From Halobellus clavatus (GTDB lineage Archaea > Halobacteriota > Halobacteria > Halobacteriales > Haloferacaceae), in the NCBI RefSeq assembly GCF_900107195.1, contig NZ_FNPB01000004.1, positions 186,001 through 250,000 of the forward strand: a stretch of DNA of 64,000 nucleotides, read 5' to 3'. This document shows positions 1 to 64,000 of the stretch, piece by piece. The translations under genes and the position numbers were made by a program. How positions within the stretch are numbered: the stretch's first letter is position 1; every line of letters begins with the position of its first letter. Below the pieces are notes generated by a model. That model worked only from the letters and a program-made list of their open reading frames with translations. It was not told the origin of the DNA and searched no databases.

Positions 1-599
1 GGGATCCCTCCCTCGATCGGGTCCACGGGCGGGTGGACGACGGCCGGCTCGATGCCGTACACCGCGTCGACGACGCCCGCAGTCCACTCCGAGTTCGCGA
101 GCACCGAGGTCGACCGCTCTAACTCTGTCCGGGTCGGCGCCGCGATCCCGCTCCAGATGCGATGGAGGAGCCCACCGGTCGCACCCTCGTCGTCCCGCAG
201 CCGGTGGCGATTGTACTGCGGGTAGTGCACGTACTGCACAGATGGAAGCGACACCGACAGTTCGTTCGCCGTGCTCACCGCGAGGTCGTACCGGTCTGCG
301 CGGCGCTCGAAGACCGCCCGGAGCAGCACGCTTCGGAAGGGAAGTTGCGGTCCGACGAAGGGCGCCACCGTCGAGAGCAACCGGCCGACCCGCTCGGACC
401 CGAACGCGGGCCGGACGGTGAGGGCGTCAGCGTCGAGGTCGATGTCGAACCGTTCGGCCAAGACGCCCGGCTCCGTCTCGGAGAGCGTGAAGAGCGAGAC
501 GTCGTACTCTCGCTGCAGCGCGGCGCAGACCGACAGACAGACCACGTCGGCACCGCCCTGGAAGTCGAGGGTGTTGTGCAGGACCGCCACACGGGTCAT
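1..599 (-). CDS. GT4-type glycosyltransferase, N-terminal part (cut by window edge)
   Basis: The frame starts with ATG at 599-597, opens MTRVAVLHNTLDFQGGADVV and runs off the left edge without a stop, giving about 199 residues. The N-terminus has the Rossmann strand followed by the GG-containing loop of GT-B glycosyltransferases. Later come a YVHYPQYN segment and ANSEWTAG..YGIEPAVVHPPVD, the usual linker between the acceptor and nucleotide-sugar domains of GT4 (ALG11-like) enzymes. The catalytic C-terminal domain lies outside the window. It would transfer a sugar from a nucleotide donor in surface glycan or glycolipid synthesis; acceptor and sugar cannot be told. It is divergent from the oxidoreductase fusion at 691 with a 91-base shared promoter region. 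Confidence 0.8.
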   Translation of the reverse strand, partial: MTRVAVLHNTLDFQGGADVVCLSVCAALQREYDVSLFTLSETEPGVLAERFDIDLDADALTVRPAFGSERVGRLLSTVAPFVGPQLPFRSVLLRAVFERRADRYDLAVSTANELSVSLPSVQYVHYPQYNRHRLRDDEGATGGLLHRIWSGIAAPTRTELERSTSVLANSEWTAGVVDAVYGIEPAVVHPPVDPIEGGI

Positions 600-690
600 A
601 CAGACCCATCGACGGGACGGTTCCTGTGTGTTCCGGCTCACCCCCACCGCCCGGCGGGCTTTTGGCCCCACCGTCCGAACGGCCGGCGTG

Positions 691-2697
691 ATGGAGTGCG
701 CGTTCGTCGGCGCGGGGGCTGTCGCCGAGAAGTACGCCGCGGGACTGTCGGAGTCGTCGATCGAGCTGACGGCGGTCTGCGATCTCGCGATGGACCGGGC
801 CGAGCGGCTGGCGGACGCACACGGTGCGACGCCCTACAGCGATCTGGAGTCGCTTCTCGACGCCGAGCGCGTCCCTCTCGTGGTCAACCTCACGAGCCAC
901 GCCGCACACGCCGATGTGACCGAGACGGCCCTCGGCCGCGGCCGACACGTGTTCAGCGAGAAACCCCTGGCGCTCGACGCCGACCGGGCCGCCGCCCTGG
1001 TCGAAGCGGCGGACGAGCGGAACCTGGCCCTCGATTGCGCGCCGATCACTCACCGCTGTGATGCCCAGCGACACGCCCAGTCGTTCCTGCGAGACGGCCG
1101 GTTCGGTCCGGTTCGACTGGGCTACGCCCACGCCCACGTCGGTCGTGTGAACGAGTGGCACGACTCGCCGGGGTCGTTTCTCTCGGTCGGGCCGCTGTAC
1201 GACGGGGCGGTCTACCCCCTGACCCTGCTCGTCGAGTGGTTCGGCCCGGTCGAACGCATCCGGGTCGCGGACGCACTCGACATCTGGCCCGACCGGGCGG
1301 ACGACCGGCCGGAACGGCCGGCGCACGTCGAGTCCACCATCGAATTCGCGTCGGGCCCGGTCGTCCGGCTGACAGCGAGCCTCTATGCCCCACACCGGAG
1401 CCGCGAATTCTACGGACTCGAACTGCACGGCGACGACGGATCGCTGTCTCTCGACGACACCGGGGCACTCGCGGCCCGCCCCGACACGGTCTCCGTCGGT
1501 GGGCTGGGTCGGCCCTACGTGTCGGCTCCGCATCCGTCTCCGGAGCGCGAACGCTCACACCTCTCGGGCCCGGCGCAGTTGGCCGCGGCCATCCGCAACG
1601 GGCGGCGGCCGACCCGTGGGGCACGACGAGCCGCACACGTCGTCGCCGTCTGCAACGCGATCGAACGCGCCGCTCGGGACAGGACCGAGGTGGCGGTGTC
1701 GATCACTGAGCGGGACCGGTCGGCGTTGACAGTGACGACCCCCGAGACACTCGCCGTTCGACCGCCGACGCAGTCGGCCTCACTGATCGGTGCGGACACC
1801 GACGAGCGGATGCGGAACGGAGCGCTTCGCCTCCCCCCGGTCGGGTTCGGCTGTTCGCGCTACCGCGACGGCGCCTACGTCGACCGCATCGATTCGATCG
1901 CGACGGCACTCGACGCGGGCTATCGGCTCCTCGACTCGGCGGAACTCTACGGCAACGAGGCGCGTATCGGGGACCTCCTGGACGCGCCGGGGTCGCCCGA
2001 CCGCGACGGTCTCGTTCTCGTCAGCAAAGTCTGGAACACGAACCACGCGCACGTCGCAGAGGCCTGCGAGGGGACGCTCACGGAGTTGGGCATCGACGCC
2101 CTCGACGCCTATTTGCTCCACTGGCCGGACGCGTGGCAGTACCAGGGGCCACTCACTGAACTGGCGGACCTGCCCCCGGCCGAACAGGAGGCACTGACGT
2201 TCCCGACAGACGACGCGGGTGCTCCCGCGACCGCCGACGTTCCGCTGACCGAGACCTGGCGGCGGATGGAAGCGGTCCACGACCGGGGCCTCACCCGAAC
2301 GATCGGCGTCTGCAACGTCTCACTCGCGCAGCTGCAGGAGCTCATCGAGATCGCTCGGATCCCACCGGCGATCGTACAGATCGAATCACATCCGTATCGT
2401 CCACGGGACGACCTGATCGAGGCGTGTCACGCCCGCGGCATTCGTGTGATGGCTCACTCGCCGCTCTCGGCCCCTGGACTCCTCGAAGAGCCGGTGCTCG
2501 AAGCGATCGCCGCCGAGCACGACGTCGCTCCGGCGGCCGTGGCCATCGCCTACCACGTCGACCGCGGCGTCGTCCCGATTCCCTCGAGCACCGACGCCGA
2601 CCACGTCGTCGATAACCTCGCGGCCGCGCGGCTGCAACTCACCGAATCGGACCGCGATCGGCTGTCGACGCTGGCCGGGACGGAGTACGAACGGTGA
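691..2697 (+). CDS. Gfo/Idh/MocA oxidoreductase fused to aldo/keto reductase
   Basis: This 668-residue protein joins two complete NAD(P)-dependent oxidoreductases. Residues 1-345 are Gfo/Idh/MocA: a GAGAVAEK dinucleotide loop near residue 7 and the EKP motif at 90-92. The downstream substrate motif is D171..Y175, where the family usually has D..H. Residues 375-668 form an aldo/keto reductase barrel with the full catalytic tetrad D415, Y420, K446 and H477, ending in the cofactor-binding IPSS segment. The start chosen is ATG 691 because it opens directly into the Rossmann strand; the frame is open further upstream but that stretch overlaps the divergent promoter and reads as basic non-coding sequence. 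The next gene overlaps its stop (GTGA). Two oxidoreductase domains in one chain suggest consecutive oxidation and reduction of a sugar or polyol, but the substrate is unknown. Confidence 0.9.
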   Translation: MECAFVGAGAVAEKYAAGLSESSIELTAVCDLAMDRAERLADAHGATPYSDLESLLDAERVPLVVNLTSHAAHADVTETALGRGRHVFSEKPLALDADRAAALVEAADERNLALDCAPITHRCDAQRHAQSFLRDGRFGPVRLGYAHAHVGRVNEWHDSPGSFLSVGPLYDGAVYPLTLLVEWFGPVERIRVADALDIWPDRADDRPERPAHVESTIEFASGPVVRLTASLYAPHRSREFYGLELHGDDGSLSLDDTGALAARPDTVSVGGLGRPYVSAPHPSPERERSHLSGPAQLAAAIRNGRRPTRGARRAAHVVAVCNAIERAARDRTEVAVSITERDRSALTVTTPETLAVRPPTQSASLIGADTDERMRNGALRLPPVGFGCSRYRDGAYVDRIDSIATALDAGYRLLDSAELYGNEARIGDLLDAPGSPDRDGLVLVSKVWNTNHAHVAEACEGTLTELGIDALDAYLLHWPDAWQYQGPLTELADLPPAEQEALTFPTDDAGAPATADVPLTETWRRMEAVHDRGLTRTIGVCNVSLAQLQELIEIARIPPAIVQIESHPYRPRDDLIEACHARGIRVMAHSPLSAPGLLEEPVLEAIAAEHDVAPAAVAIAYHVDRGVVPIPSSTDADHVVDNLAAARLQLTESDRDRLSTLAGTEYER

Positions 2698-3500
2698 GTA
2701 CCGCTGGCGTCGTCCCCGGGCCGCTCCGCCGGCAGTGGGCGGGAGTCGTCGTCTCGCTCGCTGCCGTCGTCACCGGCGGTGCGGCGGTACTGTCCGTCGG
2801 CGTCTCCACGGCCGTCCCGCTCATCGGAGTCGGTCCAGTCGGACTCTCTGCGGGGGCTCGATGGACGCTTCCGACGGTCGCCATCGCCGGGTACATCGCG
2901 TGGTTCTGTTACCGTCACCTCGACGCGAACCGGCCCGAATCGGACGACGACGATGTGTACCGTTCGCTCGGCGCGCCGAACCTCGTGACGCTCGGACGCG
3001 GCACGCTCTTCGCCGCCGTCGCGGGGTTCGGCGTCCTGGTACCGACGGCCCGGATCGCGTGGGTACCGGCGGTGCTCTACGGCGCGGGCTGTGCGCTGGA
3101 TGCCGTCGACGGGCTCCTGGCCCGTCGCTACGATCGGGCCACCGAACTCGGAGCGAAGTTGGATATGGCCGTCGACACCACCGGGTTCCTCGTCGCGCCG
3201 GTCACCGCCGTCTTGTGGGGGGAGCTCCCGGTCTGGTACCTGTCGCTGTCGGCGGCGCGGTACCTGTTCAAACTCGGGCGCGGCCTCCGACGGTATCGGG
3301 GGCAGCCCGTGCACGAGCTTCCGCCGAGTCGGCTTCGCCGTCCCCTGGCAGGCCTCCAGATGGCGTTCATCGCCTTCGCGCTCTCGCCGCTGTTTCCCGA
3401 GGTGGTCCCGCCGCTGGCGGTCCTCGTGCTCGTGCCGTCACTGGCGGTGTTCGGCCGTGACTACCTCGTCGTCGCCGGTCGGCTCGGCGGGTCCGAGTAG
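2694..3500 (+). CDS. CDP-alcohol phosphatidyltransferase family membrane protein
   Basis: This 268-residue membrane protein carries the whole CDP-alcohol phosphotransferase signature: D136, D139-G140, A143-R144, G153, D157 and D161, with the exact family spacing. Such enzymes move a phospho-alcohol from a CDP-activated donor to an acceptor alcohol in lipid synthesis. Two N-terminal hydrophobic segments (about 15-35 and 55-72) come before the catalytic region, so the protein is longer than minimal members at about 200 residues. The GTG start overlaps the stop of the fusion oxidoreductase by four bases (GTGA), so the two are translationally coupled. An archaetidyl-alcohol product is likely for an archaeon but not shown. 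Confidence 0.85.
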   Translation: MSTAGVVPGPLRRQWAGVVVSLAAVVTGGAAVLSVGVSTAVPLIGVGPVGLSAGARWTLPTVAIAGYIAWFCYRHLDANRPESDDDDVYRSLGAPNLVTLGRGTLFAAVAGFGVLVPTARIAWVPAVLYGAGCALDAVDGLLARRYDRATELGAKLDMAVDTTGFLVAPVTAVLWGELPVWYLSLSAARYLFKLGRGLRRYRGQPVHELPPSRLRRPLAGLQMAFIAFALSPLFPEVVPPLAVLVLVPSLAVFGRDYLVVAGRLGGSE

Positions 3501-3529
3501 GCGCGCCAGCGACCGCGATCCGAGGGCGG

Positions 3530-4438
3530 TCAGCCGACCGCGCGGATGAGCACGAAGAGCGTTCCCACGGAGCCGAGCGTCGTCAGAAACACGTTCAGCG
3601 ACGCGAACTCCGGGTCGCCCCCGAGTTCGTTCGCGAACACGTACGTCGAGACGGCCGTCGGCGTCCCGAGCATCACGACCGACGCGGCGAATGCCGCGGG
3701 ATCCACGCGGAGGAGCGAGAAGACGGCCCACGCCAGGATCGGCATCACGCCGATCTTCAGGGCGACGACCGCAGCGCTCGCGCCGACGTCGACCTCCGGG
3801 AGATCGATCTGGAGCGTCGCCCCGACGCACAGGAGCGCGAGGGGCAGCGCGAGCGTTCCCAACACGTCCAGGCCCGCCGTGAGCGACCCCGGAAGCGAGA
3901 GCCCGAGCGAGCCGACTGTCAGCCCCAGGAGTAACACGACGAGTACCGGGTTACGGGCCAACTGGGAGAGTTCGCTCCGGACTGAGCCGCCGAATTCGCC
4001 GCCGCTTGTCAGTACGATGATCGTCAGCGGGACTTGCGTCAGGGAGGCCACGCCCAGGACGACACTCGCCAGCGCCGTCACGTCGTCGCTGAACGTCGCT
4101 GCGACGAGCGGCAACCCGAGATATCCGAGGTTCGAGTGGTACGACTGAACGATCGCGACGCTCCGGCGGTCACGGGCCGTCCGCGCTCGGTGGATCACCC
4201 ACGCCAGGCCGGCGATCCCGACCAGGACGACGACGGGTCCGAGTAGTAGCGCCGGCGTGAGCAGTTCGCCGATCGTTCGATCGTACGTCGAGACGAAGAC
4301 GAGCGCCGGCAGCGCGACGTAGTACGCGAGGGCGTTGAGGCGCTGTGTCCGGCCCTCGTCGAGGATCCCGACAGACCGGAGCCCGGTGCCGAGGGCGAGA
4401 AGCACCAGCAGCCCAAGCAGCCGGCCGAGCACCTCCAT
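3530..4438 (-). CDS. AEC-family transporter (auxin efflux carrier-like permease)
   Basis: The 302-residue product is almost entirely hydrophobic with about ten membrane segments. It has the typical AEC start, with LGTGLRSVGILDEG after the first helix, and the mid-protein YHSNLGYLGLPLVAA stretch seen in these carriers. AEC proteins export organic anions or other small solutes; the substrate cannot be inferred. ATG 4438 was chosen because the 29 residues that could lie upstream are polar and cover the promoter of the divergent gene at 4520. Its 3' end converges on the CDP-alcohol transferase gene with 29 bases between stops. Confidence 0.85.
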   Translation of the reverse strand: MEVLGRLLGLLVLLALGTGLRSVGILDEGRTQRLNALAYYVALPALVFVSTYDRTIGELLTPALLLGPVVVLVGIAGLAWVIHRARTARDRRSVAIVQSYHSNLGYLGLPLVAATFSDDVTALASVVLGVASLTQVPLTIIVLTSGGEFGGSVRSELSQLARNPVLVVLLLGLTVGSLGLSLPGSLTAGLDVLGTLALPLALLCVGATLQIDLPEVDVGASAAVVALKIGVMPILAWAVFSLLRVDPAAFAASVVMLGTPTAVSTYVFANELGGDPEFASLNVFLTTLGSVGTLFVLIRAVG

Positions 4439-4490
4439 ATCGTGCTGGACTCGGCGGGAGTCCTTACACCGTTCGGTCCCGCTCCGGATC

Positions 4491-4496
4491 TTTATT
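4491..4496 (+). promoter_or_regulatory. TATA-like box of the 4520 operon
   Basis: TTTATT sits about 26 bases before ATG 4520, the spacing of a leaderless haloarchaeal transcript, in otherwise GC-rich sequence. Confidence 0.5.
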
Positions 4497-4519
4497 GTGC
4501 CCCCGTTCGACTGATCTGT

Positions 4520-4996
4520 ATGCACGAGCGCACCGAGGAACTGATCGAGGAGTTCGATATCGTCCCGGAACTGCTCGAAGGGTTACTCCTGGAGTACGCC
4601 CCGGACTTCGACGGCACCGATCCCAGTTCGCTCGACGAGGCCGAGGCACAGGTGTACGAGTTTCTCACCGAGGCGGACCAGCCGATCCGCTCTGCGGCAG
4701 ATCACTTCTACCAGTTCGAGGTCAGCGACGAGTACGGAGTTCGCTCGGATGCGCCGGCGACCGAGCCCGATTTCGAGATGGCGCTCGAAACACTCGTCAC
4801 CGAGGGACTGATCGCCAGAACCGACGAGGATCCGCCCCGCTACGCCGCGTCGTTTCACGACGCGCTGTGGGAACTCGGACCGGACTTCACCCCCGGGAGG
4901 GTCGATCGGCTCTGTTCGGCGACCGGTATGGACCCCAGCGCCGTCTACCGGACGATTCTGGGATCGCTCGACCTCGACCTGGAGATCGGACGATGA
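4520..4996 (+). CDS. conserved acidic protein of unknown function
   Basis: This is a 158-residue, strongly acidic soluble protein with no motif I recognise. Its middle (about 45-110) is predicted helical, with a short DEAEAQVYEFLTEADQPIR segment reminiscent of a winged-helix domain, but I would not call it a regulator on that basis. The start at 4520 is supported by the TATA-like box 26 bases upstream and by the acidic composition starting exactly there. Its stop overlaps the start of the HEAT-repeat gene (ATGA), so the two are co-translated and probably act together. Confidence 0.7.
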   Translation: MHERTEELIEEFDIVPELLEGLLLEYAPDFDGTDPSSLDEAEAQVYEFLTEADQPIRSAADHFYQFEVSDEYGVRSDAPATEPDFEMALETLVTEGLIARTDEDPPRYAASFHDALWELGPDFTPGRVDRLCSATGMDPSAVYRTILGSLDLDLEIGR

Positions 4997-5745
4997 GTGA
5001 CGAAGCAGCAAGCTCCGAGACTGACGAGGACGTCACCAGTCGGATCGAGGACGCCCCGTCACCGAGCGCGGTCGACGTCCCCGACGCTCCCGCGGACCAG
5101 CAGGCGCTGGCAGCGGACCTCCTCGAAGACGCCAAGACCTCTCCGGGAGACGTCACACACGAGGACATCGCTCGAGTCGTCGCACTGCTCTCGACCGACG
5201 ACCCCGAAGCGCGCTCCAGCGCCGCGAAGGTGCTCCAGCACCTCTACAACCAACCGCACCTCTTCGCGCCCTACATCGAGGAGTTGCTCTCGAACGTTGG
5301 TTCGTACCCGGAGGAGTTCGAGGGGATCCCCGCGCCAGCCGTGTGGATGGGGTCGCCACACGTTCGCGCGACGATCTACGTCACAGACTCGCTCGCCAGA
5401 GTGGCCCAGCGACAGCCGGAGCTCTTCGTCCCGCACGTCGAGACGATGGAGACGATGCTCCGAAGCGACCGGAACGTCTCGCGATACGTGCTCTTTATTC
5501 TGGGACTGACGGAGGCTGAAGCGCCCGGACAGGTGTCTCGCGAGTGGGTGCGAGCGTCGCTCTGTGACCTCCTCGACCGCGGTCGCGGCAACGGCTACCC
5601 GTCGTGGGCGGCCGACGTCCTCGGCAAACTCGGCGACGCCGAGGCCCTGCCGGCGATCCGTGCTGCCCACCCCGGAGACGACGCCGACGAACGGACGCGT
5701 GAGGCCTTCGACGGCGCGATCGAGGCCCTCGAATCGGTCGAGTAA
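4993..5745 (+). CDS. HEAT-repeat protein
   Basis: The 250-residue product has a disordered acidic N-terminus (1-50) followed by alternating helices typical of HEAT/armadillo repeats. Examples are EARSSAAKVLQHLYNQ near 75 and PSWAADVLGKLGDAEALPAI near 210. Such proteins are scaffolds for protein-protein contact. ATG 4993 overlaps the stop of the upstream gene by four bases. No enzymatic motif is present and the partner is unknown; the coupled 158-residue protein is the obvious candidate. Confidence 0.75.
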   Translation: MSDEAASSETDEDVTSRIEDAPSPSAVDVPDAPADQQALAADLLEDAKTSPGDVTHEDIARVVALLSTDDPEARSSAAKVLQHLYNQPHLFAPYIEELLSNVGSYPEEFEGIPAPAVWMGSPHVRATIYVTDSLARVAQRQPELFVPHVETMETMLRSDRNVSRYVLFILGLTEAEAPGQVSREWVRASLCDLLDRGRGNGYPSWAADVLGKLGDAEALPAIRAAHPGDDADERTREAFDGAIEALESVE

Positions 5746-5917
5746 CCGAGACGACGACCAGCCGGCACGCAACACGGATCCCGGGTCGGTGTGCCGGGGC
5801 CCCCGCGGGTCGACCTGGGCCGACGGTCGGATCACCCACCAGCTGGGCTCGCGAGTGGGGCGCACCGGGCGCCCGGCGGAGGTAGGCCTTTGATGATCGG
5901 CCGCGTACGCCGCCGGT

Positions 5918-7135
5918 ATGAACGCACCTGACGGGTTTCGATTCGACTTTCACCCCGGAACGATCGTCGCCGGTGCCGGCTGTGTCGCGACCCTCGGCGA
6001 GGAACTCGACGCCCGCGGATACGAACGGGCGATCCTCGTGAGCGGACAGACCGTCGGAACGACACCGGCGGTGGTCGAGCCGATCCGCGACGGACTCGGT
6101 GACAGGCTGGTCGCGGAATTCCCCGAAACCACGCCCGAAAAGACGCTCGGGACCGCACTCGCGGGACTGCGACGCGCCCGTGAGGCAGACGCGGACGTCG
6201 TCGTCGCCGTCGGCGGCGGAAGCACGCTCGACACGGCGAAGGCGCTCTGTGCGTTGGACTCGTACGGACCTGCGGCAGAAGACGCTGCCCGAGACGCTGT
6301 GGAGTCCGGCGACCTCTCCGTTGCCGAGGCCGATCCGATCCCGCTCGTGGCCGTCCCGACGACGCTGGCCGGTGCGGATCTCTCGGATCTGGCCGGCGTG
6401 ACACTCACGCTCGATCGTGGCATACCGACCGACGGCTCCCCGCCGAGCGGCGGCGTCTCCGACCCCAGACTGATGCCCGAGGCGCTGTTCTACGACGCCG
6501 AACTGTATCGGACAACGCCGACGTCAGTCCTCGCAGCGTCCGCGATGAACGGCTTCGACAAGGGACTCGAAGCGCTCTATTCACCGCTCGCAACTCCGAT
6601 CACCGACGGGACGGCCGCTCGCGGCCTTCGCCTCCTGGCTCCCGCACTGGGGACGATCCGGCAGGAACAGATGGACGGGGCGCGCCTCGAAGACATCCTC
6701 TCGGGTATTGTGGCCGTCCAGTACGGTCTCGCCGGTGCGGACGGCTACCGGGCGTCGATCATCCACGCGTTCGGGCACGGGTTCTCTCACGGATACGACG
6801 TGCATCAGGGAACGATCCACGGCGTTCTCGCGCCGCACGTTCTCCGGTACGTCTTCGACCGGGTCGACGGCCGGCGTGACCGCATCGCCGAGGCGCTCGA
6901 CGTGACGACCACGGGGGGCCCGGAGGCGACCGCCGCAGCCATCATCGGCGCCGTCGCGGACGTCCGCGACGACCTCGGACTGCCCAACCGCCTCCGGGAC
7001 GTCCAGGGGGTGGGCCAGACCGACTTCCCAGCCATCGCCGCGGCGATCTGCGACGACGACCTGCTGGCGGTCGCGCCCGAGGGGATCGATCCGGATCCTC
7101 AGGACGTCGTCGCTATCCTGGAGCGAGCGTGGTGA
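5918..7135 (+). CDS. iron-containing alcohol dehydrogenase family protein
   Basis: The 405-residue protein has the family fold: a nucleotide-binding GGGSTLDTAK motif at 99-108 and a histidine-rich metal region HAFGHGFSHGYDVHQG around 283-298. Members reduce aldehydes or ketones, or oxidise alcohols, with NAD(P) and a divalent metal. One canonical ligand seems altered: the usual D...H pair is D214 with E218 here, so metal use may differ. It stands alone, with 172 bases upstream and the convergent gene at 7160 downstream. Glycerol-1-phosphate dehydrogenase and 3-dehydroquinate synthase share the fold, but the GGGS...AK pattern and His cluster fit Fe-ADH better. Confidence 0.8.
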   Translation: MNAPDGFRFDFHPGTIVAGAGCVATLGEELDARGYERAILVSGQTVGTTPAVVEPIRDGLGDRLVAEFPETTPEKTLGTALAGLRRAREADADVVVAVGGGSTLDTAKALCALDSYGPAAEDAARDAVESGDLSVAEADPIPLVAVPTTLAGADLSDLAGVTLTLDRGIPTDGSPPSGGVSDPRLMPEALFYDAELYRTTPTSVLAASAMNGFDKGLEALYSPLATPITDGTAARGLRLLAPALGTIRQEQMDGARLEDILSGIVAVQYGLAGADGYRASIIHAFGHGFSHGYDVHQGTIHGVLAPHVLRYVFDRVDGRRDRIAEALDVTTTGGPEATAAAIIGAVADVRDDLGLPNRLRDVQGVGQTDFPAIAAAICDDDLLAVAPEGIDPDPQDVVAILERAW

Positions 7136-7159
7136 CGGAAAACTGACAGTTACCGCGCC

Positions 7160-7780
7160 TCACTGGTCCGACCCGTCGGCTTCGCCCCCACCTGTGGCGT
7201 CGACTTCGACGTCTGCCTCGCGAACCGCGCCGGCCAACCGGGAGGATTCGGGAACCGATCGGCGGAACGCCTCGGTCCCGACGCCGGCGTCGCCGTTGAC
7301 AGACAGGAACGCCAGGTCCCCGGCAGGTGCCTCGTCGAGGTTGACGAGAAACGCCACCTTCCGCTCGGCGGGGACCCCGTCGATCGCGAGTTCGGGGTCC
7401 ACCGATCCGTAGAGCCGCCGGTGTTCGAACACGTGTTCGACGCACTTCGCGGTCGGAGCGAACAGCAGCAACAGGTGAACGCCGGGGCCCTCCCGCCCGA
7501 GTCGCTTCCGGAGGTCGTGAGCGTCGTCGGCGTAGAAGTATCGCTCCATCCGCCGGTACTGTCGGAGGATCTCGTTTGCCCCCGCCGCCATCCGGACCGC
7601 GGGATCGGCCTTCAGTTCGACGAGGTAGTCGACTCGGTTCGGCGGCGACGTCCGGACGTAGACGTCCACCGACCCGCGGTTCCCGTAGTGGTCGTATGGT
7701 TCTTCGAGGGCGACGTCGGACCCGGTGAACGCCGCCTCGAAGTGTTCGACCACGGCGCTCGCCAGTTCGTCCTCCCGCAT
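7160..7780 (-). CDS. conserved protein with a possible PD-(D/E)XK nuclease-like core
   Basis: This 206-residue acidic protein matches no family I can name. Near residues 32-52 it has GSVDVYV followed by a YLVELKAD strand, the order of the D and ExK acidic residues in PD-(D/E)XK nuclease folds. The C-terminal 30 residues are acidic and low in complexity. ATG 7780 is supported by an ATTTATC TATA-like box at 7804-7810, about 27 bases upstream on the minus strand. It is divergent from the MobA-like gene and convergent with the ADH. Nuclease activity is only a suggestion from the motif. Confidence 0.6.
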   Translation of the reverse strand: MREDELASAVVEHFEAAFTGSDVALEEPYDHYGNRGSVDVYVRTSPPNRVDYLVELKADPAVRMAAGANEILRQYRRMERYFYADDAHDLRKRLGREGPGVHLLLLFAPTAKCVEHVFEHRRLYGSVDPELAIDGVPAERKVAFLVNLDEAPAGDLAFLSVNGDAGVGTEAFRRSVPESSRLAGAVREADVEVDATGGGEADGSDQ

Positions 7781-7913
7781 CACCCGTACCGACTCGGCCG
7801 GCGGATAAATGCGCTCCGCTGTCGGCCTCTCCGAAGAACGAACCCACGCCACAGCGATCGGTGATCGCTGGCGGTCCGTCACGCTCTTGAGGACCCACGG
7901 AGTACAGCCGCGT

Positions 7914-8528
7914 ATGCGAGCAGTCCTCGTGATCGCCGGCGGTCGATCGACCCGGTTCGGCGACCGCGACAAGGCCGTCGCCGAACTCGACGGGACGCCG
8001 ATGATCCGGCGGGTCGTCGATCGGGTCGCCGACGTCGTCGACGAGGTGGTGATCAACTGCCGGGCGGATCAGGTCGATCCCATCTCGGCGGCGCTCGACG
8101 ACGGGTCGTTCGACCCGACGTTCGCGGTGGACCGAGAGACCGACGGCGGGCCGATGGCCGGCATCGCGCGAGGGCTCGAAGCGATCGACGCGGCGTACAC
8201 GCTGGTCGTCGCTTGCGATATGCCGTTCGTCGATCCGGTCTTCGTCGATTACCTGTTCGAGCGCGCGACCGACCGTGAGGCTGCCATCCCGCGGCCAGAC
8301 GAGTGGTTCCAAACGACTCAGGCCGTCTACCGGACCGAGCCGATGCTCGCGGCCTGCCGACGGGCACTCGAACGTGACGACCACCGGATCATCGCACCGG
8401 TCGAGGACCTCGACGTCGTCGTGATCGACGACGCGGACATCGACCGCGTCTCGTCGCTCGACACGTTCGAGAACGTGAACACGCAGGCGGAACTCCGACA
8501 GGCGACCGAGCGACTGCAGCGAGACTGA
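7914..8528 (+). CDS. mobA: MobA-like molybdenum cofactor nucleotidyltransferase
   Basis: The 204-residue protein starts with the nucleotidyltransferase motif VIAGGRSTRFGDRDKAVAEL, then DGGPMAGIARGL and VVACDMPFVDP, the standard motifs of MobA and its MocA relatives. It would transfer GMP (or CMP) from the NTP to molybdopterin in the cytoplasm. At 204 residues it has normal family length. It is convergent with the YqeC-like gene at 8572; together they point to maturation of molybdenum enzymes. GTP versus CTP preference cannot be decided from these motifs. Confidence 0.85.
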   Translation: MRAVLVIAGGRSTRFGDRDKAVAELDGTPMIRRVVDRVADVVDEVVINCRADQVDPISAALDDGSFDPTFAVDRETDGGPMAGIARGLEAIDAAYTLVVACDMPFVDPVFVDYLFERATDREAAIPRPDEWFQTTQAVYRTEPMLAACRRALERDDHRIIAPVEDLDVVVIDDADIDRVSSLDTFENVNTQAELRQATERLQRD

Positions 8529-8571
8529 GAACCTTGGACCGGTTCTGCGATCGAGTCAACTCACTGCCGAC

Positions 8572-9312
8572 TCAGTTCCGGACGACGTCGACGATCGGAT
8601 CGTCTGCACGCATCTCTGCCAGGACGACTCGGGGGACGTCCGCGCGGTCGTGAATCTCGGCGGCGACCTCTCTGGCAGTCGCCGCCAGGGCGTCGTCGTC
8701 GACCATATTCAGGAGCGGGATCGACGTCGCGTCCGGCGGGACCGACTTGCGTCCGCCCTCCTCGCTGGCGAGGACGGTCGCGAGATCCGCGGCACTGATC
8801 TCGTCGCCGGGGTCGAGTCCCGTCAGTGCCGAGACCTCGTCGACGCGGTGGACGAGGTCGTCCGAGAGCGGTTCGCCCACGACGTGCACGCTCGCGATCG
8901 GCACCACGGTGTCGGCGCTCGACGGAACCCGCGGTTCGTCCGTACTGGGGGCCTTGAGTCGTCGCATTCGCGCGCCGTCCGCTTTGGCGAGGATCGGGAC
9001 GTCGCGCGCTGCGAGATCGTCGAGCACCGAGAGTTCGTAGCCGTAGTAGCGGTCCTCGCGCTCGCGCTCGGGCACGACACCGAGCGGCCAGTCGGCGTCC
9101 GTAGCGGCGAGCGCCTCGTCGACTACCGCACCGGGCGTCTCGGTGACGGCCACGCGGCCGACCCAGTCGTCGAAGATCGGAATCCGGACAGTCGCGGTGA
9201 CGACGGCGCGGTCGAGTTCGTGCGCGAGCGTCGCCATCGTGGTCTTCTTCCCGCCAGCGCCGACCACGCAGGTCGTCCCCTCCGCGGCGTCGAGAGCTTG
9301 GACTGGGTTCAT
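8572..9312 (-). CDS. YqeC-like molybdenum hydroxylase accessory protein
   Basis: The 246-residue product has a P-loop-like GAGGKKTT at 18-25, then KADGARMRRLKAP at 110-122 and EPRVP, the hallmarks of the YqeC family. That family is known from genomic association with selenium-dependent molybdenum hydroxylases, though its biochemical step is unproven. It is the second gene of an operon: its ATG at 9312 lies one base after the stop of the CBS-domain gene. With a MobA-like protein nearby, a role in inserting or modifying molybdopterin cytosine or guanine dinucleotide is plausible. No hydroxylase structural gene is present in the window. Confidence 0.75.
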   Translation of the reverse strand: MNPVQALDAAEGTTCVVGAGGKKTTMATLAHELDRAVVTATVRIPIFDDWVGRVAVTETPGAVVDEALAATDADWPLGVVPEREREDRYYGYELSVLDDLAARDVPILAKADGARMRRLKAPSTDEPRVPSSADTVVPIASVHVVGEPLSDDLVHRVDEVSALTGLDPGDEISAADLATVLASEEGGRKSVPPDATSIPLLNMVDDDALAATAREVAAEIHDRADVPRVVLAEMRADDPIVDVVRN

Positions 9313-9313
9313 C

Positions 9314-9685
9314 TCAGGACAACTGTGCGGTGATGTCGGTCGAAGAGACCATCCCCACGAGATCGTCGTCGACCACGGGGAGGTGACTGAACCCGAAGTT
9401 CTCCATCATCGCGGCGGCCTCGGTGAGACGGAGTTCCGGCGGCACGGTCTCGACGGACCGGGTCATCACCTCCTCGACGGTGATCGAACTCGGATCGTGT
9501 TCGTCGGCGACGGCTTCGAGAACGTCAGTGCTCGTCACGATCGCAATCTCCGTCGAGGGGACCAGCAACGCGTTGATGTCGTGGCTCTTCATCCGTTTCG
9601 CCGCGTCGACGAGCGTCGCGTCGGGGCTCACAGTCACGAGCACCGTCGACATCACGTCTTCGACGAGCGTCGGTTCGTTGGACAT
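9314..9685 (-). CDS. two-CBS-domain protein
   Basis: The 123-residue protein consists of two CBS motifs: VEDVMSTVLVTVSPDATLVD at 8-27 and VEEVMTRSVETVPPELRLTE near 70, each followed by a short SSTD or TSTD strand. CBS pairs (Bateman modules) bind adenine nucleotides and act as energy sensors. ATG 9685 begins the fold; a possible upstream extension is Arg-rich and unlike the rest. The gene is first in an operon with the YqeC-like gene (one base between them). It has no fused effector domain, so it probably works on a partner. Confidence 0.85.
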   Translation of the reverse strand: MSNEPTLVEDVMSTVLVTVSPDATLVDAAKRMKSHDINALLVPSTEIAIVTSTDVLEAVADEHDPSSITVEEVMTRSVETVPPELRLTEAAAMMENFGFSHLPVVDDDLVGMVSSTDITAQLS

Positions 9686-9777
9686 AGACGTTGCGACGCT
9701 GCCGGGGGGTTTCGGTTTTTCGCCACGCGCCGATCGGTCCCCGAAGTATAACCCGACCCAGTCCGTCGTGTGTCCTG

Positions 9778-10023
9778 ATGGCACGCGAAGTCACACACCG
9801 GGAGGACGGCCCCGACGTGATCGACCCCGAGGAACTCGACCCGGAGTACCGCGACGGCGGCATCTACATCTGCCGATGCGGGCTCTCCGACGACAAGCCG
9901 TTCTGCGACGGCTCCCATCGAGCGACGGCCGACGAGGAGGCGGGCGTCGATTACAAGTACGAAAACGACGACAGCGAGGCCCCACGGCACCGCATCGCGT
10001 CGATCGAGTTCGAGTCGCCGTAG
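9778..10023 (+). CDS. CDGSH iron-sulfur domain protein
   Basis: This 81-residue acidic protein contains the complete CDGSH [2Fe-2S]-binding motif CRCGLSDDKPFCDGSH near residues 34-49, with three Cys and one His as ligands. Such small proteins are redox or cluster-transfer proteins of the mitoNEET superfamily. A TATA-like GTATAAC about 28 bases before ATG 9778 supports this start and leaderless transcription. It converges with serine acetyltransferase with three bases between stops; a role near cysteine and cluster metabolism is possible but unproven. Confidence 0.9.
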   Translation: MAREVTHREDGPDVIDPEELDPEYRDGGIYICRCGLSDDKPFCDGSHRATADEEAGVDYKYENDDSEAPRHRIASIEFESP

Positions 10024-10026
10024 CCG

Positions 10027-10896
10027 CTACTCGTTGTAGCGCTTGCGCTCCTGCGTCGGGTGCTCTTTGATGAACACCTTGGTCTGTGCGGGGATGTCCT
10101 CGGTAATCCAGGAGTTCGCACCGATGCTGACGTGGTCGCCGACGGTGATGGCGCCCAGCACTTTGGTCCCGGCCCCGATGACGACGTGGTCGCCGATCGT
10201 CGGGTGTCGCTCGTAGCCCTTCTTGAGCGCGTGCTCGTCGCTCTCTTCCTCCTCGAAGTGGAGCGCCCCGAGCGTGACGTCCTGATAGAGTCTGACCCAC
10301 TCGCCGACCTCCGCGGTCTCGCCGATGACGACGCCCGTCCCGTGGTCGATGAAGAAGTGCTCGCCGATCTCAGCACCCGGATGGATGTCGATGCCCGTCT
10401 GGGTCTTCGCGTACTCGGTCAGTTCACGGGCGTATTCCGGCGCTCCGATGTCGTAGAGTACGTGTGCGACCCGCTGGACCGAAATCGCCAGGAAGCCCGG
10501 GTACGAGCGGATGATCTCCATATACGTCTTCGCCGCCGGATCGCCCTTGTACGCGGCCTCGACGTCGAGTTTCAGCGCCTCCCGGATCTCCGGGAGGCTG
10601 TCGAGCACTGCGGAGACCTTCTCGTCGGGCCGGCCGTCGGTGTACGGGCAGATCCCGGCTTTCACCAGGGTTCCCAGTTCGTCGAGTTGGTCTACGATTG
10701 CCAGTTCGTCGCGGACGAGTTCGGGCGCGTTCCAGCACGTCGGAAACAGCAGTTCCTGCAGCAGCGCAATCTCCTCGCGTCGGTGTTCGCGTTCGGGGAA
10801 ACACGCTGTGACGCTCGTGGGGAACGGTTCGGAATCGTCCTGATACGCGGCGAACAACCGTTCGTGAGCGTCGCCAGCGTACCGATAATTCACCAT
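10027..10896 (-). CDS. cysE: serine O-acetyltransferase
   Basis: The 289-residue protein has the helical N-terminal SATase domain. A left-handed beta-helix of hexapeptide repeats follows: IDIHPGAEIGEHFFIDHGTG, then VVIGETAEVGEWV and GDHVVIGAGTKVLGAITVG. The catalytic His and Asp occur in the HPGAxIG..FFIDH region. It acetylates serine with acetyl-CoA for cysteine synthesis. The C-terminal tail ends QERKRYNE, without the terminal Ile commonly used to dock O-acetylserine sulfhydrylase. ATG 10896 is preferred because the upstream open frame is Arg- and Gly-rich. Confidence 0.92.
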   Translation of the reverse strand: MVNYRYAGDAHERLFAAYQDDSEPFPTSVTACFPEREHRREEIALLQELLFPTCWNAPELVRDELAIVDQLDELGTLVKAGICPYTDGRPDEKVSAVLDSLPEIREALKLDVEAAYKGDPAAKTYMEIIRSYPGFLAISVQRVAHVLYDIGAPEYARELTEYAKTQTGIDIHPGAEIGEHFFIDHGTGVVIGETAEVGEWVRLYQDVTLGALHFEEEESDEHALKKGYERHPTIGDHVVIGAGTKVLGAITVGDHVSIGANSWITEDIPAQTKVFIKEHPTQERKRYNE

Positions 10897-11211
10897 AGCC
10901 TGGATTACTTCGGGAACCGTATTAGGGTAGTGTTTGCGGGGATGGCCGCCGACTGTGCCGGGTCCCGTTCCCGAATCCCGCGCAGTGCCTGAGTGCTCCC
11001 CGCCGCTGTCTCCCGGTCGCGATCTCATCTCCGATTTGATCGCTACTGATAGATATGATAATTGATAGAATACAAAAATACCAAGAAAAGTAATACGATC
11101 TCATCTCACTCGAACGACGTCCTCTGTACCACCTCGTTCGATTCCCTCGGTGTTTGCAACCCGATAGATTTCCGAATGTACCGAGTCGGTTCCTCGACAG
11201 TCGGACACCGA
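10897..11211. other. intergenic gap, 315 bases
   Basis: This gap lies upstream of cysE and downstream of the next minus-strand gene. The centre (about 11040-11105) is markedly AT-rich with several GATA/AATA runs. I see no coding potential or strong structure; it may hold the cysE promoter. Confidence 0.4.
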
Positions 11212-12309
11212 CTATTCGTAAAATCCCTCTTCAGGGTACCAGTTGCGGTCGAATTCGTACTCTTCGACGAGCGACGCCCAGTTGTCCGGGAACTGGATCT
11301 GCTTCGTCACCGGCCCGCCGATCGACATCCCGATGATCGCGTTGAACGCGCCCGATCCGCCGATCGTCGCGATTTTCACCGAGTTATTGTCCTGATACTG
11401 AGATACCTGTTTGAGATGAATATCCGTGTCCTCGAACAGCTGTTCGTCCTCGAGGAGGACGGGACGACCCTCCGTTCGCATGTCTGAATTCTCGACGAGA
11501 TACGATTTGATCTGGTCCTTGCTCAGGTCCGCCTTCGCGAGTTCGTCGGCGTTGTAGGGGTTGATCGCGTGCGTGACCGTGGCGTTGAGGTCCTCGCCCG
11601 AACTGCCGCGCATCGATCGGGGAGTGTTCTCGATCATATCGCGAAGAATCTGTTCGGCGGTGTTCTCGCGGGGAACCCACTGTGACCATCCGTTCGGGCC
11701 CGCGAGGGTGATGGTGCTGTCGTCCACGTCGTAACCGTGGGTGACGTGGTAGGGTTCCCAGGGGCTGGCTTCCTCGTTCTCGCCCGCGAGCATATAGAAT
11801 TTCGCGGGGTTACCCATCACGCCCATATCCTTCTCGCCGGGGTAGATCTTCGCCGTGTTGCGGTACGCCATCCCCAGCGCGCGAGAGATCGTCTGATTCG
11901 CGTGGTAGTTGGGACCGAACGCCCCCGTCCCGCTCTCGATGTCCAGTTCGTTCCGCACCGGGCCGTTGACGATCCACTGGTAGGCCCACGACCCCGTGCT
12001 GACCGAGAACTGGATCGAGTTCGAGTCCGGGTCCGCGAGCGCCCGGGCCCCCGCCTCGAGGACCGGCAGATACGGCGGGACGCATCCGGCCATCACCGCG
12101 TTCGCCGCGAGGTCCTCGACCGTGAGCGGGTTGTCGTTGTTGCCTAACCGGCCGATGACGTGGTCCCGCGGGTGGTCCGTCCCCCGAAGCATCTCCGCGA
12201 CGCGTTCCTCTGTCGGTGGCACGACCGGGAGGCCGTCAGTCATCCCCTCCTCGTACAGCGACCGGTACAGTTCCTCGAACGACTCCGAGTTCGATGATTC
12301 ATCAGACAT
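11212..12309 (-). CDS. uncharacterised conserved protein, paralogue of the 20006 gene (UGSC-associated family)
   Basis: This 365-residue soluble protein is closely related to the one at 20006-21094. Both share MTDGLPV.PPT near the N-terminus, NAVMAGC, an identical STGSWAYQWIVNGPVR stretch, KIYPGEKDMGVMGNPAKFYM, and a C-terminal IGG..FNAI/VNAI..SIGGPVTK..FPDN block. The invariant Cys in NAVMAGC and the Gly-rich C-terminus are candidate functional sites. No known catalytic motif is visible. The other copy lies 18 bases behind a CGSC-motif UGSC-family protein, but this copy has no such partner and faces a GMC oxidoreductase instead. ATG 12309 is favoured because the region before it is a separate small reading frame and promoter. 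Confidence 0.8.
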   Translation of the reverse strand: MSDESSNSESFEELYRSLYEEGMTDGLPVVPPTEERVAEMLRGTDHPRDHVIGRLGNNDNPLTVEDLAANAVMAGCVPPYLPVLEAGARALADPDSNSIQFSVSTGSWAYQWIVNGPVRNELDIESGTGAFGPNYHANQTISRALGMAYRNTAKIYPGEKDMGVMGNPAKFYMLAGENEEASPWEPYHVTHGYDVDDSTITLAGPNGWSQWVPRENTAEQILRDMIENTPRSMRGSSGEDLNATVTHAINPYNADELAKADLSKDQIKSYLVENSDMRTEGRPVLLEDEQLFEDTDIHLKQVSQYQDNNSVKIATIGGSGAFNAIIGMSIGGPVTKQIQFPDNWASLVEEYEFDRNWYPEEGFYE

Positions 12310-12430
12310 TGTGGGTGCTCCGTGCGGACCTCGGGTCGTCGCCGGATTCCGCCCCGGGCGTCGGCGACGCGCTGCCAGAGTCGTCTGCCGGACGTCGCGG
12401 CGGACCGTCGGCGGGATCGACGAGGGCCAT
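12302..12430 (-). CDS. possible 42-residue leader or coupled small protein
   Basis: ATG 12430 lies about 25 bases after a strong TATATAAA-type box, so a leaderless transcript would start here. The frame encodes 42 residues (MALVDPADGPPRRPADD...), rich in Pro, Ser, Asp and Arg. Its TGA (12304-12302) ends eight bases inside the next gene, so translation could be coupled to the 365-residue protein. It may instead be only a 5' leader. No family is recognised. Confidence 0.35.
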   Translation of the reverse strand: MALVDPADGPPRRPADDSGSASPTPGAESGDDPRSARSTHNV

Positions 12431-12451
12431 ACTCGGTGATGACGAATACAG

Positions 12452-12459
12452 TATATAAA
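12452..12459 (-). promoter_or_regulatory. TATA box for the 12430/12309 unit
   Basis: TTTATATA on the minus strand sits 22-29 bases before ATG 12430 and is among the clearest TATA elements of the window. It places the transcript start near 12430, not at 12309. Confidence 0.6.
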
Positions 12460-12509
12460 GTTTGGCTCGCGGACGATACGAACCGATCGACGGGACGGAC
12501 CCGCGACAC

Positions 12510-12702
12510 CGGGGACGCAATTCCGTCTCACACTCCCCGCCGGTGTTGGTGACGCTGGCGACGGCAATCGTCTCGGCGTTCTCGTGGACGACGATCGGGC
12601 TCTTGCCGCTGAGTTCAAGCGTGACGTCGGTGACGTTGCCAGCGGCGTCCCGCGTCGGCAAACCCGCCCGACAGCAATCGGCAGGTCCCGTCCGGCGACT
12701 CT
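12510..12702 (-). pseudogene. aldehyde dehydrogenase remnant
   Basis: The minus strand encodes DVTLELSGKSPIVVHENA followed by ASVTNTGGEC, which matches the central aldehyde dehydrogenase segment (VTLELGGKSP..V...AD and the catalytic-Cys region). The intact enzyme at 23448 has VTLELGGKNPAVV...FSNTGQIC in the same place. Just upstream, in another frame, GRDLPIAVGRV resembles the preceding FTGS..VGR cofactor loop, so a frameshift seems to separate the two pieces. Only about 60 of 480 residues survive and the loop Gly and catalytic region are changed. The piece lies between the promoters of the divergent GMC gene and the 12309 gene. Confidence 0.65.
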
Positions 12703-12746
12703 GTACAAAAAATTCATTATGGATGGTTTCCTGCTGTCAGGTGATT

Positions 12747-14273
12747 ATGGCGAACACCTACGACTACGTCATCGTCGGCGCTGGGTCGGCCGGCTGCGTC
12801 CTGGTGAACCGCCTCTCGGCGGACGAGGACACCGACGTCCTGCTGCTGGAAGCCGGGAAGCCCGACGAGAAAGACGAGATTCACGTACCGACGCTGTTCC
12901 CCGGACTGATGCAGTCGGACGTGGACTGGGAGTACTGGACAGTTCCCCAGGAGGGACTCAACGGCCGCGAGGAGTACTGGCCGCGGGGCAAAACGCTCGG
13001 TGGCTCGTCGGCGATCAACGCGATGATGTACGTTCGGGGCAACCCCCACGACTACGACCGGTGGGCCGAACTCGGCAACGAGGGCTGGAGTTGGGACGAG
13101 ATGCGCCCGTACTTCAAGCGGATGGAAGACTTCGAGGGCGGCGAGTCCGAGTATCACGGCGAGGGCGGCCCACTCTGGGTCGAACAGGAGCATCCCTACG
13201 GAGACGTCACGAACGCGCTGATCGACGCCGCCGTCGAAGTCGGATTCGACCGCAACGAGAACATCAACGCCGGCCAGCAAGAAGGGATGGGACCGCTCCC
13301 GCTGACAGTCAGGGACGGGACCCGAGAGAGCACTGCGGTCTCGTACCTCCATCCGGTCCTCGACCGAGAGAACCTCGCCGCTCAGACCGGCGCGCACGTC
13401 ACGCAGATCGAGTTCGAGGGCGACACCGCCACCGGTGTCACCTACGTCCAGGACGGATCGACCGACACCGTCGACGCGGATCAGGAAGTGATCCTCTCGG
13501 CGGGTTCGATCGACTCCGTGCAGTTGCTGCTGCTCTCGGGGATCGGCCCCGCGGACGAACTTGAGGAACACGGGATCGACGTCAAGAACGACCTGCCCGG
13601 CGTCGGGAAGAACCTCCAGGATCACCTCGTCGCGTCCGCCGCGTACGAACTGCACGGCGATCCCGAGATCCAGCAGGGGGAAGTACTCTGTCAGGTCACC
13701 GGCTTCGAGCGGACCGACCCCGACCTCCCCGCGCCGGACCTCCAGTACTTCCTCGCGCGGGTCTACTTTATGCGCCACGGATTCGACAATCCCGAAGAGG
13801 GTGCCGGAATGACCCCGAGTGCGACGCTCTTACACCCCGAGAGCCGCGGCGAGATCACGCTCGCGTCCGCCGATCCCTTCGACGACCCGGTCATCGACCC
13901 GAACTATCTGGCCCACGAAGCGGACCTGGACACACTCGTCGAGGGGGTCAAGCGGACCCGTCAGATCGGCCACGCGGACGCGCTTGAAGAGTACCGCGGC
14001 GATGAAATCTGGCCCGAAGGCGACGTCGAGAACGACGCGGACCTGCGTGAGCACGTCCGCGAGACGGCCCAGACGATCTATCACCCCGTCGGGACCTGCA
14101 AGATGGGCGACGACGAGATGGCCGTCGTCGACGACGAGCTTCGGGTCCACGGGATGAACGACCTGCGGGTCGTCGACGCGTCGGTGATGCCGGAGATCAC
14201 GAGCGGCAACACGAACGCCCCTACCATCGCCATCGCCGAGCGGGCCGCTGACATCATCCGCGGTCTCGACTAG
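12747..14273 (+). CDS. GMC-family FAD-dependent oxidoreductase (choline dehydrogenase-like), copy 1
   Basis: The 508-residue protein opens with the FAD-binding GAGSAGC loop near residue 11. It has GMC signature 1 (WPRGKTLGGSSAINAMMYVR, near 80), signature 2 (GSIDSVQLLLLSGIGPA, near 255) and the active-site YHPVGTCKMG near 452. It closes with the conserved NTNAPTIAIAER helix. GMC enzymes oxidise primary alcohols to aldehydes with FAD. ATG 12747 is chosen because it opens directly into the FAD-binding strand; the upstream open frame crosses the ALDH remnant. Two further GMC paralogues occur at 16163 and 38952. Choline is only one of many possible substrates. Confidence 0.9.
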   Translation: MANTYDYVIVGAGSAGCVLVNRLSADEDTDVLLLEAGKPDEKDEIHVPTLFPGLMQSDVDWEYWTVPQEGLNGREEYWPRGKTLGGSSAINAMMYVRGNPHDYDRWAELGNEGWSWDEMRPYFKRMEDFEGGESEYHGEGGPLWVEQEHPYGDVTNALIDAAVEVGFDRNENINAGQQEGMGPLPLTVRDGTRESTAVSYLHPVLDRENLAAQTGAHVTQIEFEGDTATGVTYVQDGSTDTVDADQEVILSAGSIDSVQLLLLSGIGPADELEEHGIDVKNDLPGVGKNLQDHLVASAAYELHGDPEIQQGEVLCQVTGFERTDPDLPAPDLQYFLARVYFMRHGFDNPEEGAGMTPSATLLHPESRGEITLASADPFDDPVIDPNYLAHEADLDTLVEGVKRTRQIGHADALEEYRGDEIWPEGDVENDADLREHVRETAQTIYHPVGTCKMGDDEMAVVDDELRVHGMNDLRVVDASVMPEITSGNTNAPTIAIAERAADIIRGLD

Positions 14274-14442
14274 TCGACGCCGGCCGAGCGCCTCCGCAGT
14301 CAGGCCTTGGACTGTGAAATGTCTCCGCAGTCACGCCGGCCTCCACTTCCTGCGTTCGTCGCACATCACCGGTTTCTCCGCCGAAACGGCCGAAACGGGG
14401 AAAGATACTATTTTATCACTCGGGACAGAAGTCTAACGCGAA

Positions 14443-14892
14443 ATGACGATACTCGCCGCCGTCGACGAAAAAGAACGATCGAAGCACGTGATCGAAATCG
14501 CCCACGACCTCGCGACCACCTACGGTGACGACCTCGCCGTCCTGCACGTCATCCCGACGGAGGAACACGACGAACACCAGCGATCCATCCGCGACATCCC
14601 CGAGTTCGAGAACTTCTCGTTCAACGCCGAGGTCGAGAGCGCCGAGCGATTCGCCCGGAAGTTCGTGCTCGAGACGATCGACGACATCGACGACGATATA
14701 CTCGATCCCCGCGGCCGAGTCGGTGACGTCGCAGAAGAGATCATCTCCGAGGCCGAAGGAGAAAAGCCGCGGTTTCTGGTCATCAGCGGTCGTCGCCGCT
14801 CGCCCACCGGCAAGGCCCTGTTTGGCAACAAGACACAGAAAGTGCTGCTGAACGTGAACTGCCCGGTCGTGACCCGAATGGACGAGGTCTGA
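14443..14892 (+). CDS. universal stress protein (UspA family)
   Basis: The 149-residue protein begins MTILAAVDEKERS and ends with the ATP-binding signature SGRRRSPTGKALFGNKTQKV, followed by the VNCPVVT strand, all typical of nucleotide-binding Usp proteins. A TTTTATC box at 14411-14417 is about 29 bases upstream of ATG 14443. It lies between a GMC enzyme and an IclR regulator with no overlap, so it is probably a separate unit. Its role is a stress- or starvation-linked nucleotide sensor, target unknown. Confidence 0.9.
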   Translation: MTILAAVDEKERSKHVIEIAHDLATTYGDDLAVLHVIPTEEHDEHQRSIRDIPEFENFSFNAEVESAERFARKFVLETIDDIDDDILDPRGRVGDVAEEIISEAEGEKPRFLVISGRRRSPTGKALFGNKTQKVLLNVNCPVVTRMDEV

Positions 14893-15011
14893 GCACTCGG
14901 GGACACGCCAGCGATCCACCCGTTCTCTGATTGCGATCCACCCGCAGTGAGTACCACTGGACCGGGACAGCAGCGTCAGTCGCGAAAACTATCCTCTTTG
15001 ATCACAACAAA

Positions 15012-15017
15012 TTTATT
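15012..15017 (+). promoter_or_regulatory. TATA-like box of the IclR gene
   Basis: TTTATT in an AT-rich stretch lies about 27 bases before ATG 15042, matching leaderless spacing. Confidence 0.5.
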
Positions 15018-15041
15018 CGTATCGGGCTGTCACACGAAGAT

Positions 15042-15830
15042 ATGCCGGCTCAACACGGCGGACGACGGATCGAGGCGGTCGACAAGAGCCTCGACATCCT
15101 GCGGTTCATCGCTGAAGAGGGCGATACGACCGTGTCGGTGATCGCCGAGCACGTGGGGCTCGCCCCCGGCACCGTCCACACGCACCTGTCGACGCTCCGG
15201 GCGCACGGGTTCATTGAGCAGGTGGACGGTCGATACCAACTCGGGATGGAGTTCATCCCGTTCAGCGAGCGCGTGCGGAATCAGACGCCGCTCTACCGAG
15301 CCGGAAAAGACGAAGTCGACAAACTGGCCCACCAGTACGACGCAGTCGCGCACCTGGCCACGGAGTACAACGGGAAGATTCTCATTCTTCACGAGACCTT
15401 CGGCGAAGACGCCGTGGGCAAACAGATCCACATCGAGAAGCGTGACGAGCCGCAGACGCATATGCACTGTACGGCGGCGGGGAAAGCGATCCTCGCACAT
15501 CTGCCTGAAGAGCGCGTCACCGAGATCATCAACGAGAAGGGACTGCCCTCGTACACGTCCCACACGATCACCGACGAAGCGGCACTCGCCGACGAACTCG
15601 CCCGGATCCGCGAACAGCGCTTCGCCGTCAACAACGAGGAGGTCGTCCACGGGAACAAGGGGATCGGGGCCCCCGTCATCTACGACAACGGCGACGTCGC
15701 CGGTGCGATCAGTATCTCCGGGCCGGCGAACAACTGGCGCGACGCATCGATCGAAGAGGAACTGATCGAGGCGGTGATCCGCTCGGCAAACAACGCCGAG
15801 ATCGAGATCTACACACAAACTGAGGCGTGA
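15042..15830 (+). CDS. IclR-family transcriptional regulator 1
   Basis: The 262-residue protein has an N-terminal winged helix-turn-helix (about 10-65: VDKSLDILRFIAEEG, then LAPGTVHTHLSTLRAHGFIE). The IclR effector-binding domain (about 80-258) includes HCTAAGKAILAHLPEERV and GIGAPVIYDNGDVAGAISIS. IclR proteins sense small metabolites, commonly aromatic or carboxylic acids, and regulate adjacent catabolic genes. It stands between two GMC oxidoreductase genes and is the likely regulator of the 12-24 kb region. A palindrome starts right at its stop codon (15830). Its closest relative here is the second IclR at 60554. Confidence 0.92.
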   Translation: MPAQHGGRRIEAVDKSLDILRFIAEEGDTTVSVIAEHVGLAPGTVHTHLSTLRAHGFIEQVDGRYQLGMEFIPFSERVRNQTPLYRAGKDEVDKLAHQYDAVAHLATEYNGKILILHETFGEDAVGKQIHIEKRDEPQTHMHCTAAGKAILAHLPEERVTEIINEKGLPSYTSHTITDEAALADELARIREQRFAVNNEEVVHGNKGIGAPVIYDNGDVAGAISISGPANNWRDASIEEELIEAVIRSANNAEIEIYTQTEA

Positions 15831-15846
15831 TTTGACCCAGTCAAAT
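15830..15846. promoter_or_regulatory. palindrome with a distant repeat of its half-site
   Basis: ATTTGAC-CCA-GTCAAAT is a perfect 7+7 inverted repeat that begins on the last base of the IclR stop codon. The half-site GGGTCAAATAC recurs at 16034-16044 upstream of GMC copy 2. Sites of this form suit a dimeric regulator such as the IclR protein just encoded; this is inference. Confidence 0.4.
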
Positions 15847-16162
15847 ACTCAGCGATGAGAACACCAAGAGAATAACTCGTGTACTCCTGTTAGCACACGG
15901 TTGAACCGCCGACCGAGACGACTTTGTTTCAGGATCTTTCACGAGAGAAGTTGTCAAGACCCAAGATTCGCCGCTTCTGTCCAACACTAGTCACCTTGTC
16001 ACGGATTTACGTGCCACAATATTCTTTTTGAGAGGGTCAAATACCTGCTCGCCGGAGTGCTTCAGCGAGTCGGGTACTCGCCCCGTCCGACCTGCGAGTC
16101 CGGCGACTCTCCCGCGGTGAGCGAAAGATATTAGTTAGTGTTTTCATACACGATAGAACGTG
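15847..16162. other. intergenic region upstream of GMC copy 2
   Basis: About 316 bases without a gene. It holds the GGGTCAAATAC half-site (16034-16044), an ATTCTTTTTGAG T-rich run near 16021 that could end IclR transcription, and AT-rich sequence before 16163 that should contain the GMC promoter. No coding remnant was seen. Confidence 0.4.
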
Positions 16163-17695
16163 ATGTACGATTATATCATCGTCGGCGGCGGTGCGGCCGG
16201 GTGTACACTCGCACACCGGCTGACGGCGGACCGATCTGTCGACGTCTTACTCCTCGAATCGGGGAATCCCGAAGAGGACCGCGATGCAGTGAAAGATCCG
16301 ACCCGCGTGTGGGACCTGCTGGGGTCAGACCTCGATTGGGGCTTCGAGGTCGAACCACAGCCAGGACTGAACGGCCGGTCTATCGCCTGGCCCCGCGGGA
16401 AGGCGCTCGGCGGATCGACCGTGATCAACGGAATGGCGTACGTCCGCGGACACGCCTACGACTTCGACAACTGGGCGGATCTCGGCAACGACGGGTGGAG
16501 TTACGACGACCTGCTCCCGTACTTCAAAAAGTCCGAGAACCTGACTGCGGACGGCGACGCGGCGTACCACGGCACGGACGGGCCGCTCACCGTCTCGCGC
16601 GGGACCGAGCCGAGCGAACTCGACGAGATGCTGGTCGAGGCCGCCGAGGAAGTCGGTTTCGAGAAGAATATGGACTTCAACGGGGAACAGCAGTCCGGCG
16701 TCGGGTACTACCACTCGACGATCGAAGACGGCCATCGACACAGCACTGCGGCGGCATTCATCAAACCGATCCTGGACCGCGACAACCTGGACATCAAGAC
16801 CGGCGCCCACGTCACCGAACTGACCTTCAGCGGCGACACCGCCACCGGTGTCGTCTACAACGAGGGCTGGACGAGTGACCAGGCGACGGTCGCCGAAGAC
16901 GGCGAAGTGATCGTCGCGGCCGGCGCGATCCAGTCCCCGCAACTGCTGATGCTCTCGGGAATCGGTCCCGCCGACCATCTCAAAGACCACGACATCGACG
17001 TCAAAGTCGACCTGCCGGGCGTCGGGCAGAACCTCCAGGACCACCTCCGCGTCAACATCGCTTTCGAGACGACGGGCCCAGTCCCAACGCGGACCGACCG
17101 GGCGGGTCGCGGCACCCGATACGACCGCGTGAGCGTCGGTGCGTTCAAGCGCTCTGCCCCGGACCTCCCGGCGCCAGACATGCAGTTCGGGCTGGCCCCG
17201 GGTCTCTCCCCAGAGGAACCCGAGACCGGTTACGGGATCACCGTCCTCCCGCTGCGCCCGACGAGCACCGGCGAGGTCAGGCTCACGTCCGACGATCCCT
17301 ACGACCACCCGGAGATCGATCCCAACTACCTCGACACCCAGAAGGACGTCGACGATATAATCACCTGTCTCCGGTGGGCCCGTCGGATCGGGGAGGCCGA
17401 CGCGCTCGCGGAGATCCGCGACGAGGAACACCTGCCCGGTTCGGAGGCGGAGTCCGACGAAGAGCTCCTCGAGTACGCCCGGAACACCGCCGTCACCGGG
17501 TACCACGCGACCTGTACGGCCAAGATGGGCGACGACGACATGGCCGTCGTCGACGACGAACTCCGCGTCCACGGGCTGAACAACCTCCGCGTGATCGACG
17601 CCTCGGTGATGCCGGAGATCACGAGCGGCAACACGAACGCCCCCACTATCGCCATCGCCGAGAAGGGCGCTGATCTACTCAAGGAGGCACAGTAG
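16163..17695 (+). CDS. GMC-family FAD-dependent oxidoreductase, copy 2
   Basis: This 510-residue enzyme has the FAD loop GGGAAGC near residue 9, the WPRGKALGGSTVINGMAYVR signature near 76 and the C-terminal NTNAPTIAIAEK helix. The active-site stretch is YHATCTAKMG where the other two copies have YHPVGTCKMG. The His is kept but the PVG turn is replaced, so substrate fit may differ. ATG 16163 is used; a GTG directly before it adds one residue. It resembles the copy at 38952 more than the one at 12747, for instance in the QSPQLL..SGIGPADHL..HDIDV region and the C-terminal KGADLLKEA. Confidence 0.9.
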   Translation: MYDYIIVGGGAAGCTLAHRLTADRSVDVLLLESGNPEEDRDAVKDPTRVWDLLGSDLDWGFEVEPQPGLNGRSIAWPRGKALGGSTVINGMAYVRGHAYDFDNWADLGNDGWSYDDLLPYFKKSENLTADGDAAYHGTDGPLTVSRGTEPSELDEMLVEAAEEVGFEKNMDFNGEQQSGVGYYHSTIEDGHRHSTAAAFIKPILDRDNLDIKTGAHVTELTFSGDTATGVVYNEGWTSDQATVAEDGEVIVAAGAIQSPQLLMLSGIGPADHLKDHDIDVKVDLPGVGQNLQDHLRVNIAFETTGPVPTRTDRAGRGTRYDRVSVGAFKRSAPDLPAPDMQFGLAPGLSPEEPETGYGITVLPLRPTSTGEVRLTSDDPYDHPEIDPNYLDTQKDVDDIITCLRWARRIGEADALAEIRDEEHLPGSEAESDEELLEYARNTAVTGYHATCTAKMGDDDMAVVDDELRVHGLNNLRVIDASVMPEITSGNTNAPTIAIAEKGADLLKEAQ

Positions 17696-17861
17696 CACAC
17701 CTCGGGGGCACCGACAGATCCACCGTCTTTCTCCATCCGGTTTTCGAGCCGCCTCCAGGGCTGACGACCAGTCGTCCGCGAGGCCACGCCTCGAGAATGC
17801 TTCCGTCGCTTCGTCGCGTTTCACCGAACCGAACAGCGGAGCGACCCCGCTTCGTGCGGCC

Positions 17862-19196
17862 TCACTCCTCTCGCTCTTTGAGGAGTTTGGTCTTGTACTC
17901 GCCGGCCGGGAGGTCGTCGACGTCGACCACCGTCGGATCGATGCGTGCCTTCAACTGCTCGCGAACTTCGGTGATAGCCTCGTCGACGAGTTCGGCCTCG
18001 TCGCGGCTGCTGCCCGGTTCTCGGGCGATCTCGACCGGGATCGGTGTCTCGAAATTGACCGTGCCTTCCTCGGGGAGAATCACCCGGAGTCGGGGCGCGA
18101 TGCCCTCGACGTCGGAGATGACATCGCGGATGGCCGACGGGAAGACGTTCATTCCTTTGTAGATCAGCATATCGTCGGCACGGCCCGCGACCTGGATCTT
18201 CGGGGCGGTGCGGCCGCAGTCGCACTCGGTGTCGATCACTTCGACGTAGTCGCCGGATCGGAATCGGAGGAGCGGGGTCGCCTCCCGCCGAAGGTGCGTG
18301 TAGACGAGTTCGCCCTCCGCCCCGGGTTCGAACGGCTTCGCCTCGCCCGTCTCGGGGTCGATCAGTTCGGGATGGACGAACCCCTGCGCGTGGAAGTGCA
18401 TCCCGTTCTCCTCCTCGCACTCGGCCCACATACTGCCGAGAACGTCGCCGAGGCCCATCGCCTCCCGGACGAGATCGGCGTTCCAGACGTCGTAGAACTC
18501 GGCGCGGATTTCGGGGTTCGCGATGCCGGGTGCGGCCCCGCCGATGACCTTCGTGAACCCGAAGTCGTCGGGCGCGACGCCGACGACGTCTTCGGCGTTC
18601 TCAGAGAGGTACCGGATGTGTGAGGTCGTCGTCCACAGAATATCGGGCTGGACGTCGAGCGCGACCGAGAGCAGCCGTTCGGTGCTCTCTCCGCCGGCGG
18701 GCACCACGTTCGCGCCGAGTTTGGTCAGGCTCTCGAAGTAGGGGGTCCCGCCCGTGATCATCGTCTGCCCCGCGCCGAACAGGACCGTATCCGCCGGTCG
18801 GACGCCGACCGTGTAGAAGGATCGCTTCTGCACCGTGTTCCAGTTCCGGCGATCCTGCGTGGTCAGGCCGAAGTAGGTCGGCTTGCCGGTCGTCCCCGAG
18901 GAGGAGATCGTCCGGTTGAGCGCGGACTTCGGCGCGGCCTGGTGCTCGCCCAGCGGTTTCGCGGGGACGGTGTCAGTCTGTGAGTCCCGCTCGTCCTGCT
19001 TCGTGGTGAACGGGACCTCCCGGAGCGCTTCCAGGGAGGTGATGTCGTCGGGATCGATGTCCCACTCGCGGAACCGACGGCGATAGAAGTCGGAATGCTC
19101 GCGGAGATACTCGATCTGCTCGGGCAGCAGTCGCTCGTGATCGGCACAGACGTCCCCCCACGGACGCGTCTCGATCGGGTCGTAAACATCCGCCAT
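17862..19196 (-). CDS. phenylacetate-CoA ligase-like AMP-forming enzyme
   Basis: The 444-residue protein is the size of PaaK enzymes, shorter than typical acyl-CoA synthetases. It has the AMP-binding P-loop SSSGTTGKPTYFGLT near 108, MGLGDVLGSMWAECEE near 254, FRSGDYVEVIDTECDCGRT near 320 and DDMLIYKGMNVFPSAI near 350. These match the PaaK layout, including the Cys-containing CxCGRT strand. It would activate an aromatic or aryl-acetic acid to its CoA thioester. ATG 19196 is preferred over a start eight codons upstream. The gene is divergent from the CGSC gene; both may belong to the same oxidative pathway. Confidence 0.85.
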   Translation of the reverse strand: MADVYDPIETRPWGDVCADHERLLPEQIEYLREHSDFYRRRFREWDIDPDDITSLEALREVPFTTKQDERDSQTDTVPAKPLGEHQAAPKSALNRTISSSGTTGKPTYFGLTTQDRRNWNTVQKRSFYTVGVRPADTVLFGAGQTMITGGTPYFESLTKLGANVVPAGGESTERLLSVALDVQPDILWTTTSHIRYLSENAEDVVGVAPDDFGFTKVIGGAAPGIANPEIRAEFYDVWNADLVREAMGLGDVLGSMWAECEEENGMHFHAQGFVHPELIDPETGEAKPFEPGAEGELVYTHLRREATPLLRFRSGDYVEVIDTECDCGRTAPKIQVAGRADDMLIYKGMNVFPSAIRDVISDVEGIAPRLRVILPEEGTVNFETPIPVEIAREPGSSRDEAELVDEAITEVREQLKARIDPTVVDVDDLPAGEYKTKLLKEREE

Positions 19197-19383
19197 ACAC
19201 CAGCGCTTAGCGAACCACATATTTTAATATAACGGACGGCAGGTCCCACGACGACCTCGGCCTCTCAGTGGTGCCGCTCGACACAGCGGGCCGGTAAAAC
19301 CCTGAGGACCCGAAATCCAGTCCGTTCGCCCGAGTGGTTCGGAATCCGTTCCGTCGCTGTCCAGGATTTCACTCCGCCAACAC

Positions 19384-19392
19384 AAATTATAT
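19384..19392 (+). promoter_or_regulatory. TATA-like box of the CGSC operon
   Basis: AAATTATAT lies about 30 bases before ATG 19418 in a strongly AT-rich segment. Confidence 0.5.
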
Positions 19393-19417
19393 GTCGTGTT
19401 AGTATGTTATATAGCGT

Positions 19418-19987
19418 ATGGGACTGATCACTCCCGGATCGGAGTCAGACGAGACCGAGCAACTACCGCTGGTCCCGCGAGTCGATTCGCTGGACGGCAA
19501 GACCATCGGCCTGTACGATAACGGGAAACCGGCAGCCGAACCGCTTCTCACCGCCGTGAAGGAGAAACTCGCGGACCGCTACCCCGACGCCGAGTTCACC
19601 TGGTACCACGTCGAACACCTGAACCAGATCAAGAACGACGACGAGCAGGACGCTGTCAAGGAGTGGGCCGCAGACGTCGACACCGCGATCGGCGCGATCG
19701 GCGACTGTGGGTCCTGTACGAAGTTCCTGGCGTGGGGCATCGAACTGATCGAGGACGCCGGGACCCCCGGCGTCGGCCTCATCGACGAGGGCTTCGAGCT
19801 CGACTACCAGTCGAACGCGATCGAACGGGGCCGGGCGTTGCGGTACAAGAAGACGCCGGTCCGCTGTGAGACGACCGACCTCGACCGCGTCCGCGACGAA
19901 GTGTCCGAAGACGTCGTCGACGGGATCGTCGACGAGTTGACCCGCGAACTGAACGAGAAGGAACGCGCGGACCCGGTGCCGCAGTAA
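19418..19987 (+). CDS. UGSC-family protein, cysteine (CGSC) form
   Basis: The 189-residue soluble protein has the sequence GAIGDCGSCTKF, with C97-G-S-C100. This is the position where the UGSC (seleno)protein family has selenocysteine or cysteine. Here residue 97 is encoded by TGT, so it is an ordinary thiol pair. The preceding DTAIGAIGDC strand and the following LAWGIELIEDAGTPGVGLI fit a flavodoxin- or thioredoxin-like alpha/beta fold with the thiols at a strand end. The family's reaction is unknown; a thiol-redox or thiol-nucleophile role is likely. The downstream gene at 20006, 18 bases away, is almost certainly its co-transcribed partner. Confidence 0.75.
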   Translation: MGLITPGSESDETEQLPLVPRVDSLDGKTIGLYDNGKPAAEPLLTAVKEKLADRYPDAEFTWYHVEHLNQIKNDDEQDAVKEWAADVDTAIGAIGDCGSCTKFLAWGIELIEDAGTPGVGLIDEGFELDYQSNAIERGRALRYKKTPVRCETTDLDRVRDEVSEDVVDGIVDELTRELNEKERADPVPQ

Positions 19988-20005
19988 CTCCCCTCCCTAT
20001 CCTCT

Positions 20006-21094
20006 ATGTCCGAACAATCAGAAACCGAGCAGTCGCTCGACGAGATCAACAAGTCGCTGTACAGCGAAGGAATGACCGACGGCTTGCCGGTCATCCCGCC
20101 GACCGACGAGCGGGTCGAAGAGATGCTCCGCGGGATCGACCGTCCCCGCGACGACGTGGTCGCTCGCCTCGGGAACAACGAAAACGCCCTCACCGTCGAG
20201 ACGCTCGCGGCGAATGCGGTGATGGCCGGCTGTCTGCCGACGTATATGCCGGTTCTGGAAGCGGGCGTGCGCGCGCTCGCCGATCCGGATTCGAACTCGA
20301 TCCAGTTCTCGGTCAGCACGGGGTCGTGGGCCTATCAGTGGATCGTCAACGGCCCGGTTCGGGAGAAACTCGACATCGAGAGCAGTTCGGGCGCGTTCGG
20401 CCCGAGCTTCCACGCGAACCAGACGATCGCCCGTGCGCTGGGGATGGCGTACCGCAACACGGCGAAGATCTACCCCGGCGAGAAGGACATGGGCGTGATG
20501 GGTAACCCCGCGAAATTCTATATGCTGGCGGCCGAGAACGAGGAAGCCAGTCCCTGGGAGCCCTACCACGTCACCCACGGTTACGACGCGGACGACAGCA
20601 CCATCTCGCTGGCGGGCCCGAACAGCTGGGTCCAGTGGCTCCCCAGCGAGAACGAGGGCGAACACGTGCTTCGCGGAATGATCCGGAACACGCCCGAGTC
20701 GATGCGCGCGAGTTCCGGCGAGGACCTCAATGCGACGATCACCCACGTGATCAACCCCTACAACGCCGAGGAACTCGAGAAAGAGGACCTCACTAAAGAA
20801 GAGATCAAGGAGTACATCGTCGAGAACTCCTACCGGACGACAGACGAGTACGCGCCCGCCCGTCACTCCGGCGACGGCATCCCGCCGCGACAGGTCAAGC
20901 AGTATCAGGACACCGACGCCGTGAAAGTGGCCTGCATCGGCGGCCCCGGCCGGGTCAACGCCATCTTCGGCACTTCGATCGGGGGGCCGGTCACGAAGAA
21001 GATCCACTTCCCCGACAACTTCGACGAACTCCTGGAGGAGTACGCCGACGACGTCGAGCGGAACTGGGTTCCCACCGAGGGCTTCTACGAGTAG
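20006..21094 (+). CDS. uncharacterised conserved protein paired with the CGSC protein
   Basis: This 362-residue protein is the paralogue of the 11212-12309 product and shares all its blocks: MTDGLPVIPPT, NAVMAGC, STGSWAYQWIVNGPVR, GEKDMGVMGNPAKFYM and IGGPGRVNAIFGTSIGGPVT. It differs mainly at about 280-300, where it carries a short DEYAPARHSGDGIPPRQ insert. It follows the CGSC gene by 18 bases, so the two form an operon and probably one enzyme system. No cofactor motif is clear; the invariant Cys in NAVMAGC is a candidate active-site thiol. Confidence 0.8.
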   Translation: MSEQSETEQSLDEINKSLYSEGMTDGLPVIPPTDERVEEMLRGIDRPRDDVVARLGNNENALTVETLAANAVMAGCLPTYMPVLEAGVRALADPDSNSIQFSVSTGSWAYQWIVNGPVREKLDIESSSGAFGPSFHANQTIARALGMAYRNTAKIYPGEKDMGVMGNPAKFYMLAAENEEASPWEPYHVTHGYDADDSTISLAGPNSWVQWLPSENEGEHVLRGMIRNTPESMRASSGEDLNATITHVINPYNAEELEKEDLTKEEIKEYIVENSYRTTDEYAPARHSGDGIPPRQVKQYQDTDAVKVACIGGPGRVNAIFGTSIGGPVTKKIHFPDNFDELLEEYADDVERNWVPTEGFYE

Positions 21095-21224
21095 TCCCTC
21101 GCCCCCGACCGAGCATCGATTCTCCGTCCGTTTCGCTGCGTTCCTTCGTATTCGGCCGGCTCGGAACCGACGCTGACAGCCGCGTCGAAATGAATCATAG
21201 GAAACTGAGGCTGTCTCGATCCGA

Positions 21225-22262
21225 CTACGGGCAGACGAGGATCTTTCGCTCCTCGCTCTCGTCGTCGGTCAGCGCGTCGAAGCCGTCCGCGACGATGTCG
21301 TCGAGGCCGACTCGCGAGGTCACGTACTTCTCGGCGTCGAGGTCGCCGTTCTCGAGCTGTCGGATGACGACGCCGTACTCCTCGGTCAGTCGCGGCCCGA
21401 CCAGATGCGAGGTCGACCCGCCGACGGTACGCTGATCCTGGACGAGCAGTTGCGGTTCGAATTCCGCAGGCCCGCTGAACACGCCGATAACGGTCGTGTG
21501 GCCGTCTGCACGCGTCGATTCGACCGCCTGCGTCAGCGTGTTCTCGTGGCCGACGGCCTCGAAGGCGACGTCGGCGCCGCGGCCCGTCTCCTCGTGAATC
21601 CGCTCGACGGGGTCCTCCTCGGTCGGATCGATCAGGACGTCTGCACCGAAGTCCGCAGCCACCTCGCGCCGAGAGTCCTGCGGTTCCGAGACGTAGATCG
21701 GCCCGCCGCCGGCGGCCTTCGCCGAGCGGATCGCGCCGAGACCGATCGGCCCCGCGCCGACGACGGCGACGCTGTCGCCGACGCCGAGCGGCGACTGGCG
21801 AACCGCGTGCAGACCGACGCTGACCGGTTGGGCGATCGCGGCGTCCGCCGGCGAGACACCGTCGGGAAGCGGCACGGCGTTATCGGCGCTCTCGACCACC
21901 TGTTCGGCGTAGCCGCCCGGACGGGCCGACGTGGCGTTCAGGTCGCGACACAGATTGTATTTGCCCTCCTCACAGCACCAGCACTCGCCGCACGGGGTGT
22001 GTGGGCCGAGCACGACCTCGGTTCCGACCGCTAGGTCGACACCCTCACCGGTTGCAGCGATCGTCCCGCCGATCTCGTGACCGAGCGTCTGCGGGAGGTC
22101 TTCGTCGTCGAAGAAGTCGTCGGTGTGTTGATAAAAGTGGAGGTCAGATCCGCAGATCCCGCAGGCCGCGACGTCGACGAGGACTTCACCCTCGCCGGGT
22201 GTCGGTGCTTCGACGTCGTCGATACGAATGTCTTCCTCACCGTAGAGTCTGGCTGCTTTCAC
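21225..22262 (-). CDS. zinc-dependent alcohol dehydrogenase (MDR family), copy 1
   Basis: The 345-residue protein has the catalytic-zinc region CGICGSDLHFY near 34, GHEIGG near 62, and the structural-zinc cysteines CGECWCCEEGKYNLC near 91-105. The NAD(P) loop GAGPIGLGAIRSAKAAGGG follows near 172. It fits the sorbitol/threonine/2,3-butanediol dehydrogenase branch. The enzyme oxidises a secondary or polyol alcohol with NAD(P). It is divergent from the thioredoxin-reductase-like gene at 22376. A second copy of the family occurs at 40626, beside another GMC gene. Confidence 0.9.
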   Translation of the reverse strand: MKAARLYGEEDIRIDDVEAPTPGEGEVLVDVAACGICGSDLHFYQHTDDFFDDEDLPQTLGHEIGGTIAATGEGVDLAVGTEVVLGPHTPCGECWCCEEGKYNLCRDLNATSARPGGYAEQVVESADNAVPLPDGVSPADAAIAQPVSVGLHAVRQSPLGVGDSVAVVGAGPIGLGAIRSAKAAGGGPIYVSEPQDSRREVAADFGADVLIDPTEEDPVERIHEETGRGADVAFEAVGHENTLTQAVESTRADGHTTVIGVFSGPAEFEPQLLVQDQRTVGGSTSHLVGPRLTEEYGVVIRQLENGDLDAEKYVTSRVGLDDIVADGFDALTDDESEERKILVCP

Positions 22263-22375
22263 AGTCGTTTATCCCTATCGATCAGCATAAATATACTGGT
22301 GAGAGGGGTCCCTGTGGGACGGTGTTTCGGCCGTAGAAACCTTTTTGCCTGCGCTGGAAGAATCGCGAGGTAACT

Positions 22376-23305
22376 GTGACACACGACCTCATTATCGTCG
22401 GAACCGGCCCTGCCGGTCTGACCGCGGGCGCGTACGCGGGACGCAGCGGACTCGACGTCCTGTTCTTCGAGCGAGAATCGATCGGCGGCGATCTCGTCAA
22501 CCGCCACGAGATCCGGTCTTACCCGGGGTTCCCGGACGGCGTCTCCGGGACGGAACTCCGTTCGAAGATGGTCGAGGCGGCCGAGGCCTACGACCCTGAC
22601 GTCGAACTCGATACTGTCGAACAGATCGACCCCGGTGCGGACGGTGCCCCGCACGTGCTGCACACCGAGGGCGGCGAGTACGAAGCCCACGCGGTCATCC
22701 TCTCGCCGGGCGGCACCGACCAGCGCCTCGGCGTCCCCGGCGAGGAGACCTACGAAGGCCGGGGCATCTTCCACTGTGCCACCTGCGACGGCCCCCTGTA
22801 TCGGGACGAGCGCATCGCCGTCGTCGGCGGGCGGAACCACGCCGTCATCGACGCGGTGTTCCTGACCGAGTACGCCAGCGAGGTGGTGGTGCTCGACTCC
22901 GAACCGGAACTCGACGCGGACGCGACGATCGTCGCGGAAGCCGAGTCCCACCCGGACGTCGAGATCCACACGGAGACGACCGTCACCGAGTTCGTCGGCG
23001 AGGACGGCCTCCTCGAGGGCGTGGCAGTCGAGCGCGGGGCGTCGGGGGAGACCGAGACGCTCGACGTCGGCGGCGTCAACGTCAACGTCGGCTCCGTACC
23101 GAACACCGACTTCCTCGAGGGGACGCTGGACCTCGATACGGAGGGACGTATCGTCGTCGACAACCGGATGGAGACCACCGTGCCGGGAATCTACGCCGCT
23201 GGCGACGCGCGGCAGGGGAGCCCACACGAGATCGCCGCGGCCGTCGGCGACGGCACGACGGCGATCATGGCGGCCAAAGATCACATCGCCCGGTCCGCAG
23301 AGTGA
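22376..23305 (+). CDS. thioredoxin reductase-like FAD oxidoreductase
   Basis: The 309-residue flavoprotein has the FAD loop GTGPAGLTAGAYAGRSG near residue 9, the redox-active HCATCDGP motif near 135 (CxxC), and the FAD-binding TTVPGIYAAGD near 270. The NADPH loop is VVGGRNHAV instead of the usual GxGxxA, so coenzyme use may be weak or altered. It starts with GTG 22376; no ATG is available before the FAD strand. It could reduce a thioredoxin-like partner; the nearby CGSC protein is one candidate. It is divergent from the zinc ADH and upstream of the ALDH operator. Confidence 0.85.
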   Translation: MTHDLIIVGTGPAGLTAGAYAGRSGLDVLFFERESIGGDLVNRHEIRSYPGFPDGVSGTELRSKMVEAAEAYDPDVELDTVEQIDPGADGAPHVLHTEGGEYEAHAVILSPGGTDQRLGVPGEETYEGRGIFHCATCDGPLYRDERIAVVGGRNHAVIDAVFLTEYASEVVVLDSEPELDADATIVAEAESHPDVEIHTETTVTEFVGEDGLLEGVAVERGASGETETLDVGGVNVNVGSVPNTDFLEGTLDLDTEGRIVVDNRMETTVPGIYAAGDARQGSPHEIAAAVGDGTTAIMAAKDHIARSAE

Positions 23306-23349
23306 GGAATCGGCCGTCTCTCCGCCCAGATGAGCCGGTGAAGATTTCT

Positions 23350-23376
23350 ATAACGAATGTTATGAATAACGTTATT
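23350..23376. promoter_or_regulatory. tandem ATAAC/GTTAT palindromes upstream of the aldehyde dehydrogenase
   Basis: Two inverted repeats lie side by side: ATAAC-gaat-GTTAT (23350-23363) and the perfect AATAACGTTATT (23365-23376). They lie about 72-98 bases before ATG 23448. This array of four half-sites looks like a dimer-of-dimers operator or an upstream activator site for the ALDH gene. Confidence 0.5.
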
Positions 23377-23447
23377 TAGCAGAACGACGAATCACATTCC
23401 ACAGCGGTCATTCGGACGCCTGCGACCGGTCCCGCTGGTGGAATACA

Positions 23448-24881
23448 ATGTCACTCGCAACCCAAGAACGGTATCCCCTGTTCATCGACGGAGAGCACGT
23501 AGAGCCATCGAGCGAGGAGTACCGCGAGACGATCGACCCCGCGACCGAGGAACCGATCGCACAGTACGCCGTGGCGTCGGCCGCGGACGTCGACCGAGCC
23601 GTGACGGCGGCCCAGCGCGCCCAGACCGAGTGGGCGGAGACGGACGCCGACGAGCGCGCTCAGGTCCTCGGCGACGTCGCCGACGCGATTCGGGAGAACG
23701 CCGACCGCCTCGCGGAGATCGAAACCCGGGATCAGGGCAAGCCGATCGGCTACGCCCAGGGGATGATCCAGGGGGCGGCGTCGACGTTCGACTTCTATGC
23801 GGGTGCGACGGACAAGATCGAGGGGGAGAGCTTCCCGGTCGGCGAGGACGGCGTCAACTTCACGCTGAAGGAACCCTACGGCGTGAGCGCGCAGATCATC
23901 CCGTGGAACACGCCGCTCAACCTCACCGCACAGGGCATCGCTCCGGCGCTCGCCGCCGGCAACGCGGTCGTCGTGAAACCCGCGCCGACGACGCCGCTGC
24001 CGCCGCTGTACCTCTCGGAAGTGTGCCAAGAGGCGGGCGTTCCGGACGGACTGATCAACGTCGTCAACGGCGGTGCGGAACCCGGGGCCGCGCTGTCGGG
24101 CCACGATGGGGTCGACACCATCTCGTTCACCGGCAGCGTCCCGACCGGACAGGCCGTGATGGAATCCGCAGCCAAGAATATCACTCCGGTGACGCTCGAA
24201 CTCGGCGGGAAGAACCCCGCCGTCGTGATGCCCGACGCCGACCTCGAGGAGGCAGTCACCGCGATCCAGATCGGGATCTTCAGCAACACCGGACAGATCT
24301 GTGCGGCCGCCGACCGGGCGATCGTCCACGAGGACATCTACGACGAGTTCGTCGAGATGATCGTCGAACGCGCCGAGGGATACGAACTCGGGGCGGGGAT
24401 GGACGATCCGGATATGGGTCCCCTCAACCACGAGGCCCACTTAGCGGAGGTACTGGAGTACATCGAGACCGGGATCGACGAGGGGGCGACGCTGGAGACT
24501 GGCGGTGACGCACCCGACCGGGACGGGTACTTCGTCGAACCGACGGTGTTCTCCGACGTCGACAACGGGATGACGATCGCCCAAGAGGAGATCTTCGGCC
24601 CGGTCCTCTGTGTGATTCCGTTCTCCGATCAGGCGGAGGCGATCGAGATCGCCAACGACATCGAACTCGGCCTCACAAGCGGTGTGTTCACGCAGGATCT
24701 CGACACCGCGATGGAGATGACCAAGGCCATCGAGGCCGGTACGGTGTACGTGAATCAGTGGTTCGGCGGGTCGACCGCCTCGCCGTTCGGCGGCTACAAG
24801 AAGAGCGGCATCGGTCGCGAGATGGGAATGTACGCCTTCGAGTCGCACCTGCAGACCAAGACCGTCTCGATCGATCTCTGA
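23448..24881 (+). CDS. NAD(P)-dependent aldehyde dehydrogenase
   Basis: The 477-residue enzyme has the full family layout. PWNTPLNLTAQGIAPALAAG lies near 158 and SFTGSVPTGQAVM near 227. The general-base Glu is in TLELGGKNP near 250 and the catalytic Cys in SNTGQICAAADR near 285. The C-terminal motif is SPFGGYKKSGIGREMG. It oxidises an aldehyde to the acid, a natural next step after the GMC and zinc alcohol dehydrogenases nearby. A decayed relative lies at 12510-12702. The promoter region carries a conspicuous tandem palindrome. Confidence 0.92.
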   Translation: MSLATQERYPLFIDGEHVEPSSEEYRETIDPATEEPIAQYAVASAADVDRAVTAAQRAQTEWAETDADERAQVLGDVADAIRENADRLAEIETRDQGKPIGYAQGMIQGAASTFDFYAGATDKIEGESFPVGEDGVNFTLKEPYGVSAQIIPWNTPLNLTAQGIAPALAAGNAVVVKPAPTTPLPPLYLSEVCQEAGVPDGLINVVNGGAEPGAALSGHDGVDTISFTGSVPTGQAVMESAAKNITPVTLELGGKNPAVVMPDADLEEAVTAIQIGIFSNTGQICAAADRAIVHEDIYDEFVEMIVERAEGYELGAGMDDPDMGPLNHEAHLAEVLEYIETGIDEGATLETGGDAPDRDGYFVEPTVFSDVDNGMTIAQEEIFGPVLCVIPFSDQAEAIEIANDIELGLTSGVFTQDLDTAMEMTKAIEAGTVYVNQWFGGSTASPFGGYKKSGIGREMGMYAFESHLQTKTVSIDL

Positions 24882-24964
24882 GCGCCGCAGACGCCTCCGT
24901 TTCGACCTGTAACGAACCGGTTCTCTTTCCGCCGCTCACGAAACACGTCGGAGCCGTGCGCCAC

Positions 24965-25063
24965 TCACTCGCCGTCGAGGGAGCCGACGACCGCCGAGAC
25001 GAACCGTTCGGGAGCGGTGTTCATCGCCGCGTGGCCCTCGCGGTCACCTGCACCATACGACGG
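24965..25063 (-). pseudogene. alpha/beta hydrolase C-terminal remnant
   Basis: Between a stop at 25066-25064 and TGA at 24967-24965 the minus strand encodes SYGAGDREGHAAMNTAPERF followed by VSAVVGSLDGE. This reads like the last 30 residues of an alpha/beta hydrolase: the catalytic His in GHAAMNTAPERF, then the terminal helix. The rest of the gene is missing; the sequence upstream on this strand is the GTG promoter region of the MATE gene. It is probably a relic left by a deletion. Confidence 0.5.
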
Positions 25064-25145
25064 CTACTGGGGACGGTCGTCTAAATCTTGGCTCCGGGGG
25101 CGGCGAGACCAAGCTATTTACCGCCCTGTATCGTCAGCCAGAGTC

Positions 25146-26621
25146 GTGCGCAGCACACTTCGCGAGGAGGTGCGCTCAGCCCTGGATGCGTATCCGGGGG
25201 CGCTGGCGCGCCTCGGCATCCTCGACCGCGAGATGGGCGAGGAGATCTTCGACCTCGCGGTCCCGGTGATCGTCACCGGCAGCCTCCGGACGCTCGTTCG
25301 GACCGTCGACTTCTTTATGGTGAGCCTCGCCCTCGGTGCGGCGGCGGTCGCTGCCCTCCAGTTCGGCTTCCAGTACAGCCTCCTCACGCTGGGGATCGGC
25401 CTCGCGCTCGCGAGCGGGACCATCAGCATCGTGTCCCGGTTCACCGGCGCCGGCGAGTCGGCCCGGGCGAACCTTGCCCTGGAGCAGTCGCTGTGGCTGA
25501 CGCTCTGTCTATCGACGCCGTTCGCTGTCGTGGGGTGGGTCTGGCCCGCGCCGTTGATCGACGTGCTGACCGACGATCCGGCAGTCATCGAACTGGGGGG
25601 AACGTACCTGAAGCTGCTGATGATCTCGACGCCGTTTCACTTCTGGACCATCGTCGCCTCCCGCGCGCTCGCCGGCGTCGGGAACACGCGAACGCCGATG
25701 TACATCAGGACCAGTTCGCTCCCCGTGAACACCGCAGTGAACGCCGTGCTCATCTTCGGTCTCGGACCGGTCCCGGCCCTCGGGATCGCGGGGGCTGCAA
25801 TCGGCACGACGGTCGCGAACGTCCTCCAGGCGGCGCTCTTTACCGCCGCGTTCTTCTCCGGACGGTACGGCCTCGAACTGTCGCTCTCGGGGCCGCACGT
25901 CGATCGCTCGATTATGCGCGAGATCGTCCGAGTGAGCCTCCCGGTTTCGGGCTCCCAACTCGCGACGATCGCGGCGCGATTCCCCTTCCTGTTCATCCTC
26001 GGAACGCTGGGAACGAACGTCGTCGCCGCCTACGCGATCGGCCGGCGGATCGTGACCCTGGCGCGGATGCCGGCGTGGGGCTACGCCACGGCGTCGAGCA
26101 CGCTCGTCGGACAGGCGCTGGGCGACGAAGACGATGCGTCCGCAGAGCGGTACGGGTGGCAAAGCGTCAGGATCTCGCTCGCCACGGGCGTCATTCTCGG
26201 ATCGCTGATCGTCGTCGGCGCACGCCCGCTGGCGCTGCTCTTCGGCGCAGACGACGTTGGACTCACGGTGACGTTCATCTACGTCTTCAGCGCCGCGGTC
26301 GTCGGCTTCAGCATCAGTCGCACCTTCCAGGGCGCGCTTCGGGGTGCGGGCGACACCCGAATCCCGTTCTACGCGTCGCTGATCGGCAACTACCTGATCC
26401 GCCTCCCGATCGCGGCGCTGGCGCTGTCGGGCAGCGTCACCGTCGGTCTCCTCGGGGTGTCGATCGCGCCGGGACTGGGGCTGGGACTGACCGCGGTCTA
26501 CGTCTCCGTCTGGGCGGACATCTACGCCCGAGCCGCGATCAACTGGGGCCGGTACCGCTCGGATCGGTGGAAGGAGATCGGCCGCGCCGGCGTCGCCAGG
26601 GCCCGGGCGGGGGCGGACTGA
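25146..26621 (+). CDS. MATE-family multidrug/toxin efflux transporter
   Basis: The 491-residue membrane protein has about 12 hydrophobic helices in two similar halves, with MATE segments such as FDLAVPVIVTGSLRTLVRTV near 35 and RALAGVGNTRTPMYI near 180. The second-half equivalent is FQGALRGAGDTRIPFYASLI near 395. MATE proteins export cationic or organic compounds using a proton or sodium gradient, the likely coupling ion in a halophile being sodium. GTG 25146 was chosen because a CTATTTA box lies about 30 bases upstream and the preceding frame crosses the hydrolase remnant. It may relieve toxicity of aldehydes or aromatics handled nearby. Confidence 0.88.
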   Translation: MRSTLREEVRSALDAYPGALARLGILDREMGEEIFDLAVPVIVTGSLRTLVRTVDFFMVSLALGAAAVAALQFGFQYSLLTLGIGLALASGTISIVSRFTGAGESARANLALEQSLWLTLCLSTPFAVVGWVWPAPLIDVLTDDPAVIELGGTYLKLLMISTPFHFWTIVASRALAGVGNTRTPMYIRTSSLPVNTAVNAVLIFGLGPVPALGIAGAAIGTTVANVLQAALFTAAFFSGRYGLELSLSGPHVDRSIMREIVRVSLPVSGSQLATIAARFPFLFILGTLGTNVVAAYAIGRRIVTLARMPAWGYATASSTLVGQALGDEDDASAERYGWQSVRISLATGVILGSLIVVGARPLALLFGADDVGLTVTFIYVFSAAVVGFSISRTFQGALRGAGDTRIPFYASLIGNYLIRLPIAALALSGSVTVGLLGVSIAPGLGLGLTAVYVSVWADIYARAAINWGRYRSDRWKEIGRAGVARARAGAD

Positions 26622-26670
26622 CCCGTCTGTAGAGAAAAATTATTACCAACCCGGCCGAAAGCAGTTGTCG

Positions 26671-27519
26671 ATGGCCTATCAGGGATACGCGGACTACTTC
26701 GAGAAACCGGTAATCATCAGTGTCGCTCCCACGGGCGGGATGCACGGCAAGGAGGCGAACCCGAACCTCCCCGAACAACCCGAAGAGATCGCCGCTGACG
26801 TCCGGGCGTGCGAGGAAGCCGGCGCGTCGATCGTCCACGTTCACGCACGCGACGAGAACGGCGACCCGACCAAGGATCCGGCGAAGTTCCAGGAACTCCG
26901 CGAGATCATCGACGAGCGGTGTGACGACATCATCGTGAACTTCACCACCGGCGGCGGCAACGACCGCGAGGGACGCATCCGCCCGGTACTGGAGACCGAA
27001 CCGACACCCGACCTCGCGACGGTCGACCTCGGCCCGCTCAACACCCGCGGTGACACGGTCGCGATAAACACCCGCGTGCAGAACGAGGAGTACGTCCGCC
27101 GGATGCACGACCACAACGTCAAGCCCGAACTCGAGGTGTTCGGTCCCGGGCACCTCACAGAGGTGCACCACCTCGTCGACGAGGAGATGCTCGAAGAGCC
27201 GTTCTGGACCACGCTGATCCTCGGGATGCAGACGGGGACGATTCCGGAGCCGCGAAATCTGATCAATCTGATCGACAACCTCCCGGACGGAGCGGAGTGG
27301 CAGTGTATGGCGATCGGTCGCCACCAACTGCCGCTCACCACGATGGCGATGATCCTCGGCGGCCACGTCCGCGTGGGGATGGAGGACAACGTCTACTTCC
27401 GGAAGGGCGAACTCGTCGAGAGCAACGCACAACTGGTCGAGCGCACTGCCGCGATCGCCGACCAGCTTGACCGCCCGATCGCCTCGACCGAAGAGACCCG
27501 AGAGATGCTGAACCTCTGA
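26671..27519 (+). CDS. beta-keto acid cleavage enzyme (BKACE, DUF849 family)
   Basis: The 282-residue TIM-barrel protein has the zinc-binding HVHAR motif (H56, H58) after VAPTGGMHGK at 18-27, and the C-terminal GGHVRVGMEDN with E238, the third ligand. These are the hallmarks of the family of 3-keto-5-aminohexanoate cleavage enzyme. Members condense a beta-keto acid with acetyl-CoA to give acetoacetate and a new acyl-CoA. ATG 26671 is used; a TTG two codons earlier is possible. An AAATTATT box lies about 30 bases upstream. It stands alone, and the keto-acid substrate is not evident. Confidence 0.88.
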   Translation: MAYQGYADYFEKPVIISVAPTGGMHGKEANPNLPEQPEEIAADVRACEEAGASIVHVHARDENGDPTKDPAKFQELREIIDERCDDIIVNFTTGGGNDREGRIRPVLETEPTPDLATVDLGPLNTRGDTVAINTRVQNEEYVRRMHDHNVKPELEVFGPGHLTEVHHLVDEEMLEEPFWTTLILGMQTGTIPEPRNLINLIDNLPDGAEWQCMAIGRHQLPLTTMAMILGGHVRVGMEDNVYFRKGELVESNAQLVERTAAIADQLDRPIASTEETREMLNL

Positions 27520-27942
27520 GGCCGGCCGGTCGTCGATCGCTCGGCACCACAGCGACAATACTGCCAGATCGACGAGTCCCAGACGGGCTGCACGCCCGTC
27601 ACCGAGTACGGACGACACGAGGGCCGGACTCGTCACGGCATACGTCGACGAGAGCTGTTTCACGATCGAAGACGTCGCGGATCACACCGTCGCCGACGCG
27701 ATAGTCTTCGAAGAGGGATGCGAGTCGGTCGACAACGAGACCAGAGTCACGTGACTGTGCCGTTCGACCGCAGGACGTCCGCGATTCGCATTTCGATTGA
27801 CCGCAGCACGTCCGCGATTCGCGTTCCGACCGATTGCACCACTTCCGCGGTGTGCGTCTCGCTCGACAGTCTCCGATTGCTTCCTCGTGATCCACGGACA
27901 GAGAACGAGTGAGGTGCGGAAGAGAGAGATCCGACGTCGAGG
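27520..27942. other. non-coding gap of 423 bases
   Basis: No convincing gene lies between BKACE and the ABC permease. The plus strand near 27606-27753 carries a short acidic coding-like frame (GLVTAYVDESCFTIEDVADH and on, ending at TGA 27751-27753) without a start codon, perhaps a relic. The right part holds three 33-base repeats, listed separately. Confidence 0.4.
27763..27861. repeat. three tandem 33-base imperfect direct repeats
   Basis: Units begin at 27763, 27796 and 27829. The first two differ at only a few positions (core CCGCAGGACGTCCGCGATTC against CCGCAGCACGTCCGCGATTC); the third is more diverged. The 33-base period equals 11 codons, so both strands encode 11-residue repeats; the minus strand gives RIADVLRS repeated, an amphipathic hendecad-like pattern. 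It may be a decayed coiled-coil gene piece. Confidence 0.6.
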
Positions 27943-28926
27943 CTATTCGCCCTCGATGGTGATGCGCGGGTCGATGATGGTGTAGAAGATGTCGACCAGG
28001 AAGTTCCCAGCCACGATCCAGATGGCGATGATGAGGAACATAAACTGGATGACCGGCGTGTCGCGCGCGAACACCGAGGTGAGCAACAGTTGTCCAATAC
28101 CGGGCCAGTTGAAGACGATCTCGATGAGGACCAGTCCGCTGATGGAGGTGGCGGTCACCGCCGGCAGGACCGTGATGACCGGCAGGGAGGCGTGTTCCAT
28201 CACGTGCCGGAACCGGGTCCACCTACCGAGGCCCAGGAGCCGCTGATAGACGGCGAACTCCTGGTTGCGGACCTCGACGACGCTCCCCCGCATCACCAGC
28301 GTGGGGTAGTACATATACTTGATAACGACCGTGACGAACGGCAGCGTGTAGTGGTACCAGAAGCTCTCGGTGAGGTATATCTGCCATCCGGGGTTGTTGG
28401 TCACGACCTCGATCGACGCGATACTGCCTGATGGGAACCAACCCAGGGCCGACGAGAAGATAGCGATCAGCAGGATGCCGATGAAGAAGTCCGGCGTCGT
28501 CCCGATGATGTTCGGCGGGATGATCCCGTACTTCTCGAGAGTGCTCCCGGGGTTGGTTCCGAGCAGGGCGCCGTACAGCGAGCCGATGACGAAGGCCGTC
28601 AGGACGCCGGGCAGGGCCAGGATCATCGAGTTGCGCAGCGCGGGCGCGACGACGTCGATGACCGGCTTGCTGAACTGTCGGGACATCCCGGCGTTTCCGG
28701 TGAGCATATTGCCCATCCACGTCAGGTACTGGATGTAGATGGGTTCATCGAGGCCCCACGCCTCGCGGACCGCCTCGACCTGTTCTGGCGACGCCCCCTG
28801 CTGGAGGAGGAGCGTCGCGTAGTCTCCCGGCATCAACCGGAAGGAGAAGAACAGGAACGTGGCGATGGCGAACACCAGCAGTATCGACACCACCATCCGC
28901 CTGGCGTAGTAGTAGAGTTGACTCAT
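27943..28926 (-). CDS. ABC transporter permease, DppB/OppB type
   Basis: The 327-residue membrane protein has the DppB layout: an N-terminal helix, a periplasmic segment with the MPGDYATLLLQQGAS region, then five further helices. The EAA-like cytoplasmic loop YQRLLGLGRWTRFRHVMEHA lies near 240 and VLIEIVFNWPGIGQLL near 275. It forms the channel with the DppC-type partner at 31075. Its start overlaps the stop of the ATPase gene by four bases (28923-28926), so it is translated after it. This puts DppB last in the operon, not first as usual. Confidence 0.9.
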   Translation of the reverse strand: MSQLYYYARRMVVSILLVFAIATFLFFSFRLMPGDYATLLLQQGASPEQVEAVREAWGLDEPIYIQYLTWMGNMLTGNAGMSRQFSKPVIDVVAPALRNSMILALPGVLTAFVIGSLYGALLGTNPGSTLEKYGIIPPNIIGTTPDFFIGILLIAIFSSALGWFPSGSIASIEVVTNNPGWQIYLTESFWYHYTLPFVTVVIKYMYYPTLVMRGSVVEVRNQEFAVYQRLLGLGRWTRFRHVMEHASLPVITVLPAVTATSISGLVLIEIVFNWPGIGQLLLTSVFARDTPVIQFMFLIIAIWIVAGNFLVDIFYTIIDPRITIEGE

Positions 28927-31073
28927 CGCTGCTCACCCCCGTCGCTGATGGCGGCCGCAGGCGCGTCGGCGACCTTCTCGACCTCGGCGTACTCCTCGTG
29001 GTCGTAGTGAAGGTGGCAGGCCGTCTGGTGGTCGTCGCCGTCGACGTCGACGTAGGCCGGTTTCGTGTCGCAGATGTCCATCCGGTCGGGACACCGGTCC
29101 TTGAACCGACAACCCCCGGGGAGGTCCGTCGCATCGCCCGGCGTTCCGGGCAGTTCCGCCCACTCCCGCTTGTGGTGCGGGTCGGGCACTGGGATGGCCT
29201 GCAACAGCGACCTGGTGTAGGGGTGCTTGGCCTCGTTGAGGAGTTCCATCGTCGGCGCGCTCTCGACCAGGCGGCCGAGGTACATCACGTTGACCCGGTC
29301 ACAGACGTACGAGACCGTCGAGAGGTCGTGAGAGATGTACAACATCGATACGCCGTACTCGTTGGTCAGGTCGTTGAGCAGGTCGAGGACCGACGCCTGG
29401 GTCGACACGTCGAGCATCGACACCGGCTCGTCGGCCAGGATGACGTCCGGTTCGAGGATGAGCGCGCGGGCGATGGCGACTCGCTGTTTCTCACCCCCGG
29501 AGAGCTGTGACTCGCTCCGGTCGATGTACTGCTCGGCGGGCGTGAGCCGCACCTGTTCGAGGATGTCCAGGACCCGTTCCTCGCTGCGCTCCATATTGTG
29601 GATGCGCAGGGGCTCCATCAGCGTCTCCCGGACCGTGAAGTGCGGATTGAGGGTGTTGAAGGGGTCCTGGAGGATGATCTGGACCCGCCGGCGGAACTCC
29701 TTCCAGTCGCTCTTATCGAACTCGGAGACCGGGTCGCCATCGAACAGTATCTCGCCGTCGGTGGGGGGGTACTTCCCCATAATCGTCTGGAGCAGCGTCG
29801 ACTTCCCACAGCCACTCTCACCGATGACGCCTTGGATCTGGTTGCTCTTCAGTTCGAGGTCGACTCCGTCGACGGCCCGGACCGGTTCGTCCTCCTCGCC
29901 GAAGAATCGGGACTTGATGCTGTCGATGATGTTGGTCGACTGATCGAAGTGCTTGTGGAGGCCGTCCAGTTCGAGGACGGTCTCTTCGTCACCGCCCCGG
30001 TCGGCGTCCGCCGAGGCGCCCTTCGCGATTGGGTTCTCGCCCGCGGCCCCGCCCGTCTGATCGCGCTCGCTGAGGTATTCAGCGGCGAGTTCTTCCATCT
30101 CGTCGCTCCGGATGCAGGCGACCTCGTGGTCATCGTCGTTGTCGGGCACGTCTTCGAGGGGCGGTGCCCCCTCCCAGCATTCACGTTCCGCCCACGGGCA
30201 GCGGTCCGCGAACGTACAGAAATCGACCTCTTCCTCCTGAAGCGAGGGGGGAGTCCCCTCGATGCCTTCGAGTTTCCGATTGGGGTACCGGATGTCGGGG
30301 AACGCCCGCTGGAGGAGCGTCGTGTAGGGGTGACGGGACTCGTCGAAGAGGGCCTCTGTCGATCCCTGCTCGGCGATCTGTCCGCCGTGCATCACCGCCA
30401 TCGAGTTACACATCTCGAAGACGACGGCGATGTCGTGGGTGATGAACAGCAGGCTGAAGTCCCGTATCTCCCGCAGTTCGTCGAGGTGTTTGAGGAACTG
30501 GTCCTGCATAATCACGTCGAGCGCCGTCGTGGGCTCGTCCGCGATGATCATCGAGGGTTCGAGCAGGAGCGAGAAGGCGATGATGGCCCGCTGTTTCATC
30601 CCGCCGGAGAACTGGTGGGGGTAGTCGTGGACCCGCGATTCGGGGAGGCCGACGACGTCGAACAGCTCTTTGAGCTTGTTGACGGCCTTCTCCTCCGACC
30701 AGTCGGTGTGTGCCTCCGCGACCTCGATGGCCTGCTCGCTGATGCGCGCGAGGGGATTGAGGCTGTTCATCGCCGACTGGGGAATCACGGCGATCTCCTT
30801 CCAGCGTATCTTCTCGTTGTACTCCTTCTCGGAGAGGTCTTGGATCTCCTCGCCGCGGTACTTGACCGTCCCGTCGGTGATCCCCCCGTTGGCGTCCAGC
30901 GAGTTCGTGACCGCCTGTGCGAGCGTCGACTTCCCGCAGCCGCTCTCTCCGACCAGCCCGAAGTACTCGTTGGGGTCGATGCTGATCGAAGCGTCCGTGA
31001 CCGCGCGGAGATCGCCGCTGTTCGTCTGATACGTGATGTCTAGGCCTTCGATCTCGAGGAGTGGTTCCGTCAT
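28923..31073 (-). CDS. ABC transporter with two fused ATPase domains (DppD-DppF type)
   Basis: This 716-residue protein contains two complete nucleotide-binding domains. The first has Walker A GESGCGKST at 42-50, signature FSGGMKQR and Walker B IIADEPTTALD. The second has Walker A GESGCGKST near 418, LSGGEKQR and ILADEPVSMLD. Each half ends in the oligopeptide-family extension with a Cys cluster: CTFADRCPWAEREC...AC, and CRFKDRCPDRMDIC...AC. Separate DppD and DppF genes are the norm, so this is a fusion. ATG 31073 is preferred because it lies one base after the upstream stop; a GTG three codons earlier is possible. It energises import of the peptide-like solute. Confidence 0.9.
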   Translation of the reverse strand: MTEPLLEIEGLDITYQTNSGDLRAVTDASISIDPNEYFGLVGESGCGKSTLAQAVTNSLDANGGITDGTVKYRGEEIQDLSEKEYNEKIRWKEIAVIPQSAMNSLNPLARISEQAIEVAEAHTDWSEEKAVNKLKELFDVVGLPESRVHDYPHQFSGGMKQRAIIAFSLLLEPSMIIADEPTTALDVIMQDQFLKHLDELREIRDFSLLFITHDIAVVFEMCNSMAVMHGGQIAEQGSTEALFDESRHPYTTLLQRAFPDIRYPNRKLEGIEGTPPSLQEEEVDFCTFADRCPWAERECWEGAPPLEDVPDNDDDHEVACIRSDEMEELAAEYLSERDQTGGAAGENPIAKGASADADRGGDEETVLELDGLHKHFDQSTNIIDSIKSRFFGEEDEPVRAVDGVDLELKSNQIQGVIGESGCGKSTLLQTIMGKYPPTDGEILFDGDPVSEFDKSDWKEFRRRVQIILQDPFNTLNPHFTVRETLMEPLRIHNMERSEERVLDILEQVRLTPAEQYIDRSESQLSGGEKQRVAIARALILEPDVILADEPVSMLDVSTQASVLDLLNDLTNEYGVSMLYISHDLSTVSYVCDRVNVMYLGRLVESAPTMELLNEAKHPYTRSLLQAIPVPDPHHKREWAELPGTPGDATDLPGGCRFKDRCPDRMDICDTKPAYVDVDGDDHQTACHLHYDHEEYAEVEKVADAPAAAISDGGEQR

Positions 31074-31074
31074 A

Positions 31075-31983
31075 TTAGCCACCGAATTCGGAGACGTTTG
31101 TTTCGTGCACGCGCTCGTAGCCGCGGCCGAGCATAAAGATGCACAGCACGGTCAGCGAGATTGCGAACCCGGAGGTGAACGACCACCACCACGCCGAGGC
31201 GATGTACCCCGAGTTGTAGGCGTTGCGAAGCATCAGCCCCCAGGAGGGGACGCCCAGATCAGCGAACCCGATGAAGGCCAGCGACGCGCTGATGATGATC
31301 GTGAGACCGGTCCCCAGCGAGAAGAAGAGGACGATCATTCCACCGAGGTTCGGGAGGATGTGCCGGGTGATGATGTACCGGTCGCTCGCCCCGAGCATCT
31401 GGGCTGCCCGGACGTGTTCCCGTTCGCGTATCTGGAGGACCTGTGACCGGAAGACGCGGGCGTTGTTCCGCCACAGCAGGCACCCGATGATGAGGATGGT
31501 CGTCCAGGTGCCGACGCCGAAGTACGCCGCGAGGACGATCGCGGTCGGGATGAGGGGAATGCCGAATGCGAAGTCCGTGACACGCATGAGGATGTCGTCG
31601 ACGCGGCCGCCGTAGTACCCCGCGCTGACGCCGATGGCGACGCCGATAGTGACGACGAGCGCACCGCCAAGGAGGCCGGTGAACAGCGTCGGACGCGCCC
31701 CGTACAGGAGACGGCTGAACACGTCTTGTCCTCGTGAGGTGGTGCCGAGCGGGTGCTCGACCGACGGCGGCTGGAGTTCGAGGACGCCACCGCTCTCAGC
31801 GAAGAATATCTCGTCTGGCTGATAGGGGGCGATGGACGGTCCGAACAGCGCGAGGAACAGCACGAACAGGAACCCGAGGAGGAACGCGACGGTGAGCCTG
31901 TCCGAGAGGTACAGTCGCAGTGACGAGCGGAGGTTGCGGAGCAGATAGTGGTCCGTTATCCTGCTGATGCTACTAAGTATCAT
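31075..31983 (-). CDS. ABC transporter permease, DppC/OppC type
   Basis: The 302-residue membrane protein starts with a cytoplasmic helix, then the first membrane span and the DppC-type periplasmic loop with HPLGTTSRGQDVFSRLLYGA near 78. The EAA-like loop REHVRAAQMLGASDRYIITR is near 190, and FIGFADLGVPSWGLMLRNA near 240. The stop lies one base from the ATPase start. It is the first gene of the permease/ATPase unit. A thioredoxin-like gene separates it from the binding-protein gene. Confidence 0.9.
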   Translation of the reverse strand: MILSSISRITDHYLLRNLRSSLRLYLSDRLTVAFLLGFLFVLFLALFGPSIAPYQPDEIFFAESGGVLELQPPSVEHPLGTTSRGQDVFSRLLYGARPTLFTGLLGGALVVTIGVAIGVSAGYYGGRVDDILMRVTDFAFGIPLIPTAIVLAAYFGVGTWTTILIIGCLLWRNNARVFRSQVLQIREREHVRAAQMLGASDRYIITRHILPNLGGMIVLFFSLGTGLTIIISASLAFIGFADLGVPSWGLMLRNAYNSGYIASAWWWSFTSGFAISLTVLCIFMLGRGYERVHETNVSEFGG

Positions 31984-32112
31984 GGTCCCTCATGACGCAT
32001 TCATACTTGTAGGAGGACATAACTCTTTCCAATAGTGAGGGTGACGAGCGCCAGACACCGTCGCGCGGAGGCACGGTTTCGAGCGGTCCGCCGCGCTGAC
32101 TGACGGCCCGCG

Positions 32113-32793
32113 CTACGTCTCGATGTCTTCGACGAGGAGGGCGATCTCTTGGCGCAACGCGTCGATGCCGGGGTTGCCCACGAACCGGGACTCGACGGTC
32201 GAACCCGAGAAGAAGAGGACCGTCGGCGCGGCACCGACCTCGTACTCCTCGCGGAGCAACTCGACGTTGTCGGGCCCGTAGACGGCGCCGAGGCCGACCG
32301 ACTCCGGAATGGCCCCGTCGTGGCGGAGGGCAGAGAGGTCCTCGCGGACTGCCGCACAGGGCTCGCAGTCCTTCCGCCAGAAGTAGAGGACGGAGGCGGG
32401 CTGGCTCTGCGTAAACGGTGCGATCTCCTCGCCCGAGAGGGCGACGAACCCGGCGGGAAGGTTCGGGTCCCCGTCCGCTGTTTCGGTCCGTTCGAGCGAG
32501 AGGGCGACGTGGACGCTGGTCGCTTGGTCGAGGCTGTCACACGTTTCCCAGACGGCTATGGCGTCCCCGAGCGTGCGCCTGTCGATTTCTTCGACGTCGA
32601 AGTCGGTGCCGTCGACGTATCCTTCGACCTGCTCCCGGAACGTCTCGTCGTCGAGGTCTGCCACGCGCTCCCGGCACTCGTCCCGGGCCTGACGGAACGC
32701 GTCGGTAAACCGGAGGTTCTCCGCCGACTCCTCGAATAGCCCTTCCTCCCGAAGCAGTTCGTAGAGTTCCTCAGGGTCGGTACTGGTGCTCAT
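32113..32793 (-). CDS. thioredoxin-like domain protein
   Basis: The 226-residue cytoplasmic protein has an acidic helical N-terminal part (1-130) of no known family. A thioredoxin fold follows: ASVLYFWRKDCEPCAAVRED with C143 and C146, and the cis-Pro strand GAAPTVLFFSG near 190. The CEPC active site differs from the classic CGPC. A TGTTTATCC box at 32814-32822, about 25 bases upstream, supports ATG 32793 and a separate promoter. It sits between the binding-protein and permease genes of the ABC importer but has no signal peptide, so a direct role in transport is doubtful. Confidence 0.8.
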   Translation of the reverse strand: MSTSTDPEELYELLREEGLFEESAENLRFTDAFRQARDECRERVADLDDETFREQVEGYVDGTDFDVEEIDRRTLGDAIAVWETCDSLDQATSVHVALSLERTETADGDPNLPAGFVALSGEEIAPFTQSQPASVLYFWRKDCEPCAAVREDLSALRHDGAIPESVGLGAVYGPDNVELLREEYEVGAAPTVLFFSGSTVESRFVGNPGIDALRQEIALLVEDIET

Positions 32794-32840
32794 ACACGGG
32801 GGTATCGTGGCACGGATAAACATCTTTCCCGCGGAACGGA

Positions 32841-32850
32841 GAAAAAATAC
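32841..32850 (-). terminator. oligo-T terminator after the binding-protein gene
   Basis: GTATTTTTTC on the minus strand lies about 45 bases after the stop at 32896 and before the promoter of the thioredoxin-like gene. T-runs are the usual archaeal terminators, so the two genes probably form separate units. Confidence 0.45.
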
Positions 32851-32895
32851 CGCGAAACGGACGAGCGAGACGATCGGTTTGTCCTTGCGGTCAGG

Positions 32896-34728
32896 TCACT
32901 CGCAGAGCTCGGGGAGGCAGGGGAAGTCGTCGGGGTTTTCACACGGCGAGGAGTCCTCGGGCCAGCGCGGCGTGAGGTCCTTATCAGCCGGGTATCGGAG
33001 CCGGCCGTCGTCGTCCCATCCCCACCCCTCGTCGCGCAGGATCTGCTTGGCGGTTTCGGGGTTCGCCTGCGGGCTGTCCGCGATCTGCGTGAGCATATCC
33101 TCCGGCGGACGCCACGGGTGGGTCTTTCCGATGAACGAGGAGTACAGTTCCGTGCTCCCATTGCCACTGTTCAGGATGCTCAGCATCCGCTGGCGGTTGA
33201 TCGCCTGGGAGACGGCGTGACGGAACTCCGTAAACATCGAGGGGGCGAAAGAGTGCTGGGTGCGCACTTCCCAGGAGGTGAACGCCTCCCCGGTGACGAC
33301 CTCCGCGGTATCGCCGAGCGACTGCTTGATCTGCTCGTTCGTGTCCGTCGTACTGTTGATGAGCACGTTCAGACTGCCCTCCTCGAAGGCCCGGCGGGCG
33401 GTCTGTCGGTCGGAGTAGCCCCGGAACGTGACACCGCCGTTGGTTTCGATCCAGTGGTCGTCGTACTGGGAGAGCGCGAGAAGCTGTCGGGGCTGGTAGC
33501 TGTCGACCTGGTAGGGCCCCGAGCCGATGATCTCATCGAGGTCCGGGTCCTTGGGATTCTCTTCGGCGCCGGCCTCGACCCACACGTCCTTGGGGAGGAT
33601 GCCGCTCCAGTTCGGAATGAAGGCGTTGATGTACGGCGGCTGGGGGCTCTCCATATTGACGACGACGGTCGTGTCGTCGGGCGTCTCGATGGACTCGTAG
33701 GGGAAGGAGTTGATCGACGACAGGGAGTCGGAGTTGTCGTTGAGCCAGTTGAGTGTCCACTTCACGTCTTCAGACGTGATCGGATCGCCGTTGTGGAACG
33801 TCATCCCCTCCCGGAGGTTGAATGTGAAGGTCTGGAAGCTGTCCTCGACGTCCCAGCTCTCCGCGGCACCGGGGGCGAGTTCGTAGTCCTTGTCCCGGTA
33901 GATGAGAGGCATGTACACCGTCCCGACCCAGGGCGTCGCCGGCCGGGTGTTCTGGTAGACGACGCTGGGGATGTTCCCCGGCGTCATATTCACGAGGAGC
34001 TTGTCCGCCCCGTTGATGGGTTCGGACTCCCAGAGGAACTCGGGGTTCCGTGCCGCGACACCCGCGGTGCCGATACCGCTCGCATCGACCTGGTCGGTGC
34101 GATAGACGCCCGCCACCGTGTTCGTCACGAGGGTGATCGGGGTCACTTCCTCGCTCGCGATGGCTGTTGCCTCGTTGACCAGCGTCTCGCGCTCGTCCGG
34201 ATTCGACGCCGCGCGCTGTGCGTCGACCTTCCGCGAGTACTCGCAGTTCGCGTAGTTGCTCGTGTTAGGCTTCCCGTTCGTGCCCGCGAACGAGATGTGG
34301 AACGGCCCAATGAGGTTGTCCGGATCCAGGAAGCTGGGGAACGGCGGGCTGAGGTCGACGCTGAAACTGAACGTCCGGGCGTCGTTGTACACCTCGTTCC
34401 AGTACGTGGTTAGCTCCTTGACCGTCACCTCCGAGGGGACACCGAGGACGGACTCCAGCTGGTCACGGATGTGGAGGTTGGCTTGCTCGATGTTTGAGGC
34501 GCCCGCCACACCGCCGAGTGCCCCGATCGAGACCGTCGGAACGCGCTCGCCGAGGTCCTGCTCGCTGCCGCTGGTGGTCCCGTCACCGCCGCTGTCGCCA
34601 CCGTCGTCGTCGCTGCTGCCGCCGCCACCGCCGCCACAGCCCGCGAGGCCCGCCGCCGCGGTCGCGCTTAGCGCTGCCAGGTATGTTCGTCGGTCGATAC
34701 CGTCGTCGTCCGGTGATTCTGCGCTCAT
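32896..34728 (-). CDS. peptide/nickel-type ABC substrate-binding lipoprotein, apparently circularly permuted
   Basis: The 610-residue protein has a Tat signal with RR at 13-14 and a lipobox LAGC (C31), then a Gly/Ser/Asp linker to about residue 60. The SBP_5 fold follows in an unusual order. Residues 62-235 look like the normal C-terminal third, e.g. SNYANCEYSRKVDAQRAASN...ERETLVNEA...PITLVTN. Residues 242-590 look like the normal N-terminal and central parts: LLVNMTPGNIPSV, TFNLREGMTFHNGDPITSED, EFRHAVSQAINRQRM and NPETAKQILRDEGW. A short Cys-rich tail (three Cys in the last 15) ends the chain. It should bind a peptide-like or other solute outside the cell for the importer downstream. The start follows a TTTATTAT box at 34821-34828, implying a leader of about 65-70 bases. 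Confidence 0.88.
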   Translation of the reverse strand: MSAESPDDDGIDRRTYLAALSATAAAGLAGCGGGGGGSSDDDGGDSGGDGTTSGSEQDLGERVPTVSIGALGGVAGASNIEQANLHIRDQLESVLGVPSEVTVKELTTYWNEVYNDARTFSFSVDLSPPFPSFLDPDNLIGPFHISFAGTNGKPNTSNYANCEYSRKVDAQRAASNPDERETLVNEATAIASEEVTPITLVTNTVAGVYRTDQVDASGIGTAGVAARNPEFLWESEPINGADKLLVNMTPGNIPSVVYQNTRPATPWVGTVYMPLIYRDKDYELAPGAAESWDVEDSFQTFTFNLREGMTFHNGDPITSEDVKWTLNWLNDNSDSLSSINSFPYESIETPDDTTVVVNMESPQPPYINAFIPNWSGILPKDVWVEAGAEENPKDPDLDEIIGSGPYQVDSYQPRQLLALSQYDDHWIETNGGVTFRGYSDRQTARRAFEEGSLNVLINSTTDTNEQIKQSLGDTAEVVTGEAFTSWEVRTQHSFAPSMFTEFRHAVSQAINRQRMLSILNSGNGSTELYSSFIGKTHPWRPPEDMLTQIADSPQANPETAKQILRDEGWGWDDDGRLRYPADKDLTPRWPEDSSPCENPDDFPCLPELCE

Positions 34729-35480
34729 AATGTCACCTTCGTACCGTGTCCGGATGAACGCCTTCCCGACGAGGGGTGCAGCGTGTTCCCGTACACCTCG
34801 TTCAACCCATGTAATCAACCATAATAAACCCATCGCGGCGGTGGCCAAATTGCTGTTACCGTGAGAAAAAGAACGCGTAGTCGCAAGCGGGTCACCGGCC
34901 CGAAAGTGCGGCGGCGGCATCGCGCAGACAGTTCGGGAAAGCAGGAGACGTCCTCGATCGTCGAGACCCTGAGACGTTCAGCTCCAGCATCGCGGATGGG
35001 GAGTGTGACGGGTTGTCCCACCCTCGACCGCTTCGCTCTCCGCGAGATCTGTCGCCATCTCGTCGTCCCCGTCCCCGCAGCAGACGGGTATCGACACCGC
35101 TCGCAAAGAAGCGCGGCCAGCGGCCGCCTGACGCACACCGGCCTGGCGGTGGTGACGGGTGTGTTGTTCGCGACGATGCCGTCGGCGCTGTCGTTGAGTT
35201 CCGTGTTGCAGCGAAACGCGGCGTTCCGGACGGTGACGCCGGAGTCGCCTGTGTCGACGGCATTGCCGGAGGCTGCCTTCGAGCCGCCGGGTTCGAACTC
35301 GATCGGATCATCTCTGTCCGAGGCACTGCGTGGGGCTCCTGTGATGATTCTTCAGTCATCCGTTCTGTCGAGTGCCAGTCCCGTCCAACACCACGAGTGG
35401 GGACGCTCAGGTGGTACGCAGATGTATCATATATAATATATTATGAAAATTTTTGTCTACTGCTGGCGAACCCCGGTCCA
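34729..35480. other. 752-base gap between binding protein and amidohydrolase
   Basis: The left end holds the promoter and leader of the binding-protein gene; this leader contains a six-codon frame (MVDYMG, stop). The middle contains a decayed reading frame listed separately. The right end (35425-35455) is very AT-rich (TATCATATATAATATATTATG) and should hold the promoter of the amidohydrolase gene at 35481, 25-55 bases downstream. Confidence 0.4.
35137..35348 (-). pseudogene. coding-like remnant of unknown family
   Basis: One minus-strand frame encodes about 70 acidic residues with typical haloarchaeal composition (DPIEFEPGGSKAASGNAVDT, then GVTVRNAAFRC and SADGIVANNTPVTT) but has no start codon. 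Around 35025-35095 a different frame becomes acidic (DDEMATDLAESEAVEGG) before a stop. This pattern suggests a gene broken by frameshifts. I do not recognise the family. Confidence 0.3.
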
Positions 35481-36482
35481 ATGCGCAACCGAATCGATGC
35501 GTACTCACACGTCTTCACCCGGGAGGTCGAGGAGGCGTTTCTCGATCTCGACCCCTCGCACGGCAAGCACAAGCCGAACCTGCTGTACCACGAGAACGTC
35601 GACGAGCGGATCGACCATCTGGACCGGATCGGCGTCGACAAGCAGGTGATCACGATGACCGGCCAGCGGATCTGGCCGAATGTCGATCCCGCCGACGGCA
35701 TCGAGGCGACGCGGCTCGCGAACGACGAGGTCCGGCGCTACGCCGACACGGACCCCGATCGGTTCGTCCCCGTCGGGACCGTCCCGTTCCTCACCGGCGA
35801 GTACGTCGACGAGTTCGAGCGGTGCGTGAACGACCTCGATCTGGCCGGCATCCAGATCTTCACGAACGCGAACGGCAAGCCGCTTGACCACGACGACTTC
35901 GACGCGTTCTACGCGGCCGTCGACGACGCCGACGTTCCCATCTGGATTCACCCCCTGGACTCGGAGTGGTACCCCGACCTCGACGCGGATGACTACTGGC
36001 TGTACGCGATGATGGGGTGGCCCTTCGACACCGGCCTGGCGATCGGCCGCCTGGTGTTCAGCGGCGTCCTCGACCGGTTCGAGAACCTCGAAATCGTCAC
36101 CCACCACCTCGGAGGCGTCCTGCCGTACCTCGAAGAGCGGATGCGATCGTGGGTCGAGACCCGCCAGGAGTACGGCGACGCCTACACTGGTGCGGAGAGC
36201 ATCCAGGCGCTGTCGGAGCCGATCGACGCGTACTTCGACCGGGTGTACGCCGACACTGCGGTCAGCAGCCGTGGGCTCACCCACACGCTAGCGAGTGGGC
36301 TGGAGTTCTTCGGCGAGGACAACATCCTGTTCGGCGCCGACGTCCCCTACGGGCCAGGTGGAGGGACCAAGTGGCTGGAGACGACGATTCCGACGATCGA
36401 AGAGTGGGACGTTCCCGAACGGACCAAACGAAAGATCTTCTCCGAGAACGTCGAATCGCTGCTTGCACCGCAACGCCTGTGA
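35481..36482 (+). CDS. amidohydrolase-2 (ACMSD-like) protein 1
   Basis: The 333-residue TIM-barrel protein begins RIDAYSHVF, a variant of the DxHxH metal strand that keeps the Asp and second His. It continues with VPIWIHPLDSEWYPDL near 152, VTHHLGGVLPYLEERM near 203 and LFGADVPYGPGGG near 287, the His and Asp sites of this superfamily. Members decarboxylate or hydrolyse aromatic and meta-cleavage-derived acids using zinc or manganese. ATG 35481 follows a very AT-rich promoter. Two further members occur at 43761 and 51204. The altered first motif makes metal content uncertain. Confidence 0.85.
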   Translation: MRNRIDAYSHVFTREVEEAFLDLDPSHGKHKPNLLYHENVDERIDHLDRIGVDKQVITMTGQRIWPNVDPADGIEATRLANDEVRRYADTDPDRFVPVGTVPFLTGEYVDEFERCVNDLDLAGIQIFTNANGKPLDHDDFDAFYAAVDDADVPIWIHPLDSEWYPDLDADDYWLYAMMGWPFDTGLAIGRLVFSGVLDRFENLEIVTHHLGGVLPYLEERMRSWVETRQEYGDAYTGAESIQALSEPIDAYFDRVYADTAVSSRGLTHTLASGLEFFGEDNILFGADVPYGPGGGTKWLETTIPTIEEWDVPERTKRKIFSENVESLLAPQRL

Positions 36483-36800
36483 GGGACCATCCGGAGACTG
36501 TTTCCGTTTGATACTCAGTAGGGGGCTCTTCACCAGGACAAGACGGTCAGACGGCCGGGTCAGTGTCGTGCCCAGTGCTCGTGGGATATGGTGTTCCAGC
36601 GTCGAGCGAGTTGGAGTACGACGGGGCGTAAACCCCCCTGGAGGTAATCCCACCACCCCTCGACGGCGTTCCATTCGGAGCATTCGGCCGGACGTCCACG
36701 ATCCGAGATCGTCTCCCTGCACGCACGACGCCGTTCGTCCGGGTTAGCGGTCGAATGCGAAGAGTTATCACACTTCCGTCGGACACCTTTCGCCACCGAG
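36483..36800. other. intergenic gap of 318 bases
   Basis: The gap separates two plus-strand genes. I see no gene and no striking repeat. GAGTTATCAC near 36760-36769 is a weak TATA-like candidate for the ligase gene at 36801. Confidence 0.3.
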
Positions 36801-38816
36801 ATGACTGCCCGATCCCCCGATCAGTTCCCGGTCGTTCACGAACCGACACAGGAGTGGATCGAGTCGACGAACGTCTGGGCGTTTATGCAGGCCCACGACA
36901 TCGACGACCACGAGGAATTCCTCGCGCGGACGACGGGACAGCACGACCGCGACGACGCCGGCGTCGAGTGGTTCTGGGACGAACTCGTCGACTACCTCGA
37001 TCTGGAATTCGACGAGCCGTACGACGCCGTCCGCGACGACACCGACGGCCCACAGTTCACCGACTGGTATCCGGGCGGCCGCCTGAACATCGCTCACAAC
37101 GTCCTCGATCGATATGCCGAGGGCGACCGGGCCGACGAGAACGCCATCGTCTGGGAGGGTGAACCGGGCGAGGTCCGCGAGATCACCTTCGCGGAACTAC
37201 ACGCGCAATCGAACCGCGTCGCGAACTATCTCGAATCTGTCGGGATCGGTACCGGCGACACAGTCGGCCTGTATATGCCGATGGTCCCGGAAGTCACCTC
37301 GATCCTCTATGGGTGCTTCAAAGTCGGCGCGATCGCGGTACCGATCTTCTCGGGGTTCGGCGTCGACGCGACGGCGACGCGCATCGAGGACAGCGAGTGT
37401 TCCGTGCTGTTTACCGGCGACGGCTTCTACCGGCGGGGCGACGAACTCACGCTCAAGGACGCCGCCGACGCGGCGATTGCGGAGACCGGCCACGTCGAGG
37501 ACGTGGTCGTCTACGATCGTCTCGGCTCGAGGGGGGAAGAGTCCGACGCGGACGTTCCGTGGAATCCGAACCGCGACGCGTGGTGGGAGGACGCCGTCGG
37601 GAGCGCCGCCGACGCCTACGAGTCGAAGTCGCTCCCGTCCGATCAGGAGTCGATGCTCCTGTACTCTTCGGGGACGACCGGAGAGCCGAAAGGAATCGTT
37701 CACACGCACGCGGGATCGCTGGTCCAGCCGGCGAAGGAACTCCACTTCGGGTTCGATCTCCAGCCGGATGACCGGTTCTTCTGGGTGAGCGATATCGGCT
37801 GGATGATGGGCCCGTGGACGCTCATCGGGACCCACGCGTTCGGCGGGACCGTGTTTATGTACGAGGGCGCGCCGGACCACCCCGAGCCGGACCGCTTCTG
37901 GGAGATGATCGACCGGCACGACCTCACGCAGTTCGGCATCTCGCCGACGGCGATCCGAGCGCTGCGCGAACACGGCGATCACTGGGTCGAGAAGCACGAC
38001 CTCTCGAGCCTGCGACTGTTGGGTTCGACGGGCGAACCGTGGGACCGGGAGTCCTGGGAGTGGTTCTACGAGGCCGTCGGCGACGAGGCGTGTCCGATCA
38101 TCAACATTTCCGGCGGGACCGAAATTATGGGCTGTTTCCTGCTGCCGATGCCGACGCAGTCGCTGAAGCCCTGTTCGCTCGGGAGCCCCGGCCCGGGGAT
38201 GGACGTCGACGTCGTCGACGCCGACGGCAACAGCGTCGCCGACGACCACGAGCGCGGGTATCTGGTCGCCCGCGACTCCTGCCCCTCGATGACGAAGAGC
38301 CTCTGGAGCGGCGACGAGCGCTACCTCGAGGAGTACTGGTCGACGTGGGAGGACCTCTGGGACCACGGCGACTGGGCGCAGCGAGACGAAGACGGCTTCT
38401 GGTTCCTCCACGGGCGAGCCGACGACGCGCTCAACGTCGCCGGTCGGAAGGTCGGGCCCGCAGAGATCGAGGGCGTCCTCGCCGAACACGACGCCGTCAC
38501 GCAGGCTGCAGTGGTCGGCGTCCCGGACGAGACCACAGGCACGGCCGTCGAGGCCTTCGTCATCCCGGATCCGGACGCCGAAGCCGACGACGCGCTGGCC
38601 GCGGATCTTCGCGAACTCGTCGGCCGCGAGCAGGGCAAACCCTTCCGCCCGCGGGCCATCTACTTCGTCGACGACCTCCCGCGCACGCAGTCGGGCAAGA
38701 TCATCCGCCGTGCCGTCAGGTCGCTGGCCCAGGACGAGGACCCCGGCGACCTCTCGTCGATGGAGAATCCCGAGGCGCTGGCGGCGCTGCGAGAGCGGTT
38801 AGCAACGGACAGTTGA
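36801..38816 (+). CDS. acetyl-CoA synthetase-like AMP-forming acyl-CoA ligase
   Basis: The 671-residue protein matches acetyl-CoA synthetase length and layout: WFPGGxxN-type TDWYPGGRLNIAHNVLDRY near 83, the P-loop YSSGTTGEPKGIVHTHAG near 290, WVSDIGWMMGP near 330, NISGGTEIMG near 435 and GRADDALNVAGRKVGPAEIE near 540. The C-terminal TQSGKIIRR holds the acetylatable catalytic Lys near 635. It makes an acyl-CoA from acetate or a related short acid, ATP and CoA. The SGGTE motif with IMG replaces the WQTE of classic Acs, so propionate or another acid is as likely as acetate. Confidence 0.88.
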   Translation: MTARSPDQFPVVHEPTQEWIESTNVWAFMQAHDIDDHEEFLARTTGQHDRDDAGVEWFWDELVDYLDLEFDEPYDAVRDDTDGPQFTDWYPGGRLNIAHNVLDRYAEGDRADENAIVWEGEPGEVREITFAELHAQSNRVANYLESVGIGTGDTVGLYMPMVPEVTSILYGCFKVGAIAVPIFSGFGVDATATRIEDSECSVLFTGDGFYRRGDELTLKDAADAAIAETGHVEDVVVYDRLGSRGEESDADVPWNPNRDAWWEDAVGSAADAYESKSLPSDQESMLLYSSGTTGEPKGIVHTHAGSLVQPAKELHFGFDLQPDDRFFWVSDIGWMMGPWTLIGTHAFGGTVFMYEGAPDHPEPDRFWEMIDRHDLTQFGISPTAIRALREHGDHWVEKHDLSSLRLLGSTGEPWDRESWEWFYEAVGDEACPIINISGGTEIMGCFLLPMPTQSLKPCSLGSPGPGMDVDVVDADGNSVADDHERGYLVARDSCPSMTKSLWSGDERYLEEYWSTWEDLWDHGDWAQRDEDGFWFLHGRADDALNVAGRKVGPAEIEGVLAEHDAVTQAAVVGVPDETTGTAVEAFVIPDPDAEADDALAADLRELVGREQGKPFRPRAIYFVDDLPRTQSGKIIRRAVRSLAQDEDPGDLSSMENPEALAALRERLATDS

Positions 38817-38951
38817 GCAGGGTCACGCCGGCGGCGACCGTCTGTGAGTGGATCCGCTCCCGGAAGCTGTCGGGAACTACCGCACGGCGAAGCCCTGGTA
38901 CAGAGAAGCCGGAGCATAGCGGACGGCAGTGCCAGGGACTGCGTCCGGTCC

Positions 38952-40505
38952 TCAGCGTGCTTCTTTCAGCAGATCTGCGCCCTTCTCGGCGATGGCGATG
39001 GTGGGCGCGTTCGTGTTCCCGCTGATCAGGTTGGGCATAATCGAGGCGTCGATGACGCGCAGTCCCTCGACGCCGTGGACGCGAAGCTCGTCGTCGACGA
39101 CGGCCAACTCGTCGTCTCCCATCTTGCAGGTCCCGACCGGGTGGTAGCCGGACTCAGCGATCTCCCCGCAGTACGCGAAGATCTCCTCGTCGGACTGGAC
39201 GTCGGGACCGGGTCGGACTTCCTCGCCGCGAACGTCGTCGAGGGCGTCAGCCTGGGCGATACGCCGAGCGCGACGGATCGCCGTGACGATGTCCGCCCGG
39301 TCCTTCTCGGTCGTAAGCAACTGTGGGTCGATGATCGGATCCTCGTAGGGATCCGTCGAGGCCAGCGTGATGCGACCCCGACTCGACGGCCGAAGCGGGA
39401 GCGCGGCGATCGAGAAGCCCTCCGTCGGGTTCTCGGGGTCGAGTCCGGCCGAGAGGCCGTACTGGATGTCCGGCGCCGGGAGGTCCGCAGACGAGCGCTC
39501 GAACGCCCCTGTCAGGACGCGGTCGTAGCGGGGGCCGGTCTCAGGCTGGTCCTCGGGATCGCGTGGCGTGATGTCTTCGGTCGTCTCGTATGCGACGTTG
39601 ACGCGGAGGTGGTCCTGGAGGTTCCGGCCGACGCCCGGGAGGTCTGCACGGACGTCGATCCCGTGGTCCTCGAGGTGGTCGGCGGGACCGATCCCCGAGA
39701 GCAGCAACAACTGCGGGGACTGGATCGCCCCGGCCGCCATCACGACCTCACCGCCCTCGGCGACCGTGACTTCGTGTTCCTGCCCGTCGGACTCATAGAC
39801 CGCTCCGGTCGCCCGGTCGCCCTCGAAAGTGAGTTCGGTGACGTGTGCACCGGTCTCGACTGTGAGGTTCGGGCGGTCGAGCACCGGTTCGATGAACGCC
39901 TTGGCCGCGCTGTGACGCTCGCCGTCCTGCATCGTGGAGTGATACCAGCCGACGCCGGCCTGCTGTTCGCCGTTGAAGTCCAGGTTCCGCTCCATCCCGG
40001 CCTCCTGTGCGGCCTCGATCAACTGTTCGGAGAACTCACTGGGGGTGAGGTCGTCCGGGTTGTCGCCGCGAGTGATCGAGAGCGGGCCGTCGGTGCCGTG
40101 GTACGCCATCTCTCCCCTGGCCTGGAAGTTTTCGGACCGCTTGAAGTACGGGAGCAGGTCGTCGTAGCTCCAGCCGTCGTTGCCGAGTTCGGCCCAGGTG
40201 TCGTAATCGTCGGGATGACCGCGGATGTACGCCATCCCGTTGATCATACTCGACCCGCCGAGGGCCTTCCCGCGGGGCCAGTCGATCCGGCGATCGTGCA
40301 TCTGTGCTTGGGGTTCGGTCTTGAACGCCCAGTCGAGTTCCGATTCCATCAGCTCCCAGACGCGGGAGGGATCTTTCACTGCCTCGTTGTCGGAGGCAGG
40401 CTCTCCGGCCTCCAGCAGCAGCACCTCGACGTCGTCGTCTTCGGTCAGCCGGTGAGCCAGGGTACACCCCGCGCTCCCGCCACCGACGATCACGTACTCG
40501 TACAT
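38952..40505 (-). CDS. GMC-family FAD-dependent oxidoreductase, copy 3
   Basis: The 517-residue enzyme has the FAD loop GGGSAGC near residue 8, signature WPRGKALGGSSMINGMAYIR near 76, GAIQSPQLLLLSGIGPADH near 258, active-site YHPVGTCKMG near 460 and the final NTNAPTIAIAEK helix. It is closest to copy 2 (16163) in length and sequence but keeps the canonical PVGTC turn. It is divergent from a zinc ADH (120 bases between starts), an arrangement that recalls the first catabolic region and suggests two related alcohol-oxidation modules. Confidence 0.9.
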   Translation of the reverse strand: MYEYVIVGGGSAGCTLAHRLTEDDDVEVLLLEAGEPASDNEAVKDPSRVWELMESELDWAFKTEPQAQMHDRRIDWPRGKALGGSSMINGMAYIRGHPDDYDTWAELGNDGWSYDDLLPYFKRSENFQARGEMAYHGTDGPLSITRGDNPDDLTPSEFSEQLIEAAQEAGMERNLDFNGEQQAGVGWYHSTMQDGERHSAAKAFIEPVLDRPNLTVETGAHVTELTFEGDRATGAVYESDGQEHEVTVAEGGEVVMAAGAIQSPQLLLLSGIGPADHLEDHGIDVRADLPGVGRNLQDHLRVNVAYETTEDITPRDPEDQPETGPRYDRVLTGAFERSSADLPAPDIQYGLSAGLDPENPTEGFSIAALPLRPSSRGRITLASTDPYEDPIIDPQLLTTEKDRADIVTAIRRARRIAQADALDDVRGEEVRPGPDVQSDEEIFAYCGEIAESGYHPVGTCKMGDDELAVVDDELRVHGVEGLRVIDASIMPNLISGNTNAPTIAIAEKGADLLKEAR

Positions 40506-40592
40506 CTACGTGAATGTATACCAGCGAGCAATCGTACATTAATGTTGGTGTCGGTCCGTCGCGATTCGAGAGACGTCCCACCTGGACCACAA

Positions 40593-40600
40593 TTTATTAT
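40593..40600 (+). promoter_or_regulatory. TATA-like box of the zinc ADH 2 gene
   Basis: TTTATTAT lies about 30 bases before ATG 40626, inside the divergent GMC 3/ADH 2 promoter region. Confidence 0.5.
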
Positions 40601-40625
40601 CGCCGCCCGAGCAGGTGGGGGCGAG

Positions 40626-41657
40626 ATGGACGCAGCACGTTACTACGGAAACAGAGACCTTCGAATCGAAGACATCCAAGCGCCGACGCCGGGGCCCGGT
40701 GAAGTCCTGATCGACGTCGGGGCCTGCGGGATCTGCGGGTCAGATCTCAGCGAGTACCTCCACGGGCCGCGGTACGACGACTCCCTGCCGTACACGATGG
40801 GTCACGAGTTCGGCGGGCGGGTGGCTGCCGTCGGCGACGAGGTCGACATCGAACCCGGCAGCGAGGTCGGTGTGAACCCGCTTGTCGCCTGTGAAGCGTG
40901 TCGGTGGTGCGACGAGGGAGCGTACAACCGCTGTGAGAACCTCGAAGTCATCGGCGCCCAGCGCCCGGGTGCGTACGCCGAGCAGGTCGTCGCCCCCGCT
41001 GGGAACGTGCTTCCGCTCCCGGACTCGCTCTCCCCTGCCGACGCTGCAGTCGCGGAGCCGTTCACCGTCGCGTACCACGGACTGCTGCGCTCGCCGCTCC
41101 AGCCGGGCGATTCGGCGGTTATAATCGGGATGGGGCCGATCGGACTCGCGCTGGTCCAACTCGCGGCGGCCGCGGGCGCTCGCCCGATCATCGCCTCGGG
41201 ACACCGGGAGGCGCGTCGCGAACTGGCTCGCGAAAGCGGTGCCGACGCGGTCGTGGATCCGAGCGCAACCGACCTCGGTGCGCGAGTTCGCGAACTGACC
41301 GATGGCGGCGCGGACGTCTCATTCGAGGTCGCCGGCAGCGAATCGGCGCTGAACGACGCGATCACGGCCACGAGCGCCGGGGGCAATACGACCGTCTTGG
41401 GCGTGTTCAAAGGCGACGTCGAGATCGATCCGATGCACGTCGTCAACCACGAGCGAACGATCACCGGGTCGGCTGCCTACGAGACGGGACCGCTGGCCGG
41501 CCGGGAGTTCGGGCAGATCTACGAGATGCTCGCCCGGGACGAACTGGACGGCGACGCCCTCGTCACGTCCCGGCTCGACCTCGAGGAGATCACCAGCGGG
41601 TTCGAGGCGCTCGGCGACAGCGAGAGCGGCGAAGTGAAGATACTGATCGAGCCGTGA
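40626..41657 (+). CDS. zinc-dependent alcohol dehydrogenase (MDR family), copy 2
   Basis: The 343-residue enzyme has the catalytic region CGICGSDLSEY near 33, GHEFGG near 60, and the structural-zinc cluster CEACRWCDEGAYNRC near 87-101. The coenzyme loop GMGPIGLALVQLAAAAGAR lies near 169. It belongs to the same branch as copy 1 (21225) but is not its close duplicate. It should oxidise a secondary or polyol alcohol. The promoter has a TTTATTAT box about 30 bases upstream. The SDR gene follows 102 bases later on the same strand. Confidence 0.9.
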   Translation: MDAARYYGNRDLRIEDIQAPTPGPGEVLIDVGACGICGSDLSEYLHGPRYDDSLPYTMGHEFGGRVAAVGDEVDIEPGSEVGVNPLVACEACRWCDEGAYNRCENLEVIGAQRPGAYAEQVVAPAGNVLPLPDSLSPADAAVAEPFTVAYHGLLRSPLQPGDSAVIIGMGPIGLALVQLAAAAGARPIIASGHREARRELARESGADAVVDPSATDLGARVRELTDGGADVSFEVAGSESALNDAITATSAGGNTTVLGVFKGDVEIDPMHVVNHERTITGSAAYETGPLAGREFGQIYEMLARDELDGDALVTSRLDLEEITSGFEALGDSESGEVKILIEP

Positions 41658-41759
41658 GGCGGCTCCATCGCTCCTGGGGCCCCGCCCGATAATCGCCTAT
41701 CGGCTGGGGGCAGGTGACACATTCACAGGATTCAAGACAGTTCCGCTGGATGGCAGGCT

Positions 41760-42506
41760 ATGATCGATCTCTCGGGAGAGACTGCGATCGTGACAGGTGC
41801 AGCTCAAGGCTTCGGAGCCGAGACCGCCACCCGGCTCGGCGAGGCCGGCGCGAACGTCGTCGTGGTCGACGTTCAAACCGAGAAGGGCCAGGGCGTCGCA
41901 GACGACCTCGCCCAGGAGGGCGTCGAGACGCTGTTCGTCGAGTGCGACGTGACCGATCGCGAGTCAGTCGAGGAGATGGTCGCCGCCGCCGAAGAGCGAT
42001 TCGGCAGCGTCGAGATCCTCGTCAACAACGCCGGTGGGAGTGGCGGTGAAACGTTCCAGGAGATCGACCAGGAGGCCTGGCAGTTCGGGCTCGATCTCAA
42101 TCTCACGGGACCGTTCAACTGCTCGAAGGCCGTGATGCCCGGGATGTTGGAGCACGGTAACGGCCGGATCGTGAACATCTCCTCGATGGCCGGCCGCAAC
42201 GTCACGGTCAACGGGAACCCGAGTTACACTGCCTCCAAGTGGGGGCTGATCGGCCTGACGAAGCACGCGGCGCGCGACCTCGGCCCCGATATCCGGGTGA
42301 ACGCGCTCTGTCCGGGCGGCAGTCCCCGCGGGCCGATGGGACGCTTCGTCGAACCCGAAGACGTCGCCAACGGCGTGCTCTATCTGGTCTCTGACCTCTC
42401 GGAATTCATCGACGGGACGATTCTCGAAGTCGACGGTGGCGGCCACCTGAATCCCTCGGCCGAAGACCTCGACCTCGATTACAGCGAAGTCGAAGAGGAT
42501 AGCTGA
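41760..42506 (+). CDS. short-chain dehydrogenase/reductase
   Basis: The 248-residue protein has the classical SDR motifs: the TGAAQGFG coenzyme loop at 12-19, NNAGG near 90, the catalytic Ser in NISSMAG and the YTASK pair near 156-160. An Asp ends the second strand (VVVVDVQ), which favours NAD over NADP. The C-terminal 20 residues are an acidic tail typical of halophiles. It converts a hydroxyl to a keto group or back. Its position after zinc ADH 2 suggests a place in the same oxidation route. Confidence 0.9.
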   Translation: MIDLSGETAIVTGAAQGFGAETATRLGEAGANVVVVDVQTEKGQGVADDLAQEGVETLFVECDVTDRESVEEMVAAAEERFGSVEILVNNAGGSGGETFQEIDQEAWQFGLDLNLTGPFNCSKAVMPGMLEHGNGRIVNISSMAGRNVTVNGNPSYTASKWGLIGLTKHAARDLGPDIRVNALCPGGSPRGPMGRFVEPEDVANGVLYLVSDLSEFIDGTILEVDGGGHLNPSAEDLDLDYSEVEEDS

Positions 42507-42611
42507 ACGCCCGCCGACGGCGGCGACCCGACTGCGGGGGACCACCGCGCCCCAGGTACCCGGACGACGACGCCTGTTTCGTCTCGGGCTCCTCGAAAAT
42601 ATCCAAAACAA

Positions 42612-42619
42612 TTAAATAC
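42612..42619 (+). promoter_or_regulatory. TATA-like box of the orphan binding-protein gene
   Basis: TTAAATAC lies about 27 bases before ATG 42642 in an AT-rich stretch, as expected for a leaderless transcript. Confidence 0.5.
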
Positions 42620-42641
42620 CTCTGATATGGGATAGTTTATT

Positions 42642-43661
42642 ATGACACTTCGAGACCGTCGATCGTTCCTCAAGACCGGTGCCGCGCTCGGTACAATCGG
42701 CGTTTCCGGGTTGGCCGGCTGTTCCGGCGTCATTGGCGGCGAGACCCCACCGCTCACGCTGGCGTTCACCGTCCCGGTCGAGAACATCGCCTCGCTGTTC
42801 GCGATCCCCGAGATCCAAGAGCAGCTCTCGAACCTTGGCTCGGCGTACGAACTGGAGGTACAGCGGGACCAGAGCACGCCGGATTCGCTCAACTCGATGG
42901 CGGCCGGCAACGTCGATATGGCGCTCCTGTCGACGGTGAGTTACGCCTCCGCCGTCCGCCAGGAAGCGGTCCCGGGGAACATCTCGATGATCGCGACCGA
43001 CTTCTGGGACGCGCATCCGGAGTGGTACGGCATTACGGTGTTCTCGGGTCCTGACTCCGACGTTCAGGAACCCGAGGATCTGGAGGGGGCCACCATCGGC
43101 GTCAACGCCACCGGCACCGGAGTCCACGCCCTGATCGTCAAGCAGATGCAGCAGCTCGGACTCGATCCGGAGAGCGACGCCGAGATCGTCGAACTGCCGT
43201 TCCCGACGTTCGTCTCCGCGATCAACGACGGGCGGATCGACTGCGGGACTTTCCCGGCCATCTTCGCCGTCTCGGCCCGCGGCGAGGGTTTCACCGAGGT
43301 CTACTCCAGCCAGGACACCTGGGAGCAGGCGTACCCGTTCGCGTACACGGTGGCCTCGAACAACGCCCTCGACGAGAAAGGTGACGCCATCGGTGCGTGG
43401 GGTGAGGACTTCCGCGAGATGGTCAACTACGCCTACGACAACCGCGACGAGGTCGTCTCGCTGGCCGCCGAGTACTTCGAACTCCCCGAACCACTCGTGG
43501 ACGGCTTCTTCCTCACTAACAACGACTACTACCGACAGGATCTGACGATCGATACGGACCGACTCCAGTTCACGATGGACCAGTTGGTCGACCTCGGGTT
43601 CGTCGAGGAGAGCTTCGACGTGACCCAGTACGCGACCAACGAGTACATCCCAGAGAGCTGA
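42642..43661 (+). CDS. NMT1/SsuA-like substrate-binding lipoprotein without a local transporter
   Basis: The 339-residue protein has a Tat motif DRRSFLKTG at 5-13 and a lipobox LAGC (Cys about 27). The type 2 periplasmic fold of nitrate/sulfonate/taurine or thiamine-precursor binding proteins follows. Marker stretches are AAGNVDMALLSTVSYASAVR near 87 and LEGATIGVNATGTGVHALIV near 148. It would capture a small anion or organic solute outside the membrane. No matching permease or ATPase gene is adjacent; it lies between an SDR and an amidohydrolase. Confidence 0.82.
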   Translation: MTLRDRRSFLKTGAALGTIGVSGLAGCSGVIGGETPPLTLAFTVPVENIASLFAIPEIQEQLSNLGSAYELEVQRDQSTPDSLNSMAAGNVDMALLSTVSYASAVRQEAVPGNISMIATDFWDAHPEWYGITVFSGPDSDVQEPEDLEGATIGVNATGTGVHALIVKQMQQLGLDPESDAEIVELPFPTFVSAINDGRIDCGTFPAIFAVSARGEGFTEVYSSQDTWEQAYPFAYTVASNNALDEKGDAIGAWGEDFREMVNYAYDNRDEVVSLAAEYFELPEPLVDGFFLTNNDYYRQDLTIDTDRLQFTMDQLVDLGFVEESFDVTQYATNEYIPES

Positions 43662-43760
43662 TCGGCACGCGTCCCCGTCCCCCCGTGGAATCCCGTTTCT
43701 TCGCGCTTCAGTCGCCGGTACCGACAGAAACGGCGGCCGCTGCAGAATTAGGATCGATAC

Positions 43761-44849
43761 TCAGACCCCGAATACCTCGATCGCGTTCCCGCCGAGAATC
43801 GCCCGGCGGTCGGCGTCTTCCAGCATCGAGAGTTCGTTGATGATCGAGGGGCTGTCGAAGTCCCAGTGTGGATAATCAGAGGCGTACAGGAGCCGGTCAG
43901 TCCCGATCATATCGAAGCACAACTCCAAGAGGTCAGGCCGCGCGGAGACTTCCAGTGGTTGGGTCCCGAAGTAGAAGTCAGTGATGTACTCGCTGGGGCG
44001 GGTCTCCAAGAGAGGCGCTTCCTCGGGGCGCTTGAGGTACTCCTCGTCGAGCCGACTCACCAATCCGGGGATGTAGGTGACGCCGGATTCCATAAAGACG
44101 ATGTCGAGGTCGGGGTACTTCTCGGGGACGCCCTGGCAGGCGACGCTGACGATCTGGGACATATTCGACTCCAGGAACCCGAGCGTGTGCGTCTCGATCA
44201 TCTCCTGGTAGCCGGCCCGGACGTACTCGTCGAGGCCCGACCCGCCGGTATGATACACGACGGGGAAGTCGAGTTGCTCGCAGCGCTCGTAGATCGGGTC
44301 GTACTTGCGGTTGCCGAGCGGCGGACTCGCCCCGGCGGTCACGAAACACGCCCCGACGTAGGCCTCCTCGTCTTCGACCCGCTCTAGGATGTCGAGGGAG
44401 GCCTCGACGTCGCCGTATGGCATCGGCGCGAGGCCGTAGATGCCCGCATCGGGATCCAACACCTGATCGAGCATGTATTCGATGTAGCCCTTGGTGAAGG
44501 CCTGGACGCGCTCGTCGTCGGCGGTTACCCCGCCCATCGCGAGGATCAGATGCGAGATTTGCACGGAGATGTCGACGTCGAGGAAGTCCATCCCTTCGGT
44601 GACGCGCTCGGGGTCCTCGGGAGCGTCGGGGTAGTTCGAGTGTTCTCGAAGGACTTTCCCGTAATTTTGTCTGTCGCCCGTCGACGTCGGAAAGAACGAA
44701 CTGAGCGCCTGAGTGACGCCGCTGTCCTCCCAGAAGCTATCGTTGTACTTGGTCCGCCAGGGCTCGGGCATATACTCGGCGACTTCCTTGAACGAGTCCT
44801 GATAGTGCCAGTCGCAGTCGACGACGGTCTCACTCTCGACGTCGATCAT
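43761..44849 (-). CDS. amidohydrolase-2 family protein 2
   Basis: The 362-residue protein starts VVDCDWHYQDSFKE, the D.D.H form of the first metal strand common in amidohydrolase-2 proteins. It continues with PVVYHTGGSGLDEY near 193, MESGVTYIPGLVSRLDEEY near 250 and LLYASDYPHWDFDSP near 315, with the metal-binding Asp in ASDYPHWD. Such enzymes are decarboxylases or hydrolases of cyclic or aromatic-derived acids. It faces the E1 alpha gene across a 192-base divergent promoter that carries an 11-base-spaced repeat. Confidence 0.85.
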   Translation of the reverse strand: MIDVESETVVDCDWHYQDSFKEVAEYMPEPWRTKYNDSFWEDSGVTQALSSFFPTSTGDRQNYGKVLREHSNYPDAPEDPERVTEGMDFLDVDISVQISHLILAMGGVTADDERVQAFTKGYIEYMLDQVLDPDAGIYGLAPMPYGDVEASLDILERVEDEEAYVGACFVTAGASPPLGNRKYDPIYERCEQLDFPVVYHTGGSGLDEYVRAGYQEMIETHTLGFLESNMSQIVSVACQGVPEKYPDLDIVFMESGVTYIPGLVSRLDEEYLKRPEEAPLLETRPSEYITDFYFGTQPLEVSARPDLLELCFDMIGTDRLLYASDYPHWDFDSPSIINELSMLEDADRRAILGGNAIEVFGV

Positions 44850-44914
44850 CGGCTTTCTCTTCCCCCCGTGGCGGCGGTGTGTGGCCTCTCCAGCGTGACG
44901 TCGGGCGTCATCGT

Positions 44915-44932
44915 TCGAATTCTTATCGAATT
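44915..44932. promoter_or_regulatory. TCGAATT direct repeat, 11-base spacing
   Basis: TCGAATT occurs at 44915-44921 and 44926-44932, one helical turn apart, in the divergent promoter region between amidohydrolase 2 and E1 alpha. It could be a regulator site. A candidate TATACTTATTA for E1 alpha lies at about 44997-45007. Confidence 0.35.
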
Positions 44933-45041
44933 TTGATTTAAATTTCTACCGGTGGAGGGGTCCGGGGACCGAGATCTATCATAGACGAAAGTGCGGTATA
45001 CTTATTAGCCGGCCTGCGGTTGACCCGGGTACGAACGGGAT

Positions 45042-46190
45042 ATGGCACCGAACACATCGGAGGCGGCGGTCGATCTCGACGCCCCCTGGATCTCTCAGGA
45101 GGACCTCCCAGTCGAGACCTACCAGATCATCGACGAGGACGGGACGTACGATTCCGCCGACGTCCCGGATCTGGCCGACGAGGAGTTCTTGGATCTGTAC
45201 CGCTGGATGCTCGTCGAGAAGCGCTACGCCGAGCGGATGATCAAACTCCAGCGGCGGGGCCAGATGGGAACGGTCGGCTCCAGCCGCGGCCACGAGGCCA
45301 GTATCGTCGGGAGCGGCTACGCCCTCCAGGACGGCGACTGGCTCCTGGGGATGGGGCGGGAGACGAGCGCGATGCTCCTCCGCGACGTTTCGCTGCGGGA
45401 CATCATCCTCTTCTGGCGCGGCGTCGAGGACGCACAGCGGTTCCTGACCGAGCAGAACTGTATGATCGGCATCTCGGTCGGTGGCTACCTCCCGATGACG
45501 ACCGGGATCGGTTGGGGGATGAACCTCACCGACAGCGACAGCGTCGTGACGGCCCACTTCGGCGACGGTGCGACGAGCACCGGTGCATTCCACGAGGCTG
45601 TCAACTTCGCGGGCGTCCTCGACGCGCCGGCGATCTTCTACTGTCAGAACAACCAGTGGGCGATCTCGACGCCCTTCGAGAAGCAGACCAACGCCAACAC
45701 CATCGCCCAGCGGGGCCTCGGCTACGGCGTCCACGGCATCCGCGCCGACGGCAACGACGTGCTGGCGGTGTACGACGCGATGCGCGAAGCCCGGAAACTC
45801 GCCCGCGCGGGCCATCCGGTCCTCTTCGAGGCGCTGACGTATCGCACCGAGGGGCACTCGACCAGCGACGATCCCACGGAGTACCGCGAGCGCGACGCGG
45901 TCGAGGAGTGGCTCGAGCGCGACCCGATCGAGCGCTACGAATCGTTCCTCAAATCCAAGGGGCTCTGGGACGAAGTCGACAAGGACGCACTCGTCGCGGA
46001 GGTCGACGAGGAGTTCTCCGCCGCCGTCGAGGCCGCAGACGAGTACGGCCCACGCGACGTGGACGAACTGTTCGAGTACGTCTACGACGACCTCCCGCCG
46101 ATCCTCCAGGAACAACTCGACGAGATGGAGCGGGAGCTGGCCGAACTGGACGACCTCGAAGCGTACATCGAGCGGCGACCCAAGGGGTGA
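45042..46190 (+). CDS. 2-oxoacid dehydrogenase E1 component, alpha subunit
   Basis: The 382-residue protein has the thiamine-diphosphate motif HFGDGATSTGAFHEAVNFAG followed by FYCQNN (GDG...NN), near 172-204, and EALTYRTEGHSTSDDPTEYR near 270, which holds the phosphorylation-loop-like region of E1 alpha. With the beta subunit it decarboxylates a 2-oxoacid and passes the acyl group to lipoyl-E2. The beta gene starts three bases after the stop. No E2 or E3 gene is in the window. Pyruvate, branched-chain 2-oxoacids and acetoin are all possible substrates. Confidence 0.92.
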   Translation: MAPNTSEAAVDLDAPWISQEDLPVETYQIIDEDGTYDSADVPDLADEEFLDLYRWMLVEKRYAERMIKLQRRGQMGTVGSSRGHEASIVGSGYALQDGDWLLGMGRETSAMLLRDVSLRDIILFWRGVEDAQRFLTEQNCMIGISVGGYLPMTTGIGWGMNLTDSDSVVTAHFGDGATSTGAFHEAVNFAGVLDAPAIFYCQNNQWAISTPFEKQTNANTIAQRGLGYGVHGIRADGNDVLAVYDAMREARKLARAGHPVLFEALTYRTEGHSTSDDPTEYRERDAVEEWLERDPIERYESFLKSKGLWDEVDKDALVAEVDEEFSAAVEAADEYGPRDVDELFEYVYDDLPPILQEQLDEMERELAELDDLEAYIERRPKG

Positions 46191-46193
46191 CCG

Positions 46194-47159
46194 ATGGCTG
46201 AGACAATCATCAACGCCATCAATATGGCGCTGACCGAAGAGATGGACCGAGACGACCGGGTGGTCGTCTTCGGCGAGGACGTCGCCGAGACCGGTGGGGT
46301 CTTCCGGGCCACCGAGGGCCTGAAAGAGCAGTTCGGCGGCGACCGCGTCGTCGACACACCGCTATCGGAGATCGCCATCACCGGCGGTGCGGTCGGCCTC
46401 GCGGTGTTCGGGCTCCGCCCGGTCGCCGAGATCCAGTTCTCGGGGTTCCTCCCGCCGGCGTTCGACCAACTCGTGACGCACGCCAGCCGGATGCGCTGGC
46501 GGACGCGCGGGCAGTGGAGCGCGCCGATGGTCGTCCGGACGCCGTACGGGGCCGGCATCCGTGCGCTCGAACATCACTCCGAGAGCCTGGAGGGCGCGTA
46601 CGCCCACGTGCCGGGCCTCCGGGTCGTGATCCCGAGCACCCCCTACGACACGAAGGGGCTGCTCAAATCCGCGATCCGGAGCCCCGACCCGGTGCTGTTT
46701 ATGGAACCCAAGCACATCTATCGGTCCATCCGGGAGGACGTCCCCGACGAGGACTACGAGGTCCCGATCGGCGAGGCCGCCGTCCGGCGAGAGGGCGAGG
46801 ACATCACGGTGATCTCCTGGGGCGCGATGATGCAGAAGACCCTCGAAGCGGTCGACCGAATCGACGCCGACGTGGAGGTGATCGACCTCCGGACGATCTC
46901 GCCGATGGACCGCGAGACTGTCGTCGCGTCGGTGCAGAAGACGGGCCGCTGCGCCGTCGTCCACGAGGCCCCCTACAGCGGCGGGTGGGCCGGCGAGATC
47001 GTCGGCACGCTCAACGACGAGGCGCTGATGTACCTGGAGGCGCCGGTCGAACGGGTCACCGGCTACGACATCCCCGTCCCACTGCTGTCGATGGAGGATT
47101 ACTACATCCCGCACCCGCCGCGGATCGCGGCGGCCATCGAAGACGTGCTGGCGTACTGA
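46194..47159 (+). CDS. 2-oxoacid dehydrogenase E1 component, beta subunit
   Basis: The 321-residue protein starts with INAINMALTEEMDRDDRVVV and has the E1 beta motifs VFGEDVAETGGVF near 24, DTPLSEIAITGGAVGLA near 54 and EIQFSGFLPPAFDQLVTHAS near 79. It also has EAPYSGGWAGEIVG near 258 and VTGYDIPVPL near 286. It forms an alpha2beta2 E1 with the preceding gene, three bases upstream. Length and motifs are complete. It ends 79 bases from the convergent dioxygenase gene. Confidence 0.93.
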   Translation: MAETIINAINMALTEEMDRDDRVVVFGEDVAETGGVFRATEGLKEQFGGDRVVDTPLSEIAITGGAVGLAVFGLRPVAEIQFSGFLPPAFDQLVTHASRMRWRTRGQWSAPMVVRTPYGAGIRALEHHSESLEGAYAHVPGLRVVIPSTPYDTKGLLKSAIRSPDPVLFMEPKHIYRSIREDVPDEDYEVPIGEAAVRREGEDITVISWGAMMQKTLEAVDRIDADVEVIDLRTISPMDRETVVASVQKTGRCAVVHEAPYSGGWAGEIVGTLNDEALMYLEAPVERVTGYDIPVPLLSMEDYYIPHPPRIAAAIEDVLAY

Positions 47160-47238
47160 TCGGCCAGCGCAGCGCCCGGCTGATCGTTCGACAGCCAGTT
47201 CGGTGACGTACCGCGGATTGTGCCACGCGTGCCGTGAC

Positions 47239-48171
47239 TCAGTACTCGACGCGTGCCTTCGACTCGATCTGCCCGATCCACTGGCGGTCCTCGAGGTCGC
47301 CCTCCTCCCACTCGATCGTGTCCCAATCGGGGTCGAAGACGACGTACCCGCCGGCGTTGAACTCGATGCGGTGACCGCTGACCGGATCCCGCACGTAGAG
47401 GAACTTCCCGCGGGAGATCGAGTGCTGCCCGATCCCGTCGGTCGGGATGCCGTGTTCGTTCATCGCGTCGTGCGCGTCGAAGAGGTCGTCCGCAGAGGGC
47501 ACCTTGTACGCGATGTGGTGGAGCGCGGGCCCCATAGCCGCCTCCTCGTCTTCGATCACGGCGGCCTCGATCTTGTTGCCGTTCGCGCTGAGGAACGTCC
47601 CCCACCGCGAGCCGTCAGTGCGGTTGTAGCGCTCCTGGACGCGGAAGTTCAGCGCCTCCGTGAGCCACGCGCGGAAGTCGTTCGCGTCGGGGTCCCACAA
47701 CTGGACGTGATCGATCCGCCGCGGAGCGATCGCGTTGGTCGTGGTCCGGTCGTACGTCTTGTTCTTGAGCTTCGAGCGCCGCTCGGCCGGCGGATCCGGC
47801 TTCTCCATTTCGTAGTAGAACTCGAACTCGTGGCCCGTCGGGGTCGTGAACCGGAACGCCTCGCCCTGCCCGGCCTCCTTGCCGGCGTCCACCCAGGTCA
47901 CCTCGATGCCCTGGTCTTCGAGGACCGTCTCGAACTCCCCGAGGTACTCCGGCTTCCGCGTCTGCCAGCCGACGTGGCCGACGCCGGCTTCCTCGGCTTC
48001 CGAGAGGGCGATCGAGTGGTGATCGAACTCGTCGACCGCACGCAGATACGCGGTGTCTCCCTCGCGTTCGACTTCCTCGAATCCGACCGCGTCGACGAAG
48101 AAGTCGAGCGATCCCTCGAGGTCGGGCGTTTCGAGCGCGACGTGACCGAGGCGAGCCAGCTCTGGCGACAT
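47239..48171 (-). CDS. type I extradiol ring-cleavage dioxygenase (VOC superfamily)
   Basis: The 310-residue protein has two VOC modules: residues 5-120 (LGHVALETPDLEGSLDFF) and 150-275. The metal triad of type I extradiol enzymes is present in the second: H155 in IDHVQLW, H218 or H219 in LHHIAYKV, and E270 in HRIEFNAGG. Such enzymes split a catechol ring next to the hydroxyls with Fe(II) or Mn(II) and oxygen; homoprotocatechuate and 2,3-dihydroxybiphenyl are typical substrates. The start at 48171 follows a minus-strand ATTATTATG box about 28 bases upstream. The aldolase and acyl-CoA ligase genes upstream on the same strand suggest one meta-cleavage route. Confidence 0.85.
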   Translation of the reverse strand: MSPELARLGHVALETPDLEGSLDFFVDAVGFEEVEREGDTAYLRAVDEFDHHSIALSEAEEAGVGHVGWQTRKPEYLGEFETVLEDQGIEVTWVDAGKEAGQGEAFRFTTPTGHEFEFYYEMEKPDPPAERRSKLKNKTYDRTTTNAIAPRRIDHVQLWDPDANDFRAWLTEALNFRVQERYNRTDGSRWGTFLSANGNKIEAAVIEDEEAAMGPALHHIAYKVPSADDLFDAHDAMNEHGIPTDGIGQHSISRGKFLYVRDPVSGHRIEFNAGGYVVFDPDWDTIEWEEGDLEDRQWIGQIESKARVEY

Positions 48172-48194
48172 ATATGGTCTGGTACTGCAGCGCT

Positions 48195-48203
48195 CATAAT
48201 AAT
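48195..48203 (-). promoter_or_regulatory. TATA-like box of the extradiol dioxygenase gene
   Basis: ATTATTATG on the minus strand lies about 28 bases before ATG 48171. Confidence 0.45.
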
Positions 48204-48269
48204 TCATTCGACACCGTCACACGCGGCTCCCGTCGCGACCGTCGATCGACCGCCGGCGCCTCCGGCCCG

Positions 48270-49055
48270 CTATCGGAGGTGGTCGACGGCGTCCAGTCGC
48301 TCTGTCAGGACTGACTTCACCGAGGCGAGGTCGCCGCCGAGCCGGATGATCTGGTGTCCGTCCTCGACAGCCGCCTCGATCCCCTCTGGATCGTTCGCGA
48401 TCACGCCTGTCGGGATGCCGGCGTCGTGGGCGGCCTCGCGGATCTCGGCGATCTGTTCGACGACGTCGGGGTGGGTCTTATCGCCCGGATGCCCCATCTG
48501 GACCGAGAGATCCGAGGGACCAATGAAGACGAAGCCGAGATCCGGCACAGAGAGGATCGCTTCGAGTTCGTCTACGGCGGTGGTCTTCTCGATCATCACG
48601 CCGATGCAGACCTCCTCGTCTTCGGTCTGGATGTAGTCGTCGCCGCCGAGACCCCACGTCCGCGACCGGCCGCTGGCCATCCCGCGTTCGCCGGGTTCGC
48701 CGTCGTAGACGAAGCGGGTCGCCTTCACCGCCTCGCGAACCGCCGCGGCGGAGTCAACCCGTGGGATGAACACGTTGCGGACGCCCGCATCGAGCACCTT
48801 GCGAATCAGCGATGGGTCGCCGGTCGGGAGGCGGACGAACAGTTCCGTGCCGCCGACTTCTGCGGCCCGCGTCAACTCCTCGAAGATCGTACTGTCCCAC
48901 GGCGTTGGCCCCATATGCTCGAAGTCGAGCCAGACGAAGTCGACGCCGAGTTCCCCGTAGATCTCGATTACCTCCGGTGCGAACGTCGAGGACCGCGCTC
49001 CGAAGACCACCCCATCGTTCTCGATCGTCGCTCGAAAGTCGTTGTGTTGATCCAT
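48270..49055 (-). CDS. HpcH/HpaI family aldolase
   Basis: The 261-residue TIM-barrel protein shows the class II pyruvate-aldolase layout: VDFVWLDFEHMGP near 39, the barrel Arg in ELFVRLPTGD, metal-binding Glu in VMIEKTTAVDELEAI near 152 and Asp in FIGPSDLSVQMG near 176. These enzymes cleave 4-hydroxy-2-oxo acids to pyruvate (or glyoxylate products) and an aldehyde, typically the last step of meta-cleavage pathways. ATG 49055 begins directly before the barrel. It lies upstream of the dioxygenase gene on the same strand, which fits a shared pathway. Confidence 0.88.
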   Translation of the reverse strand: MDQHNDFRATIENDGVVFGARSSTFAPEVIEIYGELGVDFVWLDFEHMGPTPWDSTIFEELTRAAEVGGTELFVRLPTGDPSLIRKVLDAGVRNVFIPRVDSAAAVREAVKATRFVYDGEPGERGMASGRSRTWGLGGDDYIQTEDEEVCIGVMIEKTTAVDELEAILSVPDLGFVFIGPSDLSVQMGHPGDKTHPDVVEQIAEIREAAHDAGIPTGVIANDPEGIEAAVEDGHQIIRLGGDLASVKSVLTERLDAVDHLR

Positions 49056-49182
49056 ACGGGGATGGTGCGACAGCACCCGGGTTATAGATTCCGATGGCGG
49101 CGGATCGCGGCGTGGGATGGTGCCAGCTCCGGACGGAGCCGTGGCTCACGCACTTGAAAAAACGCAGAATGTGGCTGCGACG

Positions 49183-49548
49183 TTACTCGCTGTCGTCGAC
49201 GACCTGGAAGCGGCGACCGTCGGGATCGCGGAAGTTCGTGATCGTGCGGCCGGTCTCTTCGACGTCGTAGGGGCCGACGATGGAGTCGACGTCCTGCGCC
49301 TCGAGTTCCTCGGTGATCTCCTCGATGTTGTCCACGGCGAACGCGATGTGGTTGATGCCGGGGACTTCCTCGCCGTCGACGGTGTGGATCTCGAAGAGCG
49401 GACCGTCCTCCTCACCGGGGACGAGTTCGTAGGACTCGCCGTGATGCTCCGTCGTGCGCAGCTCCTCGTAGCCGAGTTTCTTCAGGAAGTCGGCCATCTC
49501 TGTTGCGTCGCTCGCCTCGATTTCGATGTGGTCGATTTCACCGATCAT
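49183..49548 (-). CDS. small VOC-superfamily protein (glyoxalase/dioxygenase fold)
   Basis: The 121-residue protein is one VOC module: it starts MIGEIDHIEIEASDATEMAD, has PGINHIAFAVDNIEEITEEL in the middle and ends NFRDPDGRRFQVVDD. The His of IDHIE and the His of INHIAF are normal metal positions; the terminal Glu is replaced by Gln in FQVV. It may be an isomerase, epimerase or lyase acting on a small keto acid. The upstream extension possible from 49761 is Arg/Pro-rich and overlaps the next gene, so ATG 49548 is used. Confidence 0.8.
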   Translation of the reverse strand: MIGEIDHIEIEASDATEMADFLKKLGYEELRTTEHHGESYELVPGEEDGPLFEIHTVDGEEVPGINHIAFAVDNIEEITEELEAQDVDSIVGPYDVEETGRTITNFRDPDGRRFQVVDDSE

Positions 49549-49619
49549 ACGCGAAGGATCCTGTCGGACGGTACTAAGTATTCCGATACGCGGATCCGCC
49601 GTCAGCGACCGCGGTGGGC

Positions 49620-51191
49620 TCACTCCCGCGCGTCTTCGAGCAGATCGCGGACTGACTGCCGGTCCAGTTTCTCGGTCGCCGTCCGGGGAAACGCCTCCTC
49701 GAGGAAGTGGAACTCGCGGGGGCGCTCGAACCGCGCGACCGTCTCGCTCTCCAGACACCACTCCGCTAACTCCTCGGCGGTCACGTCGGGGTCAGACCGG
49801 CGGACCGCGGCGACGACCTTCTCGCCGAACTCCTCGTCGTCGACCCCCACGACGACCGCCTGCGCGACCCCGGGATGATCGAGGAGCCGTTCCTCGATGG
49901 GCGTGGGAAACACCTTGATGCCCTTCGATTTGATCATGAAGTCGGTCCGTCCCTCGACGAAGAGGTACCCGTCGTCGTCTTTGTAGCCGAGATCGCCCGA
50001 GAACCACCAGCCGTCCTCGAACGCTTCCTCGGTCTTCTCGGTGTCGTTCCACGCCCAGACGGCGCAGTCCGGGCCCTTCACGATGATTTCGCCGACTTCG
50101 CCGGGCTCTTTCGTCGCGTCCGGGGGACCGCCGGGGTCTACGATCCGGATCCGCGTCGCCGACATCGGCTTGCCCACGCTCTTGATCCGGTCGCCCTCGA
50201 GTTCCCGGTCGGAGATGTAGGTCCCGAGCACCTCGGTTGCGGCGTAGCTGTTGTACACGCTGTCGCAGATCCGCTCTCGGATCCCCGTCAGCGTCGATTC
50301 GTCGAGGGCCTCGCCGCTCGTGATGGCGCGGCGGAGCGACCCGAGGTCGTACGCCTCGAGGTCGTCGACGCGCAGGACCTCCTGCCACATCGTCGGGATC
50401 AGATCCGCCATCGTGATCGACCGCGATTCGATGAGTTCGACGTAGGTCTCGGCGTCCCAGTCCTCCAAGAAGTACGTGGCCGCGCTGGCGTACAGCGCCG
50501 GAAGGATCAGCGAGTACCACGCCGCGAACGAGGGCGTGAACACGTGCGCCTGGGCCGCCGTCCGGTCGAGGTGCAGCAGGTCCTGCAGCAGCAGCGCCTT
50601 GTGGCCCAGGCCGCGGTGGGTGTGGCACCACCCCTTCGGCCGCCCAGTCGTTCCCGACGTCCACTGGACGCAGGCCACGTCGTCTTCGCCGATCCGAACG
50701 TCGGGGGCGACGGGTTCGTGACCCGCCAGGAACGACTCGAGAGACTCCTCGTACGGCGCGCCGGTCCGTCCGATCGTGACCACGGCGTCGAGGTCGGTGG
50801 ACACCCGATCGGCGAGCGCGGTCTCGAGCGTGTCGGAGAACGTCGCATCGAGCACCAAGACCGAGGGTCGGAGTTCGTCGATGCAGTACGCCAGCGTCTC
50901 TGTCGAGGCGCGGGTGTGGAGATTCGAGACGATCGCCCCCGCCTTCATCGCCCCGTTCCACAGCGTGACGTGATCGATCGAGCAGTCACACAGGAACGCG
51001 ACGCGGTCGCCCTGCCCGATGTAGTCGCGGAACGCGTCGGCAGCCCGGAGACTGTCGTCTTCGAACTCGCGCCAGGTGACCTCGCGGCCGTCAGGCCCCT
51101 CGCCGAAGGCGACCCGGTTTGGGTTGTTCTCGGCGCCGATCGCCGAGAACTCGAAGAGCGGAGGCAACTCGAACGTGGCTGAAGTGTGCAT
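49620..51191 (-). CDS. AMP-dependent acyl/aryl-CoA ligase
   Basis: The 523-residue protein has the adenylate-forming motifs: P-loop WTSGTTGRPKGWCHTHRG near 173, YNSYAATEVLG near 298, WFSGDLGYKDDDGYLFVEGR near 395 and the C-terminal PRTATEKLDRQ with the catalytic Lys near 508. It activates a carboxylic acid to its CoA thioester. Its size and its ASTETLAYCIDE region fit medium-chain or aryl-CoA ligases better than PaaK. It follows the amidohydrolase gene by 12 bases, so both are in one operon, downstream of the Liv importer. Confidence 0.88.
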   Translation of the reverse strand: MHTSATFELPPLFEFSAIGAENNPNRVAFGEGPDGREVTWREFEDDSLRAADAFRDYIGQGDRVAFLCDCSIDHVTLWNGAMKAGAIVSNLHTRASTETLAYCIDELRPSVLVLDATFSDTLETALADRVSTDLDAVVTIGRTGAPYEESLESFLAGHEPVAPDVRIGEDDVACVQWTSGTTGRPKGWCHTHRGLGHKALLLQDLLHLDRTAAQAHVFTPSFAAWYSLILPALYASAATYFLEDWDAETYVELIESRSITMADLIPTMWQEVLRVDDLEAYDLGSLRRAITSGEALDESTLTGIRERICDSVYNSYAATEVLGTYISDRELEGDRIKSVGKPMSATRIRIVDPGGPPDATKEPGEVGEIIVKGPDCAVWAWNDTEKTEEAFEDGWWFSGDLGYKDDDGYLFVEGRTDFMIKSKGIKVFPTPIEERLLDHPGVAQAVVVGVDDEEFGEKVVAAVRRSDPDVTAEELAEWCLESETVARFERPREFHFLEEAFPRTATEKLDRQSVRDLLEDARE

Positions 51192-51203
51192 CGGCTCCCG
51201 GGT

Positions 51204-52286
51204 TCAGATGTCGATGTACTTACGGAACATTCGGTGGTCCTCGACCTCGATGTCGAACAGTCGAACGGCGTTCCCGCCGAGGATGAGGTTGAGTTCCTCC
51301 TGCGGGAGGTCCCGATCCATCGCGAACTTCTGGATCTGCCGGAGCGAGGGGCCCCAGAAGTCGACCTGGTGCGCTGGCAGCCCGCGGTCGTTGAGTTGGT
51401 CCCAGTAGAACGGCGGCTCCTCGCCGGGCTGGCTGACCTCCGGCATCGACGCGCCCCAGTCGGTGCCCCACAGCAACTGGTCGACGGCGATGTTCGGGTC
51501 GTTCAGCGGCTTCTTCAGGAGGTCGGCCCAGTAGAGGCCGATCTCGAGGTACACGTCGTCGAAGGTCGCGGCGACCTGACAGCACTGATCGACGTGGTGT
51601 TCCCGCCAGGTCGCCTGCATCCCGCCGTGGTCGAAGATAATCGGGACGTCCGGGAACTCCGCTTTCAGCTGGGACGCCAGCGTCGGGTCCGACCAGTCCG
51701 GGTAGACGTCGAACATGTTGAGGCCGCTGCCGTATCCGGAGACGTAGCCGGTGTGCCAGCGGACCGGGACGCCGTGCTCGTCGGCCACCTCGAAGAACTT
51801 CCGGACCTCCTTCTTCCGCTCGGACCAGTCCATCGGCTCCTGGCGGGTGGGGTCGTACGGGACGCCCTCGCCGATCATCCGGAAGCCGTCCTTCTCGAGC
51901 CACTCGTCGACCTCCGCAGCGGCGGCCTCCGCACTCCACTCTTCCTCGCCGCGCTGGGCCGCCTTCATCGTCTGGACCGGGTAGGCGGCAGCGACGAACT
52001 TCTCGGGGTGCTCGGCCATCATCTCCTCGTGCATCTCGTTCGTGAATCCGAAAGTCCCGGGGAGAAGCACGGCCATATCGACGCCGTAGGTGTCCATGTC
52101 ACGCAGGACGCGATCCGAGTTGTCGTAGACGATCACCTCGTCGTCCTCGGTGGCCTCGTCGCCGGGGACGGCGGTGATCATCTTCTTCGCCAGTTCGCCG
52201 TAGTCGGCGTCGCCGTCCATCTGGATCCGAGCCGCGTGGCGCTGGGCGTGGCAGTGCGTCTCAACCAGGAATCGACCGAGTTTCAT
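51204..52286 (-). CDS. amidohydrolase-2 family protein 3
   Basis: The 360-residue protein has a canonical metal set: H11 and H13 in VETHCHAQRH, a His in VRWHTGYVSGYG near 202, a His in IIFDHGGMQATW near 235, and Asp in LLWGTDWGASMPE near 286. Proteins of this type act on ring-cleavage products or decarboxylate aromatic acids. ATG 52286 was chosen; the upstream extension would overlap the promoter. The acyl-CoA ligase follows 12 bases after its stop, and the binding-protein gene of the Liv importer precedes it, so all may respond to one substrate. Confidence 0.87.
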   Translation of the reverse strand: MKLGRFLVETHCHAQRHAARIQMDGDADYGELAKKMITAVPGDEATEDDEVIVYDNSDRVLRDMDTYGVDMAVLLPGTFGFTNEMHEEMMAEHPEKFVAAAYPVQTMKAAQRGEEEWSAEAAAAEVDEWLEKDGFRMIGEGVPYDPTRQEPMDWSERKKEVRKFFEVADEHGVPVRWHTGYVSGYGSGLNMFDVYPDWSDPTLASQLKAEFPDVPIIFDHGGMQATWREHHVDQCCQVAATFDDVYLEIGLYWADLLKKPLNDPNIAVDQLLWGTDWGASMPEVSQPGEEPPFYWDQLNDRGLPAHQVDFWGPSLRQIQKFAMDRDLPQEELNLILGGNAVRLFDIEVEDHRMFRKYIDI

Positions 52287-52490
52287 ACGCGTGTTATCGA
52301 GCCTCGGTTTATAAAAATATCCTTGGTGCTTCATAGTGCACTCTCCCGCGCTCGGCGCCGTATCGGCGGGTTACTCTACGAAACGCCGCGAAACAGTGCG
52401 AAACAGCCGCCCCCTCTGGCGGCCGCGACACGGTCGCCGTGTCGGCCGGTGGTCGTCCGTGGCAGCCGAAAGAAGTCGGTCGTTCGTGCC

Positions 52491-53792
52491 TCAGAGGCTG
52501 CAGCGCGCGCCCGGGATGACGTCCGGGTACTCCGCGAGCACCTCGACGTCCGGGACGTCGCCATCGCCGGCGACGCGTCGGCCGCCGTAGAAGTCCAGCG
52601 CCGCCTGGTGGTCCTCCTCGCGGAACATAATGTCCCCGAAGACGGACTCCCACTCCAGGCCCTCGAGGCCGGAGATGATGTCGTCGGTCGCGGTCGAACC
52701 GGTGTTCTCGACCGCCGTCGCGAGCGCCCGCATCAGCTCGAAGGACGCACCTGCCGTCGAGTTCGGCAGGAGCGAGCTGTCGAGCTCGCCATAGAGGCTC
52801 TTGAATTCGTTGTTGGGTTCGTTGTCGAGCTGTGGGTTGTAGAAGTGGGTCCCGAACCAGCCGTCCTGGACGACCTCGCTCGCCATCGTCGAGGCGGCGA
52901 ACTGGCCGATCGGCTTCCCGGAGTTCATCATTATCACCTTCTCCTCCGGCAGTCCGAAGGAGTTCGCCTGCGGGATGAACTGCGCGGCCGCGCCCCAGGT
53001 GAGGACCCCGGTGACCACGTCGGCCTCGCTATTGGAGATCTCCGAGATGTACGACGACCAGTCCGTCTCGCCGATCGGGACCAGCGTGCTGCCGACGACC
53101 TCCCCGCCGACCTCGTTCATCGCCTCTCTGGCGAGTTCGAGGCCGTTCTGGCCGAGCGCGTAGTCCCAGGAGACGAAGTGCACCTTCGAGGTGTCGATGT
53201 CGCGGTCGACGTGGTTGGGGAGCTCCTGAATGAACTGGGTCCCCGTCGGCGCGAGGTGTCGGTTGCTGGGCCAGATGAAGAACCCGTACTCGTTGCAGTT
53301 CTCTGGGTTCTCACGAGCCTCGACGGACGACGCTGTCGTCAGCAGATGGGGGACTTGCCCCTCCTCTTTCATATACTGCATCACGGCGATCGAGTTCCCA
53401 CTGCTCACCGGGCCGATGATAGCGTCGACGTCCTCGTCCTCGATGAGGGTTCGCGCCGCCTGGATCGACGCGTTCGGATCCGATTCGCCGTCCTCGATGA
53501 TGAGCTCGAACTCGTTGCCGGCGATCTCACCACCGAGGTACTCTGTGGCAACCTCAAGCCCCCGTCGGTTCTCCTCGCCGGTCCGCGCGAATGGACCACT
53601 GAGCGCCATCACGGCGCCGATCTTCACCGGTTCGGTGCCGCCGCCACCCGATCCGCTGGTGGTGCCTCCGCCACCCGATCCGCTGGTGGTGCCGCCGTCG
53701 GATCCACTGTCAGATCCGTCGCCGAGACAACCGGCAGCTGTGGTTATTCCCGCTATGCCCGCGGCCTTGAGGAACGATCTTCGTTGCACCAT
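52491..53792 (-). CDS. livK: branched-chain-amino-acid-type ABC substrate-binding lipoprotein
   Basis: The 433-residue protein has a Tat signal QRRSFLKAAG and lipobox AAGC (Cys about 22), a flexible linker made of two GGTTSGSGG repeats, and then the type I periplasmic fold. Fold markers are PVKIGAVMALSGPFARTGEE near 55 and DVDAIIGPVSSGNSIAV near 121. LivK-like proteins in catabolic islands often bind aromatic acids rather than amino acids. A TTTATAATAAA element (53820-53830) lies about 33 bases before ATG 53792, giving this gene its own promoter downstream of livM. GTTTCG occurs three times, 10 bases apart, 85-110 bases after its stop. Confidence 0.88.
   Translation of the reverse strand: MVQRRSFLKAAGIAGITTAAGCLGDGSDSGSDGGTTSGSGGGGTTSGSGGGGTEPVKIGAVMALSGPFARTGEENRRGLEVATEYLGGEIAGNEFELIIEDGESDPNASIQAARTLIEDEDVDAIIGPVSSGNSIAVMQYMKEEGQVPHLLTTASSVEARENPENCNEYGFFIWPSNRHLAPTGTQFIQELPNHVDRDIDTSKVHFVSWDYALGQNGLELAREAMNEVGGEVVGSTLVPIGETDWSSYISEISNSEADVVTGVLTWGAAAQFIPQANSFGLPEEKVIMMNSGKPIGQFAASTMASEVVQDGWFGTHFYNPQLDNEPNNEFKSLYGELDSSLLPNSTAGASFELMRALATAVENTGSTATDDIISGLEGLEWESVFGDIMFREEDHQAALDFYGGRRVAGDGDVPDVEVLAEYPDVIPGARCSL
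53641..53694. repeat. 27-base tandem repeat in the LivK linker
   Basis: Two almost identical 27-base units (53641-53667 and 53668-53694) encode the nine-residue linker repeat GGTTSGSGG between lipobox and binding domain. Linker length may vary between strains by slippage. Confidence 0.7.
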
Positions 53793-53870
53793 CGTATACT
53801 GTGTGCATAGTTACCGGTGTTTATAATAAACTTTCGGGTCATAATCCGGCGAATATAACGTCATCCCGCC

Positions 53871-53890
53871 GCGTTTCGGCCGCGAAACGC
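53871..53890. terminator. 8-base stem-loop after livM
   Basis: GCGTTTCG-GCCG-CGAAACGC forms a perfect 8-base stem with a 4-base loop, 50 bases after the livM stop and 40 bases before the livK TATA element. It may end livM transcription or stabilise its 3' end. Confidence 0.4.
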
Positions 53891-53939
53891 CAGTGAAACA
53901 TCGATTTCCCGCTCTCCCCGAAACGGCGGGACGGGGACG

Positions 53940-54902
53940 TTACTCGTCGCCCCGAATGAGGCCTATCAGGCCGTCAGGGAAGACGAAGACGAACACCACG
54001 AACAGCAGCCCGAGGAGCAGCCGGTAGCCGCCCTGCCAGATCGTCTGCAGGAGCTCTTGGGTGAAGACGAGGGCGATGGCCGCGAGGAACGGCCCGAGGA
54101 GCGTTCCCGTGCCGCCGACGATGATCCAGATGATCACGTCGCCGGTCAGGCCGAACGAGACGAGCGAGGGCGAGGCAATACCGACCATACCGACGTACAC
54201 CGCGCCCGCAAGCGCCGAGACCGCAGCGGAGACGATCCATGCGATCATCAGTTCGCGGTTCGTGTCGTAGCCGAGGTAGCGCATCCGGAGCTCGTTCTGC
54301 CGCGTCGCGTTCAGCACGTCGCCGTAGTCGCTGCTGATCAGCCGGTAGATCCCCAGGCCGAAAACGGCGACGATGAGCAGCGTAAAGTAGTAGTACGGCA
54401 GCCCGTCGCCGAGATCAATCCCCAAGACCTCCGGCGGGCTGAAGAAGCCCAGACCGTTCGACCCGCCGGTGAGGGAGGTCGTGACGGTGGTGAAGTCTGT
54501 GACGATCGCCCCGAACGCGAGGGTGAAGAGCACGAAGTAGACGTTGCCGATCCGCTGTTTGATGGGGATATAGCCGATGACCACTGCGAGGGCGATCGCA
54601 AGGACGATCGCCACGGGGAAGCCGAGCCAGAACGATTGCCCGTAGTCGACGACGACCTTGGCGACGGAGTACGCGCCCAGCCCGAAGAACGCGGCTGGCG
54701 CGAGCGTGAGCAGGCCGGCGTATCCGAGCACAATGTCGACGGAGATGGCGAACAGCGCGAAGATGAGCGCCTCGGTGGCGAGGCTGGACTGGCCGGGCGC
54801 CAGGATCGGCACCGTCAGGAGCACCAACACCCCCACGGCGAGCAGGGGTCGCCGGGCGCTCCCGCGTATGAGCTCGCGGGCGTCGGCCATTCTACTGCTC
54901 AT
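53940..54902 (-). CDS. livM: LivM-type ABC permease
   Basis: The 320-residue membrane protein has about nine helices, the LivM stretch DIVLGYAGLLTLAPAAFFGLGAYSV near 55, the cytoplasmic GxxxxATRQNELRMRYLGYD loop near 205 and GGTGTLLGPFLAAIAL near 268. With LivH it forms the membrane channel. ATG 54902 overlaps the livH stop (ATGA), so the two are coupled; a second ATG four codons later is possible. Confidence 0.9.
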   Translation of the reverse strand: MSSRMADARELIRGSARRPLLAVGVLVLLTVPILAPGQSSLATEALIFALFAISVDIVLGYAGLLTLAPAAFFGLGAYSVAKVVVDYGQSFWLGFPVAIVLAIALAVVIGYIPIKQRIGNVYFVLFTLAFGAIVTDFTTVTTSLTGGSNGLGFFSPPEVLGIDLGDGLPYYYFTLLIVAVFGLGIYRLISSDYGDVLNATRQNELRMRYLGYDTNRELMIAWIVSAAVSALAGAVYVGMVGIASPSLVSFGLTGDVIIWIIVGGTGTLLGPFLAAIALVFTQELLQTIWQGGYRLLLGLLFVVFVFVFPDGLIGLIRGDE

Positions 54903-55786
54903 TCGTGCACCTCCGGCTTCCCGAAGAAGCCACGCGGTTTGTACAGGATGAACACCATCGCCGCCACGAAGACGAGGATGCGGACGTACGTCGGTTCGAG
55001 CACGAGCCACCCGAACGCGATCGTCTGTCCGACGATCATACTCACGACGAAGGAGCCCTTGAAGCTCCCCATCCCGCCGACGATGATGACGAGGAACGCC
55101 ATCGTGATGTAGTCGAGCCCGATCGTGGGATAGATCGACGTGATCGGGGCGGTGAGGGCCCCGGCCAGCGCGGCGAGCGCCGTCCCGAGGACGAACGTGA
55201 CGGTGTAGATCCGCGTGGTGTTGACGCCGAGTATCTCGGCGGTCGGCTGTCTGTTCGCCGTGGCGTGGATCTCCAGCCCCAGGCGCGTCCGTGTCAGGAG
55301 CAGCCCTACGCCCGCCGCAACGACGGCCCCGACGAGGATCACGAACAGCCGGTACGACGGGTAGGTCACGCCGAGTAGCTCCGTGGACTGGGGGATCGGC
55401 GACTGGATCGTGTACGACCGGCTCCCGAACTGCACGGCCAGCGCCTCCTCGATCACCAACCCGATCCCGAACGTCCCCAGGAACCCGAGGAGCGGTTCGT
55501 CGTAGAGCCAGTAGAGGACCTTCCGCTCGAGGACGTACCCCAACAACGTGACGAGCACGACGGAGATTCCGAGTCCGAGCCAGAAGTTGTCCATCGTCTG
55601 AAGCACGACGTAGGTCCCGTAGCCGCCGAGGGCCAGCATCGCGCCGTGCGCGAAGTTGATGAGACCGATCAGCCCGAAGATGAGCGTGAGCCCGCTGGCG
55701 ACGAGAAAGATGATCATCCCGCGGCTCACGCCGTTCAGCATATATGTGACGAAGTTGTCAGCGGTTATGAGTGGCACTTCGTACAT
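54899..55786 (-). CDS. livH: LivH-type ABC permease
   Basis: The 295-residue membrane protein has the LivH opening GVSRGMIIFLVASGLTLIFG, then GLINFAHGAMLALGGYGTYV near 40. The permease loop RLGLEIHATANRQPTAEILG lies near 168 and FLVIIVGGMGSFKGSFVVSM near 232. ATG 55786 is favoured over a GTG three codons earlier. An AT-rich TATTATAATTTTTG run at about 55887-55900 lies some 100 bases upstream, so a leader is likely. livF ends 249 bases upstream; the importer genes are thus in two or three transcription units. Confidence 0.9.
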   Translation of the reverse strand: MYEVPLITADNFVTYMLNGVSRGMIIFLVASGLTLIFGLIGLINFAHGAMLALGGYGTYVVLQTMDNFWLGLGISVVLVTLLGYVLERKVLYWLYDEPLLGFLGTFGIGLVIEEALAVQFGSRSYTIQSPIPQSTELLGVTYPSYRLFVILVGAVVAAGVGLLLTRTRLGLEIHATANRQPTAEILGVNTTRIYTVTFVLGTALAALAGALTAPITSIYPTIGLDYITMAFLVIIVGGMGSFKGSFVVSMIVGQTIAFGWLVLEPTYVRILVFVAAMVFILYKPRGFFGKPEVHE

Positions 55787-56035
55787 AGATGTCACACGGT
55801 GTCCGAATGATCGCAGCCGGATCCTTGACCACTTTCTGAGTCAACGGTCGTCATAGATAACACACCCGGACGGACTAACCACATCATATTATAATTTTTG
55901 TTAATCCAGAGAACGGTATTCTGTGGTAGCACGGCCGCACAGTGGGGTTCGGGAGGGCGTGGGGACGAGCGGTGACCCGCTCGCAGTGCGGCGTCTTCAG
56001 GGGTTCGGTTCGCGTGCGGTGAATACCTGGCTGTC

Positions 56036-56746
56036 TCAGACGGTCAGGTACCGCTCGTGGATCTCCTCGTCGCTGAGGTACTCCGAGTCGCCCTCCTCGA
56101 CGATCTCCCCGGTCTGGATTATGTACCCGCGGTCGATGAGCGGGAGCATCCGCTTGATGTTCTGTTCGACGATCAGGACCGTCCTGTCGCCGGTCACCAG
56201 AGACTCCAGAATCTCGACGACGTCGTCGATGATCGCGGGCGCCAGCCCCTCGGTCGGCTCGTCGAGGAGGAGGAGGTCTGGATCGGAGACCAGGCCGCGG
56301 CCGATGGCGAGCATCTGCTGCTCGCCGCCGCTCAGCGTTCCGCCGCGCTGTTTCTCTCGCTCGCCGAGGCGCTCGAACTGCGAGAACACGTTCTGGATCC
56401 GCTCCTCGCGGACGTCGTCGGAGACGCCCGACGGCGTCGCCAGCTCGAGGTTCTCGCGGACCGTGAGCGCGGGGTAGATCTCACGGTCTTCGGGGACGTA
56501 CGCGATCTGCTCGCGGATGATCTCGTGTGTGGACCACTCCGAGATGTCTTCGCCTCGGTAGGTGACTCGTCCGGTCTTCCGATCGATCCGGTTCACGAGA
56601 CTGTCGAGCAGGGTGGTCTTGCCCATCCCGTTGCGACCGAAGATGCCGATGACCTCGTTGTCGCCGACGTCGATGGAGACGTCGAACAGGATCTGACTGG
56701 AGCCATAAAAGGCGTTGAGATCCTCGACGGTCAGAAGGTCACTCAC
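56036..56746 (-). CDS. livF: LivF-type ABC ATPase
   Basis: The 236-residue ATPase has Walker A GRNGMGKTT at 37-45, the Q-loop region YVPEDREIYPALTV typical of LivF, signature LSGGEQQML, Walker B LLLLDEPTEGLAP and the switch His replaced by Gln or Asn (VLIVEQNIKRM), normal for LivF. GTG 56746 lies inside the end of livG (8-base overlap). It drives the importer together with LivG. Confidence 0.92.
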   Translation of the reverse strand: MSDLLTVEDLNAFYGSSQILFDVSIDVGDNEVIGIFGRNGMGKTTLLDSLVNRIDRKTGRVTYRGEDISEWSTHEIIREQIAYVPEDREIYPALTVRENLELATPSGVSDDVREERIQNVFSQFERLGEREKQRGGTLSGGEQQMLAIGRGLVSDPDLLLLDEPTEGLAPAIIDDVVEILESLVTGDRTVLIVEQNIKRMLPLIDRGYIIQTGEIVEEGDSEYLSDEEIHERYLTV

Positions 56747-57461
56747 CAAGATACACCTCCTTGACGTCGGTATTCTCGACGACTTCCTCGGGCGTCCCCG
56801 TCGTCAGGACCGCCCCGTTGTGCAGGACTGTGATCCGATCAGAAATCGCCCGAACCAGATCGATGTCGTGTTCGATGACGAGCATCGTGTAATCGCCGCG
56901 GAGTTCCTCCAGCAACTCTTTGACCTCGTCGGTCTCGGACTGATTCAGCCCGGCGGCGGGCTCGTCAAAGAGGATGACCTCCGAGTCGACCGCCAGCGTG
57001 AGCGCGATGTCGAGGAACCGCTGCTGGCCGTGTGCGAGGTTCTTCGCGACGGTATCGAGTTCGTCACCCAGGTGCGCGAGCTCCGCGACCCGTTCGATCT
57101 CCTCGGAGAGATCCTCGCGGCGCCCGAACGCGGTCCCGACCGTTCGGGTCGGGTCCCGGACCGCCAGCCGCAGGTGCTTGCGGACGGTCATCTCCGGGAA
57201 GTACTGCACGACCTGGAACGACCGGCCGATCCCTCTCTGCGTGATCTGTTCGGGCGCGAGCCCGGCGATGTCCTCACCGTTGAACTCCACCGACCCGCGG
57301 GTCGGCGACAGTTCGCCGGTGATCAGATTGATCGTGGTCGTCTTTCCGGCGCCGTTCGGGCCGATGAGCCCGTGGATCTCCCCTTGCCGCAGCTCCAGGG
57401 AAACGTCGTCGACGGCGACGAGCGAGCCGAACTCTTTGGTCAACCCTTCAACTGACAGCAT
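56739..57461 (-). CDS. livG: LivG-type ABC ATPase
   Basis: The 240-residue ATPase has Walker A GPNGAGKTT at 34-42, GIGRSFQVVQYFPEMTVRKH near 81, a signature reading LAHGQQRFLDIALTLA in place of the usual LSGGQ, and Walker B VILFDEPAAGLN followed by LVIEHDIDLV. The LAHGQ signature is common in LivG. ATG 57461 starts directly at the domain; GTG 57497 would add 12 residues. It is the first gene of the Liv cluster; a GGTTATTCC element near 57573-57582 could be its promoter. Confidence 0.9.
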   Translation of the reverse strand: MLSVEGLTKEFGSLVAVDDVSLELRQGEIHGLIGPNGAGKTTTINLITGELSPTRGSVEFNGEDIAGLAPEQITQRGIGRSFQVVQYFPEMTVRKHLRLAVRDPTRTVGTAFGRREDLSEEIERVAELAHLGDELDTVAKNLAHGQQRFLDIALTLAVDSEVILFDEPAAGLNQSETDEVKELLEELRGDYTMLVIEHDIDLVRAISDRITVLHNGAVLTTGTPEEVVENTDVKEVYLGE

Positions 57462-57643
57462 AGTGCCTCCGTCGGTCGTTCGACGCTGTGTGTCCACGGG
57501 CAGTTGACACCGGCGTCGGGGAGATGTGTTCGGCCATCGTGCGTCTTCTACGCAGATATCTGCCTTGTGTGGAATAACCTTTTCGGGGTACGCTCAGCCG
57601 CTCGAACGACTGATTTCAGTGAGTTGAGAAGAACCGGTCGGGC

Positions 57644-58537
57644 TTACTGCAGCCGGCTCGTCCGCCACTCTTCGGTATCGGGGACCTGATTGAACGTGTA
57701 GACGTGAATCCCGCGGATGCCGTACTCGTCGGCGTGCGGACCGAGGCCGTCGACCAGTTCGTCGGGCCGGTACCGCCCGCGGGAGCCGATGAACTGCTTG
57801 ACGAACCCTACGATGCCCGTCGTCTTCTTGAGGAAGCGGACCGAATCGCCCACGCCGACCTTCTGAGAGATGTTGAGCAGTTTCTCGTACTTCATGACGC
57901 CGGGGATCCCGACTTCGACCGGCAGGTCGATGCCGCGGTCGCGGATCGTCTCGATCCACTCGAGGATGGTCTCCGGATCGTAACAGAGCTGGGTAGCGAT
58001 GTACGTCGCGTAGGGGGCCTTCTTCTCCATCGCCTCGGTGAGCGTCTCCTGTGAGAGGAATTCGTGGCCCTCGGGATAGCCCGTGATCCCGATCTCTTCG
58101 AACTCGTACTCGAGGTCGTCGAGCGCGACGAGCATGTCGTAGGCCGACTCGAACTCGCCGATCGGCTCCTCGCGGTCGCCACCGGGGACGAAGATGTCGT
58201 CGATCCCGACCGCCTTGAGTCGCTCACAGATTTCTGCGAGGTGCTCGGGGCCGCGGACGTACCGCGCTGAGACGTGCGGGACGACCTCGTAGCCCGCCTG
58301 TGCCGCCTCTTCGGCGGCCTCGATAGTCGCCTCGAGTTCCAGTTGCGGCGAGGCGGTGATCGTCACTGTCGCACCCTCCGGGAGGTGTGCGATCTCCTCG
58401 TCGAAACTGTCGAACGGCATCAGTTCGAATCGGGGGTTTTCCAGGAGCGATTCCGTAGTCGTCTGCGTCGTCGACGCGCTGAGTCCTTGCGAAGCCATCG
58501 TATGCGTTGGGGTGTGATCGGGTGCTGAAACAGCCAT
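57644..58537 (-). CDS. metF: methylenetetrahydrofolate reductase
   Basis: The 297-residue TIM-barrel protein has a low-complexity N-terminus (to about 32) and then the MetF fold: NPRFELMPF, the substrate strand ATYIATQLCYDPETILEWIE near 177 with the conserved Gln, and VEVGIPGVMKYEKLLNIS near 208. It interconverts methyl- and methylene-tetrahydrofolate with FAD. ATG 58537 is taken; ATG 58498 would remove 13 residues of unconserved sequence. It lies 103 bases after the LigM-like gene on the same strand, which recalls the ligM-metF pairing of bacterial vanillate O-demethylation. Confidence 0.85.
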   Translation of the reverse strand: MAVSAPDHTPTHTMASQGLSASTTQTTTESLLENPRFELMPFDSFDEEIAHLPEGATVTITASPQLELEATIEAAEEAAQAGYEVVPHVSARYVRGPEHLAEICERLKAVGIDDIFVPGGDREEPIGEFESAYDMLVALDDLEYEFEEIGITGYPEGHEFLSQETLTEAMEKKAPYATYIATQLCYDPETILEWIETIRDRGIDLPVEVGIPGVMKYEKLLNISQKVGVGDSVRFLKKTTGIVGFVKQFIGSRGRYRPDELVDGLGPHADEYGIRGIHVYTFNQVPDTEEWRTSRLQ

Positions 58538-58640
58538 CACGGGCGACGTCTATGTTCGGCGTCGTGAGACCGTTTACCGTCACCCGATTCACCTATTAGA
58601 AGTAGGAACGGTCACGGCATAAACCTTGTCTTCCCGGACC

Positions 58641-59990
58641 CTATCGGTTGTCGGCGGTGTAGGGGACCGGCGCGACTGTGGCTGAGATCTCCGTCCGCTC
58701 GTGACGCTCGACGGCCGGATTCGCCGAGTCATCGGGTTCCCCCCAGACGACGGTCACGTCGGTTCCCGGCGTCGCGAGACCGACGTCGATGGTCGCCAGC
58801 GAGATCATCGCTCGCTCGTTGGCCGTGTACGCGCTCATTCGGGAGATCCCGACGACGTCGCCGTCCCGCAGGATGACGTCGTGGTGAGACGTCGAGCGCC
58901 ACGGAATCGGGAACTGGACGAATCGCTTCGAGGGCCCTTCTTCGAACAGCGACGCAAACACGGCGATCACGTCCTCGCTGTCCCACTCTAAGGTGACGAG
59001 CGTCCGCTCGGGGTCAGCCATCTCCGCGGCGATCGCGTCCTTGCCGACGAAGTCGTGCTCCAGATCGACGAGGGGCTCGTACCCGATTTCGACGGGGGAG
59101 ACGTAGTAATCGGTGACGTCCGTCGAATCGAGGCTCCCGGCGATAGAGTAGTGTCCCTCGATATTCCGCGCATCCAGCCACTCGCGATACGGCCGCATCG
59201 CGTCGCTGTCGTACACGGCGGGCAGCGGCATCCCGAGCCACCCGGACACCACCGACGAACTCCCGTAGCTCTTCCCACCCAGTTGGCGTATGCCGTACTC
59301 CGTCCCGGCGTCGAGCACCAGCCGTTTGATCGCCTCGCTGTCCTCCCACGGGCCCCAGAACTCGAAGCCCGCCTCGCCGGACATTCCGTGCCGGAGGATC
59401 GTGACGTCGTGGCCGTCCATCGATACATCGGTGAAATTGAAGAATCCGAGATCCGGCAGGGGCTCGTCAGTCACCGCGGCCATCACGTCGAGGGCGTCGG
59501 GGCCCTGGATCTGGTAGCGATACTGCTTCGGCGGCCCCTCGCGGACGCCTGCGGTCTCCTCGCGTTCCGTCTCGACGGCGTAATCGCCCGTCTCGACGTG
59601 GTATTGGATCCAGTTGACGCCCTGCGGCGGCCCGACGAGCGCGTACCCGTCGTCGCCGAAGTTGAAGAGGATCCCGTCACCGATGAAGTAGCCGTCGGGG
59701 TTGGCGAGGACTAACTGTTTCGCCTGGCCTCGCTGGAAGTCTGCGAAGCCGTTCACCGCGAGGTCGGCGAACAGGTCGAGGGCGTCGGGGCCGTCGACCC
59801 AGTAGTCGACCATGTGGTGTGACTGATCCGCGAACGAGCAGTTCTCGCGCCACGCCCGCTGCTCTTCGATCCAGTTCGTGTGTTCGTCGGGGACGTTCGG
59901 AAACCCGAACGCGCCCCGGCCCTGAGAACGGAGCAGGTCGACGGGGGAGTCGACCGTCTGTATCAAATCCTCGAGACTCTGGTTGGTCAT
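58641..59990 (-). CDS. LigM/GcvT-family tetrahydrofolate-dependent O-demethylase-like protein, copy 1
   Basis: The 449-residue protein belongs to the aminomethyltransferase (GcvT) fold. It shows the pattern of vanillate/syringate O-demethylases: LVLANPDGYFIGDGILFNF near 130, GVNWIQYHVETGDYAV near 160, YRYQIQGPDALDVM near 195 and LRHGMSGEAGFEFWGPW near 240, where related enzymes hold the folate-binding Glu. Such enzymes move a methyl group from a methoxy-aromatic (or from DMSP in other branches) to tetrahydrofolate. ATG 59990 is supported by a TGTATAAC box some 35 bases upstream. The downstream MetF gene could recycle the methyl-folate. Substrate specificity is inferred, and a betaine or DMSP substrate is not excluded. 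Confidence 0.8.
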   Translation of the reverse strand: MTNQSLEDLIQTVDSPVDLLRSQGRGAFGFPNVPDEHTNWIEEQRAWRENCSFADQSHHMVDYWVDGPDALDLFADLAVNGFADFQRGQAKQLVLANPDGYFIGDGILFNFGDDGYALVGPPQGVNWIQYHVETGDYAVETEREETAGVREGPPKQYRYQIQGPDALDVMAAVTDEPLPDLGFFNFTDVSMDGHDVTILRHGMSGEAGFEFWGPWEDSEAIKRLVLDAGTEYGIRQLGGKSYGSSSVVSGWLGMPLPAVYDSDAMRPYREWLDARNIEGHYSIAGSLDSTDVTDYYVSPVEIGYEPLVDLEHDFVGKDAIAAEMADPERTLVTLEWDSEDVIAVFASLFEEGPSKRFVQFPIPWRSTSHHDVILRDGDVVGISRMSAYTANERAMISLATIDVGLATPGTDVTVVWGEPDDSANPAVERHERTEISATVAPVPYTADNR

Positions 59991-60065
59991 CGTAAGTACG
60001 TAGAAGTCGCCACCTTCGCAGTTATACATTGTGCTCGGTGCGGTGCTCCCTGCCGCCGAACAAAG

Positions 60066-60073
60066 ATATATAT
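60066..60073 (+). promoter_or_regulatory. TATA box of the thioesterase gene
   Basis: ATATATAT lies 24-31 bases before ATG 60097 in the divergent region shared with the LigM-like gene; a strong leaderless-type promoter. Confidence 0.6.
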
Positions 60074-60096
60074 GTAGTGCGCGAAAGACTGGGACG

Positions 60097-60498
60097 ATGT
60101 ACGAGTTCGAGTGGAAGTGCGCATGGGGCGACGCTGACCCCCACGGCATCGCGTACTACCCGAACCTGATCGACGCGATGCACCGCGCGGGCGAGGAGTT
60201 TATGAACGACGCCGGCGTCGCTTACTGGGACGTGCCCGAGGAGTACGACATCCACTTCCCGATCGTCTCGATGGACACCGACTTCGAGCGGCCCGTCGAG
60301 GTGGGCGACGTGCTCACGATCTCCGTCGACCCCGACATCGGTGGTAAGAGCCTGGGGATGGCGTTCACCGCCACCGACGAGGACGGTAACGAACGGTTCA
60401 GCGCGCTGGAACAGCACGTCTGCGTCTCGAAATCAGACGACCGGCCGGTCGAGATCCCCGAGGAGGTCCGCGCGGCGCTGACTGACGCGGTGGCGTAA
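60097..60498 (+). CDS. hot-dog-fold acyl-CoA thioesterase (4HBT/YbgC type)
   Basis: The 133-residue protein starts FEWKCAWGDADPHGIAYYPN, the 4-hydroxybenzoyl-CoA thioesterase/YbgC motif with catalytic Asp (D14) and the His-Gly turn. It has FERPVEVGDVLTISVDPDIG in the middle strand. It hydrolyses an aryl- or acyl-CoA to the free acid. The start is supported by the ATATATAT box 24-31 bases upstream. Its position opposite the LigM-like gene suggests release of an aromatic acid from its CoA ester. Confidence 0.85.
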   Translation: MYEFEWKCAWGDADPHGIAYYPNLIDAMHRAGEEFMNDAGVAYWDVPEEYDIHFPIVSMDTDFERPVEVGDVLTISVDPDIGGKSLGMAFTATDEDGNERFSALEQHVCVSKSDDRPVEIPEEVRAALTDAVA

Positions 60499-60553
60499 CG
60501 CCGCCGACACCGCCGCGTTTTCACCGGCGGTCCGCGGTGCCGTGTCCGGTTTT

Positions 60554-61315
60554 TCAGTTCCCGTACTGATAGTTGATCGTGACGGTGTTCGCCATCTCCT
60601 GAAGCTTCTGCAGGAGGTCCGCCTGGTACGCTTCGTCCTGCAACCGACCGGTCGGGACGACGATGCCGAACGAGCCGAGGACGCCGTCTTCGACGAGGAT
60701 CGGAACCGCGGCCATCCCCATCCCGATCACCTGTTCGTTCCAGTCCACGGCGTACCCGTCTTCGCGGATCTGTTCGAGTTCGGCCCGCAGCACGTCGGGA
60801 TCGGTGATGCTGTGCTCGGTCCGCTCTTCGAGGCCCCGCATCTCGATGATCTCGTCGACGCGTTCCTCGGGCAGATACGCCAAAATAGCTTTGCCCGTCG
60901 CCACGGTGTGCATCGGGGTCGCCGCGCCCGTGTAGGTCCCCAGACTCAGCGCCTGCTGGCCCTCTTCTTGATGATACACGACCGCCCGCCCGTCGTTCTC
61001 GATCGTCAGGCCGACGAGTTCGTCGGTCTCGGAAACGACCCGTTTCATCTCGGGTTTCGCCACCTGAAACAGTCTGTTACGGTATTTCATCTTCCCACCG
61101 ATGGTGAGAAAGTACGAACTCAGCCGATACTCACCGTCAGACCGGGTGACGTACTGCGTCTCGCTCAGCGAGCGGAGGTAATCGTAGACAGTGCTGTCGG
61201 GGAGGTCCATCCGCGCTGCGAGCTCTGAGGGACCCGCTCCATCGAGTTCCCAGAGGAGATCGAGGATCTCGAACGCCCGCGTCACCGTCGTGAGCGAACC
61301 GCGGTCGGTAGGCAT
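60554..61315 (-). CDS. IclR-family transcriptional regulator 2
   Basis: The 253-residue protein has a winged helix-turn-helix (8-62: TVTRAFEILDLLWEL, then LPDSTVYDYLRSLSETQYV) and the IclR effector domain (75-250) with HTVATGKAILAYLPEERV and GMGMAAVPILVEDGVLGSF. IclR regulators of aromatic catabolism bind pathway acids. ATG 61315 is favoured because the extension from 61492 is basic and crosses an AT-rich promoter. A palindrome lies three bases before the start, so autoregulation is likely. It is the probable controller of the demethylase/ring-cleavage genes. Confidence 0.9.
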   Translation of the reverse strand: MPTDRGSLTTVTRAFEILDLLWELDGAGPSELAARMDLPDSTVYDYLRSLSETQYVTRSDGEYRLSSYFLTIGGKMKYRNRLFQVAKPEMKRVVSETDELVGLTIENDGRAVVYHQEEGQQALSLGTYTGAATPMHTVATGKAILAYLPEERVDEIIEMRGLEERTEHSITDPDVLRAELEQIREDGYAVDWNEQVIGMGMAAVPILVEDGVLGSFGIVVPTGRLQDEAYQADLLQKLQEMANTVTINYQYGN

Positions 61316-61317
61316 AC

Positions 61318-61342
61318 ACAACAGTTGTCGTGGATCGTTGTG
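61318..61342. promoter_or_regulatory. operator-like palindrome at the IclR 2 start
   Basis: ACAACAGTTGT (61318-61328) is a perfect palindrome; a further GTTGTG follows at 61337-61342, mirroring CACAAC at 61317-61322. The site lies just upstream of ATG 61315, where bound repressor would block transcription. Confidence 0.45.
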
Positions 61343-61924
61343 AACCTTCCGACTTGTTCGGACGGGAATCATCGAATCCGGACTGGGCCCGTTCCGGCGG
61401 ACGCCGTGTGGGCTCGGGGGCGTCACCCGAATATACATAATTTTTCTCGGAGTTTTTCGCCTCTGGGCGTCCGTCCGAGATGATCGTGACAAATTCAGTC
61501 CGGTTATATCGGATGAAAATCGGCGATCGAGTCGGCTTCTTGCACGCCTATACTTTTGTTACTCCGAAAGTCCGTGCAAATAACATATGTACCAGTGTTA
61601 CGTGAAACGGCGAGTGAGCTACAGACACGAGTGATGGGCCTGACCAGAGAAATATGAACTGTAATATCGAGTATATCGGATCAGCCTCGAATTCAGTGTC
61701 ACGAACACACGACCAAAATTGCGAAAAACCGGTGGTAAAGCCGGGTATACGGGGGAAAATTGGCAGCGGATAGCGGCCTCAGCGTCTGCCGGGCCCCGCG
61801 GGAGCGTGGTGGAGTGTGGTCGAGGTCGACGGTCCCGCCGCGATCGAGCGCCTCTGAGTGTGCCGCCACACACGTGAAAAACTGCTTATTAATCCGATAT
61901 TCCCGGATCAGTGGCCGTGAGAGC
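61343..61924. other. long intergenic gap, about 580 bases
   Basis: The left half is AT-rich and non-coding with several TATA-like runs (TATACATAATTTTT near 61433, AATATCGAGTATATC near 61664). On the minus strand near 61800-61895 a frame reads CVAAHSEALDRGGTVDLD, which faintly resembles the end of a Gfo/Idh/MocA oxidoreductase; this may be a relic or chance. No gene is supported. Confidence 0.4.
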
Positions 61925-62899
61925 TCAGGAGCGTGCCTCGACGGCCACGTACCGCTCCAGAATCGACTCGCCGTCGAAGAGTCGGGTGACGTTCGCGGCC
62001 AACTGATCGATGTTCCCTGCACGGCACTCACTGGTCATCGCCGCGATGTGAGGCGTCAAGACCACGTTGTCGAGGTCCTGCAGCGAGGAATCCGCCGGGA
62101 CGGGTTCGCTCTCGAACACGTCCAGGCCCGCGCCCCCGATCGTTCCGGACTCGATCGCGTCGACGAGAGCCGCCTGCTCGACGACCGGACCGCGAGAGAC
62201 GTTGACCAAGAGCGCGTCTTCGCGCATCCGGTCCAGTTCGGTCGCGCCGATGAGCCCGCGCGTCTCGTCGGTCAGTTCCGGAGTGAGGATCACGACGTCG
62301 CTCGATTCCAGCAGCGTCTCCAGGTCGGTTTGCCGACCGTGGGCCAGTTCCGCGTCGATGCTCGGGACGTACGGGTCGGCGACGAGGCGGTCCACGTCGA
62401 AACCGGAGAACAGCATCCCGACGCGCTTGCCGACGTTCCCGAAGCCGACGATGCCCACAGTCGATCCGGAGATGCGCCTCCCGAGTGGATACTCGTCGCG
62501 CCACCGCCCCTCGGCGATGAGTTCGCCGGCGGTCGGGAGGCGACGGGCCGTCGCGAGTGTCAGTCCGAGGGCGTGCTCCGCGACTGAGAGGGCGTTGTGC
62601 CCGGGCGTGTGCGTCACGGTGATCCCCTGCTCGCGTGCCGCGTCCAGATCGATCGAGTCGATTCCGGTGCCCAGTTTGCCGATCAGGTCGAGATCGGTTG
62701 CGCGCTCGAGGACTGCGCGGGTGAGTGGGACCCGTGAGGTCACGAGCGCGACGTCGTACGACGGGAGTTCCGTTCGGAGCGTGGCTTCCTCGGAATCGAG
62801 ACCGACGGTCACGTCCCAGTCGTCGGGAAGCCCATTCAGCAGTCGGTCCGTCGGGGTGATGTCCTGATCGACGATTGCGCGGGTCATACTCGCTCTCAT
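61925..62899 (-). CDS. D-2-hydroxyacid dehydrogenase
   Basis: The 324-residue enzyme has the full family signature: the coenzyme loop VGIVGFGNVGKRVGMLF near 148 and catalytic Arg in LLVNVSRGPVVE near 235. The catalytic Glu is in LDVFESEPVP near 262 and the His in VLTPHIAAMTSE near 285. It reduces a 2-oxoacid to the D-2-hydroxyacid or the reverse with NAD(P). ATG 62899 matches a TCTAGTA element at 62921-62927; ATG 62887 is an alternative. It lies between the two LigM-like genes, so an aromatic or ring-cleavage-derived 2-oxoacid is possible, but phosphoglycerate dehydrogenase-type activity is not excluded. Confidence 0.88.
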   Translation of the reverse strand: MRASMTRAIVDQDITPTDRLLNGLPDDWDVTVGLDSEEATLRTELPSYDVALVTSRVPLTRAVLERATDLDLIGKLGTGIDSIDLDAAREQGITVTHTPGHNALSVAEHALGLTLATARRLPTAGELIAEGRWRDEYPLGRRISGSTVGIVGFGNVGKRVGMLFSGFDVDRLVADPYVPSIDAELAHGRQTDLETLLESSDVVILTPELTDETRGLIGATELDRMREDALLVNVSRGPVVEQAALVDAIESGTIGGAGLDVFESEPVPADSSLQDLDNVVLTPHIAAMTSECRAGNIDQLAANVTRLFDGESILERYVAVEARS

Positions 62900-63084
62900 A
62901 GCAGCCGGGTACTTGGCAGTTACTAGATGCGAAGCGCGTGTGTGAACCGGTGTGGGGGTCTCCCCCTCGCACGCCGAGGGGTCGGTGCGTCCCTCCAGCG
63001 TGCCGGCGCAAAAGAACTGTCAGGGGCCGAACCGGGTGGGACAGACGTCAGGTTCGGATTCGGATGGTCAGTCGGTGGCGCGGA

Positions 63085-64000
63085 TTACCGCTTGTCTTCG
63101 CTGTACGGCGCGTTCGCGACCGTCGCCGTGACTTCCTTCTGTGCGTGGCGCTCGACGCGCTTGTTGTCGTTGTCTTCGGGCTCGCCCCAGACCAGCGTGA
63201 CTTCGGTCCCGGGCTCGGCGTACTCGGTGTCGATGACCGCCAGCGAGAGGAACTCGCGCTCGTTGTAGATGTAGGACTTGTCCGTCGAGACGCCGACGTG
63301 TTCGCCGTCCACGAGGACCTCGTCGTACGGACAGGCGGCCGACCGCGGGTGCGGGAAGTCCATGAACTGGTAGGTCTCGCCTTCGCTGAAGAGCGACGCG
63401 AAGATGTCGACCACATCCTCGTCGTCCCAGACCAGGGTGACCTTCTTGCGGTCGGGGTCCTCGACCTCGTCTTTCAGTGCCTCGGCACCGACGAAGTCGT
63501 GGTCGAAGTTGACGATGTGTCCGTACCCGAGTTCGACCGGCGTGAAGAAGTAGTCCGTGATGTCGTCAGAGTCGAAGCTCCCGCCGATCGACAGGAGTCC
63601 GTCGCCGACGCTGAGCCACTCGAGGTAGTCCTCCATCCCCTCGTCGAAGATGGCGGGGACGACGAGCGGGATCCAGCCGAGGATCGCGTTCGGCGTCTGG
63701 TAGGACTCCGCACCGAGGGCCTTGATGTCGTACTCCTCGCCGGCGTCCATCACGGCCTGTTTGACCGCCTCGCCGTCCTCGTAATCGCCCCAGAACTCGA
63801 AGCCGGGTTCGCCGGCCATACCGTGCCGCAGGAGCTTCGCGTCGACACCGTCGATCGAGATGTCGCCGAAGTTGAAGAAGCCGAGGTCGGGAATGTCGCC
63901 GTCGACGGCTTCCTCCATCACCTTGATCGCTTCCGGGCCCTGTACCTGGAAGCGGAAGTTGTTCGGGTCGTCTCCGGTCTGGACCGGCCGTCCCTGGATG
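63085..64000 (-). CDS. LigM/GcvT-family O-demethylase-like protein, copy 2 (N-terminus beyond window)
   Basis: About 305 C-terminal residues are present; the frame stays open to the right edge. It parallels copy 1 throughout: FRFQVQGPEAIKVMEEA, then LGFFNFGDISIDG, LRHGMAGEPGFEFWGDYEDG and the C-terminal TLVWGEPEDNDNKRVERHAQ. The match to LigM-type demethylases is if anything closer here than in copy 1. The two differ in many substrate-side residues, so they may act on different methoxylated compounds. Both end in the same short acidic-basic tail (PYSEDKR here, PYTADNR there). Confidence 0.8.
   Translation of the reverse strand, partial: IQGRPVQTGDDPNNFRFQVQGPEAIKVMEEAVDGDIPDLGFFNFGDISIDGVDAKLLRHGMAGEPGFEFWGDYEDGEAVKQAVMDAGEEYDIKALGAESYQTPNAILGWIPLVVPAIFDEGMEDYLEWLSVGDGLLSIGGSFDSDDITDYFFTPVELGYGHIVNFDHDFVGAEALKDEVEDPDRKKVTLVWDDEDVVDIFASLFSEGETYQFMDFPHPRSAACPYDEVLVDGEHVGVSTDKSYIYNEREFLSLAVIDTEYAEPGTEVTLVWGEPEDNDNKRVERHAQKEVTATVANAPYSEDKR

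Follow-up and report, generated by a model that had tools for sequence, protein, structure and literature searches.

Gene Content of the Locus

The window, which is the whole stretch of 64,000 nucleotides of Halobellus clavatus contig NZ_FNPB01000004.1 that was analyzed, harbors a gene for a UGSC-family protein followed by a gene for a 362-residue partner, here called PART, together with the other features listed in Table 1. The UGSC stop codon is separated from the ATG of PART by 18 bases (19988-20005). Both ORFs, this spacing and the CGSC motif had been noted in an initial annotation of the DNA, and the coordinates and the motif codons (TGT GGG TCC TGT) agree with it; the first position is Cys (TGT), without selenocysteine (Sec) in the window member. 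The pair had also been described as set among alcohol and aldehyde oxidizing enzymes and a thioredoxin-reductase-like protein, and a GMC oxidoreductase, a Zn alcohol dehydrogenase, an aldehyde dehydrogenase and a TrxB-like protein with CATC were indeed identified.

Table 1. Features of the window, with positions counted from its first letter.
Feature	Position	Strand	Basis or remark
Second PART paralogue, 73% identical	11212..12309	-	not mentioned in the initial annotation
Second GMC oxidoreductase ORF, true start inside	12462..14273	+	similar to the GMC protein at 16160
IclR-type regulator	14931..15830	+	profile match
GMC oxidoreductase (choline dehydrogenase-like)	16160..17695	+	Pfam and NCBIfam match
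PaaK-like AMP-forming CoA ligase, divergent from the pair	17862..19220	-	Pfam and NCBIfam match
UGSC-family protein, Cys form (CGSC), 189 aa	19418..19987	+	PF24696, 91 bits
CGSC motif, residues 97-100 (Sec position of the family), predicted catalytic thiol	19706..19717	+	aligned to GrdB UGTC
PART, 362-residue partner, unnamed family	20006..21094	+	ORF; alignment; Pfam/NCBIfam scans
NAVMAGC stretch of PART, with Cys76	20213..20233	+	Cys76 in 72/75 homologues
Zn-dependent alcohol dehydrogenase-like protein	21225..22262	-	profile match
Thioredoxin-reductase-like protein with CATC	22376..23305	+	TIGR01292, 288 bits; CATCD
Aldehyde dehydrogenase	23448..24881	+	Pfam and NCBIfam match
Beta-keto acid cleavage enzyme (BKACE)	26665..27519	+	profile match
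Oligopeptide-type ABC importer (two permeases, double ATPase, family-5 binding protein)	27943..34920	-	ORF with weak thioredoxin-like match between

The UGSC Protein and Its Family

The window UGSC protein passed the PF24696 model, whose cut-off is 25 bits, and scored 68.3 bits against the equivalog model NF041046 (UGSC_fam), below the cut-off of 125, so that it is an outlying member of the family. It shares the (U/C)GSC motif with the family covered by these two models, but it differs in carrying Cys rather than Sec and in being encoded by a gene of its own beside the partner, unfused. The first motif position is Cys or Sec in 50 of 57 UGSC proteins and neither in the other seven, six of which read DMGTS. 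The DMGTS sequences form a branch of UGSC-PART fusions (L021, L023 and L085-L088) which have lost CxxC and kept Cys76 of PART; L021 and L023 are found beside aconitase X (AcnX) and DUF126, and L085-L088 beside FAD oxidoreductases, two of them also with TRAP transporter genes.

The structure model of the UGSC domain predicts alternating strands and helices in a Rossmann-like alpha/beta arrangement, with residues about 21-180 mostly at pLDDT 70-95 and the motif placed where the helix following strand 3 begins, and its fold matches in the PDB were generic, of a common alpha/beta fold. A thioredoxin-like fold was proposed for UGSC in the relevant part of the 2008 selenoproteome survey (PMC2398784), against which this predicted Rossmann-like model speaks without being decisive. 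That UGSC acts as a thioredoxin-like redox protein, in line with that suggestion, agrees with the UxxC/CxxC motif and the TrxB neighbors; nevertheless, the domain is predicted to alternate strands and helices in the Rossmann manner, and the catabolic clusters, the transporters and the several paralogues per genome better fit substrate-specific enzymes, so we regard this alternative as improbable.

Pairing and Fusion Across Genomes

The UGSC family, its Sec and its fusion with an unnamed domain have been known since 2008, and in the section concerned the survey of that year ranks UGSC among the most abundant aquatic selenoproteins, with 255 sequences from GOS (PMC2398784), while a 2026 review, in its passage on the family, places UGSC with proteins of largely uncharacterized function (PMC13188914). 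As the survey describes its UGSC/Unknown_1 fusion, the same selenoprotein is fused to one conserved domain, and this Unknown_1 is very probably PART (PMC2398784).

A survey of co-occurrence had been set beforehand as the refuting test for the pairing, and it did not refute it, returning UGSC in 15 of 292 halobacterial genomes and PART in the identical 15, with the other 277 carrying neither, as well as fusion of the two in bacteria. Each of the 16 halobacterial UGSC genes has a PART neighbor in the same orientation, no more than 200 bases away. If the two were independent, the chance of identical genome sets would be about 2e-25 by our own arithmetic, a figure that is weakened by relatedness. 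In Halobacteria the pair is scattered over 11 of 77 genera, a patchy pattern like that of a mobile catabolic cassette, and several carriers are large plasmids. PART also exists without UGSC, namely at L072 in genome G222 and at L025, whose plasmid has no UGSC, and PART relatives were found in plasmid records from Pseudomonadota, Actinomycetota and Bacillota. Scans of IMG/VR revealed no relative.

PART was searched for throughout the Halobacteria set, and in the Bacillota phylum at the fetched loci. In the sample of this phylum, PF24696 matched 46 times, in 20 of 398 genomes; a single in-frame TGA is present in 31 of these matches, and 43 belong to open frames 536 residues long or longer. PART adjoins UGSC at all 20 fetched loci (L073-L092). 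To judge from these frames, UGSC and PART of Bacillota are usually fused, often with an in-frame TGA, the putative Sec codon, at the UGSC position. At L009-L011, the frame runs from the UGSC domain through a TGA at the first motif position and then into PART. Hairpins downstream of the UGA were folded in seven sequences, with z-scores from +0.43 to -2.26 relative to shuffles; none was convincing and the L078 stretch began off the TGA, so no SECIS element is claimed.

A total of 57 UGSC-PART pairs were tabulated, leaving out the duplicate loci L057, L061-L064 and L068 and the hits with a profile score ≤60, a filter which also dropped UGSC of L083, L084, L091 and L092, though UGSC adjoins PART there. 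The gap is ≤119 bases in 56 of the pairs and 383 bases in one. PART lies downstream of UGSC in 53 pairs and upstream in four (L016, L020, L022 and L026), so the pair stays together although the gene order flips. The "same open frame" column of the tabulation reads through TGA, so that some pairs with an ordinary TGA stop between them, among them L007, L015, L016, L020 and L065, are listed as one frame; the column was not used as a fusion count. The distances of UGSC and PART are correlated at 0.94 (56 pairs) and 0.98 (22 pairs), values which are not counted as evidence since they also reflect shared ancestry.

Relationship of UGSC to GrdB and PrdB

When 21 UGSC sequences (alignment A2) were compared with 21 full-length GrdB sequences, with TGA read through, hhalign gave 95.5% (E 1.3e-8, 71 columns), with the UGSC motif falling on the UGTC of GrdB, and the score of 66.4 stands against ≤21.6 for 30 column shuffles and 19.6 for the reversed profile. 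The value was 94.2% (E 1.1e-7) against a single GrdB, 95.4% without the GrdB of L074, and 75.3% or 88.0% with four or ten residues at the motif masked. The similarity centers on the Sec loop and the next strand, survives masking of the motif, and spans only about 70 columns. The NCBIfam GrdB model TIGR01917 matches eight of the 21 UGSC members (best 2.1e-6) and the PrdB model five (best 0.011), and in the reverse search one GrdB matches NF041046 at 5.8e-5. These profile comparisons support well that the UGSC domain is a distant relative of the GrdB selenocysteine domain. The glycine and proline reductases are selenium enzymes that cleave recalcitrant carbon bonds.

The relation was hidden because both the Pfam GrdB model PF07355, which stops just before the Sec codon, and the GrdB profile of a first hhalign comparison, which gave 0.3%, end at that codon. 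In the portions of the open-licence PMC literature that treat both families, no link between UGSC and GrdB is drawn; PrdB is homologous to GrdB according to the pertinent part of the 2026 review (PMC13188914).

For the window protein, the link to GrdB is transitive, through the family, since the seven window-type haloarchaeal sequences alone gave only a weak 33.7% (E 4e-4) against GrdB, and the window protein showed no match to TIGR01917, TIGR01918 or TIGR04483 up to E 1. Its motif context reads CGSCTKF, in which the third Cys of UxxCxxC is missing. Two DMGTS sequences gave 4.4% against GrdB. The GrdB-like protein of L074 (5140-6204, minus strand) itself reads UGTS, not UGTC, at the Sec motif past its in-frame TGA.

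Several differences set UGSC-PART apart from the known systems. The C-terminal Sec domain of GrdB (PF07355, TIGR01917/TIGR01918), the selenoprotein B of glycine, sarcosine and betaine reductase, aligns with UGSC, but UGSC is without the N-terminal half of GrdB, has UxxC instead of UxxCxxC and comes without GrdE. D-proline reductase (PrdB/PrdA, TIGR04483/TIGR04480) likewise combines a short Sec protein with a larger partner; however, PART is not recognizably PrdA, and a pyruvoyl proprotein is not evident in UGSC-PART. The trait in common with fluoroacetate reductase is a Grd-like B component that, in the portion of the source describing it, is proposed to cut a C-X bond (PMC10838667), though FarB and FarE are homologues of GrdB and GrdE, unlike PART. 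The PF09338 model (GrdE/PrdA) matches none of the 292 halobacterial genomes, while 42 of 119 genomes from a Bacillota phylum do contain a match, and the haloarchaeal pair must therefore do without GrdE/PrdA.

Sequence and Structure of PART

That the 362-residue protein is uncharacterized holds, as no Pfam or NCBIfam family was matched by the window protein or by any of the 26 members of alignment A1, and its sequence gave no credible match in the PDB. By hhalign, no similarity of PART to GrdE (PF09338 relatives) or GrdB was seen (0.1-0.4%). The NAVMAGC stretch had been called invariant, which is not the case, since Cys76 is Cys in 72 and Ala in three of the 75 sequences with a letter there. 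The residues without variation are G26 and P32 (75/75) and G116 and E177 (76/76), and R143 is nearly invariant. In each of the seven pairs in which UGSC is without the first Cys/Sec, PART retains Cys76, and the three PART with Ala76 are paired with a UGSC that has its Cys/Sec, so that a disulfide between Cys76 and Cys97 is not obligatory.

The structure model of PART reached a pLDDT of 63 and a pTM of 0.69. When its fold was searched, Foldseek returned nothing below E 0.59 and the VIA Z-scores stayed ≤4.1, a null which is uninformative rather than a sign of a new fold. The model of a fused UGSC-PART is weak in PART, and its overall pTM of 0.44 is too poor for placing both active sites. In the VIA search this fused model matched best, at Z 11.3 and with an rmsd of 4.6 across 140 residues, to a chain from the complex that activates methyl-coenzyme M reductase, as might be anticipated if the pair served a different enzyme of the cluster as a maturation or activation factor and were not itself catabolic. 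With the next, unrelated VIA row at Z 10.1, the match is not decisive, and no single client enzyme is common to all loci; we give this explanation little chance.

Association with Thioredoxin Reductase

The initial annotation had suggested that the thioredoxin-reductase-like neighbor could keep the thiols reduced, and a nearby TrxB does recur across distant lineages. Of the 41 loci whose flanks extend for 4.5 kb or more in either direction, 18 have a TrxB-like gene within 6 kb of UGSC, always with CxxCD, and the other 23 have none; since the loci are related to one another, the 18 are not independent events. The linked loci belong to haloarchaea (two types), Variovorax (two), Roseovarius, Arthrobacter (with trxA), Neorhizobium and two Bacillota genomes, and at the Bacillota locus L074 genes for TrxA, TrxB, GrdB, a GrdE-like protein and UGSC(Sec)-PART follow one another on one strand, in a run that continues with URO-D. 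The window TrxB-like protein scored below the TIGR01292 cut-off of 343 bits, as did the best match of the genome (335 bits); this 3.75 Mb genome has only two strong TrxB matches, and the window copy is the second best. Within the ABC importer cluster, an ORF at 32113-32823 (minus strand) weakly resembles thioredoxins, at 19.9 bits and under the cut-off, and is a possible candidate for the thioredoxin of UGSC-PART.

Proposed Enzyme and Reaction

The partnership of UGSC and PART, as read from genome comparisons, is well supported. The two-component thiol enzyme envisaged at the outset draws support from the conserved pairing and the fusion, and we infer that the two proteins would form one enzyme. 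The relation to GrdB and PrdB suggests a specific chemistry for this thiol enzyme, which goes beyond the earlier view. Our main reading, to which we assign a probability of roughly one half, is that UGSC and PART are the halves of one Cys/Sec-dependent reductase akin to the B components of glycine and D-proline reductase, and by analogy with these the reaction would be a thioredoxin-linked cleavage of a C-X bond.

Haloarchaea are mostly aerobic, which is set against the parallel with the anaerobic Grd and Prd enzymes. The known enzymes of both kinds are anaerobic according to the part of the source that treats them, which counts against the reductase reading; the same source describes that glycine reductase takes its electrons from thioredoxin and that its Sec forms a carboxymethyl selenoether (PMC10298544). 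In fluoroacetate reducers, the GrdB/GrdE-like FarB/FarE are proposed for C-F cleavage in the section devoted to them (PMC10838667).

In the proposed mechanism, UGSC residue 97, where its helix begins, would attack as a thiolate or selenolate an activated carbon in a small organic substrate bound where UGSC and PART meet, and the leaving group (an amine, a halide or similar) would be expelled to give a thio- or selenoether. A second attack, by Cys100 or a different thiol, would then release the reduced product and leave a disulfide, which thioredoxin and the neighboring TrxB would reduce. The assignment of Cys/Sec97 as nucleophile and of Cys100 as the likely resolving thiol follows from homology to GrdB. 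PART, with its invariant E177 and nearly invariant Cys76 and R143, would supply the substrate site in place of GrdE/PrdA, and the product in the window may feed the alcohol, aldehyde and CoA-ligase steps of the catabolic cluster.

A thiol-dependent isomerase, racemase or lyase, in which a general Rossmann-like domain with a catalytic Cys works without redox chemistry and TrxB merely keeps it reduced, is a less likely explanation, at about half the weight we give the reductase. It is consistent with the neighbors across loci, most of which act in small-acid catabolism (CoA transferases, CitE-like lyase, BKACE and AcnX), with the predicted common alpha/beta fold of UGSC, and with the existence of the DMGTS branch without the CxxC pair. 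The reductase is favored over it by the persistence of the GrdB similarity on the Sec loop and following strand after masking, by the frequent Sec and the UxxC pair, which favor redox chemistry, and by the recurrence of TrxB at the loci. The neighborhoods provided no clue to the substrate, as they differ too much between lineages.

Somewhat more tentatively than the reductase itself, UGSC-PART may be viewed as a third branch of glycine/proline-reductase chemistry beside Grd and Prd, that is, a two-domain Cys/Sec C-X reductase without GrdE/PrdA or pyruvoyl, which would have radiated into many paralogues and whose Cys form would have moved into mostly aerobic salt-loving archaea. As far as our searches of the open-licence PMC literature show, three points are new: the relation to GrdB, the near-obligate partnership with a defined PART, and the occurrence in haloarchaea of a Cys form with TrxB. 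The link to GrdB and the defined partner lead to a concrete hypothesis, namely which C-N, C-halogen or similar bond UGSC-PART cuts, and a long-orphaned selenoprotein family thereby gains its first testable chemistry. The haloarchaeal Cys form would be the easiest to express and to knock out because no selenocysteine machinery is needed.

Plasmid-Borne and Multiplied Copies

On a plasmid of Paracoccus ferrooxidans (L018, 7387-7956), the UGSC selenoprotein is annotated as two hypothetical proteins, split at the in-frame TGA, with selB located about 4 kb beyond the split gene. A frame of Sec-UGSC and PART was observed in Acidovorax sp. T1 (L019, 7416-8951), carried by a conjugative plasmid of the IncP group with IS1071 and IS91-like transposases nearby, and no paper describing the host of this plasmid as a degrader was found in the open-licence PMC literature.

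Locus L073 (G604:C1:366500-386000) contains four UGSC-PART units and an extra PART within 13 kb around a SelB-like gene, and thus has the predicted make-up of a selenoprotein cluster with its own elongation factor. The 2.3-Mb genome of the Bacillota MAG G003 has ten UGSC matches, nine with an in-frame TGA, and these copies are a large paralogue radiation. PART-UGSC-PART triplets were observed at L005, L006, L007, L012, L013, L015 and L027, and in the tree the PARTs of the L015/L027 type cluster apart from the window type, which suggests that separate duplications may lie behind the triplet types.

Follow-up and report, generated by a model that had tools for sequence, protein, structure and literature searches.

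Locus organization

The window, that is, the whole 64,000-nucleotide stretch of Halobellus clavatus DNA under analysis, contains an importer operon with a gene for a solute-binding protein (SBP) of the SBP_5 family. The open reading frame of this gene was confirmed from the start at 34728 through a Tat/lipobox signal to the stop. The assigned genes and protein features, with the basis of each assignment, are as follows:

32896..34728 (-), gene of the circularly permuted SBP_5 lipoprotein, 610 aa (ORF, Pfam, rotation, segment profile, 5isu mapping, rotation scan)
34636..34728 (-), Tat (RR) signal with lipobox, DRRTYLAALSATAAAGLAGC (sequence); the lipobox cysteine 31 is present in 43/44 homologues
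34549..34635 (-), Gly/Ser/Asp-rich low-complexity linker, residues 32-60 (sequence; pLDDT <50 across residues 1-56 of the model)
34003..34545 (-), moved segment, residues 62-242, equivalent to the canonical SBP_5 C-terminal third (segment profile, E 1.2e-8 to 8ay0 380-495; 5isu mapping; rotation scan)
33985..34023 (-), join of the old C-terminus and the old N-terminus, about residues 236-248 (alignments)
32974..34002 (-), residues 243-585, equivalent to the canonical SBP_5 N-terminal two thirds (Pfam 6e-49, profile 1-288; 5isu 38-336)
32899..32973 (-), new C-terminal tail, residues 586-610, with cysteines 596, 604 and 609 (mean model pLDDT 83-89 over the last 20 residues)
34243..34245 (-), codon of Cys162 (NYANCEY), proposed partner of Cys604 (C162 and C604 pattern across 44 homologues)
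32917..32919 (-), codon of Cys604 (DFPCL) (same pattern across 44 homologues)
32113..32823 (-), putative thioredoxin-like protein with CEPC and no signal peptide, partner gene of this SBP clade (profile and PDB matches, neighbourhood)
31075..31983 (-), DppC-type permease (Pfam BPD_transp_1, OppC_N)
28923..31082 (-), fused DppD-DppF ATPase, 719 aa (two ABC_tran and two oligo_HPY stretches)
27943..28926 (-), DppB-type permease (BPD_transp_1 and its N-terminal domain)

The SBP, the thioredoxin-like protein, DppC, DppD-DppF and DppB are all encoded on the same strand, and the criterion of co-encoded DppB, DppC and DppD/F components is met. The Pfam assignments describe a complete importer of the Dpp/Opp type, as expected from an earlier, sequence-only reading of this DNA, which had called the permeases and the ATPase normal. 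The operon is kept beside most relatives of the SBP. Relatives of the DppD-DppF protein are either fusions or the products of two separate genes.

The transporter is surrounded by a catabolic island (window 12462-27519 and 35013-41657) that encodes several GMC oxidoreductases, two zinc alcohol dehydrogenases, an aldehyde dehydrogenase, an IclR-type regulator, acyl-CoA ligases, a beta-keto acid cleavage enzyme and an amidohydrolase. These neighboring genes permit only the weak inference that the substrate is not a peptide but a small alcohol or carboxylate.

Rotated order of the SBP_5 fold

The Pfam profile SBP_bac_5 (PF00496) matched the SBP with 167.5 bits against a curated cut-off of 32.4, so the profile criterion for this family is met; the match covers only residues 283-583, or profile positions 1-288 of 368 (6e-49). 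After the first third of the protein was moved to its end, the match reached profile position 360 (171.4 bits). In the control, the same rotation with the first third shuffled, the score was 166.7 bits and the extension was gone. The moved segment alone has no match in Pfam, and its significance rests on a family profile of residues 62-242 that was built from 24 homologues and run against the PDB sequences. This profile matched 34 PDB sequences near the C-terminus of the chain, and apart from the weakest match (E 1.7) all of them belong to SBP_5 proteins; in 8ay0, for example, residues 380-495 of 521 were matched with E 1.2e-8.

Two further analyses revealed the same rotation: (i) compared with the whole-family profile, the Listeria protein 5isu is covered by two swapped blocks, query residues 262-569 corresponding to chain residues 38-336 and query residues 76-207 to chain residues 350-474, and (ii) all rotations of the SBP were scored against a profile of 26 canonical relatives, and the scores peaked for the cut at residue 230-240, with 230.0 bits compared with 188.7 for the native order (+41 bits). 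The maximum for 20 controls with a shuffled moved segment was 189.2 bits, and 12 other permuted proteins gained about 35 to 112 bits on rotation against the canonical profile. Thus, both ends of the SBP_bac_5 fold are found in the protein by the segment profile, the 5isu mapping and the rotation scan, whereas the canonical order of its parts is not met according to the latter two and to the order test described below. The four further SBP_5 proteins of the genome are all canonical, and the family profile covers each of them nearly end to end.

The sequence-only reading had proposed a circular permutation in which C-terminus-type segments directly follow the lipobox linker, the N-terminus-type part starts near residue 245, and the protein ends in the middle of the domain. 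These results bear out the proposed permutation: the usual C-terminal third occupies residues 62-242, and the junction lies at about residue 243, which makes the proposed boundaries nearly exact. A profile alignment with residues 62-235 unrelated to the SBP_5 C-terminus, or a collinear order, would have refuted the proposal; the profile alignments contradict both. It had also been suggested that the anchor sits on a different face of the fold. The tether now precedes the equivalent of 5isu residue ~350 instead of ~35, and the protein is indeed attached elsewhere on the fold; the face itself cannot be named without coordinates.

The predicted model of the whole chain is confident, with a pLDDT of 87.2 and a pTM of 0.82. 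In a fold search with this model the top PDB matches are SBP_5 proteins that align to a part of the chain only, with a best TMq of about 0.43. Such partial matches are expected because the search is order-dependent and no permuted structure has been solved; performed without coordinates, it is incapable of displaying a permutation.

Judged from its sequence, the protein is a permuted derivative of SBP_bac_5 (cluster C) and not a canonical member of it. As a whole, and in the absence of coordinates, ligand or transport data, it is best explained as a lipid-anchored, circularly permuted receptor of the Dpp/Opp type, an explanation that we consider highly probable.

Distribution of the permuted order

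The sequence-only reading had proposed a search for homologues with the same order, and this search found the order to be widespread in Halobacteria and present beyond them. Full-length collinear relatives with 34-93% identity occur throughout the taxonomic family; a search of genome contigs with this one protein yielded a single locus. Close relatives are carried by 44 of the 391 genomes in the class (best E <1e-150; next best genome 3e-84), and many more genomes of the class have a second, diverged SBP group that is permuted too at the loci examined by the order test. Among the loci fetched, this test classified 64 ORFs as permuted and 26 as canonical. An N-segment profile seeded with permuted proteins only matches the C-terminal parts of canonical proteins at 18 to 92 bits.

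The permuted order was also observed in Alphaproteobacteria (Ketogulonicigenium, Nitratireductor, Microvirga and Roseomonas) and, within the same phylum, in a further archaeal family (code f15). The bacterial spread was judged from plasmid records only, and the range is a lower bound; two-piece plasmid matches in Cytobacillus, Fusobacterium and Meiothermus were left out, since joined pieces need not be collinear.

The signal peptides of the alphaproteobacterial permuted proteins at four loci (L073, L095, L096 and L097) have no lipobox cysteine. In the annotated records L073, L095 and L097, the SBP gene lies upstream of two permeases and two ATPases and has an M28 peptidase gene nearby; some of these loci are also near hydantoinase/oxoprolinase or racemase genes. 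One member of family f15 (L076, G584:C2:103906-105387) is a permuted SBP_5 protein with a Sec-like signal and a C-terminal PGF-CTERM; it probably represents a separate permutation event.

Multiple origins and a recent switch in family f15

For phylogenetic analysis, each half of the proteins was aligned separately and the halves were then joined in the canonical order. In the resulting tree, the haloarchaeal and alphaproteobacterial permuted proteins are on one side of a branch with support 100/99, and the f15 permuted proteins are placed among canonical ones. Topology testing rejected a single origin of all permuted proteins (AU p about 1e-84) and disfavored a common origin for the two f15 types (p 0.002). 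These p-values are model-dependent, the groups were named after the first tree, and long branches are present. The tree analysis shows, at the level of sequence, that the permutation arose more than once.

The f15 case needs no deep tree, as both orders occur among congeners. In genus g132 of this family, the protein is permuted in three species (L142, L143 and L144; genomes G525, G517 and G564), and four congeners keep the normal order while being 83-87% identical over both blocks (comparison set L145-L149). The DNA identity of both blocks between the two forms is about 80%. In the permuted form the signal peptide is kept and followed by KLKIELWWTP, which is found mid-chain in the canonical protein; the permuted protein ends at AKEYLKKAGYSE, which directly precedes KLKIELWWTP in the canonical one, and about six residues join the old ends. 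We looked for a remnant of a duplicated gene beside the recent g132 permutants and found none. The SBP gene is divergent from the permease and ATPase genes in the permuted g132 species, and leads the operon in the related genus g117 (L149).

In every event the break is in the same loop, between the same helix and strand: it follows the helix that ends in AK..L...GW and precedes the next beta-strand. The recent permutants (L075) are predicted lipoproteins.

Conserved cysteines and a thioredoxin-like partner

Two cysteines besides that of the lipobox are conserved in the clade of the H. clavatus protein: one, C162, belongs to the moved segment and the other, C604, to the new tail. They are both present in 37/44 distinct sequences and both absent in 7/44, which was also checked locus by locus. 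A thioredoxin-like gene adjoins most transporters of this clade, including those in distant genomes with altered gene order. In the class sample, strong matches to this protein (>160 bits; next best 107) were found in 37/44 genomes with the SBP clade and in 0/347 others (Fisher p 4e-45, uncorrected for kinship). Because loci beside these SBPs served as seeds for the profile, the telling part is the absence elsewhere. One further genome (G153) has an adjacent CxxC copy that is only partly matched by the profile.

At exactly the seven loci that lack both SBP cysteines, the CxxC of the thioredoxin-like protein is replaced by SxxC. These loci form one sub-clade and therefore probably reflect one linked change. 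In six of the 44 genomes the SBP cysteines are present without a recognised partner gene, hence the thioredoxin-like protein is not strictly needed. The protein encoded at 32113-32823 matches PDB thioredoxins over residues 130-235 with E about 1e-4 to 1e-3, with CEPC present, and is far below the NCBIfam thioredoxin cut-off; from these similarities, we assign it as a diverged member of the thioredoxin family. The co-occurrence of C162 and C604 with the CxxC of the partner suggests a disulfide that ties down the new end of the SBP. The linked loss of cysteines in the receptor and in its thioredoxin-like neighbor suggests that haloarchaeal Tat substrates undergo a dedicated step of oxidative folding in the cytosol. 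The SBP tail of the sub-clade represented in the window has an additional cysteine pair, C596 and C609, each present in 5 sequences, which may form a second disulfide.

Proposed mechanism and origin of the permutation

The permuted receptor is inferred to have the same bilobed structure as canonical SBP_5 proteins and would capture a small organic substrate in its cleft, dock with its two lobes on DppB/DppC, and deliver the substrate for uptake driven by the ATPase. Relative to the canonical receptor, only the tether point and the chain ends would have moved. In the sequence, a short linker connects the old N- and C-termini, and the new opening lies in the loop between the AK..L...GW helix and the beta-strand. 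The simplest inferred route is a duplication of the mature part behind the signal peptide and a subsequent loss of the outer pieces (S-N-C -> S-N-C-N-C -> S-C-N). In the haloarchaeal clade, the loose new tail may be fixed to the moved segment via a Cys162-Cys604 disulfide, which would be made or edited in the cytosol with the neighboring thioredoxin-like protein before the folded protein exits by Tat.

In a broader formulation, the permutation of SBP_5 proteins is a recurrent evolutionary switch that always uses one loop, and the opened haloarchaeal chain is refastened by a disulfide that links the moved segment to the tail and is introduced in the cytosol, ahead of Tat export, by a dedicated thioredoxin-like protein; where the disulfide is gone, this protein has also lost its first active-site cysteine. 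We regard the chances of this formulation as even.

Why the permutation arose is a different question from what the protein is, and one answer, to which we assign neither more nor less than an equal chance, is compatible with the permuted receptor as the best explanation. According to this answer, drift fixed a neutral change that brought nothing at first: opening is tolerated in this loop, and the old ends are next to each other. It is consistent with the use of the same loop in separate events and with the coexistence of canonical and permuted forms within one genus and within genomes. Against it stand the size and deep branching of the haloarchaeal clade, in which the new tail gained a conserved cysteine and a partner gene. 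These features speak for later refinement, but they are no argument for an advantage at the outset.

Selection for a better position of the lipid anchor, an idea raised for Treponema Tp0684, appears improbable as the cause. The haloarchaeal copies and the recent f15 permutants carry lipoprotein signals, and the Tp0684 authors raised tethering as a possible reason for a permuted topology (PMC4990184). On the other hand, the proteins of L073, L095, L096 and L097 are permuted and have signal peptides that lack the lipobox cysteine, L076 is permuted with a C-terminal PGF-CTERM, and the other four SBP_5 proteins of the H. clavatus genome are canonical. Because the alphaproteobacterial permuted copies do without a lipobox, the permutation cannot be explained in general by anchoring.

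We see next to no chance that the stretch up to residue 240 is another domain, attached by fusion to a truncated SBP_5 protein, with a C-terminus-like similarity that arose by chance. Although Pfam alone shows residues 283-583 only, this reading is contradicted by the rotated Pfam match, the segment profile, the 5isu mapping, the order test and the rotation scan, and the two parts sum to one whole canonical chain. The moved segment is poorly predicted on its own (pLDDT 61.5) and is therefore not a separate domain. An assembly or frameshift artefact, for which we found no point in favor, is practically ruled out by dozens of intact orthologues in the same order, including a 93% identical one in a second genome (L040).

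Comparison with known permuted binding proteins

Circular permutation is already known in other SBP clusters. The glucose-binding protein Tp0684 (MglB-2) of Treponema pallidum was described as a circularly permuted protein of 'cluster Bc' (PMC4990184), and glycine-betaine- and molybdate-binding proteins were found by structure comparison to be related by circular permutation (CPSARST, PMC2395249). We found no earlier report of a permuted SBP_5 protein in the open-access literature, which leaves most subscription papers uncovered, and we saw no mention of such binding proteins in a 2025 permutation survey preprint. The SBP_5 case thus has no earlier report that we could find, and its reach is unusual.

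The H. clavatus protein shares with SBP_bac_5 proteins of cluster C (DppA, OppA, NikA and AppA) all parts of the fold, as recognized in sequence comparisons, and an operon of the Dpp/Opp type; it differs from them in its rotation, which places the mature N-terminus at the equivalent of 5isu residue ~350. Like Tp0684, it is a tethered ABC binding protein that is circularly permuted in nature, and the Tp0684 type also occurs in other bacteria (PMC4990184). Tp0684, however, belongs to another cluster (B, sugar) and has another break point, and neither repeated origins nor a partner thiol protein is described in the consulted passages of PMC4990184. Membership of the cluster B sequence family is not met by the H. 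clavatus protein, for which only SBP_bac_5 matches in Pfam. The glycine-betaine/molybdate pair is likewise permuted, but its members are very distant (<24% identity) and belong to other SBP clusters (PMC2395249).

SBP_5 is a very large family whose permuted members escape order-dependent annotation: in databases they appear with a truncated match and are labeled ordinary substrate-binding proteins. The congeneric f15 pair provides a natural before-and-after of the permutation at 83-87% identity, and the mechanism and its effects on folding, export and transport are therefore directly testable. The break loop is also a natural opening site of SBP_5 proteins for biosensor design.
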